Assembly: GCA_028284955.1 (NCBI GenBank)
Contig: JANQQS010000045.1
Location: forward strand, 1-42,992
Direction of reading: 5' to 3'
From: Myxococcota bacterium
GTDB lineage: Bacteria; Myxococcota_A; Polyangia; Polyangiales; Houyiibacteriaceae
DNA length: 42,992 bases
Part shown: positions 1 through 42,992 of the stretch, piece by piece
Layout of the letters: each line of letters begins with the position of its first letter
Numbering within the stretch: position 1 is the first letter of the stretch
Notes under the pieces: generated by a model
Databases searched by the model: none
Told to the model about the DNA's origin: nothing
The model's input: the letters and a program-made list of their open reading frames with translations, nothing else
Position numbers and translations under genes: made by a program

Positions 1-38
1 GTCACGTGCCTCCTGGCGGGGGAGTTTGGGTGAATCGG

Positions 39-80
39 CGGGGTCGTACCCCGACGAGAGGGTCTGGGTGCCAGACCCTC
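39..80. repeat. Two adjacent perfect hairpins
   Basis: Two perfect inverted repeats lie side by side: CGGGGT/ACCCCG (39-44 and 48-53, 3-base loop) and GAGGGTCTGG/CCAGACCCTC (58-67 and 71-80, 3-base loop). They sit about 105 bases beyond the stop codon of the minus-strand sulfatase gene. They could end its transcript or that of a gene left of the window, but neither strand has a T-tract after the stems, so an ordinary intrinsic terminator is not well supported. A REP-like element is an alternative. The rest of 1-185 shows no gene. Confidence 0.5.
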
Positions 81-185
81 AGGCAAACTGATCACTGCCA
101 TAGACTAGGTGGGTGGTGTTTTTGTGGGCCGAGGATCGCGCAGCGCCGGTAGGCCAGTCGTTGCGTCCGCCAGGCCTTTGGGGAA

Positions 186-2987
186 CTACCGCGTGCGTCC
201 GATCCGAATCTTGCCCAGCGTGAGCAGGCTTTGTGTTGTGGCACGGTCGGTTTGAAGGGAGAGCCGCCGAGGCCCGCGTTTCACGGCAAAGTGGAGCGTG
301 AGGTCGAGCGGCGGGCGCAAACTGGGAGGGACAACAACCTGTATTTCGTCCCGAATGATCTCTCCGGGAACCCATCGATTGGTGAGGTAGTGTCCATTGA
401 GAGGATGGTGGGTTCCGTGAAAATCTCGTGGTAGCGCGGTGATCGCGGTGAACGGGACTTCGATGAGAAGGTCGTCGGAGATCTTGTTGTCGACGCGGTA
501 GTAGAACGTCACGCGAACTGCACTGCCAGGTCGAATCGGGCGTGTAGGTAGGTCGTAGCCCAGCAGCGTAAAATAGCCCGGGATGCGAGCTTGAATCCGA
601 TGCGACATGCGAGGCACGTTTTTGAGTCGATTGCGCGCGATGATGGCGCTGCTGCGATTTGTTTCGCGATTGGTGTGCATCCACGCGCGCAAGGCGCGAT
701 GAAGGCGCCGCGCGTCGCGTGGTCGCGCGTCGGTAAGGTCTCGTTGTTCGCGTGGGTCGGTACGCAAATCGAATAGTTGTGTCGTCCCTTCTCGAACGCG
801 CCAAATCATTTTGAGGTGATTCTCGCGGATGGCTTTTTGATCAAACGGGAACTTGCCGTCGGGCAACAGCTCGCTGAAGATCGGTCGCTTCGAGAACGCT
901 TTTTCTTTCGTGCCGAGGCGGCTCGTCGGCTTGTTCATCAGGGGAACGAGGCTTCGAGCGGGTGTTGGGCTGTCGAGTGGAATCTGGGCGAAGTTGAGCA
1001 ATGTCGGGAAGAGATCCATCAGCGCGACCGGGCGCTCGATGCGTGATGGAGAGATACCTGGCGCGCGAATGATGAGCGTGGATCGGAGCTCTTCTTCGTA
1101 GAGCGTGCGGCTGTGGCTGAAGTTGTCGTGTTCACCGAACGCTTCGCCGTGATCGGAGCCGATGACGACCACCGTTCGATCGTTCATATTCAGCGCTTTG
1201 AGTTGTTCGAGGATCACAGCAATCTGTTCGTCGGTGAGAATGATTTCTTCGTCGTAGCGATCGACGCGAGAGTCTCCAAATCGGCTTGGTCGGCCATCGT
1301 GCAAGTAGGGCCAGTGGGTATTGAAGATATAGATCCAAAGCAACCAGGGCTGCTTTCGTGGCGCGAGGCGCTGCAATACGGCGAGCCCTCGATTGAGTAC
1401 GAGTTCGCGCCGAGGCTTGTAGCTGCTCGCGTGGCGAACCTCGTGAAACCCCTGGAAGAAGCCGCCGACTTTAGTGAAATAGTCCGTGCCGACCGCAGCG
1501 GCGACTCGATATCCGTGCTGAGACAGTATTTCGGCTAGCGTTTTGTTTTCCGGAAGCAGCGAAGGGTAGAGATACTCTGGCCCATAGGCGATTTGCGAAG
1601 GATAGAGCCCGGTGAAGATTGCGGGAATCGATCGGATACTGCGGGACGATTGCGCGATCGCATGATCAAAAAAGGAGGATGTTTCCGCGAACTGATCGAT
1701 GGTCGGCGACAGACTGCGATGGTAGCCGCCCGCGCCGAGATGATCGGGTCGGAGCGCATCCGCGGTGATGATAAGAAAATTGGGTCGCGCCAAGTTTGCG
1801 GGAGTTTCCCCGTAGGAGTTCACGATGCGCGAGTTCGCCTCGGGCCACCCGTCCCCGTCGAAGCAATCCGAATCGATCCCGTCGCCACGAATGTCGAATG
1901 CGCCAGGGTGAATGGAAGGATCGTCGTCGTTGCAGTCTTTTCCACCAAATGTCCAGCTGTGGCCATCGTGATCTGCGTCGGCGAGGCGACCGTAGCTGCG
2001 GACTAAAGGCAAACCCAAAACGGACGAGCCTTCAAGCCATGTGCGACCCGTGTTGTAGATTCCGTACGTGTGCGCGGTAGCGGCGAGACTTCCGCACGCG
2101 ACGACGCAAGCGGCAGCCGCCATAAAGCCTCGCGGGGGGGCGCTCCGAGATGGCTCCTGAGCTGCCTGCGTTCGGACCGTTCGACTTCGCACGGTTTTTC
2201 GTCGCACGGTTTTTCGTCGAACCGTTCTGGCAACGATTGCGTACGTCAGTGCGACACCGAGGGGCCACACCAGTCGTACGGGGTCGGTTCCCACCAAGAT
2301 GTTTTCGATGGTCGCGGCAAGATCAAAACGCAGCGCCGCGTAGCTCGCCGCGCCAATCAACGCGAGCAAGGTGCCTGCTCCGAGCGTCGCTGCGGTGGCC
2401 CATCGTCCTGCCGCGCGAGCCACCACCAGCGCGGCTTGCCAGACGAAGCTGGTGACCGCGCTGAGAAGAACAACAAGCACAAGAAGCGACAGTGCGAGCG
2501 CCCATAGCGCGAGGTCTGGGCGGTGATAGTTCGTCGTAAAGTGGACCGCGAGGCGGTGGGCAGACGCCACGAACGCGGTCGAGATGACGAGCGCGGTGAG
2601 TCCTGTGGCAAAGCCGCGCGGGTCGTAGCGACGCCATTGCGGGTTGGCGAGGCGATGGCGCAGAGGATCGAACATCCGAAGGCGACGTATGGCGGCGAGC
2701 GCGCTCCCGACCAAGGCGCCTCCCAGCAGCCCCCACGGTAGATACATCGATACCAGGTGCCCCGCCGCGGTTAGCCAAACCAGAGGAGCAAGATGAGGGT
2801 CTGGGTTTCGTGCGACACCGATCGCAAAGTCGCCGAGTCCCGCCAGCAGAGCAGTGAATACGCCAACCCAGATTTGCTCGGTAAGCGCAGGAGGCTGAGT
2901 GAGCAGACGCGGCTGGGCCAGCAAACGTTGCGAAGCGGAGGCGGTTGAAGATGGCGGAGCTTTTCGCAACTCGGTGCGCCCGACCAT
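186..2987 (-). CDS. Membrane-anchored sulfatase-fold hydrolase/transferase with MopE-type metal-binding motif
   Basis: 933 aa. The first 310 residues hold about seven hydrophobic segments, including 40-60, 126-148, 160-192, 203-217, 238-253 and 288-305. Between segments lies a basic run of TVRRK-type repeats near 254-273. Residues 337-380 match the MopE-type metal-binding pattern: D-x-D-x-D-G, then DCNDDD, PGA and DSDCFDGD. The C-terminal half, from about 402, is a PF00884 alkaline-phosphatase/sulfatase fold with ITADALRPDHLG (D410, D415) and SDHGEAFGEH metal-site motifs. The usual formylglycine motif CxPxR or SxPxR is absent; the matching stretch before FTGLYPSQ reads S-I-R-S-I-P (450-455). 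Ordinary sulfatase activity is therefore uncertain, and phosphoglycerol or phosphoethanolamine transfer, or another esterase role, is possible. The catalytic part should face the periplasm. The ATG has a strong Shine-Dalgarno (TTAGGAG, 8 bases upstream). It diverges from the glycosyltransferase at 3040. Confidence 0.85.
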   Translation of the reverse strand: MVGRTELRKAPPSSTASASQRLLAQPRLLTQPPALTEQIWVGVFTALLAGLGDFAIGVARNPDPHLAPLVWLTAAGHLVSMYLPWGLLGGALVGSALAAIRRLRMFDPLRHRLANPQWRRYDPRGFATGLTALVISTAFVASAHRLAVHFTTNYHRPDLALWALALSLLVLVVLLSAVTSFVWQAALVVARAAGRWATAATLGAGTLLALIGAASYAALRFDLAATIENILVGTDPVRLVWPLGVALTYAIVARTVRRKTVRRKTVRSRTVRTQAAQEPSRSAPPRGFMAAAACVVACGSLAATAHTYGIYNTGRTWLEGSSVLGLPLVRSYGRLADADHDGHSWTFGGKDCNDDDPSIHPGAFDIRGDGIDSDCFDGDGWPEANSRIVNSYGETPANLARPNFLIITADALRPDHLGAGGYHRSLSPTIDQFAETSSFFDHAIAQSSRSIRSIPAIFTGLYPSQIAYGPEYLYPSLLPENKTLAEILSQHGYRVAAAVGTDYFTKVGGFFQGFHEVRHASSYKPRRELVLNRGLAVLQRLAPRKQPWLLWIYIFNTHWPYLHDGRPSRFGDSRVDRYDEEIILTDEQIAVILEQLKALNMNDRTVVVIGSDHGEAFGEHDNFSHSRTLYEEELRSTLIIRAPGISPSRIERPVALMDLFPTLLNFAQIPLDSPTPARSLVPLMNKPTSRLGTKEKAFSKRPIFSELLPDGKFPFDQKAIRENHLKMIWRVREGTTQLFDLRTDPREQRDLTDARPRDARRLHRALRAWMHTNRETNRSSAIIARNRLKNVPRMSHRIQARIPGYFTLLGYDLPTRPIRPGSAVRVTFYYRVDNKISDDLLIEVPFTAITALPRDFHGTHHPLNGHYLTNRWVPGEIIRDEIQVVVPPSLRPPLDLTLHFAVKRGPRRLSLQTDRATTQSLLTLGKIRIGRTR

Positions 2988-3039
2988 AGCGTTCTCCTAA
3001 GGGGTAGCGCCACTTCCCGTTTCATGCCACGTCGGTCCG

Positions 3040-4773
3040 ATGGCCAACCGCGTTCTCGCATCGCCGAAGGGTCGGGCTCGGAGAATCTTCGATCGCACCA
3101 TGGTCGATCACGGAATTGGTTTTTTTCTCGCCCTGGCGTACTGCGCGCTGTTGATCGCGACCGCGAACGAGCTGGCGATGTCTCGTGACGAGGGGTTTTA
3201 TGTGGTCGCGGCGGAACGCTATGGAGGTTGGTTTGAGCAGCTCTTCGAAGCGCCGGCCCAGGCGCTCGAGCGGGCGTCCATCGATCGAGCGTGGAGCTAC
3301 AATCGGGAACACCCACCGCTCACGAAAAGCCTCTTCGCCATATCGCTGCTCGTTGAGGAACGCTACGGTTGGTTCGGGAGCCCGGGGCTTGCCACACGAT
3401 TCCCTGCGATGGCCATGGCGGGAGCGATGTTGTGGATGGTTTTTGTGTTTGGAGCTCGTGCCGCAGGACGGGGCGTCGGTTTATTTGCCGCGCTCGCTCT
3501 TGGGCTGATGCCGCGGGTGTTCTATCACGCACACCTGGCTTGCTTCGATATCCCCATTGTGTTTTGGCTGACGGTGGTGAGCTATTGCTATTGGCAATCG
3601 CTCTTGAGACGGCGTTGGCTGGCCGTCGTGGGGTGGCAGGTTGCGCTGGGGAGCTCCTACGGCCTCGCCCTTGCGACCAAGCATAATGCTTGGATTCTCC
3701 CCGGGGTATTCGCGATTCACTGGATATGGGCGCAAGTTCGAGAATCGCGGAGCGAACGAACGCTGAGTCGTATCCCGTGGTGGTTGCTGTCGATGGCGTT
3801 TTTGGGAGTGCTTCTGTGTTGGAGTCTCTGGCCGTGGATGTGGCACGATACCGCGGATCGGTTTGCCGACTACGTTGCGTTTCACGTGCGGCACGAGCAC
3901 TACAACTTCGAGTACTTCGGTCAGAACATTTTCCAGGCGCCAGTGCCCATCAGCGTTCCTTGGGTGATGACGGCGTTGACGATTCCTCTCACCGTGTTGA
4001 TGCTCGCTGCGCTGGGGATTGGCCGGTGTTTCTGGAAGCCATGGATATCGACTGACGTCCGGTCGAACGAAGCCGAGCCGATGGACCCACGAGCGATGGG
4101 GATTGGCGATCCGCGACGCACCGCGGTGCTATGGCTCGGCTTGCTGTTCGCTCCTTTGGTGGCCATCTCACTGCCGAGCACGCCAGTGTTCGGGGGCACC
4201 AAACATTGGATGCCTGGCTATCCTTTTTTGGCGCTCTTTGCCGGCATAGGTTGTTTTCAGGCGGTCTCTGCGCTGAGAGCGTGGACGGCCGACCGGATGG
4301 CCAAGCGACCCTGGACGCGTATCATTGCGCCAGCGTGTGGTGGTTTGTTGCTCGCCCCCTCAGCGGTGGAAACCGTACATAGCCATCCGCTTGCGCTTTC
4401 TCACTATGGCGTGCTCGCGGGCGGCGTAGCGGGCGCCGCGGACCTCGGCATGAATCGCCAATTTTGGGGATTCACCCAGGGGCGCTTGGCAGGATGGTTC
4501 CGCCGCCGAATGCCCCAAGGAGGCCGAGTCTGGCCGTGCGATACGCTTGCCAAGGCGTGGGAGATGATGCAGCGCGATGGGATGCTGCCGGAGAATATTC
4601 GCGCCACCTTTCAACTCTCGTCGGCCGATTACGCCATCGTGCATCATGAGCTTCACTTCGCGGACATCGAGCACCAGATTTGGCAGGCCTACGGCACGGT
4701 GCAGCCCGTTCATGTACTCACCTTCGATGGGGTACCGATCGTTTCCGTCTACAAAAATCCGCGGAAACGGTGA
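3040..4773 (+). CDS. GT-C (PMT/ArnT-like) membrane glycosyltransferase
   Basis: 577 aa, with a hydrophobic polytopic N-terminal two thirds and a soluble C-terminal third. The first extracytoplasmic loop carries SRDEGFY (D50-E51), the acidic motif of GT39/PMT enzymes, followed by EHPPLTKSLF and HLACFDIPIVFW, also typical of the family. Family members transfer a sugar from a polyprenyl-phosphate carrier to lipid, glycan or protein on the periplasmic side. Donor and acceptor cannot be read from the sequence. The ATG lies 52 bases from the divergent sulfatase start, and an intrinsic terminator follows 20 bases after the stop. A link with the sulfatase-fold enzyme in envelope glycan modification is possible but only inferred. 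Confidence 0.85.
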   Translation: MANRVLASPKGRARRIFDRTMVDHGIGFFLALAYCALLIATANELAMSRDEGFYVVAAERYGGWFEQLFEAPAQALERASIDRAWSYNREHPPLTKSLFAISLLVEERYGWFGSPGLATRFPAMAMAGAMLWMVFVFGARAAGRGVGLFAALALGLMPRVFYHAHLACFDIPIVFWLTVVSYCYWQSLLRRRWLAVVGWQVALGSSYGLALATKHNAWILPGVFAIHWIWAQVRESRSERTLSRIPWWLLSMAFLGVLLCWSLWPWMWHDTADRFADYVAFHVRHEHYNFEYFGQNIFQAPVPISVPWVMTALTIPLTVLMLAALGIGRCFWKPWISTDVRSNEAEPMDPRAMGIGDPRRTAVLWLGLLFAPLVAISLPSTPVFGGTKHWMPGYPFLALFAGIGCFQAVSALRAWTADRMAKRPWTRIIAPACGGLLLAPSAVETVHSHPLALSHYGVLAGGVAGAADLGMNRQFWGFTQGRLAGWFRRRMPQGGRVWPCDTLAKAWEMMQRDGMLPENIRATFQLSSADYAIVHHELHFADIEHQIWQAYGTVQPVHVLTFDGVPIVSVYKNPRKR

Positions 4774-4792
4774 AGCAGACGACTCGGTTGAC

Positions 4793-4818
4793 CCGGGCCC
4801 GGAAGCGGGCTCGGTTTT
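4793..4818 (+). terminator. Intrinsic terminator after the GT-C gene
   Basis: A nine-pair stem CCGGGCCCG/CGGGCTCGG (4793-4801 with 4806-4814, one G-U pair) has a GAAG loop and is followed directly by TTTT (4815-4818). It begins 20 bases after the stop codon at 4773. It should separate the glycosyltransferase transcript from lon. Confidence 0.8.
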
Positions 4819-5002
4819 CGTAGACAGTCGTAGGCGCCTGAAACTATGGCTGTTTCTCGCAAGCTTGCCTGTTTTTGACACCACGACTATGTTGCTTCGC
4901 AGTTCGTTCGCGAGGGTACGAGCGACGCAAAATGGGAACCGTGATACCGCAATATTGTGCAACTATTTGTGTCTGCGATGTGCCAACATAAATCTTTGGG
5001 AC

Positions 5003-5033
5003 CCCAATTGGGACCTACGAAACCCAATCTGGG
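5003..5033 (+). promoter_or_regulatory. Pair of operator-like palindromes upstream of lon
   Basis: CCCAATTGGG (5003-5012) is a perfect palindrome. CCCA-ATC-TGGG (5023-5033) is a near copy whose centre lies about 20.5 bases further on, close to two helical turns. This fits cooperative binding by a dimeric regulator. In RNA, ATTGGG (5007-5012) could instead pair with CCCAAT (5023-5028). No known regulator consensus was recognised. Confidence 0.4.
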
Positions 5034-5093
5034 GCCTTTGCTCGAAAATGGGCCGAAACATCGAAAGCCCGAACTGAGGCATAAAAACAATGG

Positions 5094-7538
5094 GTGACCA
5101 TGTCTGACGAGGAAAATCCCCGGATTCCGACTTCAGAAGACGCCGATATCGAGCTCGACGAGGAGCTTCCGGTTCTGCCGATCCGCAATGCGGTGCTGTT
5201 TCCTGGCGCGGTAGCCCCCTTCGACGTGGGGCGCGAGAAATCGGTGGCGTTGGTAGAGGACATCGAGAACTTGAATCAACCGGTCATCGCGATTTTCGCG
5301 CAGCGTGACCCCACCACCGATGAACCCGGGGTCGACGATCTCTATCCGGTCGGTGTTGCCGCGCGCGTGCTCAAGGCGCTCAAGCACAGCTCAGGAAACT
5401 ACAGCCTGATCTTGCAAGGCCTGCTTCGCGTGCGCATGGAGGGCGTGAGCGCCCAAGATCCCTACATCAAAGCGCGTGTCTCCAGGCTCGACGAGCCGAA
5501 GTCCGAAGACGTTGAGAGCGAAGCGTTGGCCATGAGCCTGCGCGACATTGCCAAGCAGGTCATTCAGCTGATGCCTGAGCTTCCTCGCGAAGCGAGCACC
5601 CTGATCGATTCGATTCAGGAGCCGGGGCAGCTCGCTGATTTGGTGGCCGCCAACTTGGACGCTCCGGTCGACGAAAAGGCACAGCTGCTTGAAACGATCG
5701 ATGCCAAGGACAGGATTCGCAAGGTGCTCCGGCTGCTGACGCGGCAGCTTGAAATCCTCAAGATGAGAGAGCGCATCAACTCTCAGATCAAAGAGGAGAT
5801 GGGCAAGAATCAACGGGAGTACGTACTTCGCCAGCAGCTGAAAGCCATCAAAGAAGAGCTTGGCGAGGAGGAGGGCGACACCGGTGATCTCGATGCGTTG
5901 GAAGAGCGCATCGCCAAAGCGGACCTCGCCAAAGAGGCCGACAAAGTCGCGCGCAAGCAGCTAAAACGCCTTCGGCAGATGCAGGTTGGGTCGGCCGAAT
6001 ACACCGTGGTGCGCACCTATATCGACTGGATTTTGGATGTGCCCTGGTCCAAGCAAACCGCCGACAACCTGGACATTGCCCAGGTGCGCCGGGTGCTCGA
6101 TGAGGATCATTCAGGGCTCGAGAAAGTCAAAAAGCGCATCGTGGAATACTTGGCGGTGCGCAAACTAAAAAAGGACAAGAAGGGCCCCATTCTTTGTCTG
6201 ATTGGTCCGCCTGGTGTCGGTAAAACTTCGCTCGGACGGAGCGTGAGCCGAGCTTTAGGAAGAAAGTTTCACCGCATCAGTTTGGGCGGCGTGCACGACG
6301 AAGCGGCAATACGAGGCCACCGCCGCACGTACGTTGGTGCGCTTCCCGGTCAGGTCATCCAGGGAATGAAGAAATCGGGCACCATCAACCCGGTGTTCAT
6401 GCTCGACGAGATCGACAAAATCGGCCACGACTTCCGCGGCGATCCCGCGGCGGCGTTGCTCGAAGTCTTGGACCCAGAGCAAAACGATACGTTCAGCGAT
6501 CACTACCTCGAAATTCCCTACGACCTCTCCAAAGTGATGTTTATTGCGACGGCCAACGTTGGTGACACGATTCCTGCGCCGCTGCGAGACCGCATGGAGA
6601 TCATCGAAATTCCTGGCTACACGCGACGCGAAAAACTCGACATCGCGCGTGTGCATTTGCTGCCTAAGCAGCTTGATGAGCACGGGATCAAGCCGGAAAA
6701 AGTCGACATCGCGGACGACGCGGTTCGGTCTGTGATCGATCACTACACGCGCGAAGCGGGAGTTCGAAATCTCGAGCGGCAAATCGCCAGCGTGATTCGC
6801 GGGGTTGCGGTTAAAGTCGCCGAAGGCGAGGAGGGGCCCTGGACGATTCCCGACGAAGATTCCTTGCGGCCCTACTTGGGTCCCCCGCGATTCACGTCGG
6901 AGGTTGCCGAGCGCACCGAGGAAACGGGAGTGGCGACGGGCCTCGCGTGGACTTCGGTGGGTGGTGAAATCCTGTTCATTGAGGCTACGCGGATGCATGG
7001 CACGGGGAAGCTTCAGCTCACTGGGCAGCTTGGCGATGTGATGAAAGAGTCGGCGCAAGCTGCGATGAGCTACGTGCGCACCCGAGCCGCGGCGTTTGGC
7101 GTGGCAGAAGATTTTCTCGAGAAGTGCGATGTGCACATTCATATTCCGGCAGGCGCGATGCCCAAAGACGGGCCGAGCGCCGGCGTCACGATGATGACCG
7201 CGCTTGTCTCGCTATTCACCGGCATCCACGTACGTCACGACGTCGCGATGACCGGTGAAATCACATTGCGCGGTCGCGTGTTGCCAGTCGGCGGCATCAA
7301 GGAAAAGGTGCTCGCCGCGCATCGCGCAGGCATCAAACGGGTCATCCTTCCAGAGCGCAATACCGCCGACTTGGAGGAAGTGCCCGAAGAAGTACGCGAT
7401 ACCCTCGAGTTTGTTCCCGTCTGCAAAGTAGACGAGGTGCTCGCCAACGCGCTTTCCGAACCGGACAAGCTGGAATTGGAGCTGGGCGACGAGAAAAAGA
7501 AAGATTCGTCAGCCTCGCAGGTGCACCCGCCGGCCTAG
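5094..7538 (+). CDS. lon: ATP-dependent Lon protease (S16)
   Basis: 814 aa, a normal length for bacterial LonA. It has the N-terminal substrate-binding domain ([14 protein letters not shown] near 25-38), a coiled middle section, and an AAA+ module with Walker A GPPGVGKT (about 371-378) and Walker [10 protein letters not shown]. The C-terminal protease domain has the catalytic serine in KDGPSAG (S695) and the catalytic lysine in [11 protein letters not shown] (K738), which form the Ser-Lys dyad. Lon is a cytoplasmic quality-control and regulatory protease that unfolds and degrades misfolded and specific short-lived proteins. The start is either GTG at 5094 or ATG at 5100; the only SD-like GAGG lies rather far upstream of both. 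A long leader suggests regulation. The gene is convergent with the transporter operon. Confidence 0.97.
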
Positions 7539-7539
7539 G

Positions 7540-7570
7540 AAAAAGCCAAACGTATGCTCGCGATATGGCT
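7540..7570 (-). terminator. Possible weak terminator of the trehalase-transporter operon
   Basis: On the minus strand, five bases AGCCA (7570-7566) can pair with TGGCT (7548-7544) and are followed by five T residues (7544-7540). The 17-base loop is long and the stem short, so this is a weak candidate. It lies just past the permease stop codon. Confidence 0.25.
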
Positions 7571-7575
7571 CTGGC

Positions 7576-8406
7576 CTATTGCGTCTCCGCGACAGAGTGA
7601 AAACCGAACACCGTCAGGGAGATCAAAAAGCCAGGAAAGAAAACTAGCCAGGGGGCGTCTTGGAGATGGGAAAGGCCGTCTTGCAGCATCGTTCCCCACG
7701 AGGCGTCTGGTGGTGGCACGCCGAGGCCGAGGTAGCTCAGCGCTGCTTCTGCGAGGATAGCGCGGGCTACCGCGAGGGATGCGGCGACTCCCAGGGTCGA
7801 TTTGAGGTTGGGGAGCACGTGGTTCCGCATGATGCGCAAGCGCGATGCCCCAAGGGTTGTGGCGGCGGCGATGAAATCTTGGGCGGCGATTTCTTTTGTC
7901 TCCGCGCGGACAATCCGAGCGACGGTCATCCAGCTGGTTGCCGCGATCAATATGATCAGTTGAGGCAGGCTGGGCTCGAGGTACGACTGCGCGATCAGAA
8001 TCAAGAGCAGCAGCGGCAGGGCGACCGCGATATCAACCACGCGCATGAGCAGCCCGTCGATCCATCCTCCGAGGTAGCCGGCGCCCAAGCCGACGATGGT
8101 TCCCAGCGCGACCGCGGCCAGCATCGAAAGTAGACCCACGCTGATCGATACTCGAGCGCCGTGAAGCGCGCGGGCCCAGAGGTCGCGTCCCGCGGCATCG
8201 GTGCCGAAAGGATGGGCGGCGCCAGGAGGCGCGAGAATTTCGTCAACCGCGAGGTCGACGGCGTTGGGGTCGAACGAGGTAAGCCACGGCGCACATAGTG
8301 CAGCTATGCCGATCGCCGCGATGATAACTCGCCCAATCGTCTGTTTGGAAAGACGGAGGGGCCGCGACGCGGGTATTGCGGAGATCGATCCGCGTGCGCT
8401 GTTCAT
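7576..8406 (-). CDS. ABC transporter permease, DppC/OppC family
   Basis: 276 aa. After the first membrane segment it has HPFGTDAAGRDLWARALHGARVS, the family hallmark, then five further hydrophobic segments and an EAA-type loop (AATTLGASRLRIMRNHVLPN) that normally contacts the ATPase. It forms the inner-membrane channel with the neighbouring DppB-like subunit. The ATG start at 8406 overlaps the upstream permease stop in ATGA, so translation is probably coupled; upstream in-frame codons reach into that gene and are unlikely. The C-terminus stops at GFHSVAETQ, without the usual GDxLRDxLDP tail, so the last dozen residues of the family are missing. Neither alternative frame restores that tail. 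Confidence 0.92.
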   Translation of the reverse strand: MNSARGSISAIPASRPLRLSKQTIGRVIIAAIGIAALCAPWLTSFDPNAVDLAVDEILAPPGAAHPFGTDAAGRDLWARALHGARVSISVGLLSMLAAVALGTIVGLGAGYLGGWIDGLLMRVVDIAVALPLLLLILIAQSYLEPSLPQLIILIAATSWMTVARIVRAETKEIAAQDFIAAATTLGASRLRIMRNHVLPNLKSTLGVAASLAVARAILAEAALSYLGLGVPPPDASWGTMLQDGLSHLQDAPWLVFFPGFLISLTVFGFHSVAETQ

Positions 8407-9470
8407 CGGGCGGCCCTTCCTCCATGGTACCCGGTCTTGTTCAATCCGGTCTCGCTCAGCCCAGGCTCGGCCTGGGGCCGAGAACCAAACACGCGTAGTC
8501 GAGGGTCGAGCGCGCCGTAGGCTATGTCGGCAAGCAGGTTGCCGATGACCACAAACACCGCAATGGTCACCGACAATCCGAGGACGAGGGGATAGTCTCG
8601 GCTCTGAATGGCTTCTACGCTCAGCCGACCCAGGCCCGGCCATGAAAATACCGTCTCCACGATGTACGAACCTTCGACCAGTGCGCCGATTCCCGTGCCC
8701 AACAAGGTGACCGTAGGAAGCAACGCGTTGCGGAGCCCGTGATTCAGCACCACCGTACGTTCTCGAAGGCCTTTGGCGCGCGCGGTTCGAACAAACTGTC
8801 CGCGCAGCGCGTCGACCAGGCTGGCGCGTTGGTATCGCGCCCAAACCGCGAGCTGCGCCAGCGATAGCGTCACCACGGGAAGTACGAAATGCGCACTCTG
8901 AGACCAGAGATTTGCCGCTTCGGATGAAGCTAGGCCAAGCACGCTCGCGTGCGCAGGACTCATGCCCCCGCTCGGCAGCCATTGAAGCTGCACCGCGAAC
9001 ACATGAATCAGCATGAGACCGACCCATACCGAAGGGGCGGAAAGTGCGAGCGTGGTGACCCATCCGCCGATCCTGTCGATCCATCTTCCAGGACGGAGCG
9101 CCATTCCGACTCCCAAGCTTATGCCAAGCATTAAGCTGAAAAGCAGTGCAGACCCCATCAAGAGCAGCGAAGCGGGCAAGCGCTCTTGAATGAGGTCAAT
9201 CACCGGCCGACGCAAGCTGATCGAGCGCCCGAGATCACCGCGCGACGCGCGCGAAGCCCATCGCGCATATTGAATCCAAAGGGGCTTGTCGAGGCCATAC
9301 TGGGCTCGGAGCCGGTTGCGATGTGCGGGGGTCGAGACGGCCGCGCCGTCTCCCGCTGCGGTCGCCAAAGGGTCTCCGGGAGCTAGGTGAGCCAGCAGAA
9401 ACGCTCCCATTGAGACGAGAAGCACCACCCATAGCGAGTGTGCAAGGCGACGAAGAACTATCGCTTGCAT
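8403..9470 (-). CDS. ABC transporter permease, DppB/OppB family
   Basis: 355 aa. The N-terminus (RLAHSLWVVLLVSMGAFLL then HLAPGDPL) and the stretch LDKPLWIQYARW are typical of DppB-type permeases. The EAA loop (AKGLRERTVVLNHGLRNALLP) and the GSYIVETVFSWPGLGRL region are well conserved, and the C-terminus ends in the usual ALDPRLR-containing tail. It is the partner inner-membrane subunit of the next permease, with which it overlaps by four bases (ATGA). Its start lies only nine bases after the stop of the solute-binding protein gene, so all are one transcription unit. Members of this family import peptides, nickel or oligosaccharides; the substrate cannot be read from the permease alone. Confidence 0.93.
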   Translation of the reverse strand: MQAIVLRRLAHSLWVVLLVSMGAFLLAHLAPGDPLATAAGDGAAVSTPAHRNRLRAQYGLDKPLWIQYARWASRASRGDLGRSISLRRPVIDLIQERLPASLLLMGSALLFSLMLGISLGVGMALRPGRWIDRIGGWVTTLALSAPSVWVGLMLIHVFAVQLQWLPSGGMSPAHASVLGLASSEAANLWSQSAHFVLPVVTLSLAQLAVWARYQRASLVDALRGQFVRTARAKGLRERTVVLNHGLRNALLPTVTLLGTGIGALVEGSYIVETVFSWPGLGRLSVEAIQSRDYPLVLGLSVTIAVFVVIGNLLADIAYGALDPRLRVFGSRPQAEPGLSETGLNKTGYHGGRAAR

Positions 9471-9479
9471 GGTTCAGAG

Positions 9480-11162
9480 CTAGCTTCGAAGGCGAGGTTT
9501 CCAGGGCGCTTGAATCAGCCAGCCGTTGTAGTTCGGAGCGGGGTCCGAAAACCCAGTCACGCGATCCACGCGAACAACCTCATTGGCGAGATGTTCATGA
9601 AGCGGAATCGTCGCACAATCGGCAAGCACCTGTTTTTGCACACGGGCATAGATGTCTTTGCGTTGTTTCGAATCGGTCGTTGACTGACCTTCGTCGAGCC
9701 ATTGGTCGACTCGCGCGTTTCGGTAACGCCATACGTTGCTTCCTCTTGGTGGCGTTTGGTTCGAATGCCAGTACAGGCTGAGCTCACCAGGCTCGTAGTC
9801 GATGCAGCCGTGGATGATACTTTGAGGTGTTCCGTCACGCCGAATCGCTTCAGCGGTGGCAAGATCGGGGGTCGGTCGAATCTCCATGCGGATGCCGACT
9901 TGCTTGAGGTAGTGCTGAATCAAGACCGCGTAGCGGCGCTCCCATTCTCGAACGGGTTCGTGCACAAACCGAAAATGCGTTCCATTTCGACGCCGATAAC
10001 CGTCGCCTGCGCGACGCCAGCCGGCGGATTCGAGCAGAGCGGCGGCTTTTCGAGGGTCGTAAGGGTAGCTCGGAACGTTTGCGCAATGCGCCCAGTGGTT
10101 GCTGCCGATGATGGAGCGGGCCGGCGATGCGCTACCCATGACCGCGCGCACCAACGCCGGGCGATCAAGAGCGTGTGCGATTGCTTTGCGAACCGAAGCG
10201 TCGCGAAACAGCGGGTCGTCGTTGTTCAGCGCAAACTGCTGCACGTAGGGAGTGGACAGGACGTATACCTTTGAGCCTGAAACCTTCGCGTACTGGGCGC
10301 TCTTTTGTTGCTCTTCTTCCCACAACACCGCGTCCAGGTCGCCCGCTTGGTAAGCCGCGAGGCGGGCTTCGGCGTCGGGAATATGTCGGACTACGATGCG
10401 TTTCAGCGCCGGCTTGCCTTCGAAGTAGTCGCTGTTGCGCACCATAGAAATATGGCTGCCCGCGATATGTTCTTCGAACTTAAACGGTCCGCTTCCGATC
10501 GGTTGTCGATTGAAGCGGTTGTGTACCGGGTCCTTTCCTTGGAGCAGATGCTTTGGCGCAATGGTCACTTTGCTGGCCAAATCGGCCGCGAAGGATGCGC
10601 GGGGTTCTGCCAATACAAAACGAACGCGATGATTCGACAGCGCGCGTACGCGAACCGCGTGTCCACCAAAGTGCAAGATACTCGCGTGATGAAACTTGGT
10701 GGCAGGGCGAAGCAGGGTCTGAATCGTGAACACGACATCGTGCGCGGTCAGCAGGCGGCCGTCGTGCCACGTTGCATCTTTTCTGAGTTCGACGACGTAT
10801 TCCCGACCATCATCGCTCACATCGAGCCGAGTCGCGAGCACGGGCTCGAGCTCGTGTCTGCGGTCCATTCGCCAGAGCGGACTAAACATAAGAAAGATGA
10901 CCCGCGCGATGCGCGGATGGAACGGGCTGTACACTGGCTGTAGTGCCCTTCCGGTACCGCAGACGAGCGTTTCTCTGCGCAAGTGGCGACCCTCGCGCGG
11001 CTCGCAGGTGCAACCCAGTGCGCCGGATAACGCGAACAATCCACCTGCGCCACCTTTGAGGAGGGTCTGCACAAATCTGCGCCGTTCTTCGAGCGGCATT
11101 CGGCTGAGCTCTTCTTGGAGTCGCTGGTAGATCTGAGCTTCCTGGTCGTAGAACATGCGCAT
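9480..11162 (-). CDS. Extracellular solute-binding protein, family 5
   Basis: 560 aa, the usual size for SBP_bac_5 proteins. It shows the family order: LEPVLATRLDVSDDGREYVVELRKDATWHDG, then LTAHDVVFTIQTLL, IGSGPFKF and VRKAIAHALDR. The N-terminus has a Tat-like motif (ERRRFVQ), a hydrophobic stretch and a cysteine in SGALGC, suggesting a Tat-exported lipoprotein, although the lipobox is imperfect. The 26-residue region before the arginines is long. The ATG at 11162 has a strong SD (AGGAG) that overlaps the trehalase stop codon, TAGGAG. It delivers substrate to the two downstream permeases. With a trehalase upstream, a sugar ligand is as plausible as a peptide, but this is inference. Confidence 0.92.
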   Translation of the reverse strand: MRMFYDQEAQIYQRLQEELSRMPLEERRRFVQTLLKGGAGGLFALSGALGCTCEPREGRHLRRETLVCGTGRALQPVYSPFHPRIARVIFLMFSPLWRMDRRHELEPVLATRLDVSDDGREYVVELRKDATWHDGRLLTAHDVVFTIQTLLRPATKFHHASILHFGGHAVRVRALSNHRVRFVLAEPRASFAADLASKVTIAPKHLLQGKDPVHNRFNRQPIGSGPFKFEEHIAGSHISMVRNSDYFEGKPALKRIVVRHIPDAEARLAAYQAGDLDAVLWEEEQQKSAQYAKVSGSKVYVLSTPYVQQFALNNDDPLFRDASVRKAIAHALDRPALVRAVMGSASPARSIIGSNHWAHCANVPSYPYDPRKAAALLESAGWRRAGDGYRRRNGTHFRFVHEPVREWERRYAVLIQHYLKQVGIRMEIRPTPDLATAEAIRRDGTPQSIIHGCIDYEPGELSLYWHSNQTPPRGSNVWRYRNARVDQWLDEGQSTTDSKQRKDIYARVQKQVLADCATIPLHEHLANEVVRVDRVTGFSDPAPNYNGWLIQAPWKPRLRS

Positions 11163-11172
11163 GTTGCGTCTC

Positions 11173-12678
11173 CTATGGCTTGTGATCCGTCTCTGATTGG
11201 AGCGACTCTTTTCCTTGTTTGGAGAGCTCGGCGTACAGCGTCAGCGCCGCGGCGTTGGTCCATCCGAAGCCAATATCCTTCGAGCTGTACGGGATTCGTG
11301 TTCCCGCCTCGATACCGGACTCGGCTCGTTCGACGTCGTATTTCTCGACGAGCGTGCCGTGCTCGACGAACTCGTCGAACACCATTCGGAGGAACTTCAA
11401 GCTGATGCGTTCGGCTTCATCGTCATAGCCATATCGACGGAGCCCGTCGACGGCTAGCATATGGAGGTTGGCCCACCCGTAGGGAGCATCCCATGCGTCG
11501 CCGGTCTCTTTGGTGCTGGCACGAAGCCCGCCCTTGCGCTCGAACACTGCGAGTTGTTCGACGACGCGTTTCGCTTGCTCGGTAGACGCGATCCCTGCCC
11601 AGAGGGGCCAAAACGTTGTCGCGAACGGGTAGGGGTGACGGTTCTCTTGGACAATATCGTAGTCAACGTAGAGCCCGGCTTGGTCGTCCCAGAGGAGCTC
11701 ATTGATTTTTGTTTTGCGCGCGTCGGCTTTCTCCTGCCACTCCGAGGCCTCACTGAGCTCGCCGAGTTCGGAGAGGATCTCATGCATGTCGGACTCCATG
11801 ACGTAGAGAAGTGTGTTCAAGCACACTGGATTGTAGTTTTCGATGCCCGATTCTTCAGAGCCGAATCGCCCCGAGGGATCGAAGCCGGATTCGTGCTGCG
11901 CTCGATAGCGAGATAGTCCCGTGGGCGTCTGGTGTCGCTCGGAAGTCCAAAACCCGTGTTGCGTGCGAATCGCGTCGAGAGTCGATCGAAGCCATCGTTC
12001 ATCCTCGGTCTTTTCAAAGACGCCAAGCACCATGCGCGTAAGAAAAGGCGGGTGCGGTTGGGAGAGATAGTAGGTGCGGTTGGCGTTCAGAACCGTTCCG
12101 TAGTGCTTGATCTGGTAGATGAGATTCCCGGTGATCTCCCGGGCGAGTCGGACGTGGGTGAGCCAATCTGTGCTTAGCAATCCGCGAGCGATGAAGTAGC
12201 TGTCCCAACCATACATTTCGTGAACGTGGCCGTTCGGCACCACGTAGGGAAACGGCAAGAAAAGCAGTCCGTGCTCGGTCACGCGGGTGGGGTCTTCAGG
12301 AAGTACCCGGAGGTCGATGAAGGCGGATTCCGCGCCGGGAAATCGTTCGTCGAGCAAGTGCTGAACCGCGGCTTCCTGCTCGCTTTGGGCGATGTAGAGA
12401 AGCGAAGCGTCGCGGGCTTTGAATTTCGGATCCGGCGCGGCCATGGGCAGATCACCCACATCGCGACGTAGGTCGGTCCAGCCTTGGTCAATGTAGTCGA
12501 GCAGGCCCTTCCAGGTTGGTGGGAATGTTTTTTCGGCCTTCCGAGACTCCTTTTTTTCTGGCGCGGTGGAGGCGGGAGGCGGGGCGCTGCCGCACGAGGA
12601 AAGAAGCAGGCTGGCCGCGATGATGATGCGCGACTGCGCGAATCTTGGGTGGTGGATGTTTTTTGTCGGGTGGAACAC
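11173..12678 (-). CDS. Lipoprotein trehalase, GH37
   Basis: 501 aa. Trehalase hydrolyses alpha,alpha-trehalose to two glucose molecules. Both family signatures are visible: PNGHVHEMYGWDSYF (148-162) and DAWDAPYGWANLH (394-406). The likely catalytic acid is D267 in ESGFDPSGRFG and the base E445 in LVEKYD. Residues 18-29 form a lipoprotein signal ending in LLLSSC (C29), followed by a Pro/Ala/Lys-rich linker, so the enzyme should be anchored outside the cytoplasm. The start is GTG; no better codon lies before the signal peptide. It is the first gene of the operon, 10 bases ahead of the solute-binding protein gene, which suggests that hydrolysis or binding of an external sugar is linked to the transporter. 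It is divergent from gpsA. Confidence 0.93.
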   Translation of the reverse strand: MFHPTKNIHHPRFAQSRIIIAASLLLSSCGSAPPPASTAPEKKESRKAEKTFPPTWKGLLDYIDQGWTDLRRDVGDLPMAAPDPKFKARDASLLYIAQSEQEAAVQHLLDERFPGAESAFIDLRVLPEDPTRVTEHGLLFLPFPYVVPNGHVHEMYGWDSYFIARGLLSTDWLTHVRLAREITGNLIYQIKHYGTVLNANRTYYLSQPHPPFLTRMVLGVFEKTEDERWLRSTLDAIRTQHGFWTSERHQTPTGLSRYRAQHESGFDPSGRFGSEESGIENYNPVCLNTLLYVMESDMHEILSELGELSEASEWQEKADARKTKINELLWDDQAGLYVDYDIVQENRHPYPFATTFWPLWAGIASTEQAKRVVEQLAVFERKGGLRASTKETGDAWDAPYGWANLHMLAVDGLRRYGYDDEAERISLKFLRMVFDEFVEHGTLVEKYDVERAESGIEAGTRIPYSSKDIGFGWTNAAALTLYAELSKQGKESLQSETDHKP

Positions 12679-12766
12679 TACCCGCCTGGCATAGCGGGAA
12701 GGCGAATGCCGCGCAAAGCTGGCATCCCGTGTTTTCCTCGCCGCAAATGTGATCTAGAGTAACCCC

Positions 12767-13768
12767 GTGGCGTCAGAAAAGACGGCAGTGTTGGGAGCAG
12801 GGTCGTGGGGCACGGCGCTTGCCAAGTTGCTTGCCGATCAAGGGCGCTCGACGCGGCTTTGGGCCCGCCGACCTGAGCTCGCTCAGGCAGTTCAAGAGCA
12901 ACGCTCGAACGATGCGTATTTGCCCGGGTTCGCGCTACCCGACACATTGGAAGTTACGAGCGATCTCAAGCGAGCGCTTGACGGCGCGAACTTCGTGCTT
13001 TCGGTGGTGCCGACTCATGGCACGAGAGAGGTGCTGAAACGAGCTGCACCGCTGCTTGCGGAGTCAGCAGCGGTGGTGAGCGCGACCAAGGGAATCGAAA
13101 ACGAGTCGCTTAAGCTCGTTTCAGAAATTTTTGAAGAATATATTCCGGCTTCGCGGCTGGCGTTTCTTGGGGGCCCAAGCTTTGCGCGAGAAGTCGCGCA
13201 GGGCGTTCCCACCGCGGTCTCCGTCGCGGGCGTTGATCCTGACGTCGTCGCGACGGTGCAACGAGCGCTGACCACCGATCGATTTCGCGTGTATGCGACC
13301 GAGGACGTGGTGGGGGTTGAGCTTGGTGGCGCTCTCAAAAACGTGATCGCGATCGCCGCGGGCATTGCCGATGGTCTCGGTTTTGGCCACAACACGCGAG
13401 CCGGATTGATCACCCGCGGGCTCGCTGAAATCTCTCGTCTCGCGATTCATTTGGGGGCAAATCCGCTTACATTGGCGGGGCTCAGCGGGATGGGGGATTT
13501 GGTGTTAACGTGCACTGGGGACCTATCGCGCAATCGCACGGTGGGCCTTCAGCTCGGTCAAGGTAAATCGATCGAGGACATCTTAGACGGCATGCGGATG
13601 GTGGCAGAAGGCGTGCGCACGACCAAAAGCGCGCATACTCTCGCGGGACATCGAGGTGTGGAGATGCCGATTACAGCTGAGGTCTATCGAGTGCTCTACG
13701 AAGGAAAATCGGCGCACGACGCGGTGGTTGATTTGATGACGCGGCCAATGAGGCGAGAGCGCGAGTAG
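12767..13768 (+). CDS. gpsA: NAD(P)-dependent glycerol-3-phosphate dehydrogenase
   Basis: 333 aa, full length. It reduces dihydroxyacetone phosphate to sn-glycerol 3-phosphate, the backbone for phospholipid synthesis, in the cytoplasm. The Rossmann motif VLGAGSWGTALA is at 8-19, the GGPSFAREV signature at 135-143, and the catalytic lysine in GALKNVIAIAAG is K191. GLSGMGDLVLTCTG and SRNRTVG near 238-260 are typical of the C-terminal domain. The start is GTG at 12767. The histidine kinase gene begins 19 bases downstream, so they may be co-transcribed, but no functional link is apparent. Confidence 0.97.
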   Translation: MASEKTAVLGAGSWGTALAKLLADQGRSTRLWARRPELAQAVQEQRSNDAYLPGFALPDTLEVTSDLKRALDGANFVLSVVPTHGTREVLKRAAPLLAESAAVVSATKGIENESLKLVSEIFEEYIPASRLAFLGGPSFAREVAQGVPTAVSVAGVDPDVVATVQRALTTDRFRVYATEDVVGVELGGALKNVIAIAAGIADGLGFGHNTRAGLITRGLAEISRLAIHLGANPLTLAGLSGMGDLVLTCTGDLSRNRTVGLQLGQGKSIEDILDGMRMVAEGVRTTKSAHTLAGHRGVEMPITAEVYRVLYEGKSAHDAVVDLMTRPMRRERE

Positions 13769-13787
13769 TCGCGCGAGCTTTTGCGCG

Positions 13788-15407
13788 ATGCGGTCGCCCG
13801 TTCGCACTCGGCTTCTCTATTTGCTGCTGGTTCCGCTGGTCACCGTCGCGGCTGGCATCGTCGGGTACTATTTGTGGACCCGTGCAGCCCAGTTCGCTCG
13901 CCTCGGCGAGGAGACGATCGCTGAGTCAACGCTTCTCATCGTTCGTGAGAAGGTGGACATCATCGAGCAGTACGTCATTCAAGCCGACAATCACGTATTC
14001 GGGCTGGCTCGCGTCAATGACCCTGATGCGATTTCTCGATGGTTGCCCACTGCTGCCGAGGTGACGCCGAGCGTTCGAGCGTTTTTGATGCTCGATGAAA
14101 ACGGTTTGGTCGCGAGCTACGTCTACCGAGGAGGCACCGCAGGGAAACGGAAGTTTTATAAAATCTTCATGGAGCGAGTTGTTCCCGATTTGCAGCTTGA
14201 GCGACAACGAGCAGGCCGCTTGACGCATTTGCATCGCTCCTACGCGGGAAAGAACTATCTCATTTCCTACCGCGTTCGTCGATACAAGGGGCGGCGCTAC
14301 TATCTGGTCGCTCAACACGACACGAGTTACATCGTGCGCGAGCAATTTCCATCGCTATTCGCCACCGACGAAGCGAAACGTCAATACAACATCGTCGATG
14401 AAAACAATCATCGCGTATACGGCCCGAATCTCGCTACGGCTGGTGACTATCTATTTGGTCTAAGGTTCCCCACCACGCTTTATGGCTGGCGCCTACAAGT
14501 CGCACCCAAACAAGCGCCGCTCCTCGAAGCACAAGCGAGCTCTCGACGAACCGCCGAGGTGGTACTGATCGGAACTTCCTTTGGAATCATCCTGCTGGGA
14601 GTCGTATTTCTTATTTACGCGGCCAACGAAGAGCGAAGGCTAAATATGTTGAAAAGTGAATTCATCGCGAACGTTTCGCATGAGCTCAAAACGCCCCTCT
14701 CCGCGGTGAGAATGTTTGGCGAGCTACTGCTCACCAACCGCGTGGCGAGCGAAAAAAAGCGCAGAGACTACCTCGAAATTATTTGTCGAGAGACAGATCG
14801 TTTGACCAATCTTATCGAGAACGTGCTCGATTTTTCGGCGCTGGAGCGCGGCGAGCAGCGTTTCGATATGCGGCGAGGAGATTTGCAAGAGGTTGCGGTG
14901 CGCGCGGTAGAGACTGTCCGCTATCGAACGGAGCAAAAAGTACAGATTACGTGGGAGTTGGAAGGTGACGTAGAGCCGGTTTGGTTTGATGAGCAAGCTG
15001 TGCTGCTGGCCATGATGAATCTGCTCGACAACGCCGTGAAATACGGCGATGGAACCCCGATCCATCTTTTGCTTCGTCGCACGGAGCGCCACGTCGAGAT
15101 TCTGGTTCGCGATCGCGGCCCGGGAATACCCACCGAAGCGCGGAAACGCGTATTCGATCGTTTTTATCGTACAGGCAACCATCCCGAAGTACGCGGCTCC
15201 GGGATTGGCCTTGCGCTGGTGCGACAGATTGCGGAAGCGCACCGCGGGCGCGCCTGGGTGGAAGATGCTCACGGGGGAGGAACCATCGTCGCATTTTCGA
15301 TTCCCTTAGCCCCCCCTCGAAAATCAGAGTCGGCTGGAAAATCGAGCACGCAACCGATATCGTCTGCTCGTCATGAACGACGAGCGACAAACGATTCTTC
15401 TGGTTGA
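13788..15407 (+). CDS. Sensor histidine kinase with extracytoplasmic domain
   Basis: 539 aa. Membrane segments at about 8-30 and 256-278 enclose a 225-residue sensor region that I do not recognise; it contains MLDENGLVASYVYRG and may be a Cache/PAS-like fold. The cytoplasmic part begins directly after the second segment without a clear HAMP domain. It has the HisKA box FIANVSHELKTPLS (H298) and HATPase motifs: N box NLLDNAVKYG (411-420), G1 RDRGPGIP, and G2 GSGIGLALV (470-478). It should autophosphorylate and pass phosphate to the regulator encoded next. Its last 35 bases overlap that gene, which suggests translational coupling. The signal is unknown. Confidence 0.95.
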   Translation: MRSPVRTRLLYLLLVPLVTVAAGIVGYYLWTRAAQFARLGEETIAESTLLIVREKVDIIEQYVIQADNHVFGLARVNDPDAISRWLPTAAEVTPSVRAFLMLDENGLVASYVYRGGTAGKRKFYKIFMERVVPDLQLERQRAGRLTHLHRSYAGKNYLISYRVRRYKGRRYYLVAQHDTSYIVREQFPSLFATDEAKRQYNIVDENNHRVYGPNLATAGDYLFGLRFPTTLYGWRLQVAPKQAPLLEAQASSRRTAEVVLIGTSFGIILLGVVFLIYAANEERRLNMLKSEFIANVSHELKTPLSAVRMFGELLLTNRVASEKKRRDYLEIICRETDRLTNLIENVLDFSALERGEQRFDMRRGDLQEVAVRAVETVRYRTEQKVQITWELEGDVEPVWFDEQAVLLAMMNLLDNAVKYGDGTPIHLLLRRTERHVEILVRDRGPGIPTEARKRVFDRFYRTGNHPEVRGSGIGLALVRQIAEAHRGRAWVEDAHGGGTIVAFSIPLAPPRKSESAGKSSTQPISSARHERRATNDSSG

Positions 15408-16071
15408 AGACGATCCTTCGTTGGCGCTCGGCCTTGTAGATTCCCTTGAGTTCGAGGGTTTTTGCGTCGTTCATGCGAAGACTGGGGAAGAAGCTATTCG
15501 CCTCGCAGCCGAACAGACGCCCAACTGCATGATTCTCGACGTGATGCTGCCGGATTTGAATGGCTACCAAGTGTGCCAGAGGGTGCGCGAGACAAATCGA
15601 GACGTTGCGATACTCATGCTGACTGCGCGAAGCCAAGAAGCAGACAAAATCCGAGGGCTCGATGTTGGCGCGGACGATTATGTGACCAAGCCGTTTTCGG
15701 TGGGCGAGCTGGTGGCGCGGATTCGCGCGCTCTTGAGGCGGGCCTCCCGGTCAGATCGCCGTGAAGTGCAACAACCGTTTCAGATTGGCGAGATAGAGAT
15801 CGATCCGATTGGCCAAACGATGAAACGCGGCAGCGCAACTGAGCGGCTTTCGTTTTACGAGGTCGAGCTGCTCAAGCTGCTTTATGAGCACGTAGGGCAG
15901 CCTGTTTCGCGTGACGACATGCTCGACCGAATCTGGGGTCTTGAATCGACGCCGTCGAATCGCAGCGTCGACAACTTCATCGTGAAACTGAGAAAACGTA
16001 TCGAACCTACTCCCGACAAACCGCAGCACATCCTTACCGTGTACGGGATTGGGTACAAGCTGGTGGTCTAG
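15373..16071 (+). CDS. OmpR/PhoB-type response regulator
   Basis: 232 aa. The receiver domain has the acidic pocket E12-D13-D14, phospho-acceptor D56 (MILDVMLPDLNGY), T84 and K106 (YVTKPF). The C-terminal half, about 135-230, is a winged-helix DNA-binding domain with FYEVELLKLLYEH, VSRDDMLDRIWG and the ending HILTVYGIGYKLV. It is a transcription factor activated by the sensor kinase encoded immediately upstream, with overlapping reading frames. Target genes cannot be inferred, although gpsA, the small membrane protein and the flanking genes are candidates for co-regulation. Confidence 0.96.
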   Translation: MNDERQTILLVEDDPSLALGLVDSLEFEGFCVVHAKTGEEAIRLAAEQTPNCMILDVMLPDLNGYQVCQRVRETNRDVAILMLTARSQEADKIRGLDVGADDYVTKPFSVGELVARIRALLRRASRSDRREVQQPFQIGEIEIDPIGQTMKRGSATERLSFYEVELLKLLYEHVGQPVSRDDMLDRIWGLESTPSNRSVDNFIVKLRKRIEPTPDKPQHILTVYGIGYKLVV

Positions 16072-16113
16072 TGGCGCAAGCTTCGCTCAACACAAGTCGG
16101 ACGCGGCACTAGC

Positions 16114-16308
16114 ATGGGCACCGGCACGGTTACGCTGCTCTGGTATTTCGTCTGCGGCGCGTTTTTCTTCCTCACGGTCGGCATCGCTTTTCTGCTCTAT
16201 GGGATCGGCGCGCGCCGCAAGAGACGAGAGGCCGCGGCGCGTCTTCATCGTCGGATCGAGGGCGCAAAGGCGCCGTCCGAGTTCATGGAAAACGATGATC
16301 GACAGTAG
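16114..16308 (+). CDS. Small single-pass membrane protein
   Basis: 64 aa: a hydrophobic segment at about 7-30 (LLWYFVCGAFFFLTVGIAFLLYG) is followed by a very basic tail (ARRKRREAAARLHRRIEG), predicting an N-out, C-in orientation. The gene starts 43 bases after the response regulator and ends 26 bases inside the 3' end of the convergent TPR gene. No strong SD is visible. The membrane segment and positive tail argue for a real gene, but its function is unknown. Confidence 0.5.
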   Translation: MGTGTVTLLWYFVCGAFFFLTVGIAFLLYGIGARRKRREAAARLHRRIEGAKAPSEFMENDDRQ

Positions 16309-17074
16309 CCAGCACGAGTCCTGGCGCGGGGGAAAGCGAGACGGTCGTATTGCGCTCGCGTTTTTTCAACCGGTCCACGATGAGCCACGTAACGCCTGCG
16401 ATGAAGAGCGCGCCCGAGGTCGCGAGTGTACCGTTTGCTGTGCGAAATAGCCGGACGGCGCGCGATTGCAGTGACGAGGCCTCTTGAAACGAAGGTTCAT
16501 CCACTGCGTCGTTGTGCAGCGACTGCGCGCGAAGCGCGAGGCCCAAGCCGGTCGCGGCGGCAGCAGCGCTTACCGATGCGATAATCCATGGCGCGATTGA
16601 ATACTTTTTTTGCCCAGGCTCCTCAGAACCTTCTGGTAGTGGGCGCGGGCCTCCATTGCGTTGATTTTCTCGAAGCACACGAAGGGCCTCTTGTTCTTCC
16701 ATGTTTTTTCGAAGCACCGCGATCCGCTTTTTGATCGCGACGCGATCCGCAGCGTCCGGTTCTTCCTGCAGAAATCGCTCGTAGGCGTCGATTGCTTTGG
16801 TCCAAGTTCCGCTATTTTCATAGGCGCGGGCGAGATTGTAGAGAAGCACCGGCTGAGGATCGAGTTCGTATGCGCGTTCGAGCAATGCCGCTGCTTGCTC
16901 GAATTCTCCTCGCTTGTAGTGCTCTGCGCTTTGCTTAAAAAGGTCGTCTCCGCGCTGCGCGTGACATCGCCCGATAGGCTGTGCGGCGAGCCCCAGAAAA
17001 AGCACGAGGGCGGCCGAAGCGCGCCGGGACAGCGCCGGTCGCAGCCTACTGAAGTAGTGAAAAGTAAAATCCAT
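16283..17074 (-). CDS. Secreted/periplasmic TPR protein with C-terminal membrane segments
   Basis: 264 aa from the ATG at 17074. This start puts a signal peptide first, with a hydrophobic core SAALVLFLGLA and likely cleavage after GRCHA; further upstream codons would spoil it. TPR-like helices follow: AEHYKRGEFEQAAALLERAYELDP, VLLYNLARAYENSGTWTKAIDAYERFLQEEP, then a basic coiled segment. Two hydrophobic segments near the end (APWIIASVSAAAAATGLGLAL and ALFIAGVTWLIV) suggest membrane attachment. This layout is common in myxobacterial proteins encoded near Ser/Thr kinases. The start lies 29 bases inside the upstream lipoprotein gene, so translation is probably coupled. Confidence 0.8.
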   Translation of the reverse strand: MDFTFHYFSRLRPALSRRASAALVLFLGLAAQPIGRCHAQRGDDLFKQSAEHYKRGEFEQAAALLERAYELDPQPVLLYNLARAYENSGTWTKAIDAYERFLQEEPDAADRVAIKKRIAVLRKNMEEQEALRVLRENQRNGGPRPLPEGSEEPGQKKYSIAPWIIASVSAAAAATGLGLALRAQSLHNDAVDEPSFQEASSLQSRAVRLFRTANGTLATSGALFIAGVTWLIVDRLKKRERNTTVSLSPAPGLVLATVDHRFP

Positions 17075-18710
17075 CGTTGCCGCCCAAGCTACCCACAAAC
17101 TCTTCCCCAACCTCGATGCCGCCCGTGAATAGGCCTCCGACATGGACGACGTTTGTTTCATCGATGGCGAGCGCATACGCAGCGCCGCCCGACGACTTCA
17201 TCACATGAGCCCACCGCGGGGTCCAGTCGCGATCGTACGCGACGGTCATCAAATCGCGACGGCCCTCCGCGTCTATCGCGCCGAGGCCAATATCGATCAC
17301 GCCCCGAAATTCGGCCGCGACATAGGGCGCGCCCGCGGAGTCGAGGGTGATCGTGCGCAGGATTTCTTCGTCCGCGCCACCTACCTGTGCGACCGAACTC
17401 AGTGCTCCCGACGAGTCGATTTGAAGCAGCAAATGGTCGAACTGGCCCACGCTCGTGTAGGCCGTGCTGTCCAAAGTCGCGCGACCTTCGAATCGCCCGA
17501 TGGCGAAGCTCTCCCCATCCTCTGCGATCGCGACATCCGTCAGAACGTCGCCCATCTCTCCTCCCAGACTGAACGACCAACGATGGGAACCATCTGAGCC
17601 ATCAAGCCCTGCAATGAACGCGTCGGTGCTGCCGGTGGATGTGAGCATTTGGTCATCAAATGCAATCGTATCTCCAAACCGACCTCCAATGATCAGATCT
17701 CCGTTGGCGTTCGCATCAATGGCAAAGCCCTCCTGGAACCCTGCATCCCCAAACCGGCGCGACCAACGGTGCATGCCCTCGGAGTCATAACTGGCAACGA
17801 ACACATCCGAGCTCCCCGCGGACATTCGCGCGCCCCCGCCGAAGTTTGCGTTTCCTTCGAATCGACCGATCACGTAGACGTTGTTGCTCGCGTCGGTAGC
17901 GACCGACAGCGCGCGGTCCAAACCTTGGTCGCCGGCCCGAACGCTCCATCGGTGTTCGCCTCCCGAGGAATAGCTTGCCACGAACACATCCGTGCTGTTG
18001 TTGGCTGAGGCCGCGACTCCGCCGCCGAAATCGACCATTCCGCGGAACTCGCCGACCGTGTAGATATTGTCTGCGTCGTCGATGGCTATGTCGTACACAA
18101 TGTCCGCCTCGGCGGCTCCGATGACTTTGAGCCAGATGAGTTCGTCGTTGCTGTACCGCGCGATGAAGATATCTCGGTCGCCGGCCGCCGCGACGGTTTC
18201 TCGTTCAAACATGACCTCTCGTTGAAACGAGCCCACGAGGTAACGCGCGTCCCCGATTGCGATTCCGCGGACTTCGTCGGCGCCTGCGCCTCCCACGCGG
18301 AGAAACGAACGAAAGCTTGGGATGCATTGATTGTCGCGACACTGAGCGCCGACGGGGCAGGACGAGCAGCCGCCGCTGGTGGATCCATCTCCGGATGAAT
18401 CCGCGTTGCCACCGTCTCCGGTGCTACTGAGCCGGCAGCGACCGTCATCGCAGACCCAGGGAGCCTCGCAAGGGCATGTTTTTCCTTCGAGATTTAGGGA
18501 TGGAATCTTGCAGCTGGCGAGATGCAAGGGCGCCGCGGCGAGCAACGCACAAATTGTAATGTAGCCAACAGGGGAGCTCTGGGCGCTTGCGAGGCATCGA
18601 GCCAGAGCGCGCGCTTTAGATATTGCAAGACCGCTAACCAAGACGTTTCCAAGTCGATCCCCGCGGGCCGGGGTGGTGACATCCCACTTTGTGGCGGGAG
18701 ATGGCACCAA
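17046..18710 (-). CDS. SBBP-like beta-propeller repeat lipoprotein
   Basis: Up to 554 aa. A hydrophobic stretch ending in LHLASC looks like a lipoprotein signal, followed by two short Cys-rich knots (CPCEAPWVCDDGRC and CSSCPVGAQCRDNQC) separated by a Ser/Gly-rich linker. The rest is about eight repeats of roughly 50 residues with the pattern D-x-x-x-D-x-x-G-N-x-Y-x-x-G-x-F-x-G, then DVFVASY and HRWS, typical of SBBP-type propellers. It is probably an outer-surface or periplasmic binding scaffold. The start is uncertain: the longest frame begins with TTG (18710), and GTG at 18707 is also possible. Either gives an unusually long region before the signal. It is divergent from the kinase gene. 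Confidence 0.8.
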   Translation of the reverse strand: MVPSPATKWDVTTPARGDRLGNVLVSGLAISKARALARCLASAQSSPVGYITICALLAAAPLHLASCKIPSLNLEGKTCPCEAPWVCDDGRCRLSSTGDGGNADSSGDGSTSGGCSSCPVGAQCRDNQCIPSFRSFLRVGGAGADEVRGIAIGDARYLVGSFQREVMFERETVAAAGDRDIFIARYSNDELIWLKVIGAAEADIVYDIAIDDADNIYTVGEFRGMVDFGGGVAASANNSTDVFVASYSSGGEHRWSVRAGDQGLDRALSVATDASNNVYVIGRFEGNANFGGGARMSAGSSDVFVASYDSEGMHRWSRRFGDAGFQEGFAIDANANGDLIIGGRFGDTIAFDDQMLTSTGSTDAFIAGLDGSDGSHRWSFSLGGEMGDVLTDVAIAEDGESFAIGRFEGRATLDSTAYTSVGQFDHLLLQIDSSGALSSVAQVGGADEEILRTITLDSAGAPYVAAEFRGVIDIGLGAIDAEGRRDLMTVAYDRDWTPRWAHVMKSSGGAAYALAIDETNVVHVGGLFTGGIEVGEEFVGSLGGNDGFYFSLLQ

Positions 18711-18739
18711 GTCGCGGCGCGTGGCGCACCCGCTGCGAC

Positions 18740-18753
18740 TTGACTATTATAAC
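18740..18753. promoter_or_regulatory. AT-rich divergent promoter region
   Basis: Between the repeat lipoprotein gene and the kinase gene is a short AT-rich patch with a perfect TATAAT on the minus strand (18751-18746) and TATTAT or TATAAC on the plus strand (18745-18753). The plus-strand boxes lie only 8-17 bases before the kinase ATG, with no SD, so that transcript may be nearly leaderless. No clear -35 boxes were found at normal spacing. Confidence 0.35.
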
Positions 18754-18761
18754 ACCTACAC

Positions 18762-20537
18762 ATGTTGGTGGCCGCTGAAGACCTATGTCGGATCGGCCCG
18801 TATCGAGTGATCGGCAGGCTTGCAACGGGGGGGATGGCCGAAATCTTGCTCGCCCGGGTTGCAGACGGCAGTGCATCTGCGCGCACTGTGGTCATCAAAC
18901 GGGTGCTCCCCCATCTCGCGAACGATCCCGCATTCGTCGATATGTTTGTCGACGAAGCGAGAATTGCGGTTCGTCTTCAACACCCCAACATCGTCCACAC
19001 CGAGCAGCTCGTCGAATATCAAGACGAACTCTTTCTCGTCATGGAGTACCTGTGCGGGGAGAGTCTCGCCGGCCTGGTGCGCCGCATGACGAAACTAGAT
19101 CGCCGAATGCATCCGGTGTTGGTCGCGTACGTGGCCGCGGAGGTCGCAGCAGGTCTTCATGCCGCGCACGAGCTGACGGACGAACGCGGGTTTCCTCTTG
19201 GCATCGTTCATCGTGATGTGTCTCCGCACAATATTTTCCTTGAATACGAAGGCGACGTGAAGATTCTCGATTTCGGGATCGCAACCGGGGCGGACCGCGC
19301 GTCTCGGACCCAGACGGGGCAGCTCAAGGGGAAGTTCGAATATATGTCGCCTGAGCAATGCCGTGGCTTCCCCGTCGACCGCCGCTCGGATGTCTTCGCC
19401 ATGGGCACGGTGCTTTGGGAGCTCTGCACGGGGCGACGCTTGTTTCGGCGGCAGGAAGCTCATCTATCGCTTCAGGCTGTGGCGGAAGGTTACGCTCCTC
19501 CCCCGACGGAGGTCGAGCCCGCGTGTCCCGAGATCTTTGATGCGATTTGCGCACGTGCGCTCGCCCGAGATCGTGAGCTCCGCTATGCGACCGCGGACGA
19601 GATGCGTCACGATTTGCTCGCCGCGATGGATAGCTTTCGGCCGGCTGCGTCGCCGAAGATGACGATGAAAGGCATGCTCGCTCATCTATTTCAGGAGCGA
19701 CAGCTCGAGAAGCGACAACTGCTTCGCCACCTTGACGCCGGACACGTGCCCGAACAGCTTCCCGCGTCCGAAGCCGACCGCAGCGTTCGCGTTCCTGGAG
19801 TAACCTCCCGGTTTCCTCCGGCGAACGCCCCCGAGCGTCGCCTACTGGAAACAGGTCAATCTCAATCGCGCTCGATATCCGAGAGCCGAATGCGTCCCAA
19901 GCCGAAGCGTCGGACTCAATTTCCGGTGTATGTGCTCGGCGCGTTGGGGCTTCTTCTCGCCGCGTGGTGGTGGGCTGAGGGTCGTCCTCGATCGAACCAA
20001 ACGACGGCTCGCTCCGTCTCGAAGACGGTGGCGCCGATGGACTCAGCGAAGCCAGGTTCGGCCTCTTTGAGACACGCGGGATCGACGCGTACCGGATCGT
20101 CTGGCGCTAGCTCCTCTCCGTCAGACTCGTTCGCGCCGGGGCCACCCCATTCGGAGTCGTCGGACGAGGCATCGCCAGGCGCGTCTGAAGTTGGGACCGT
20201 CGAGCTCGACGTTCGCGCGAACCCTCAACGCGTTTCCGTATTTCTTGGCGACAACCGACTCGGTGAGACTCCTCTGTCTGCACGATTGCCGCGGGGTACC
20301 GACCCGCTCGAGCTGCGCTTCGAGGCCCCCGGTTATCTTTCCCGAAAGGTAGACGTCGTTCCGGATTCAAGCGTACGTCTCCATATTGACCTTCGCCGGC
20401 TTCCTTCTCGTCGACAGAGGCGTCGAGCGCGTCACCCCTCGGAGACGGTGACCGTCAGCCCACGCGAGACGGTGACCAACGGTCCGCCCGCCAGGAAGCC
20501 CACGCCGGAAAAAAAGCGCTACTTTCGATTCGACTGA
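18762..20537 (+). CDS. Membrane Ser/Thr protein kinase with C-terminal PEGA domain
   Basis: 591 aa. The Hanks-type kinase domain spans about 13-290. It has a glycine loop (RLATGGMAEI), the ATP-binding lysine in VVIKRVLP (K46), the partner glutamate E65, the catalytic loop HRDVSPHN (D152, N157), DFG (170-172) and SPE. Serine replaces the usual lysine after HRDV, a form I recall as frequent in myxobacterial kinases. A basic Ser-rich linker leads to one membrane segment (about 388-405), a second Ser/Pro-rich linker and a PEGA domain (about 478-546), which should lie outside the cytoplasm and may bind envelope material. The C-terminus is basic. It heads a plus-strand cluster and diverges from the lipoprotein/TPR pair, with which it may act. 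Confidence 0.94.
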   Translation: MLVAAEDLCRIGPYRVIGRLATGGMAEILLARVADGSASARTVVIKRVLPHLANDPAFVDMFVDEARIAVRLQHPNIVHTEQLVEYQDELFLVMEYLCGESLAGLVRRMTKLDRRMHPVLVAYVAAEVAAGLHAAHELTDERGFPLGIVHRDVSPHNIFLEYEGDVKILDFGIATGADRASRTQTGQLKGKFEYMSPEQCRGFPVDRRSDVFAMGTVLWELCTGRRLFRRQEAHLSLQAVAEGYAPPPTEVEPACPEIFDAICARALARDRELRYATADEMRHDLLAAMDSFRPAASPKMTMKGMLAHLFQERQLEKRQLLRHLDAGHVPEQLPASEADRSVRVPGVTSRFPPANAPERRLLETGQSQSRSISESRMRPKPKRRTQFPVYVLGALGLLLAAWWWAEGRPRSNQTTARSVSKTVAPMDSAKPGSASLRHAGSTRTGSSGASSSPSDSFAPGPPHSESSDEASPGASEVGTVELDVRANPQRVSVFLGDNRLGETPLSARLPRGTDPLELRFEAPGYLSRKVDVVPDSSVRLHIDLRRLPSRRQRRRARHPSETVTVSPRETVTNGPPARKPTPEKKRYFRFD

Positions 20538-20545
20538 TTGACCGT

Positions 20546-21316
20546 GTGCGGTCCGGCAGGCTACATCTTGCGGAGTTCCTGGTGAGGGCCATTGCGCGGC
20601 GCCAACATAGCGGGATTCCGATAGCTGTGGAACAATCCGGTGACCCTCGCCAGCAAGAGCCCCAGCAACCTGGGCGCCATGATTCCGACCGGGAGCCAGG
20701 TCCCGATCCCAACTCAGATCGGGCAGAAAAACCCCGTTCAGCTGAAAGACCCCGTTCAGCTGAAAGACCCCGTTCAGCTGAAAGACCCCGTTCAACTGAA
20801 AGACCCCGTTCAACTGAAAAACGGGGTCGAGCGGGGCGATTCGTCCGCTTGGGGCGCTCACTTGCCGCTGCGTTGTACTGGACCGTTATGCTCTATATGG
20901 TGATTGCCGGCTTGGTTTCGGTCGTCGGCCAGCTCTTCGGTGGCGGCAACGGGTCGCTGAGCGGGAATGCCTCGGCCGAGGAACCCGGTCGCTCCTACCC
21001 GTGTCGTGCGGAACTACGCGCGCTCCATCAAGAACTGGTTGACCATGCGTCCTCATCGCTTACATCCGCATCGCTCGGAGCGACGCCAGTCGGTACCAAG
21101 CAGTCTTCTTCCAGTATGAAGCAGTGGTATCGATCTTGGGACGTTCGGTACCGGGCGCTTCGGGGGTCGTGTCGAGGCGAAAACTACGCCCTTTTGGGCA
21201 GACTAAGGTATCGATGGGAGACTGCTCTTCAGCGTTTTAAGCGTGACGAAGGTAGGCTCTCCCGGGAACTGGCGAATCGCCTTGCGCCGCCGGTAGGAGA
21301 TCGGCGATCGAGATGA
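20546..21316 (+). CDS. Single-pass membrane protein with N-terminal charged tandem repeat
   Basis: Up to 256 aa; not recognised. The N-terminal 110 residues are polar and contain tandem RPRSAE/RPRSTE hexapeptides encoded by an 18-bp DNA repeat. A membrane segment follows (ALYWTVMLYMVIAGLVSVVGQLF), then about 130 residues with a CRAELRALHQELVDHA segment and a WYRSWDVRYRALRGSCRGEN segment that look folded and helical. Two cysteines (in PCRAEL and SCRGEN) could form a disulfide outside the membrane. The start is uncertain; GTG codons at 20546, 20582 and 20628 all precede the repeat. The stop overlaps the helicase start as ATGA, and the kinase stop is only eight bases upstream, which supports a real gene in an operon. 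Confidence 0.65.
   Translation: MRSGRLHLAEFLVRAIARRQHSGIPIAVEQSGDPRQQEPQQPGRHDSDREPGPDPNSDRAEKPRSAERPRSAERPRSAERPRSTERPRSTEKRGRAGRFVRLGRSLAAALYWTVMLYMVIAGLVSVVGQLFGGGNGSLSGNASAEEPGRSYPCRAELRALHQELVDHASSSLTSASLGATPVGTKQSSSSMKQWYRSWDVRYRALRGSCRGENYALLGRLRYRWETALQRFKRDEGRLSRELANRLAPPVGDRRSR
20732..20821 (+). repeat. Five tandem 18-bp repeats with palindromic core
   Basis: Five head-to-tail units of CCCCGTTCAGCTGAAAGA start at 20732, 20750, 20768, 20786 and 20804. Units 4 and 5 carry CAACTG instead of CAGCTG, and unit 5 ends AAA. The core TTCAGCTGAA in units 1-3 is a perfect 10-base palindrome. The array is in frame with the surrounding gene and encodes PRSAER/PRSTE hexapeptides. The 18-bp unit can change in number without a frameshift, so it may vary between strains. 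Confidence 0.95.
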
Positions 21317-23118
21317 CGGACACCATGGAACATCGAGAGCAGGAACAGAGCTTCGAAGATTTGGGGCTGTCGGAGGCAGTCCGCAGCGCCATCGAAGAGA
21401 TTGGTTGGACCGCGCCGACCGAAGTGCAAAGCCAAACCTACGCCGCCGCGATGGCGCGCCACGATCTCATTGTTCAGTCGCGCACGGGGACGGGAAAGAC
21501 GGCGGCGTTTGGAATTCCGTTGGTCGATGGTCTGGTGCGACCGGATGGAGGGGCTCAGGCGTTGGTCCTCGCGCCCACCCGAGAGCTCGCGCTGCAGAGC
21601 GCGCGTGAAATCCGCCGGCTGGGCCAAAAGCGCGGTTTGACTTCGGTTGCCATCTACGGCGGCGCGCCGATGGAGCGGCAAGTTCGCGAGCTCGAAGACG
21701 GAGCGCAAATCATTTCGGGTACGCCAGGACGAGTGCTCGACCATCTTCAACGAGGGACTATTGACGGCGAGAAGCTGCAGGTCGTAGTCCTCGACGAGGC
21801 GGATGAAATGCTCTCCATGGGTTTTGCCAAAGAGCTGTCGGCCATCATGGAAATGGTCTCTCAGAAACGGCAGACCATGCTGTTCTCAGCGACCGTGGAT
21901 GAACCGGTCGAACGAGTCGCGCAGAAGTACATGCGCGATCCGCAGATTCTCTCGCTGTCTGGAGACGCGGTTGGTGCGCTGGGGGTCTCCCATTATTTTT
22001 ATTTGGTCTCCGGGGTCGGCCGAGCAAACGATCTCATCAGCATTCTCGAGGTGGAGAACCCTGAGAACGCGATCATTTTCTGCAACACCAAGGCGTCGAC
22101 CGAACAGGTTGCCTCCGCGTTGCGCCAAGCCGGCTTCAACGCCGACTGGCTCAACGGCGACCTCCCGCAGAAAGAGCGCGAGGCCATCATGGCGCGCACG
22201 CGCAGCGGCGGGTCGCGTTTTTTGGTGGCTACCGATGTGGCGGCACGGGGCATCGACGTGTCCCACCTCACGCACGTCATCAACTACGAGCTGCCGCAAA
22301 ACGCAGAACAGTATATCCATCGCACGGGCCGAACCGGTCGCGCGGGCCGAACCGGTACCGCCATCGCCCTGGTAAGCCCTCCCGAGCTGGGAACGCTCTA
22401 CTACCTCCGTCTGCAGTACAAAATTTTCCCCATCGAGCGGTCTTTGCCCACGGCGGGCGAACATCAGACACGCCTCGAAACGGACCGCATCAAACTCGTG
22501 GAGCAAGCGTTTACCTCGCCTCCCGCAGAGGCTGAGCTTGCGGTGGCTCGCCGTCTGATGACCTTGCCTCACGCCGAAGTCGTGATCGCGGGGTTGCTCC
22601 AAACGTTCTTTGGCGCGCACGACCAAATCGACGAAGAAGCCGCGGCAGCGCGGCGCGCGGGAGCAAACAAGAAAACCTCCTCGAATACGGATGAACCCGA
22701 GGAAAAGCCGGCAGAGGGTCGAGAGCGCAAACGTCGCCGCCGTGACAGCGCGAGCAGTCGAACGAAAGCGAGCGCGGCTGGCGGTTCGAGTGTGCCTCGA
22801 AGCACGAATGCCCCTCGGAATGCGAACGCCTCTCGGAATGCGAACGCCTCAGGCCGGGCGAATGACTCCGACCGCGACGGATTCACCACGCTGTACTTGA
22901 ATCTCGGACGTCGGGATGGTGTGCAGCAGGACGATATCGCGCGTCTAATGCTTGAGCGTGGCGGCGCCGCGGAGGGCAACGTAGGGCGGATTCGTCTGCG
23001 AGACACCCACTGCTTCGTTCAAGTCGAAGCCAGTGTCGATGAGCAGGTGATGGAGCGCCTTTCGGGTCACGTGGTCGGGAAACGCGAGATCAAAATCGAG
23101 AAAGCGCGCGCGCGATAA
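21313..23118 (+). CDS. DEAD-box RNA helicase with DbpA-type RNA-binding domain
   Basis: 601 aa. All helicase motifs are present: Q motif near 35-41, motif I SRTGTGKT (56-63), Ia PTRELALQ, II DEAD (161-164), III SAT (192-194), V ATDVAARGID and VI HRTGRTGRAGRTG. After the core is a basic, low-complexity linker (about 440-520) rich in Arg, Ser and Asn with NANASR-type repeats. The last 80 residues (TLYLNLGRRDGVQQDDI to the end) are a DbpA/CsdA-type RNA-binding domain. It resembles the DeaD/CsdA group, which remodel rRNA and mRNA structure in the cytoplasm. Translation starts within the stop of the membrane-protein gene (ATGA); a second ATG at 21325 is possible. Confidence 0.94.
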   Translation: MTDTMEHREQEQSFEDLGLSEAVRSAIEEIGWTAPTEVQSQTYAAAMARHDLIVQSRTGTGKTAAFGIPLVDGLVRPDGGAQALVLAPTRELALQSAREIRRLGQKRGLTSVAIYGGAPMERQVRELEDGAQIISGTPGRVLDHLQRGTIDGEKLQVVVLDEADEMLSMGFAKELSAIMEMVSQKRQTMLFSATVDEPVERVAQKYMRDPQILSLSGDAVGALGVSHYFYLVSGVGRANDLISILEVENPENAIIFCNTKASTEQVASALRQAGFNADWLNGDLPQKEREAIMARTRSGGSRFLVATDVAARGIDVSHLTHVINYELPQNAEQYIHRTGRTGRAGRTGTAIALVSPPELGTLYYLRLQYKIFPIERSLPTAGEHQTRLETDRIKLVEQAFTSPPAEAELAVARRLMTLPHAEVVIAGLLQTFFGAHDQIDEEAAAARRAGANKKTSSNTDEPEEKPAEGRERKRRRRDSASSRTKASAAGGSSVPRSTNAPRNANASRNANASGRANDSDRDGFTTLYLNLGRRDGVQQDDIARLMLERGGAAEGNVGRIRLRDTHCFVQVEASVDEQVMERLSGHVVGKREIKIEKARAR

Positions 23119-23122
23119 GCCC

Positions 23123-24907
23123 GTGTTGCCCCGCCTTTCCTTGCGCGCAGTGTGGATCGGCGCTGTTTCATGGATCGCGGCCGCAGCTCCCGTGGTCGCC
23201 CAGCAATCGACGTACGAACGAGAGCACGTGGCCGATGTTTTGGAACGCGATTCTTTGGAAGAAGAACCGCATCCAGAAGGAAAAACCGTCGAGTTCGTTC
23301 GGTTCGTACGCGACGAAGTATTCGTCGAGGGAGAGATCCTGCCCGAGCCTATCCTGCCGATTGGACCCTCTCTCACGATGTTCAACAAGCTCCATTGGCT
23401 TACGCGTGAATCCACCGTCGCGCGAGAGATGCTGATTCGGGAGGGCGAACCCTACCGCGAAGTGCTGGTCGAAGAGAGCATGCGCATTCTTCGTTCGCTC
23501 CGGATATTTTCCTTGGTGCGCATCGCCGCCGTCAAAACGAAGCACCCTGATCGGGTAGGCGTGATTGTCTACACGCGAGACCTCTGGAGCCTTCGCGTTG
23601 AAACCGATTTTCAGGTCACCGGTGAGCAGATTGACCAGCTCTTTGTGCAGGTGATTGAGCGAAACTTTCTCGGCCGGCAAAAAGCGCCGAGTGTTCGATT
23701 CGTTATGGTGCCGGACACGTATCGTTTGGGCCAAGCGTATGAAGATCGACGAGTCAACGGGAGCATGGTTCGTTTTGGAGAATCTGCGGATTTGATTTTC
23801 AACCGAGCAACCGGCAACGCCGAGGGAATGCGTGTGGAGGGGGCGCTGGGGGTGCCTTTTTACAGGCTCAGCCAGAAATACGGGTTTTCGTTGAGCGGCG
23901 GGTACGACACCGAAGTGGAGCGGCAGCTGCGCAACGGAGTGGTGCTCGGATACGACGATCCGGAAACGGCGGAGGAGGAGCAGATTCCGCAGGTCTGGCG
24001 ACAGCGTGATGCCTTTGCGTCGTTGCTCGGCTCCTATCGAACAGGGAGCTCGTACAAAGCGACGTTTTCGGGAGGGTTCGCGTATTTGGAGCGCATGGCG
24101 GCGCCGAATGCGGAAACCGGGATTTCGCGCGGAGAGAATCCTGCGTTTGACCGCGACGTATTGCCGCGGGAGCGGAGGCAGATTGGGCCAGTCGTGAGCT
24201 ATGAGCTCTTCACGCCCAATTTCGTCATTTTTGAGAACCTCGATTCATTCGGAGTGAGCGAAAATGTTCGCGTAGGGCCCCGCATGGCTGCCGTTGTACG
24301 GTTTCCGCTGAGCGCGTTCGGTTCGTCGACTGACTCGATCACGTTCTCGGGCCTGCTCAACTACGCCGTGGCGGGGAGGGACGCGCTTGGCGAAGTGACG
24401 GTCAACGCATTTTCGCGGCTGGAAGATGGCAACGTTGTAGACCAGTTTTTGAGCGGCGAGCTTCGATGGGCATCACCGATGTGGCGAGGGTTCCGCGTCG
24501 TGGGGCGTCTCGGCTGGGAAGGCCGGCGAAACGACACCAGCCGTACTCAGGTAAGCCTTGGGGGAGACAACGGCCTGCGCGGTTTTGTCAGCCAGGCGTT
24601 CGTCGCGACAGGGGCCAACTTGGTGCGCGGCAACCTCGAATTGCGCAGCCGGCCGCTCAACATTAAGTCAGTGCATGTGGGCGCGGTATTGTTCTACGAT
24701 ACGGGGGCAGTTTATGAACGCCTCGGTTCTGCGCAATTGCATCATTCAGTTGGCGTCGGTATTCGTTTGCTGCTGCCACAGTTTAATCGGTTGCCGTTCC
24801 GGGCTGACGGAGGCCTCCCGTTGGGCGAAGAATTCCAGTTTGTTCCCTCTTTCGGTTCAAGCCAGACCGTGACGCTCACCAATCTGGAGTCGGCAGTTGG
24901 TTTCTAG
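23123..24907 (+). CDS. Omp85/BamA-superfamily outer-membrane protein
   Basis: 594 aa. A signal peptide (about 1-26) ends in APVVA before QQST. Residues about 90-165 look like a POTRA-type domain (LHWLTRESTVAREMLIREGEPY, then SLRIFSLVRI). The remainder is a predicted beta-barrel ending in phenylalanine, as outer-membrane proteins usually do. The conserved Omp85 loop motif is present as GLRGF near 483-487. It is much shorter than BamA, with apparently fewer POTRA domains, so an accessory Omp85 protein (TamA-like or patatin-linked type) is more likely than BamA itself. The GTG start lies four bases after the helicase stop, so the two are probably co-translated. Confidence 0.82.
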   Translation: MLPRLSLRAVWIGAVSWIAAAAPVVAQQSTYEREHVADVLERDSLEEEPHPEGKTVEFVRFVRDEVFVEGEILPEPILPIGPSLTMFNKLHWLTRESTVAREMLIREGEPYREVLVEESMRILRSLRIFSLVRIAAVKTKHPDRVGVIVYTRDLWSLRVETDFQVTGEQIDQLFVQVIERNFLGRQKAPSVRFVMVPDTYRLGQAYEDRRVNGSMVRFGESADLIFNRATGNAEGMRVEGALGVPFYRLSQKYGFSLSGGYDTEVERQLRNGVVLGYDDPETAEEEQIPQVWRQRDAFASLLGSYRTGSSYKATFSGGFAYLERMAAPNAETGISRGENPAFDRDVLPRERRQIGPVVSYELFTPNFVIFENLDSFGVSENVRVGPRMAAVVRFPLSAFGSSTDSITFSGLLNYAVAGRDALGEVTVNAFSRLEDGNVVDQFLSGELRWASPMWRGFRVVGRLGWEGRRNDTSRTQVSLGGDNGLRGFVSQAFVATGANLVRGNLELRSRPLNIKSVHVGAVLFYDTGAVYERLGSAQLHHSVGVGIRLLLPQFNRLPFRADGGLPLGEEFQFVPSFGSSQTVTLTNLESAVGF

Positions 24908-24941
24908 GCAGGCAGCAGGCTACCTCGTAGAGCCGACCCGA

Positions 24942-24995
24942 ATATGTGGTATGGTGTGCGCCCAAGTGGGTGTTACCGTTCGGCCAACCACATAT
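24942..24995. promoter_or_regulatory. Long-spaced 9-bp inverted repeat before the bactofilin cluster
   Basis: ATATGTGGT (24942-24950) and ACCACATAT (24987-24995) are perfect complements with a 36-base spacer. The element lies between the Omp85 gene and the next start codon (25050), in an otherwise empty 142-base gap, so it may be two operator half-sites or a stem in the leader RNA. No regulator family was recognised. Confidence 0.4.
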
Positions 24996-25049
24996 AAATC
25001 AGCCGTCGGTCTTGGTACCCTGAAATGATTCATTCCCTGAGCAGGTTGC

Positions 25050-26993
25050 ATGGGACTCTTTTCAAAAATCTTTAAGGGTGGGCCGGAGGGCGAGGGCGAA
25101 CACGCCGCCGATGAGTCGGGTTCCGGCAAACCCAGCTCCGGTAAGCAGCCCAGCTCCGGCAAGCTCAGTTCTGACAAGCCCGGCTCCGGCAAGCCATCCG
25201 GCAAGCCCGACGCCGCGAAGCAAAGCGCACGGAAAGCAGCGACCGGCAAGCAGTCTGCTGCGAACCGTGGTCGATCTGAGGCCAAAGGCGGCAAACAGAG
25301 CTCAGGCAAACAGCGTTCGGAAAGACAGGGCTCAGGCAAACAGGGTTCGGGCAAACAGGGCTCTGGCAAACAGGGCTCTGGCAAACAGGGTTCGGGAAAA
25401 CAAAGCTTGGAACGAGGCGAGGGCAAACGAGCTCGCAGCAAAGACGGCGCAAGCAAGAGTCGTCTGGGTACGGGGGAGCGCCGGGTTGCTTCCAATGGTG
25501 AGAGCGTGCGCTCTCGAAGCTACGTGCCCAGCAGCGATTTGGACCCGGATACAGAACCGGGGCCCATGTCTCCTCGCTCGCGGGCTGGTGCGCGAGGCTC
25601 TAGCGGTGTTGCCCAAGGCGCGTTCAATGCGGAGGAGCCTGAGGCGACACGCCCCAAAGACGAATCGCCTCTCTTGGGCGCTTCGCACGCAGCGAGCTCG
25701 CCACCTTTGGATGATGGAAGCCCGCTTGCGGAAGCGCCGACGAAGATCGTGCACGTTGCAGATGTGCAGTCACCTCGTCAACGCCGGAGATCGCGCCGAG
25801 CACCGCCTCCGCTCCGCAGTTCGCGCAGCGCTGCCGAACCGTCGGTTTCCGATGGGGGTATTTCGCCACTCGAAGCGGCGATCACATCGACCACAGGTCA
25901 TCCTCCTAAGTCGATCCCCAAACACGGCCGGCTCCCCAAAGAGGCGTCTGACGTGTCTCTTGGTCCCGATGCGGGCTCGGTTGCGACTAGCGAGACGGTG
26001 ATATTTGACGATTCCGTACGGGCTAGCGATTCGACGCTCGAGCCCAGTCGCGCCGAGCCGGCGGCTTCGAAAGCTGCCTCGAGAGACGCGTCTTCGGTGG
26101 CTCGACGAAACGGGACATCGCCCGGCCGGCTGCCCGGCCCATCGTCCAACGGGAAGGGGGTGTCACCGGAGCAAGTGTTCACTCGATTGAAAGAGCGGAC
26201 CGTCGCGCATCTCGCAGACCTGATATTCGAGTTGAGCTGGGGGGCCCCTTCTACAGAATGGCTCGAAGCGACGCAGCAGAGGTTGAAAGCATTGGAAGAG
26301 GCACGTCGCGAAGTGATGGGCGACAAAGAGTCTCCGTTCGCGACATTCGCCAAAGCCGTCGAAGAGGTGCGGTTCGAGCAAGGAGCGCAGGTCACGGGAG
26401 ACAATCGAGATCGGCTGACGCAAGCTTACGAAGCGCTGCGAAAGAAAGAACCGCGCGTTCGGTCGATGGAGGAGGTTTGCGTTGAGCGAGAAGGCCTATT
26501 GAGCCGCGTCTTGCTTTTGCAGGTGAACGGAATCTCGGCCATGACGGTCGACAAACTGAAGGCTGCTGGTGTCCTGACGACCGGCGATTTGGTGGAAGCG
26601 ACATACGCCCAAATCGCTGAAGCCGGGGCACTTCCGCTGGAGGTGGCCAAGCAAGCTTCTGCGAAAGTGCGTGCGTTTCGAAAGGAGCATCTTCGTTCAA
26701 CTCCGACTCGCATCTCGGAACGCAGGCGATTAAGCACGTTGCTTTCGGAGCTGCGGGCGATGCAGCGAGCGTTCGAGAACGCGGCCGCAGGTTGGTCGTC
26801 CGAGGCTCGGTCGGACAAGATGCGCCTCAGAAGGTCTCGCGAAGCGACCTTGCTGCAGCTTCAGGCTGAGCTCGTGCGCATGGGGGAGCCTCAGCGGGTC
26901 ATCGAACTCGATCGAGTTCCGTTCGGTCGAAAGATTGAGCTTCTAGAGAGCTTTGTGGAGTCGCGAAAACGAGCCGCGACGAGCGGAGAGTAA
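25050..26993 (+). CDS. Low-complexity protein with C-terminal helix-hairpin-helix and coiled regions
   Basis: 647 aa. The N-terminus MGLFSKIFKGG could form a short amphipathic, membrane-touching helix. Residues about 20-380 are disordered and rich in Ser, Gly, Lys and Pro, including five exact-length GSGKQ units (94-118) and more degenerate SSGK units before them. The folded part begins near 370: a helical segment (VFTRLKERTVAHLADLIFELSWG), then a helix-hairpin-helix-like region (VNGISAMTVDKLKAAGVLTTGDLVEA), then long charged helices likely to form a coiled coil. HhH motifs usually bind DNA or mediate protein contacts. The ATG has GAGCAGG upstream. It precedes the pentapeptide and bactofilin genes by 81 bases, which suggests a structural or scaffold role; the function is unknown. 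Confidence 0.7.
   Translation: MGLFSKIFKGGPEGEGEHAADESGSGKPSSGKQPSSGKLSSDKPGSGKPSGKPDAAKQSARKAATGKQSAANRGRSEAKGGKQSSGKQRSERQGSGKQGSGKQGSGKQGSGKQGSGKQSLERGEGKRARSKDGASKSRLGTGERRVASNGESVRSRSYVPSSDLDPDTEPGPMSPRSRAGARGSSGVAQGAFNAEEPEATRPKDESPLLGASHAASSPPLDDGSPLAEAPTKIVHVADVQSPRQRRRSRRAPPPLRSSRSAAEPSVSDGGISPLEAAITSTTGHPPKSIPKHGRLPKEASDVSLGPDAGSVATSETVIFDDSVRASDSTLEPSRAEPAASKAASRDASSVARRNGTSPGRLPGPSSNGKGVSPEQVFTRLKERTVAHLADLIFELSWGAPSTEWLEATQQRLKALEEARREVMGDKESPFATFAKAVEEVRFEQGAQVTGDNRDRLTQAYEALRKKEPRVRSMEEVCVEREGLLSRVLLLQVNGISAMTVDKLKAAGVLTTGDLVEATYAQIAEAGALPLEVAKQASAKVRAFRKEHLRSTPTRISERRRLSTLLSELRAMQRAFENAAAGWSSEARSDKMRLRRSREATLLQLQAELVRMGEPQRVIELDRVPFGRKIELLESFVESRKRAATSGE
25329..25403 (+). repeat. 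Five tandem 15-bp repeats encoding GSGKQ
   Basis: Five in-frame 15-base units, starting at 25329, 25344, 25359, 25374 and 25389, follow the pattern GGC-TCN-GGC-AAA-CAG and encode GSGKQ. Units 3 and 4 are identical; the others differ at third positions. The array lies within the disordered region of the surrounding gene and could expand or contract without a frameshift. Confidence 0.9.
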
Positions 26994-27074
26994 CGAAGGC
27001 GTTCGCAAACGGTAGCGACAGATCAAGTCACAATCATGGATGCGCTTCAGAGAACGGGGATTGGAGATATCTAG

Positions 27075-28325
27075 ATGGCCGATTTTACACGTGAAGAGAT
27101 TCTCAAGAAGGTTCGTCAGCGCGCCGCGATTGAGCGTTCGGACCTTCGAGGCCTGGATCTCTCGAAAGCTCCGCTCGACGGGGCCAATTTTCGACGCTCG
27201 GATATGGAAGGCACGAACCTTGAGGGCGCGGTGCTCAAGAAGGCCGACCTCAAGAACTCCAGCTTGCGCGAAGCGTACCTTGCGAAAGCCGATCTTCGCG
27301 GAGCGAACTTAGAAAACGCTGATCTCGAAGGTGCACAGCTGCTCGGAGCGAATCTTGCGGGTGCAAACCTTTCCCGCGCCAGTCTGGAGGGAGCGGACTT
27401 AAGCGGCGCCAACCTCTCGGGGGCGCGCCTTGGCTACGCGCAGATTGCAGCGGCCAATTTGGGAGGCGCGGACCTCACCGAAGCAGTGTTGGCGCACACC
27501 GATTTGGAAGAGGCATTTTTGGGCGGTGCCAAGGCGTCTCGCGCGGACTTCAGCAACGCCAATCTATTTGCCGCCAACGCAGAAGCCGCGGATTTTACGT
27601 CGGCGATATTCGAAGACGCCCGTTTGGTTGAAGTGCGCGCTCATCAGGCAAACTTTTCGCGCGCGAACCTTCGCAAAGTCGATCTTTCCACTGCGGCTCT
27701 TACAGAAGCGAATCTGAACGGCGCAGACTTGCGCAAGGCAACGCTAACCGGCGCGGCCATCGATCGCGCAGTGTTCACGGGCGCGAAAGTTGCCGGCGTG
27801 GTGGGTACGGGTGCGCCGGCCCAAGGCGTCGACGCAGCATGGCTTGACAACAGCGTGCACGCCGATGGGAGTGGTCGAGTTGACGACGCGCGAACGCTAT
27901 CGTTGCTCTCTGGCGAAGACGTTGCGCCGGACCAAGAAGCCATTCCCTCGACCCGATACTTTGGCCCGGGCGACGTGTTGCGGCACGCAAGCCTGGCGTT
28001 CAGCGAAGGCGCGTCCGTGGAGATCCAGAGTCTCTTCGAGCATTGTTCGATTTTTCTTTCGAAGGGCACACAGCTGGTCGTCGGCAAGTCTGGCGTACTC
28101 GCGGATTGCACCATTGAGGGAGAGGGCCGCATCACGATTCACGGCAAGTTCTACGAACGCGAAAGCCCGGGAATCATTGGGCCAGAAGAACTGGTGGTGA
28201 CTTCCGGCGGAGCGGTGGTTTCCTCAGTCCAGCAGACCGAACGAGCGACTCGTTTCGCGTTTGAACCTCAGTGCCAGCTTCGAATGAAAATCTTGCAGGG
28301 TGCTTCGCAGGCATCGGCGGCTTGA
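27075..28325 (+). CDS. Pentapeptide-repeat protein with second beta-rich domain
   Basis: 416 aa. After a short helical start (1-20), residues about 21-240 form some 44 uninterrupted pentapeptides of the A-(D/N)-L-x-x type, predicting one long right-handed quadrilateral beta-helix. After a linker (241-290), the last 120 residues (DVLRHASLAFSEGASVEI onward) show short alternating beta strands with glycines (KGTQLVVGKSGVLADCTIEGEGRITIHG), resembling a bactofilin or other beta-helix. That second similarity is my inference. No signal peptide or membrane segment is seen, so it should be cytoplasmic. The ATG has GGAG eight bases upstream. A bactofilin gene follows 35 bases later, so a joint filament or scaffold is plausible. 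Confidence 0.88.
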   Translation: MADFTREEILKKVRQRAAIERSDLRGLDLSKAPLDGANFRRSDMEGTNLEGAVLKKADLKNSSLREAYLAKADLRGANLENADLEGAQLLGANLAGANLSRASLEGADLSGANLSGARLGYAQIAAANLGGADLTEAVLAHTDLEEAFLGGAKASRADFSNANLFAANAEAADFTSAIFEDARLVEVRAHQANFSRANLRKVDLSTAALTEANLNGADLRKATLTGAAIDRAVFTGAKVAGVVGTGAPAQGVDAAWLDNSVHADGSGRVDDARTLSLLSGEDVAPDQEAIPSTRYFGPGDVLRHASLAFSEGASVEIQSLFEHCSIFLSKGTQLVVGKSGVLADCTIEGEGRITIHGKFYERESPGIIGPEELVVTSGGAVVSSVQQTERATRFAFEPQCQLRMKILQGASQASAA

Positions 28326-28360
28326 AGGGAACAGAAACCTCGAAATAGAGAGGCAGGGTT

Positions 28361-29011
28361 ATGGGAACGACAAAACAAACGCTGATCGAAGAAGGCACTC
28401 AGCTCAAAGGAACGCTTTCCTCCGATTGTCCGGTGGTCGTGCGCGGTCGACTCGACGGGGAAGTATCTGGTCCACTTCTCCAAGTCAGTCCGACCGGAAA
28501 AGTATCCGGGAAGATTGAAGTGCAGCGGGTGGAGTCCGCCGGTGAGCTCGCTGGCGAGTACAAGGCGGACGTTGTGCGACTCTCGGGGCGGGTAGCTGAC
28601 GAAACGGTCATTCGCACGAAGTCGCTCGAGGTCAAGCTTGCCGGCGTGGATGACGAAAGCGCCCTGGTGCTCGGAGACTGCGAGCTCGAAGTTGGCAACC
28701 CCCCGACCAAGGAAGACGCGGTCCGGCAAGCGAACGAAGCGAGAAAGGCCAAGCGCTCGGGCAGCTCGAATGGGGGAGCGAGCGCGGACACAGACGCTGT
28801 CGCGAGCGAAATCACGAGCGTGTCTCCGGCGCCTACCGCGATGGCCGACGAAGACGAAACTGCGCAGGCACCCGGACGAGCCTCCGGAGCCGGCAAAGGG
28901 AAAAAAGGAGCTGACGGCAAACGAATCGGCGGGTCCAATGCTGGAGAAACGCGCAAAGGCAAACGAATCGAGGCCGCGCGAGGGAGTACGCCGCCGCCAG
29001 CCGGTAAATAG
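28361..29011 (+). CDS. Bactofilin-family cytoskeletal protein
   Basis: 216 aa. Residues about 5-105 match the bactofilin (DUF583) pattern: LIEEGTQLKGTLSSDCPVVVRG, LDGEVSG, VSPTGKVSGKIEV, ADVVRLSGRVAD and ALVLGDCELEV. These repeats fold as a compact right-handed beta-helix that polymerises end to end into nucleotide-independent filaments. The remaining 100 residues are polar, Ser/Gly/Lys-rich and end in a basic tail (GKGKKGADGKR, TRKGKRIEAARG), which may bind membrane or partners. It follows the pentapeptide-repeat gene and precedes the amidohydrolase gene by three bases, so it is in an operon. In related bacteria bactofilins act in cell shape, chromosome positioning or polarity; which applies here is unknown. 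Confidence 0.9.
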   Translation: MGTTKQTLIEEGTQLKGTLSSDCPVVVRGRLDGEVSGPLLQVSPTGKVSGKIEVQRVESAGELAGEYKADVVRLSGRVADETVIRTKSLEVKLAGVDDESALVLGDCELEVGNPPTKEDAVRQANEARKAKRSGSSNGGASADTDAVASEITSVSPAPTAMADEDETAQAPGRASGAGKGKKGADGKRIGGSNAGETRKGKRIEAARGSTPPPAGK

Positions 29012-29014
29012 CGA

Positions 29015-29755
29015 GTGAAGCAAGCAGGGGCTGTTTCGCAGACCGAGGCGTATTCGCAGATCGCTGGCGAGGACGCGTCTGGCGTTGTGATTACATGCGA
29101 GCATGCGTCGCAGCGTCTTCCGGAACCGTGGCAATGGCCCAAAGAGGATGCCCGGCTCGTGGGCACGCATTGGGCGTACGATTTGGGAGCGGCCGAGCTC
29201 GCAAGAGCCCTTGCTGCGCGACTTCGCGCGCCAGCGATTCTCTCTCGGTTTACTCGCTTGCTCGCTGACCCCAACCGACCCGAAGACTCTCCTACGCTAT
29301 TTCGTGCGCGGGCCGATGGCGCGCCGATACACATCAACCTTAGCGTCGACAGCCGCGACCGCGAGCTTCGCCTTGAGCGATATTACCGGGCGTATCATCG
29401 CGCAGCCGATCAACTTGTGGCGAATCATGCCGCTCCGCTACTGCTTTCGATTCATACCTTCACTCCAGCCTACGAAGGAAAGTCGCGAAGCATGGAGATC
29501 GGGGTGCTCTACGATCGTGATGAAGAGCTCGCCCGGCGCTGCGCTGCCCACCTCGACGACGCGGGTTTCATCAGCGCGTTGAACGAACCCTATTCTGGGA
29601 AAGAGGGGCTCATGTATGCAGTCGACCGCCATGCTGTTCGCTACGGCCGGCGCGCACTAGAGATCGAGGTGCGCCAAGATCTGGCGGTCGACAACGCAAT
29701 GCAAGAACGAATCGTAGCCGAGCTCGAAGCCTTTCTGCGCGCTTTATCGGCGTAG
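29015..29755 (+). CDS. N-formylglutamate amidohydrolase family protein
   Basis: 246 aa, with a GTG start three bases after the bactofilin stop. It matches the PF05013 family: VVITCEHASQRLPE near the N-terminus, THWAYDLGAAELARALA, SRFTRLLADPNR, then LLLSIHTFTPAYEGKSRSMEIGVLYDRD and ALEIEVRQDL. Conserved Glu/His residues in CEHAS and IHTF probably bind the metal. The named activity hydrolyses N-formyl-L-glutamate in histidine breakdown, but no hut genes are nearby and many members act on other substrates, so the exact reaction is uncertain. Its tight link with the bactofilin gene suggests co-expression, not necessarily a shared function. Confidence 0.88.
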   Translation: MKQAGAVSQTEAYSQIAGEDASGVVITCEHASQRLPEPWQWPKEDARLVGTHWAYDLGAAELARALAARLRAPAILSRFTRLLADPNRPEDSPTLFRARADGAPIHINLSVDSRDRELRLERYYRAYHRAADQLVANHAAPLLLSIHTFTPAYEGKSRSMEIGVLYDRDEELARRCAAHLDDAGFISALNEPYSGKEGLMYAVDRHAVRYGRRALEIEVRQDLAVDNAMQERIVAELEAFLRALSA

Positions 29756-29808
29756 CTCGCTTGCACCGCGGGTTGCGGATTCGTGAGCGGGCTGTCAGAT
29801 AGGCTCCC

Positions 29809-30804
29809 ATGAGCGAGGTGAACATTTCAGGAACGGCGCTCATTACGGGTGCGAGCGGTTTCATTGGGCGTCGTTTGCGCGATGAGCTGCTTTCTCGGAA
29901 CGTCGATGTAGTCGCGCTGAGGCGCACCGGTTCGCCGGCCGCTGCCGCGGGGCGTTCGGTGACGATCGACTATGCGGACGTGTCCGCGCTCGCGCGGGTC
30001 ATCGCGGACGAGCAACCCGACTATGTGTTTCACGTAGCCGGTGCGACCAAAGGCCGAACGTACGCTGATTTTCAGCGAGCCAACGTATTGCCGACCGCGA
30101 ATCTTCTTCAGGCCATCGAAGCCGCGAAGGTGAAAACGCCGCGATTCGTTTTCGTTTCGTCGCTCGCCAGCTACGGACCCTCACGTAACGGTCGGCCGCT
30201 TGAAGAGACCGACCCCAGGGCTCCGATCGAGTTCTATGGACAGAGCAAGCTCGAAGCCGAACAAGTCGTGGAGTCGATGGGAACCACGGTTCCGTGGACC
30301 ATCCTCCGTCCCGGTGGCGTGTACGGGCCCGGAGACGTCGACTACTTCAACCTATTCAAAACCGCGGCTCGCGGCTTCAGCGTGTACTTCGGCAATCGCG
30401 ATCGAATATTTTCTGCCATCTACGTCGACGACTGCGTCGCGGCCATGATTCGGGCAGCTTGCGATCCACGGAGCATCGGCAAAGGGTATTTTCTCAGCGA
30501 TGGGCAGCCTGTTACGTGGGGCGAGTTCCAGGAATACATCAACGGCATGATCGGAACCCGCGTGCGGACGGTGCATTTGCCCGAAGCACTCGTATACGTC
30601 GCGGCGTGGGGAGGCGAGCTGGCTTCCCGGCTCGACGGTCGGCCACGTCTATTTAATCGACAAAAAGCAAAAATGGGTGCGCAGCAAGCGTGGACCTGCA
30701 GCCCCGCCGCGGCGGCGCGCGATTTTTCATGGACCGCAGCGGTCGATATCAAGGAGGGCGTGGGAAGAACCATCGAGTGGTACCGAGAGCACTCCTGGAT
30801 CTAG
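29809..30804 (+). CDS. NAD-dependent epimerase/dehydratase (extended SDR)
   Basis: 331 aa. The nucleotide-binding motif is ITGASGFIG (12-20), and the active-site YxxxK is Y143-GQS-K147, preceded by VFVSSLASYGPS with the catalytic serine. RPGGVYGPGD and the substrate-side YVDDCVAAMIRAA region are typical of sugar-nucleotide epimerases, dehydratases and hydroxysteroid-type reductases. The probable substrate is a nucleotide sugar or a small hydroxy compound; it cannot be fixed. It starts 53 bases after the amidohydrolase and may be the last gene of this operon. The next gene is convergent. Confidence 0.9.
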   Translation: MSEVNISGTALITGASGFIGRRLRDELLSRNVDVVALRRTGSPAAAAGRSVTIDYADVSALARVIADEQPDYVFHVAGATKGRTYADFQRANVLPTANLLQAIEAAKVKTPRFVFVSSLASYGPSRNGRPLEETDPRAPIEFYGQSKLEAEQVVESMGTTVPWTILRPGGVYGPGDVDYFNLFKTAARGFSVYFGNRDRIFSAIYVDDCVAAMIRAACDPRSIGKGYFLSDGQPVTWGEFQEYINGMIGTRVRTVHLPEALVYVAAWGGELASRLDGRPRLFNRQKAKMGAQQAWTCSPAAAARDFSWTAAVDIKEGVGRTIEWYREHSWI

Positions 30805-30838
30805 TTCTCACCAAGATTTGGCGCTTGCCTCGTGTCGG

Positions 30839-31570
30839 CTAACGCCGGACCGACGCGACGCGCTCTGTGGCATTCTCTTGTAGAGAAACTAGCCTGGCGC
30901 TGTCGATGAGTTGGCTCAGATGATCGCTGCCGAGGAACGACCATACGTGGTAGACGCACGGTAGATGGGGGAGGGTGATGAAGGCCGTCGCGACGCCGTT
31001 TTCCTCGTCTAGAGACACTCGACTTCCATCGTCGTAGACCCGGTGCGTGGCACGATCTGTTTCAAACACTTCCGCGGGCTCCATCGCGACTCCAGCTACG
31101 CCATACGCTCCTCTGCCGCATTGCGCACAGGGCTGGCCGGCCCGATTGATCCCCGGACCGTTTTTCCGGTCGAACGCAATTGCCCAGCCCCCATCGAGCG
31201 CAACTCCGCGTGCCTTACCCGGGGTGGCTTCTTTGTTCGAGTCGCGACGTTTACTCGATTCGTGAATCGTCAGCGGGGCGCACCATTTTTGCTCGGAGGA
31301 GGTTTTCGCCCACTCCTGCATGAGCTCTTTGGGCACTTCCGCTTTGTTCACCCGCCGCGCAGACCACGGGGAAGCAGACCAAGGAGCGGCAGGTTGACTC
31401 TTTTTCCCGGTCGCTCGGGCATGTCCATTCTCAGAACCGACAGTCTTGGCGTGGCTCGATCGGGAGGATAAGTCAGACATTGCGTTTGAGGTACCGCATG
31501 CGACGGCAATGACCGAAAACACCAAAGTTGAGATTCGAAAAACAATTCTTGCTCGCGTGTACCGATGCAT
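30839..31570 (-). CDS. Putative lipoprotein with a CxxC motif
   Basis: 243 aa from the ATG at 31570, chosen because AGGAGG lies five bases upstream and a signal peptide follows at once (VFRISTLVFSVIAVAC, C25). In-frame codons further upstream are ignored. The mature N-terminus is Ser/Lys-rich and disordered to about residue 115. The folded part begins ALDGGWAIAFDRKNGPG, followed by GQPCAQCGRGAYG, whose two cysteines could bind metal or form a disulfide, and a C-terminal TAFITLPHLPCVYHVWSFLG. I do not recognise the family. It is divergent from a membrane-protein gene and convergent with the SDR gene. Confidence 0.7.
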   Translation of the reverse strand: MHRYTRARIVFRISTLVFSVIAVACGTSNAMSDLSSRSSHAKTVGSENGHARATGKKSQPAAPWSASPWSARRVNKAEVPKELMQEWAKTSSEQKWCAPLTIHESSKRRDSNKEATPGKARGVALDGGWAIAFDRKNGPGINRAGQPCAQCGRGAYGVAGVAMEPAEVFETDRATHRVYDDGSRVSLDEENGVATAFITLPHLPCVYHVWSFLGSDHLSQLIDSARLVSLQENATERVASVRR

Positions 31571-31585
31571 GGTCGCCTCCTCGTT

Positions 31586-31599
31586 GCCAAATACTTGGC
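31586..31599. promoter_or_regulatory. Operator-like inverted repeat between divergent genes
   Basis: GCCAA-ATAC-TTGGC forms a perfect 5-base inverted repeat with a 4-base spacer. It is 16 bases upstream of the lipoprotein ATG and 43 upstream of the first likely start of the divergent membrane-protein gene. The position fits a repressor or shared regulatory site; no specific regulator is recognised. Confidence 0.3.
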
Positions 31600-31641
31600 T
31601 CTCCCACCCATAGACGAAGCGCCGACTCAGGTACAAAAAAG

Positions 31642-32199
31642 ATGCTAGTACCTCGCCAGGCGCGCGCGATGCCAGAAGCCAGGCTGACCACGAAACAGAT
31701 ATGGATTGCCGTGTGGGGTGCGGGTTTGGTTTGCCTTCTGCTCGGGCAAGCCCTTGTCCGACTAACACCGATCGCGCTGCAGCCGATCACCTCTGGAGCG
31801 CTTTCCCTGAGCGAGGGCACGATCTACGTCGTGTGGGTTGTCGTCAACGCATACGCCGAGGGGTACCGCGGGTTTCAGCGGCGATTTTCGCCGCGTGTCG
31901 TCGAGCGGTCGTTTTATCTGGGCCGCTACCCTTCACCACTTCGCCTGCTTCTTGCGCTGCCCTTCGTAATGAGCCTCTTTCATTCTACGAAAAGGCAGCT
32001 GATGGTGAGCTGGATTCTGCTCCTCGCGATCGTGGGGTTGGTGGCGCTTGTTCGTCTGATGCCTCAACCTTGGCGAGGCATTGTCGATGGAGGAGTCGTG
32101 GTCGGGCTCGCATGGGGCCTGGTGGCGATCGTCGTGATTTTCATCCGCACCGCGGCGCGCGGAGAATGCGCCGACCCAGCTGATCTGCCAGGCGCGTAG
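31642..32199 (+). CDS. Integral membrane protein, four predicted segments
   Basis: 185 aa from ATG 31642, or 176 aa from ATG 31669; longer forms would run into the divergent lipoprotein gene. Hydrophobic segments are IWIAVWGAGLVCLLLGQAL, SLSEGTIYVVWVVVNAY, LRLLLALPFVMSLF and VSWILLLAIVGLVALV, with a last VVVGLAWGLVAIVVIFI that may be a fifth. The central loop YRGFQRRFSPRVVERSFYLGRYPSPLR is basic and probably cytoplasmic. Function unknown. Its stop is eight bases from the stop of the convergent acyl carrier protein gene. Confidence 0.7.
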   Translation: MLVPRQARAMPEARLTTKQIWIAVWGAGLVCLLLGQALVRLTPIALQPITSGALSLSEGTIYVVWVVVNAYAEGYRGFQRRFSPRVVERSFYLGRYPSPLRLLLALPFVMSLFHSTKRQLMVSWILLLAIVGLVALVRLMPQPWRGIVDGGVVVGLAWGLVAIVVIFIRTAARGECADPADLPGA

Positions 32200-32207
32200 C
32201 ATTTGTC

Positions 32208-32450
32208 CTACAGCTTCGCGTGGACGACGTCGATGAGCTGGCGCACCGTCACGATTCCGGAAAGCTCTTCGTCGGGAAGGCGTATTTTTAGGGTGCGCTC
32301 CATTTCGCCGATGACTTCGAGCATCGCCAAGGAGTCCACGCCCATGCTGGAGATTTCGCTCTCTTCGGTAAGTTCAGGGAATTCGCGTTCCGCGACCTCG
32401 GCCGCTGTAGATCGAAACATTTCGATGAGTTCGGAGCGTGTCATCGTCAT
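32208..32450 (-). CDS. Stand-alone acyl carrier protein
   Basis: 80 aa. It has the phosphopantetheine attachment motif GVDSLAMLEVI with the modified serine at S40, the acidic second helix typical of acyl carrier proteins, and the usual total length. After 4'-phosphopantetheinylation it would carry an acyl group as a thioester for a partner enzyme. No fatty-acid, polyketide or peptide synthase gene lies in the window, so it is probably a specialised carrier, for example for lipid or glycan acylation, and not the main AcpP. ATG 32450 and ATG 32444 are both possible starts, without a clear SD. Confidence 0.88.
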   Translation of the reverse strand: MTMTRSELIEMFRSTAAEVAEREFPELTEESEISSMGVDSLAMLEVIGEMERTLKIRLPDEELSGIVTVRQLIDVVHAKL

Positions 32451-32570
32451 TTTTAGGGCGACGCGAATCCGGCGTTAGTAAGCACGTTCCTCTCGATTGC
32501 GCAAGGCGCAGGCCTGCGCACTTGGAACCACCTCCGCCTACTCTTTGCATCAGACCATTTTACATGCGGC

Positions 32571-32589
32571 CCACGATGGTTCATCGTGG
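32571..32589 (+). promoter_or_regulatory. Leader hairpin at the MepA-like gene start
   Basis: CCACGATG (32571-32578) pairs perfectly with CATCGTGG (32582-32589) over a three-base loop, and two more G-C pairs are possible outside one mismatch. The hairpin ends four bases before the preferred ATG (32594) and contains an alternative in-frame ATG (32576), so it could affect initiation. Confidence 0.35.
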
Positions 32590-32593
32590 CCCG

Positions 32594-33433
32594 ATGCGCA
32601 TGATTTTGATTTTGGTGCCCGCCTTGACGTACGCGGCCACCCTTCGCGCCGACGATCGCGGCCCTCGGATGGAAGACGAAGAGTTATCGACCCTCAGTGT
32701 TGAGCACGATGCACCCGAAGTCGACGTCGCCGAAACCAACGAGGAACCGGACGTTGCAGACGACGCAGGGCCTTCAAAGAGTGTGTCCATCGGGCGGGCG
32801 AGTCGGGGGCGATTGCTCCACGGCGTTCCGCTCGAAGATTCGGATTGGCTGTCGACACACGATCGCGGCTCGCGGTACGGGACCGCGGAGCTTGTCGGGT
32901 TGATCGAACATGCCGCGCGCAAAGTGGCTCACGCGTATCCCGGCGCAGTGCTCCAAGTCGGAGACCTCTCTCGCAAAAAGGGAGGCCGGCTACGTCCGCA
33001 CCGATCGCATCGTACCGGACGAGACGCAGACGTCGGTTTCTACGTCATGGACGAGCACGGGATGCCCGCCCAGGCCCCTCGATTTCTTCGTATGAATGCG
33101 AAGGGACGCGGCGTGTATCGCGGCACGACCTACCAACTCGACGACGCCAAAAACTGGGCGTTGATCGAAGCGCTGCTGGACTACCCGCACGCGCGCGTCC
33201 AATACATCTTCGTGGCGCGGTCTCTTCGAAAGAGGCTTCTTAAGGAAGGCGAACGCCAAGGCGCCACCGAGGAGATTCTCGAACTCGCTCGCAAGGTAGT
33301 CCAACAGCCCAGCCGCGGCTCGGCCCACCGAACGCATTTCCACTTGCGCATCCACTGTCCCGAAGACGACCTTCCGCGATGCCTGGATTTGGAGCCGCGG
33401 AAGCGGAAGCGCAGGCGCAAAAAACGCCGCTAG
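32594..33433 (+). CDS. MepA-like murein endopeptidase (M74)
   Basis: 279 aa from ATG 32594; ATGs at 32564, 32576 and 32600 are in frame. This start gives a short signal peptide (MRMILILVPALTYAATLRA). Residues about 24-75 are acidic and disordered. The catalytic domain shows the LAS-type zinc motif HRTGRDADVG (H-x-x-x-R-D-x-D) and the second motif HRTHFHLRIHC, as in penicillin-insensitive endopeptidases that cut the D-Ala-meso-DAP cross-link of peptidoglycan in the periplasm. The C-terminus is a highly basic tail (RKRKRRRKKRR), which may bind wall polymers or nucleic acid. It is divergent from the acyl carrier protein gene and convergent with the S9 peptidase gene. Confidence 0.85.
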   Translation: MRMILILVPALTYAATLRADDRGPRMEDEELSTLSVEHDAPEVDVAETNEEPDVADDAGPSKSVSIGRASRGRLLHGVPLEDSDWLSTHDRGSRYGTAELVGLIEHAARKVAHAYPGAVLQVGDLSRKKGGRLRPHRSHRTGRDADVGFYVMDEHGMPAQAPRFLRMNAKGRGVYRGTTYQLDDAKNWALIEALLDYPHARVQYIFVARSLRKRLLKEGERQGATEEILELARKVVQQPSRGSAHRTHFHLRIHCPEDDLPRCLDLEPRKRKRRRKKRR

Positions 33434-33444
33434 AGCAGCAGACT

Positions 33445-35709
33445 TCACTCAAGCGCGGTGTGTTGTTTTAGAAAGCGCACGATTCGTTTGAATAGCGCGC
33501 TCGCGAGTTGGGGGTCGTTGCCGTGATGGGTCGACCCGCTGAGCGGGATGAGCACGTGGTCGTGGTCTGCGCGGGTGAGTGCTTCTGAGAGTCTGAGCGA
33601 ATGCAAGAAGAAGACGTTGTCGTCGGCGGTGCCGTGAACGATCATCAGCGGTGCCTTCGTTTGCTCGGTACGATCTCCCGCTGGTTTTGCGGGCGAACCG
33701 ATGAAACGAAGTGCCGAGTGTTCATCATACGCCCGAGGGTTGGACGCGGGGAGCCCGAGGTAGCGTTCGGTATAGTGGGTATCGTACTCCCGCCAGTCGA
33801 CCACCGGGGCCCCGGCGACTCCGACGCGGAAGAGGTCCGGATGGCGGAGCGTAGCCATCGCGGCAACGTATCCCCCAAATGACCAACCCACGATGCCTAC
33901 TCGGCTGAGATCGAGTTCCGGATGGCGTGTTCCAAGTTCGCGGAGCGCAGCGAGTTGGTCTGTGAGCGGGCCATCGATGAGATTTTTTTTGATGGCGCGC
34001 TCAAAACGGCGTCCCCGCCCCGGAGTTCCACGACCGTCCACCTGAAGCACGATGAATCCTTGGTCGGCCCAGAGCTGCGCGCGCAGTTGTCGGTGGCTGG
34101 TTTGCAGAACGTGATTGTGTCCGGGGCCTCCGTAGACATGCAGCAATACCGGATAGCGTCGATGCGCCGAGAAATCGCCGGGGCGCGTGATCGCTGCACG
34201 CAGCCGATGGGCTCCCACCACGACGTATTCGGTGTTGAGATGCCGCACCGGGAGAGCCTCGGCGATGCTGAGCTGACCCCGCGTAGTAGAATGTGCTCTC
34301 CGGAGGTTCTCTTTTCTGCGCACCCACCACGTAGGCGTTGAGTTTCTTTCTCGACATTGATGAACCCAGACATTGGCTCGAGGATGAAAGAACGCGTGGT
34401 GGACGCCGGGGGTGTGGGTGACGGCGCGCGGCGGTTCGGTTCCGGGTTGGATCGGGACGCGAAGAATCTGCCTCTGGCTCGGCTCCGCTGAGCTTGCAAT
34501 CCATGCGTAGCGTTCTTGCGCGTCGACATGAAGCAGCTTTCGGTAGCCAGCTGATCGCTTGGCAATGGGGACGACGTTTCCATTCGGAAACCGGCGTTCT
34601 AGGCTGTACCAACCGCTGCGTTCGGAGCTCCACAAAAAGCTCCCGTCGGCAAGGAACACGGGAACGCTTTGGTCGATGTTGATCCACCGGGGGTCCCGCT
34701 CTTCGTGTATGACTTTGGTCGCTCCGGTGTGCTGGTTCACCCGCAAAATCTGAATTTTGGTTTGTGTCCGATTTTGCACCACGACATAAGGAGGCTGGCC
34801 CACAGGCCAACGCGCAGCCACTAGATAGGGAAAGTGTTCGCGGTCCCACGAGACGTTCTTGTGCCGCGTTGCGCGAGTGGATACGAGTTCTAGAGAAACG
34901 TCCGCATTCTTCGTGCCTGCACGAGGGTAGGGGACCGGAGGAACGAGCGCGTCGGGTTGGGCGGGATCGATGCGTGACCGCCGCGCCACCCCTCGGTAGT
35001 CAGTCTTCTGGTAGAGAAGGTATGCGCCGTCGGGGGACCACCAAAACCCTTGCGTCCGCTCCATTTCTTCCCGAGCGATGAACTCAGCGATTCCGTATTC
35101 CACGCGACGCCCCGGCCCATCGGCTTGCCGCGCAGTCAGTCGACGCGTGGATCCGGTATCGATATTCGTCACCATGAGATCGCCTTCAAGAACAAACGCG
35201 ACGTGTGTTCCATCTGGCGACAACTGGGCTCCCTGCGGCGGGTTTGCCTGTCTAAATTCTTTCCAAGATTCGCTATCGCGGTCGAATACGAACATCGAGA
35301 GGCCAAGAGGAACGAGAATCCGAGTCCCATCGTTCGACAGCTGGTAGTCTACGATTTTGGAAGGCCGGACGTGCGCATCTCCGTCGAGCAAAGACGTAGC
35401 GTCGGCGATTTTGCGTTCGGCACGGTCGTCGACGTCGTATTGATAGAGCGCGAGTTCGGGGTCTTCTTTGGAGGAACGCAAAAAGAAGATGGCTCGACCA
35501 TCTGGGCTCACTTGAATGTCGCGCGGCTCGCCGAAGCGAAACCCACCCGTCTTCCAATACGCTTCGACCCAGTCAGTTTGAGAGAGTGTTCCGGGACGTG
35601 ATGTGGTTCGCTCTAGCTTGGGTACGCCACACGCCGCAGCGTTTATCGAGGCGGTAGCGATCACGAACCCCATAGCGGAAGCGTGGGCCGGCATCGTGAG
35701 CGACAGCAT
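33445..35709 (-). CDS. S9 family prolyl oligopeptidase (DPP-IV-like), probable lipoprotein
   Basis: 754 aa from ATG 35709. The N-terminal half is a WD-like propeller (for example DIQVSPDGRAIFFLRSS and DGTHVAFVLEGDLMV) with the DPP-IV helix EFIAREEMERTQGFWWSPDG, whose Glu residues bind the substrate amino-terminus. The C-terminal alpha/beta-hydrolase domain has GWSFGGY (nucleophile about S610), the acid in HGTADDN and the histidine in GSTHHG. It probably removes N-terminal dipeptides ending in proline. A stretch ending INAAACG may be a lipoprotein signal, but its N-region lacks positive charge, and ATG 35673 is an alternative start. It is divergent from the quinone oxidoreductase gene. Confidence 0.9.
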   Translation of the reverse strand: MLSLTMPAHASAMGFVIATASINAAACGVPKLERTTSRPGTLSQTDWVEAYWKTGGFRFGEPRDIQVSPDGRAIFFLRSSKEDPELALYQYDVDDRAERKIADATSLLDGDAHVRPSKIVDYQLSNDGTRILVPLGLSMFVFDRDSESWKEFRQANPPQGAQLSPDGTHVAFVLEGDLMVTNIDTGSTRRLTARQADGPGRRVEYGIAEFIAREEMERTQGFWWSPDGAYLLYQKTDYRGVARRSRIDPAQPDALVPPVPYPRAGTKNADVSLELVSTRATRHKNVSWDREHFPYLVAARWPVGQPPYVVVQNRTQTKIQILRVNQHTGATKVIHEERDPRWINIDQSVPVFLADGSFLWSSERSGWYSLERRFPNGNVVPIAKRSAGYRKLLHVDAQERYAWIASSAEPSQRQILRVPIQPGTEPPRAVTHTPGVHHAFFHPRANVWVHQCRERNSTPTWWVRRKENLRRAHSTTRGQLSIAEALPVRHLNTEYVVVGAHRLRAAITRPGDFSAHRRYPVLLHVYGGPGHNHVLQTSHRQLRAQLWADQGFIVLQVDGRGTPGRGRRFERAIKKNLIDGPLTDQLAALRELGTRHPELDLSRVGIVGWSFGGYVAAMATLRHPDLFRVGVAGAPVVDWREYDTHYTERYLGLPASNPRAYDEHSALRFIGSPAKPAGDRTEQTKAPLMIVHGTADDNVFFLHSLRLSEALTRADHDHVLIPLSGSTHHGNDPQLASALFKRIVRFLKQHTALE

Positions 35710-35763
35710 GGCCCAGAAGTACCATGCAGTATCGTCTTGGCACATGATGACTTGGGAGGGAGT

Positions 35764-36768
35764 ATGAAGGCGATGACGACATTGGGACGAGCCATCTACA
35801 TCCGCGAACCCGGCAAGCCTGAAGTGCTCGAGGAAAGGCCTTATTCGGTGCGTGCACCCGGTGCATCTGAGGTGCGCGTAGCGATTCAGGCCGCTGGGCT
35901 CAACCGAGCCGATTGCTTACAACGTCGCGGGTTATATCCAGCCCCCAAAGGCACCGTCCAAGATGTTCCAGGGCTCGAATACGCGGGCCATATTGCCGAG
36001 GTAGGCTCTGGCGTGACGGGCTGGAACGTCGGCGACCCAGTGATGGGAATTGCGAGCGGCGGCGCCATGGCGACCGAGATTGTGGTGCACGAGAGACTCC
36101 TCGTGCCGATTCCTGTGGGGATGGACGTGGCGTCCGCGGCGGGGATTCCGGAAGTATTTTTCACGGTATACGACGCGCTATTTCGCCAGGCGAGCGTTTC
36201 CATCGGTCAGACCGTGCTCATTCACGCGGCGGGCAGCGGAATCGGAACCGCAGCGGGGCAGCTCGTTCACGCGGCGGGCGCTCGGGCGATTGGGAGCTCT
36301 CGTTCTCCCCACAAGGTTGAGCGCGCGCGACAAGCAGGCTTCGACGACGTGGTATTGGTGCGCGATGGATCGTTTGCGGACGCGGTGCGAACGCGGTGCG
36401 AACGAGGCGTCGATGTCGTGCTGGACACGGTAGGCGCAGCGTACTTCCAGGAAAACCTCCGCTCGCTGTGTCAGGGCGGACATCTCTTGGTGATTGGGCT
36501 GCTGGGCGGTCAAAAGGCGGAAATCTCTCTCGCGCAGCTTTTGCAAAAGCGCGCGCGTGTTTCGGGGAGCGTGTTGCGCAGCCGGCCTCATGAAGAAAAA
36601 GCGATGCTTACGCAAGCGTTTGTGCGCGACGTGTTGCCGCTTTTGGCCCGCCGTACGGTCGAGCCTGTGATCCAAGAAGTGATGCCCATGCGGGACATCG
36701 CCGAGGCCCACCGTCGCCTGGAGGCAAACGAGGTGTACGGCAAACTCGTCCTCTCCTGGTCGGCGTAG
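35764..36768 (+). CDS. Zinc-free NAD(P)H quinone oxidoreductase (PIG3 type, MDR superfamily)
   Basis: 334 aa from ATG 35764, chosen because GGGAGGGAG precedes it. It matches the medium-chain reductase superfamily: LNRADCLQRRGLYPAP, GLEYAGHIAEVGSGV, then a Rossmann motif HAAGSGIGTAAGQLVHAAGA and the C-terminal EANEVYGKLVLSW. The zinc-binding residues of alcohol dehydrogenases are absent, as usual in the QOR/PIG3 group. It probably reduces quinones or enones with NADPH in the cytoplasm. It is convergent with the GT2 gene, with only three bases between stop codons. Confidence 0.93.
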   Translation: MKAMTTLGRAIYIREPGKPEVLEERPYSVRAPGASEVRVAIQAAGLNRADCLQRRGLYPAPKGTVQDVPGLEYAGHIAEVGSGVTGWNVGDPVMGIASGGAMATEIVVHERLLVPIPVGMDVASAAGIPEVFFTVYDALFRQASVSIGQTVLIHAAGSGIGTAAGQLVHAAGARAIGSSRSPHKVERARQAGFDDVVLVRDGSFADAVRTRCERGVDVVLDTVGAAYFQENLRSLCQGGHLLVIGLLGGQKAEISLAQLLQKRARVSGSVLRSRPHEEKAMLTQAFVRDVLPLLARRTVEPVIQEVMPMRDIAEAHRRLEANEVYGKLVLSWSA

Positions 36769-36771
36769 TCC

Positions 36772-37728
36772 TCAATCCGCCGGGGACCCGCCGCGAACGA
36801 GCGAACGAATGTGGTACGGCGGCTTCCCCTGGGCTTCGTGATACGTTCGGCCCACGAGGTCGGCGACGAGGCCGAAAGAAAACAGCTGCGCGCCGACGAG
36901 AATCAACATCACGCCGAGAAGAAGCACCGGGCGATTGGCCAGCTCGGCGCCCCAAATAAGCTTTTCGGCGGTGAGATACGCGCTGATCGCGAAGCCCAGC
37001 GCGCCCAGAAAAAGGCCGGCGAGCCCAAAGACCTGCATGGGCTTCGCCAAATAAGATTGCAAGAACAGCACGGTGACCAAATCGAGCACCACGCGTACCG
37101 TTCGGCCGATGCCATACTTGGATGTGCCAAACCGGCGAGCCCGATGGTTTACTTTCATCTCGGCGATGCGTGCCCCGATCAACGACGCGATGGCGGGAAT
37201 GAACCGATGCATTTCTCCATAGAGACGCATCTCTTTCGCGAGGTCGGCGCGCATCGCCTTGAGCGTGCACCCGTAGTCGTGAAGGCGAACGCCCGTGGTT
37301 GCGCTAATGAGTCGGTTCGCGAGAAACGAAGGAAGTTTTCGGTTGATGAACGCATCCTGGCGACCAAAGCGCCATCCCGCGACCATGTCGTACCCTTCGT
37401 CGAGCTTGCTCAACATCGCAGGAATATCTGCGGGGTCGTTCTGTAGGTCCGCGTCCATCATCACCACGGTCTTTCCCGTGGCGGCATCGATTCCCGCTTG
37501 GAGCGCCGCGGTTTGGCCGAAGTTTCGCCGCAGCGCGCAGACCACCAAGTTTGCATCGCCTTTCGCATGCTCCGTCAGCACATGAAGCGTTCGATCTCGA
37601 GACCCGTCGTCCACCATGATCACCTCAAAACGGAGACCGGTTGGGTCGAGCGCGGCATGAATTTCCCGAAGGAGCTCAGGAACGCTCTCTTCTTCGTTGT
37701 AGGTAGGAACAATAATCGATAAGTCCAT
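36772..37728 (-). CDS. GT2 polyprenyl-phosphate glycosyltransferase (DPM1/ArnC-like)
   Basis: 318 aa from ATG 37728; an in-frame GTG at 37746 is possible. The GT-A domain starts LSIIVPTYNEEESVPELL and has VDDGSRDRT and the metal-binding DADLQNDP. Two C-terminal membrane segments follow (MQVFGLAGLFLGALGFAISAYL and PVLLLGVMLILVGAQLFSFGLVADL). The layout matches enzymes that make polyprenyl-phosphate sugars from nucleotide sugars on the inner face of the membrane. Such lipid-linked sugars are the donors used by GT-C enzymes, two of which are encoded upstream in the same direction, so a joint pathway is likely. The sugar is not known. Confidence 0.93.
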   Translation of the reverse strand: MDLSIIVPTYNEEESVPELLREIHAALDPTGLRFEVIMVDDGSRDRTLHVLTEHAKGDANLVVCALRRNFGQTAALQAGIDAATGKTVVMMDADLQNDPADIPAMLSKLDEGYDMVAGWRFGRQDAFINRKLPSFLANRLISATTGVRLHDYGCTLKAMRADLAKEMRLYGEMHRFIPAIASLIGARIAEMKVNHRARRFGTSKYGIGRTVRVVLDLVTVLFLQSYLAKPMQVFGLAGLFLGALGFAISAYLTAEKLIWGAELANRPVLLLGVMLILVGAQLFSFGLVADLVGRTYHEAQGKPPYHIRSLVRGGSPAD

Positions 37729-37854
37729 GTGTTTGCCCAAGTTCACGCAGCCAAGCTCATCTTCACGAGACGCTCTCTACCGCACAGGAAGGGCTATCGC
37801 ACATGAAACTCGCCTCGTCATATCGACGCGAATTGCAGCGTACCGCCTAGTCGG

Positions 37855-39267
37855 TCACCATTTGACGTACTGATAATCGAGCGGTGCTCCTCGAATCCCC
37901 TTTTTGGGCGGCCGGATCCAGTTGGCAAACGTCCCCGGCTCGTAGCAGGGAACCATCAGCGACCGTACAAAGGCCCGGTCTTCCTCGGATGGCAGCCATT
38001 TGGCGCGGGATGCGGCCAACTCGGCCGCGGAAATGAGCGCGCCCTCTGGGCTGAAGCAATGTTCTGCATACGCGCCGAGCGTTCGGTTGAACCTTCGGCT
38101 GGGAATGCGAAGCGTGTAGTCTACGCCGAGCGCGGAAATCGATTCGTTCCAGCGTGCACACGCTCGCTCGCAATCCTTCACGTAGTCATCCCGGAGCACC
38201 TCGTTGACCGCATTTCGCAAAGGCACGGAACGAGAGGTCAGGGCGTCGCCTTCGACGATCGGCACTTCATAGGTTGGGCCGAGCGCCCGATGGTCGTCTT
38301 GTTTGTGTTCGTGGTGGCGACCTTTGACTCCGGCCGCGAAGTAGTCCGCCGCGTTGGCGCTGATTTCGTTGCCGAAGAGCTCGATGGAGCTCGAAAACCA
38401 AAAATTGATGTAGCGCTGGATGGTGGGCAAATCGATCGCCTGATGTTTGCGCACTTCGCCGTTGGGGTCGCGCGCCATGATTTCCGCTGAACGTTGAACG
38501 ATGCGGTCGACGCCTTGTTCGCCGACCGCCAAATGAAACGCTTCTTCGGTCAACATGAACTGTGTCGCTCGTGCGAGCGGATCAAAACCGGATTCGGACA
38601 AGGCCGAGAGTTGATATTTCCCGTCGCGGTCGGCGAACATGGTGAACATAAAAAACGACAGCCAGTCATCGGTGGGCTCGTTAAACGTCGACAAGATGCG
38701 CGGCCGGTCGCTGTCTCCCGACCGACGCATCAGCAGCGCTTCGGCTTCCTCTCGGCCGTCGCGGCCGAAATACTGGTGGAGCAAATGCACCATGGCCCAT
38801 AAATGTCGGCCTTCTTCGACGTTGACCTGGAAGAGATTGCGAAGGTCGTAGAGAGACGGCGCGGTTTGGCCAAGGGCTCGCTGTTGCTCGACGCTCGCAG
38901 GTTCGGTGTCGGCTTGCGTGACGATCAATCGCCGCAACATGCCTCGAAGTTCCCCCGGAACCTCTCGCCACACCGGGTCGCCTGCGCGATCGCCGAAGCC
39001 TATTTTGCGATCGTCGCTGCGCGGCGGCGCCAAAAAAATGCCCCAGCGATATTCCGGCATGCGCACATAGTCGTAGTGGGCCCAGCCCCCGGGTTCGACG
39101 CTGATGGCGGTGCGCAACCAGATTTCGTTTTCCTGAAACCCGTCCGGCCCCATGGTCTGCCACCAGGAAAGGAAATTGGGCTGCCAACGCTCGAGCGCGC
39201 GGAGGAGCTTTCGGTCGGAAGATAGGTCGACGTTGTTGGGAATGGAATCGGAGAGCGACACGGACAT
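37855..39267 (-). CDS. boxB: BoxB-type benzoyl-CoA 2,3-epoxidase, diiron oxygenase subunit
   Basis: 470 aa, about the length of characterised BoxB. The start (SIPNNVDLSSDRKLLRALERWQP) and later segments (TQADTEPASVEQQRALG, SLYDLRNLFQVNVEEGRH) follow BoxB closely. Two ExxH pairs fit the diiron site: E152-H155 (EGRH) and E242-H245 (EAFH). BoxB, with the reductase BoxA, converts benzoyl-CoA and O2 to the 2,3-epoxide in aerobic benzoate breakdown, and BoxC then opens the ring. Neither boxA nor boxC nor a benzoate-CoA ligase is in this window. The gene starts 22 bases after a glycosyltransferase gene and lies upstream of the GT2 gene, all on the minus strand. It may be a displaced catabolic gene or a repurposed relative. 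Confidence 0.9.
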   Translation of the reverse strand: MSVSLSDSIPNNVDLSSDRKLLRALERWQPNFLSWWQTMGPDGFQENEIWLRTAISVEPGGWAHYDYVRMPEYRWGIFLAPPRSDDRKIGFGDRAGDPVWREVPGELRGMLRRLIVTQADTEPASVEQQRALGQTAPSLYDLRNLFQVNVEEGRHLWAMVHLLHQYFGRDGREEAEALLMRRSGDSDRPRILSTFNEPTDDWLSFFMFTMFADRDGKYQLSALSESGFDPLARATQFMLTEEAFHLAVGEQGVDRIVQRSAEIMARDPNGEVRKHQAIDLPTIQRYINFWFSSSIELFGNEISANAADYFAAGVKGRHHEHKQDDHRALGPTYEVPIVEGDALTSRSVPLRNAVNEVLRDDYVKDCERACARWNESISALGVDYTLRIPSRRFNRTLGAYAEHCFSPEGALISAAELAASRAKWLPSEEDRAFVRSLMVPCYEPGTFANWIRPPKKGIRGAPLDYQYVKW

Positions 39268-39289
39268 TCAGTCTACCCGCCATCCGTCG

Positions 39290-41056
39290 CTAGCGCAGGT
39301 ATCTGTTGAGCGCTCGCCGCGCTTTTCGAACGTCGGGATCCGGGACCCACGCTGTCGGCTTGTGGTGTTTCATCACCAACCATGACCACCACCAAGGCTC
39401 GGGCAAAGGCTCTAGGCGCCGAGCATCGAGCCGAGCACCTGTCATCGCGATATCCATCGACACAAAGCGGCGATCCCACACCACGACGGGGTGCTTATTG
39501 CGCAACGCTCGGACTTCCCGAATGAATCGAGGATCTTTTTGTACACGGTGGAGATCAAAGAGCACTACGCGATGCCGAATCTGTGAGAAGGCGCCTGAAC
39601 GCGCATGCTGATGAATCCTGCGCAGCCGCGCGATAGACCCGGTGATGGGCGCATCCAGGTACACGCTAAACTCCGAGCGCCGCTCGTAGATCGACGCGTG
39701 GGGAAGAAAAATCGCGGTCGGTCGCGGATACCCGGCGCGTACTTGTTTGATCCAGTGCAACTCTGCGTATTGGTCGTAGTATCCGGACCGCATTGCGCCG
39801 TGACCGCTGTGCACCACTTCCTGCATCTTCTGCATGCCGAATTGCCATTGCGAACCACACACCCCGCCGACCGCAAGAGCCGAGATGGCCCAGCGTAACG
39901 ACGGAGCCATCCCGGGTACTCGGTCTAGACCAAGGCTCAGCCAACGCGCGCCGTCGACCAGAACCTGAGCTCCTGCGATAGCGAGCGGGGCCCCCAAGAA
40001 ATAAGTCCAAAAGCAATGAATCGCGGCAGCGTTCTTAAACGCGTAGGTATGAATCAACTGCGCGCAAAGGAGCGAGACCACCGCGAAATCGATCGCATGA
40101 CAGCCCGAAGGTATCGATCGAAGCTGTCGAACCCATCGGACCAACGCCGCCGCAAGCCATGCGCCACAGAGCGCGACGACGATCGGCCCTTGAAGATCGA
40201 GAAGCTGCTCCCATTGAAGTTTCGTGAAGTTTTCCCACGCTGATGTTCGCGTTTTGAACGCTTGCACCATGTCGTCGAGACCTCCTCGCACGCTGGCGAT
40301 CCACGCGAAGAAGCCGAAGAAGTTGGCTAGCACGACCAACGAAAATACACCGACAAAGCGCGCATGAGGGTCGCGCCACACGCGCGCATCGCGGCTCCGT
40401 TGCGTTGCCCCGAGCGCGGCTCCCGAGGCATGAAGCGCGATGAAAAACGCGATGTAGTATCCAGGCCAGTCATATTGCGCCGCCAAGCTGACAAAGAGCA
40501 GGGCGAGCGCGGCAAATATTCGTTGTTGAGACTCGTGCCACCGTAGATAGGCGTAGAGCAGCGCCATGATCCAGAAGAGCCCGCCTTGCTCGTGGTTCAC
40601 CATGTTGGGAAAGCTCAGCTGCAGTGGAATGCTCGCGTAGAGGCAACAGGCGACAACGGCGGTTGATTCATCGCGAAATCGCCGCACCAGCACAAACAGC
40701 AAAACCCAAGTGCCGAAGGCGTATATCGCAGAGGGGAGGCGACCGGCCCATTCCTGAAACCCGAACAGTGAATACATCGCTACGAGCTGCGCGTGCAGCA
40801 ACATGGGATGGTGGGTGTAGTAGACGTCGGGCGAAGGAGGCTCGAATCCGCGATGAAACGGGGCTTGTGCCACGATGCCAAACCGAAGCGAGTTGCGCGC
40901 GGCTTGGGTGAAGGTGGCCCCCGTAAACCCGTCGTGGCCCCAGAGCCATGGGCTCCCGATTTGATAGACGCATGCCGCCGCGAACCACAGACCGGCGACG
41001 ACCAGCAGCGACCGCAGGAGCCACTTTTTGCCCGTGAGTTTGCGGTTCATGATCAT
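39290..41056 (-). CDS. GT-C (GT39/PMT-like) membrane glycosyltransferase
   Basis: 588 aa with about ten hydrophobic segments, then a soluble C-terminal part. The first long loop has GHDGFTGATFTQAARNSLRFG, with an acidic residue (GHD) at the place of the GT39 catalytic motif, and THHPMLLHAQLVAMYS, as in PMT_2-type enzymes. GRLPSAIYAFGTWVLLFVLVRR is also typical. It should transfer sugar from a lipid carrier on the periplasmic side. ATG 41056 has AAGGTG six bases upstream; ATG 41050 is alternative. It lies 13 bases after the next GT-C gene and 22 before boxB, suggesting one transcription unit. Confidence 0.85.
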   Translation of the reverse strand: MIMNRKLTGKKWLLRSLLVVAGLWFAAACVYQIGSPWLWGHDGFTGATFTQAARNSLRFGIVAQAPFHRGFEPPSPDVYYTHHPMLLHAQLVAMYSLFGFQEWAGRLPSAIYAFGTWVLLFVLVRRFRDESTAVVACCLYASIPLQLSFPNMVNHEQGGLFWIMALLYAYLRWHESQQRIFAALALLFVSLAAQYDWPGYYIAFFIALHASGAALGATQRSRDARVWRDPHARFVGVFSLVVLANFFGFFAWIASVRGGLDDMVQAFKTRTSAWENFTKLQWEQLLDLQGPIVVALCGAWLAAALVRWVRQLRSIPSGCHAIDFAVVSLLCAQLIHTYAFKNAAAIHCFWTYFLGAPLAIAGAQVLVDGARWLSLGLDRVPGMAPSLRWAISALAVGGVCGSQWQFGMQKMQEVVHSGHGAMRSGYYDQYAELHWIKQVRAGYPRPTAIFLPHASIYERRSEFSVYLDAPITGSIARLRRIHQHARSGAFSQIRHRVVLFDLHRVQKDPRFIREVRALRNKHPVVVWDRRFVSMDIAMTGARLDARRLEPLPEPWWWSWLVMKHHKPTAWVPDPDVRKARRALNRYLR

Positions 41057-41069
41057 CGGCGCACCTTGA

Positions 41070-42674
41070 TTATTTGCGCTCCGTGACGACTTTGCGCTCC
41101 ATGACTACGTAGTGGACGGGCCAGCGATCCCGCAGATCGGTACGCCGGTAGCCGCGGAGCGCAAGCGTTCGAATCGTGGACCAGCGATCAGAAAAGGTTA
41201 CGACAAAGGTCGGCGGATCGGTTCGGAGCGTTTGGTTATGTTCGGCGCGCCAGCGTGGCAAATACTGGTAGAGAGTGGCTTCGACAAAGTGGCGCGACGT
41301 GCAGCGAAGCTTGGCGACGAAATAGACCTGGGTCGCGAATCCGTCTACGCAGAGCGTGTCGCCGGCCACGGCGCGACGGGCGACTTCGTGTCCCACGTGC
41401 CGCATGCGGTTGTAACGATCGAGCGGGTACATCCCGGAAAAAATGCTCAAGAAGTTCTCTCGCGATGCGGCTTGGCTGCGACCGTCCCCGCCGAGGACGT
41501 ACCGGCTCCACGAGCGTACGTAGGTTCGATAGGTTGCGTTCTGGCTATGAGACCAAGGCGCAGAGTTGAGAAACATCGCGCCGCAGAGCGCGGCTGCGCT
41601 GATGAACAATCTCCCTCGCGAAGCGAACTGGGTCAGCGCCAAGAATACGAGCAACGCGAAAAATGGCGTCGTGACGACCCAATGGTAGTCAAAAACGCGC
41701 AGCCAGAAGCGGTTCTGCCAAAAGGCGCCCAGCACCGCCGCGGCGAACAGCGCCCACGCGAGGAGGCTTGTCTTCATTGCGTCTCGGCCGCCAGACGACC
41801 GACTCCAAAAAGACCAGCCCAGCGCGATCGCGCCGGAGGCACATGCGCCCATCGCGAAGTAACCCGCGTTCGAAAGGAGAAGCCAGGGGGGCAGGTCGAC
41901 GTCCTCGGGAGCCTTGGGCGGATGGGCTTTGTAGTACACAATCGCTTCGTACATCGCTTCTCGCAGCGTCTCCCAATGCCCCTGCAAGACAAAAGGCAAG
42001 ATGCAGGCAGCGACCACCAACCCTCCGCCGACAAGCCCGCTAGCCGTCGCGGCACCCACCCGCGTCCATGCGGCAGAGGTTTGCGGAGCTCCTTCGCGGT
42101 AGGCGCGCGCTACGCACCAGAGCCCCGCGACCCCGCAGATCAACACCGACGGATACTTCATCGATATAGAAATCCCGCTCGCAAGGCCCACCCACAGCGC
42201 AGCGCGCACTGGATTCTTGTGGCGGAGCGCCCAGGCTGCGGCGGCGAGCGCGAAAAAGCTCTCCCAGAGCTCGGGATGGGCCGTGTCCGAATAGTCGAAA
42301 TAACTAAAGTACACGCCCGACGTGAGCAAGCACGCCGCGCCGATGTCTCCGTCTCGCAATCTTTCGCGCGCGAGCACCGCCACCAGCGCGCCGCAGCCGA
42401 GCAGAAACGCGAGATCGAGAATGCGAATCGAATGGGCGTAGTCGCCGAACAAAAGGATCGAAAGCGCATGCACCACGAACGCCCCCGGCGGCTTGGTGCT
42501 GATGCCGGTCACATAAGGCGCCTCTCCGAGGAGCAAGCCCTTGCCGATGTACCAATGAATCGACTGGTCGCCCCCGTGCGGATACCACAGGCTCGGAACG
42601 CCATAAACCACAGCGCACCCGATACCGAGCGCATCCCAGGGCCTTCGAAGCAACGTGGGCATCGATAACCGCAT
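41070..42674 (-). CDS. GT-C (ArnT/PMT-like) membrane glycosyltransferase
   Basis: 534 aa with ten or more hydrophobic segments. The first loop reads YPHGGDQSIHWYIGKGLLLGEAPY, with an aspartate at the GT39 motif position, followed by GISTKPPGAFVVHALS, matching lipid-linked sugar transferases. SDTAHPELWESFFALAAAAWALR and SISMKYPSVLI are in the expected order. The C-terminal third is soluble. It should act at the periplasmic face and is the first gene of the minus-strand cluster. ATG 42674 has no clear SD; ATG 42662 is also possible. The last codons contain a repeated ERKVV-type stretch (VVMERKVVTERK). Confidence 0.85.
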   Translation of the reverse strand: MRLSMPTLLRRPWDALGIGCAVVYGVPSLWYPHGGDQSIHWYIGKGLLLGEAPYVTGISTKPPGAFVVHALSILLFGDYAHSIRILDLAFLLGCGALVAVLARERLRDGDIGAACLLTSGVYFSYFDYSDTAHPELWESFFALAAAAWALRHKNPVRAALWVGLASGISISMKYPSVLICGVAGLWCVARAYREGAPQTSAAWTRVGAATASGLVGGGLVVAACILPFVLQGHWETLREAMYEAIVYYKAHPPKAPEDVDLPPWLLLSNAGYFAMGACASGAIALGWSFWSRSSGGRDAMKTSLLAWALFAAAVLGAFWQNRFWLRVFDYHWVVTTPFFALLVFLALTQFASRGRLFISAAALCGAMFLNSAPWSHSQNATYRTYVRSWSRYVLGGDGRSQAASRENFLSIFSGMYPLDRYNRMRHVGHEVARRAVAGDTLCVDGFATQVYFVAKLRCTSRHFVEATLYQYLPRWRAEHNQTLRTDPPTFVVTFSDRWSTIRTLALRGYRRTDLRDRWPVHYVVMERKVVTERK

Positions 42675-42757
42675 GGCCCAGAACTAACGCGCCGTCCCAA
42701 CCGTCGTCACGAGTACTCGCACCGAAGACAAAACGGGGATCAGTTCTGGGGCTCGAA

Positions 42758-42840
42758 TGGTCTGATTGCAGCGCAAATCGCACCCCATAGACATGGCAGC
42801 GAGCGAACTGGTCGATTGCAGCTCAAGGAGCATCCCATAG
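42758..42840. repeat. Pair of imperfect direct repeats
   Basis: Copies at 42758-42790 and 42809-42840 share TGGTC, GATTGCAGC, CAA and CCCATAG in the same order, with start-to-start spacing of 51 bases. They lie 84-166 bases upstream of the glycosyltransferase ATG. Paired regulator sites or a small duplication are possible explanations. Confidence 0.6.
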
Positions 42841-42881
42841 AGCCGTGGAATTTTGGCCGGAGCGCGAGCGGCTACTTTCCT

Positions 42882-42926
42882 CGGGGGCGATGTCGCCCCC
42901 GCCCCATCGAATACATCCGATGGGGC
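42882..42926. repeat. Two adjacent strong hairpins
   Basis: CGGGGGCGA/TCGCCCCCG (42882-42890 and 42893-42901, two-base centre) is an almost continuous palindrome. GCCCCATCG/CGATGGGGC (42901-42909 and 42918-42926, eight-base loop) follows directly and shares one base with it. No T-tract follows on either strand. A terminator for a gene to the right of the window, or a REP-like element, is possible. Confidence 0.6.
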
Positions 42927-42992
42927 CCCACCCCCTACTGGGCAGCGAACGACTGAGGAAGGCTCCGAGCCTTTCGCAGGGAGAGAGCGAGG

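Follow-up and report, generated by a model that had tools for sequence, protein, structure and literature searches.

A conserved gene trio of Myxococcota and Acidobacteriota that may encode a tethered bactofilin scaffold

A bactofilin gene and the two genes preceding it were found together, in the same order, in genomes of two bacterial phyla, and their products probably build one undescribed intracellular scaffold. The trio (g1, g2 and g3) lies in a 42,992-nucleotide stretch of DNA from a Myxococcota bacterium, which was analysed as a whole and is here called the window; the three genes and all features within them are on its plus strand. The reading that we favour, with a probability of roughly 55%, is that g1, g2 and g3 form one operon-like module specifying a bactofilin scaffold that is tethered and bears a rigid solenoid as arm or cap. 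To our knowledge, partners of bactofilins have been described in few species only, cell-wall enzymes and ParA adaptors making up most of them. The trio, in which a bactofilin is inherited together with two obligate partners in both phyla, would offer a defined set of proteins for studying the anchoring and length limitation of a nucleotide-free filament. As far as our searches show, g2 would also be the first single polypeptide to unite a pentapeptide solenoid with a domain of the bactofilin type. The trio is carried by Minicystis rosea DSM 24000, a named strain with a complete genome, and can therefore be tested in culture.

Results

Conservation of the trio in two phyla

The trio consists of g1 (25050-26993, 647 aa), a putative tether/adaptor protein, g2 (27075-28325, 416 aa), a pentapeptide-repeat solenoid fused to a domain modelled with the bactofilin fold, and g3 (28361-29011, 216 aa), a bactofilin with a disordered, lysine-rich C-terminal tail. 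A preliminary description of this DNA had pointed out three adjacent plus-strand genes here, and all three ORFs are present. They are separated by 81 bp (g1-g2) and 35 bp (g2-g3). Among 115 relatives, full-length g2 homologues shared genomes and contigs with g3 and g1. Scanning genome contigs for the C-terminal domain of g2 yielded 43 loci, distributed over Myxococcota (Minicystis rosea, Labilithrix, a Sorangium MAG and others) and Acidobacteriota (Blastocatellia, Chloracidobacterium and gp11). Gene g3 followed g2 directly in 43/43 loci, and g2 was immediately preceded by g1 in 41; of the remaining two, one lies on a contig that begins inside g2 (L098) and the other contains a gene fusion (L100, see below). 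Median spacing across the loci was 51 bp between g1 and g2 and 18 bp between g2 and g3, with 4-bp gene overlaps in four loci.

Co-occurrence was also evident at the level of whole genomes. Across 289 Polyangia genomes, the g2 C-terminal domain and a g3-type bactofilin were detected in the identical 35 genomes, with g1 found in 33 of these and in one additional genome (G104) whose contig ends inside g2. Likewise, in 162 genomes of the Chloracidobacterium class the g2 C-terminal domain and g3 occupied the identical 13 genomes, every one of which also contained g1, and g1 was additionally found in G311, where a contig cuts g2. Across an evenly drawn sample of the phylum, the g2 C-terminal domain was strongly matched only within the order to which the window belongs. 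Between the two phyla, the g2 and g3 proteins retain 36-55% identity. Because both sequence and order are conserved across two phyla, the possibility that g1, g2 and g3 are chance ORFs can be ruled out. The preliminary description had held that its module idea would fail if homologues rarely occurred together; the trio was instead found together, in order, in both phyla. In a tree of the concatenated proteins the Acidobacteriota rows formed one group (SH-aLRT 98), and either old inheritance or a single inter-phylum transfer would fit this topology.

Further conserved neighbours were sought in the 43 loci, and those that were shared were limited to close relatives. In the window, g3 is followed at a distance of 3 bp, on the same strand, by a gene of the N-formylglutamate amidohydrolase family (29015-29755) that was not kept beside the trio in other genomes. 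An Omp85-type outer-membrane protein gene is located upstream of the trio (23123-24907), and L062 and L065 encode homologues of its product (31-32% identity) at 5-8 kb upstream of their trios. The window also encodes a Ser/Thr protein kinase with a PEGA domain (18762-20537).

g3 is a bactofilin that lacks a membrane-targeting sequence

The assignment of the third gene to the bactofilins in the preliminary description was borne out, with g3 scoring 47.4 bits against the Bactofilin model PF04519 (gathering cut-off 27.9). The g3 profile also matched solved bactofilins (2n3d, E 4e-8; 6ria, E 6e-8), so that g3 resembles canonical members such as Caulobacter BacA and Thermus TtBac over the core, and by its sequence it is inferred to polymerise as a bactofilin. 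Most bactofilins, although not all, carry an N-terminal membrane-targeting sequence (MTS), for which the consensus MFSKKKK has been published (PMC12448750). In contrast to these canonical proteins, g3 has no such N-terminus, and an MTS-like start was detected in just 1/44 g3 homologues.

The window genome contains four further bactofilin genes (G000:C67:12594-13273, where two are adjacent, G000:C137:15810-16100 and G000:C216:18555-18842). All four resemble the Pfam model more closely than g3 does, and one bactofilin of the genome other than g3 begins with MFGKKQ. The g3 family is also separated from the other bactofilins of Polyangia by a wide gap in score, its members exceeding 140 bits while the next bactofilin reaches 46 bits.

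g2 joins a pentapeptide solenoid to a domain modelled with the bactofilin fold

The g2 protein matched the Pfam Pentapeptide model, which describes A(D/N)LXX repeats, with an E-value of 8e-49 (163 bits against a cut-off of 20.2). An AlphaFold2 model built from the loci had a pLDDT of 92.6 and a pTM of 0.67, and residues 3-239 superposed on HetL with Z 33.0 and an rmsd of 1.1 over 223 residues. With HetL, Alr5209, MfpA and Qnr, g2 shares the right-handed quadrilateral solenoid. Its score exceeded the NCBIfam threshold of the short Alr5209 family and fell far below those for Qnr (66.6 bits against 240) and MfpA (58.9 against 360), with no sign of gyrase mimicry. Mimicry of DNA was also considered for the solenoid, which has an average net charge of -9 over 233 residues. 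Unlike all of these pentapeptide proteins, g2 has an added C-terminal domain and a fixed operon context.

The existence of a second, beta-rich domain had been noted in the preliminary description, and the model confirms one at residues ~291-410 (27945-28304). Using VIA-align, residues 293-409 superposed on the subunit of the Thermus bactofilin filament (6rib_A) with Z 14.9, 101/101 residues and an rmsd of 1.8 Å; the corresponding values were Z 13.8 over 103/103 residues for BacA (2n3d) and Z 13.5 over 90/90 residues for 6ria. The modelled domain thus adopts the beta-helix fold of solved bactofilins over their full length, to which g2 adds the N-terminal solenoid. At the level of sequence the relationship was much fainter: the domain remained below the PF04519 cut-off, with 1/10 members matched (E 0.022), and searching the PDB by sequence with this domain returned nothing significant. 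A comparison with the four canonical bactofilins of the window genome using hhalign gave a weak alignment of 98 columns at 24% probability; its score was reached by 0/200 column-shuffled decoys, a control that leaves room for another beta-helix family since column shuffling also destroys beta-helix periodicity. Given the weak sequence match and the limit of the decoy control, the domain is described here as modelled with a bactofilin-like fold and is kept out of the bactofilin family. An origin of this domain by internal duplication of g3 was considered and found to be unsupported, as profile comparisons with g3 gave probabilities of 2.5% and 14% over 17 columns. The two kinds of beta-helix that had been proposed for the module are both present, with the refinement that both reside within g2 itself, which ends in the bactofilin-type domain.

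The two domains of g2 are connected by a joint (residues 283-289) with a pLDDT below 50, and because of this and of the pTM their relative orientation is uncertain. This arrangement bears on an alternative explanation, that g2 is a length-limiting end cap that pairs with one filament end of g3 through its bactofilin-fold domain and blocks further addition with its N-terminal solenoid. The location of the solenoid N-terminal to the bactofilin-fold domain would suit such a protein, as would the observation that bactofilins form non-polar filaments via end-to-end contacts (PMC12448750). However, with a flexible joint between the domains, steric blocking by the solenoid is not certain, and we consider a dedicated cap unlikely, albeit within reasonable reach. 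For the tethered scaffold that we favour, g2 may serve either as an arm or as a cap.

g1 combines a disordered linker with a helical core

The g1 protein begins with a peptide resembling an MTS, followed by a long disordered linker, a four-helix bundle resembling histidine phosphotransfer (HPt) domains, a helix-hairpin-helix (HhH) domain and a C-terminal helical hairpin; residues 361-647 were modelled at pLDDT 92.2 and pTM 0.86 (AlphaFold2, built from the loci). The N-terminal peptide, MGLFSKIF, is encoded at 25050-25073. An MTS-like start was present in 16/41 g1 homologues, from both phyla, and in 11/41 a zinc ribbon forms the N-terminus; in the tree, these 11 rows and L100 form a single group of 12. 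The remaining 14/41 had neither, which partly reflects uncertain starts or cut contigs. The amphipathicity of the MTS-like peptides was unexceptional for their composition, being equalled or exceeded by 7-33% of shuffles, and binding of the membrane by this peptide is inferred from its likeness in sequence. Since g3 is without an MTS while g1 often has an MTS-like start, it is suggested that g1 supplies the anchor.

Within the linker, a tandem array (25290-25402; Tandem Repeats Finder period 15, 7.5 copies, score 133) encodes GSGKQ repeats, five of them in tandem at residues 94-118. The preliminary description of g1 as a disordered GSGKQ-repeat protein with an HhH region agrees with these five copies and with the modelled HhH fold; it did not include the MTS-like N-terminus, the HPt-like bundle or the bactofilin fold in g2. 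In relatives the disordered, low-complexity character of the linker was kept and the GSGKQ repeat was absent, indicating that the repeat is specific to the window genome, and it was dropped as a candidate functional motif for this reason.

The HPt-like bundle spans residues ~372-468 (26163-26453). Its likeness to HPt domains derives from a match of the g1 profile to CheA P1 (E 0.001) and from a structural match to a designed four-helix bundle. A four-helix bundle is a common arrangement of helices. Searching with the whole g1 core in Foldseek produced no match at E <= 0.001. The match to CheA P1 raises the possibility that the trio positions a signalling or polarity complex, in which the HPt-like/HhH core binds a partner of the receiver or GTPase type and the bactofilin holds it in place. 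Additional slight support for this role comes from a core homologue in L121 that adjoins two small Arf/Ras-type GTPase genes, and from one to six further core paralogues in trio-bearing Acidobacteriota, some of them within proteins of ~1230 aa. However, the L121 homologue is distant and stands alone, the surroundings of the trio include no conserved GTPase or kinase gene, and the phospho-accepting histidine that would identify a phosphotransfer domain is missing, the site aligned to the CheA histidine being occupied by another residue in 38/39 homologues. A role in signalling or polarity is judged to be rather unlikely.

The HhH domain (residues ~480-551, 26487-26702) is of the RadA/UvrC/NusA type, with VIA-align Z-scores of 8-9 over 55-66 residues and a match of the g1 profile to the RadA HhH (E 6e-8). 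For g1 of the window alone the domain fell below the Pfam cut-off (E 0.14), whereas HHH_5 was matched by 33/39 family members (best E 2e-9). DNA-binding HhH motifs are defined by the glycines of the hairpin. In the g1 family these were not conserved, with the first glycine found in 17/39 and the second in 12/39 sequences, and the net charge of the domain averaged only +0.6, so g1 does not classify as a DNA-binding HhH protein. These properties are pertinent to the proposal that the trio is a DNA- or chromosome-positioning scaffold in the manner of BacNOP-PadC, with the HhH domain binding DNA and linking it to the bactofilin. The disordered N-terminus and C-terminal HhH domain of g1 do parallel the disordered region and DNA-binding domain of PadC (PMC5703909), and the linker of the window g1 carries a strong positive charge (+20 over 360 residues). 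However, in addition to the lack of conserved glycines and of charge in the HhH domain, the basic GSGKQ repeat is absent from relatives, no ParB domain was found by Pfam in g1 or its family, and no partition gene was detected among the nine window proteins scanned, the other loci being compared for shared genes only. The DNA binding and chromosome control put forward in the preliminary description are accordingly left unsupported, and a chromosome scaffold appears improbable.

Natural fusions join the tether to either partner

Two proteins were identified in which an N-terminus of the g1 type is part of one of the other members. In a Polyangiaceae contig (L100:4612-6375, JAICTZ010000015.1), g2 is extended in the same reading frame by a g1-type zinc ribbon (Zn_Ribbon_1, E 2e-5) and a proline-rich linker, and a g1 core was found neither nearby nor upstream of the fused gene. 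In a second genome (G271), a g3-type bactofilin (L117:7651-8679, on C219; Bactofilin E 3e-14) has an N-terminal zinc ribbon, weakly matched, followed by a linker; this bactofilin is a second paralogue that is unlinked to the trio. G271 also contains, on a different contig, a second gene of the g1 type (L116:6819-8681). Judged by their sequences, the L100 and L117 proteins are natural examples of a tether joined to g2 and to a g3-type bactofilin, respectively.

That the three genes are mere neighbours brought together by chance or shared regulation is hardly credible: the flanking genes do differ everywhere, but no other gene has been retained beside a trio whose order and co-occurrence persist across two phyla at this level of divergence, and the fusions speak against it as well.

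Discussion

In the tethered scaffold that we favour, g3 would polymerise as a bactofilin and g2 would enter or cap this polymer via its C-terminal bactofilin-fold domain, with the pentapeptide solenoid projecting as a rigid docking arm. The assembly would be anchored by g1 through the long disordered linker, either to the membrane (by the MTS-like peptide) or to a protein partner (by the zinc ribbon), and the HPt-like/HhH helical core of g1 could then be offered to g2, g3 or a client protein. The filament-plus-adaptor module suggested in the preliminary description is supported by the togetherness and order of the genes and by the tether fusions; its DNA-binding scaffold component is not.

By analogy, the trio would work most like the bactofilin scaffolds that bear adaptors, for example BacNOP-PadC (PMC5703909) and BacA-PbpC (PMC12448750). 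BacNOP-PadC-ParAB of Myxococcus xanthus, also a member of the Myxococcota, is a proposed client-recruiting scaffold in which bactofilin genes are clustered with that of an adaptor having a disordered N-terminus (PMC5703909). It differs from the trio in several respects: PadC has a ParB/nuclease domain that g1 lacks, the trio has one bactofilin together with a pentapeptide-bactofilin-fold fusion, and neither ParA nor ParB is encoded among the nine scanned window proteins. In BacA-PbpC, the bactofilin and its partner share the association with the membrane; a client made in excess can take the place of the bactofilin MTS in Caulobacter (PMC12448750), and a comparable situation is proposed here for g1 and g3. 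In contrast to the partner in that system, g1 does not belong to the cell-wall enzymes, and no catalytic domain is predicted in it. Literature searches pairing bactofilin with pentapeptide repeat, polymer-forming cytoskeletal or helix-hairpin-helix found no paper among sources that included few subscription journals.

More tentatively, these genes could represent a composite cytoskeleton of Myxococcota and Acidobacteriota, in which a bactofilin co-assembles with a solenoid-bactofilin-type protein, both are held by a dedicated tether, and the core of that tether recurs in further proteins encoded by these genomes.

The extra g1-core paralogues in trio-bearing Acidobacteriota are proteins of ~500 aa or parts of the larger proteins mentioned above (for example L123:9172-10650, L124:8827-12513, L130:5026-8721 and L133:6626-10342). 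Genomes of the Chloracidobacterium class without the trio had essentially no such paralogues. The distant core homologue and the two GTPase genes of L121 are located at 7320-8498, 8604-9197 and 10724-13537 of that locus. Near another distant core paralogue, two genes (L134:544-894 and 3230-4627) encode proteins that by eye resemble a microcompartment shell protein and an aldehyde dehydrogenase.
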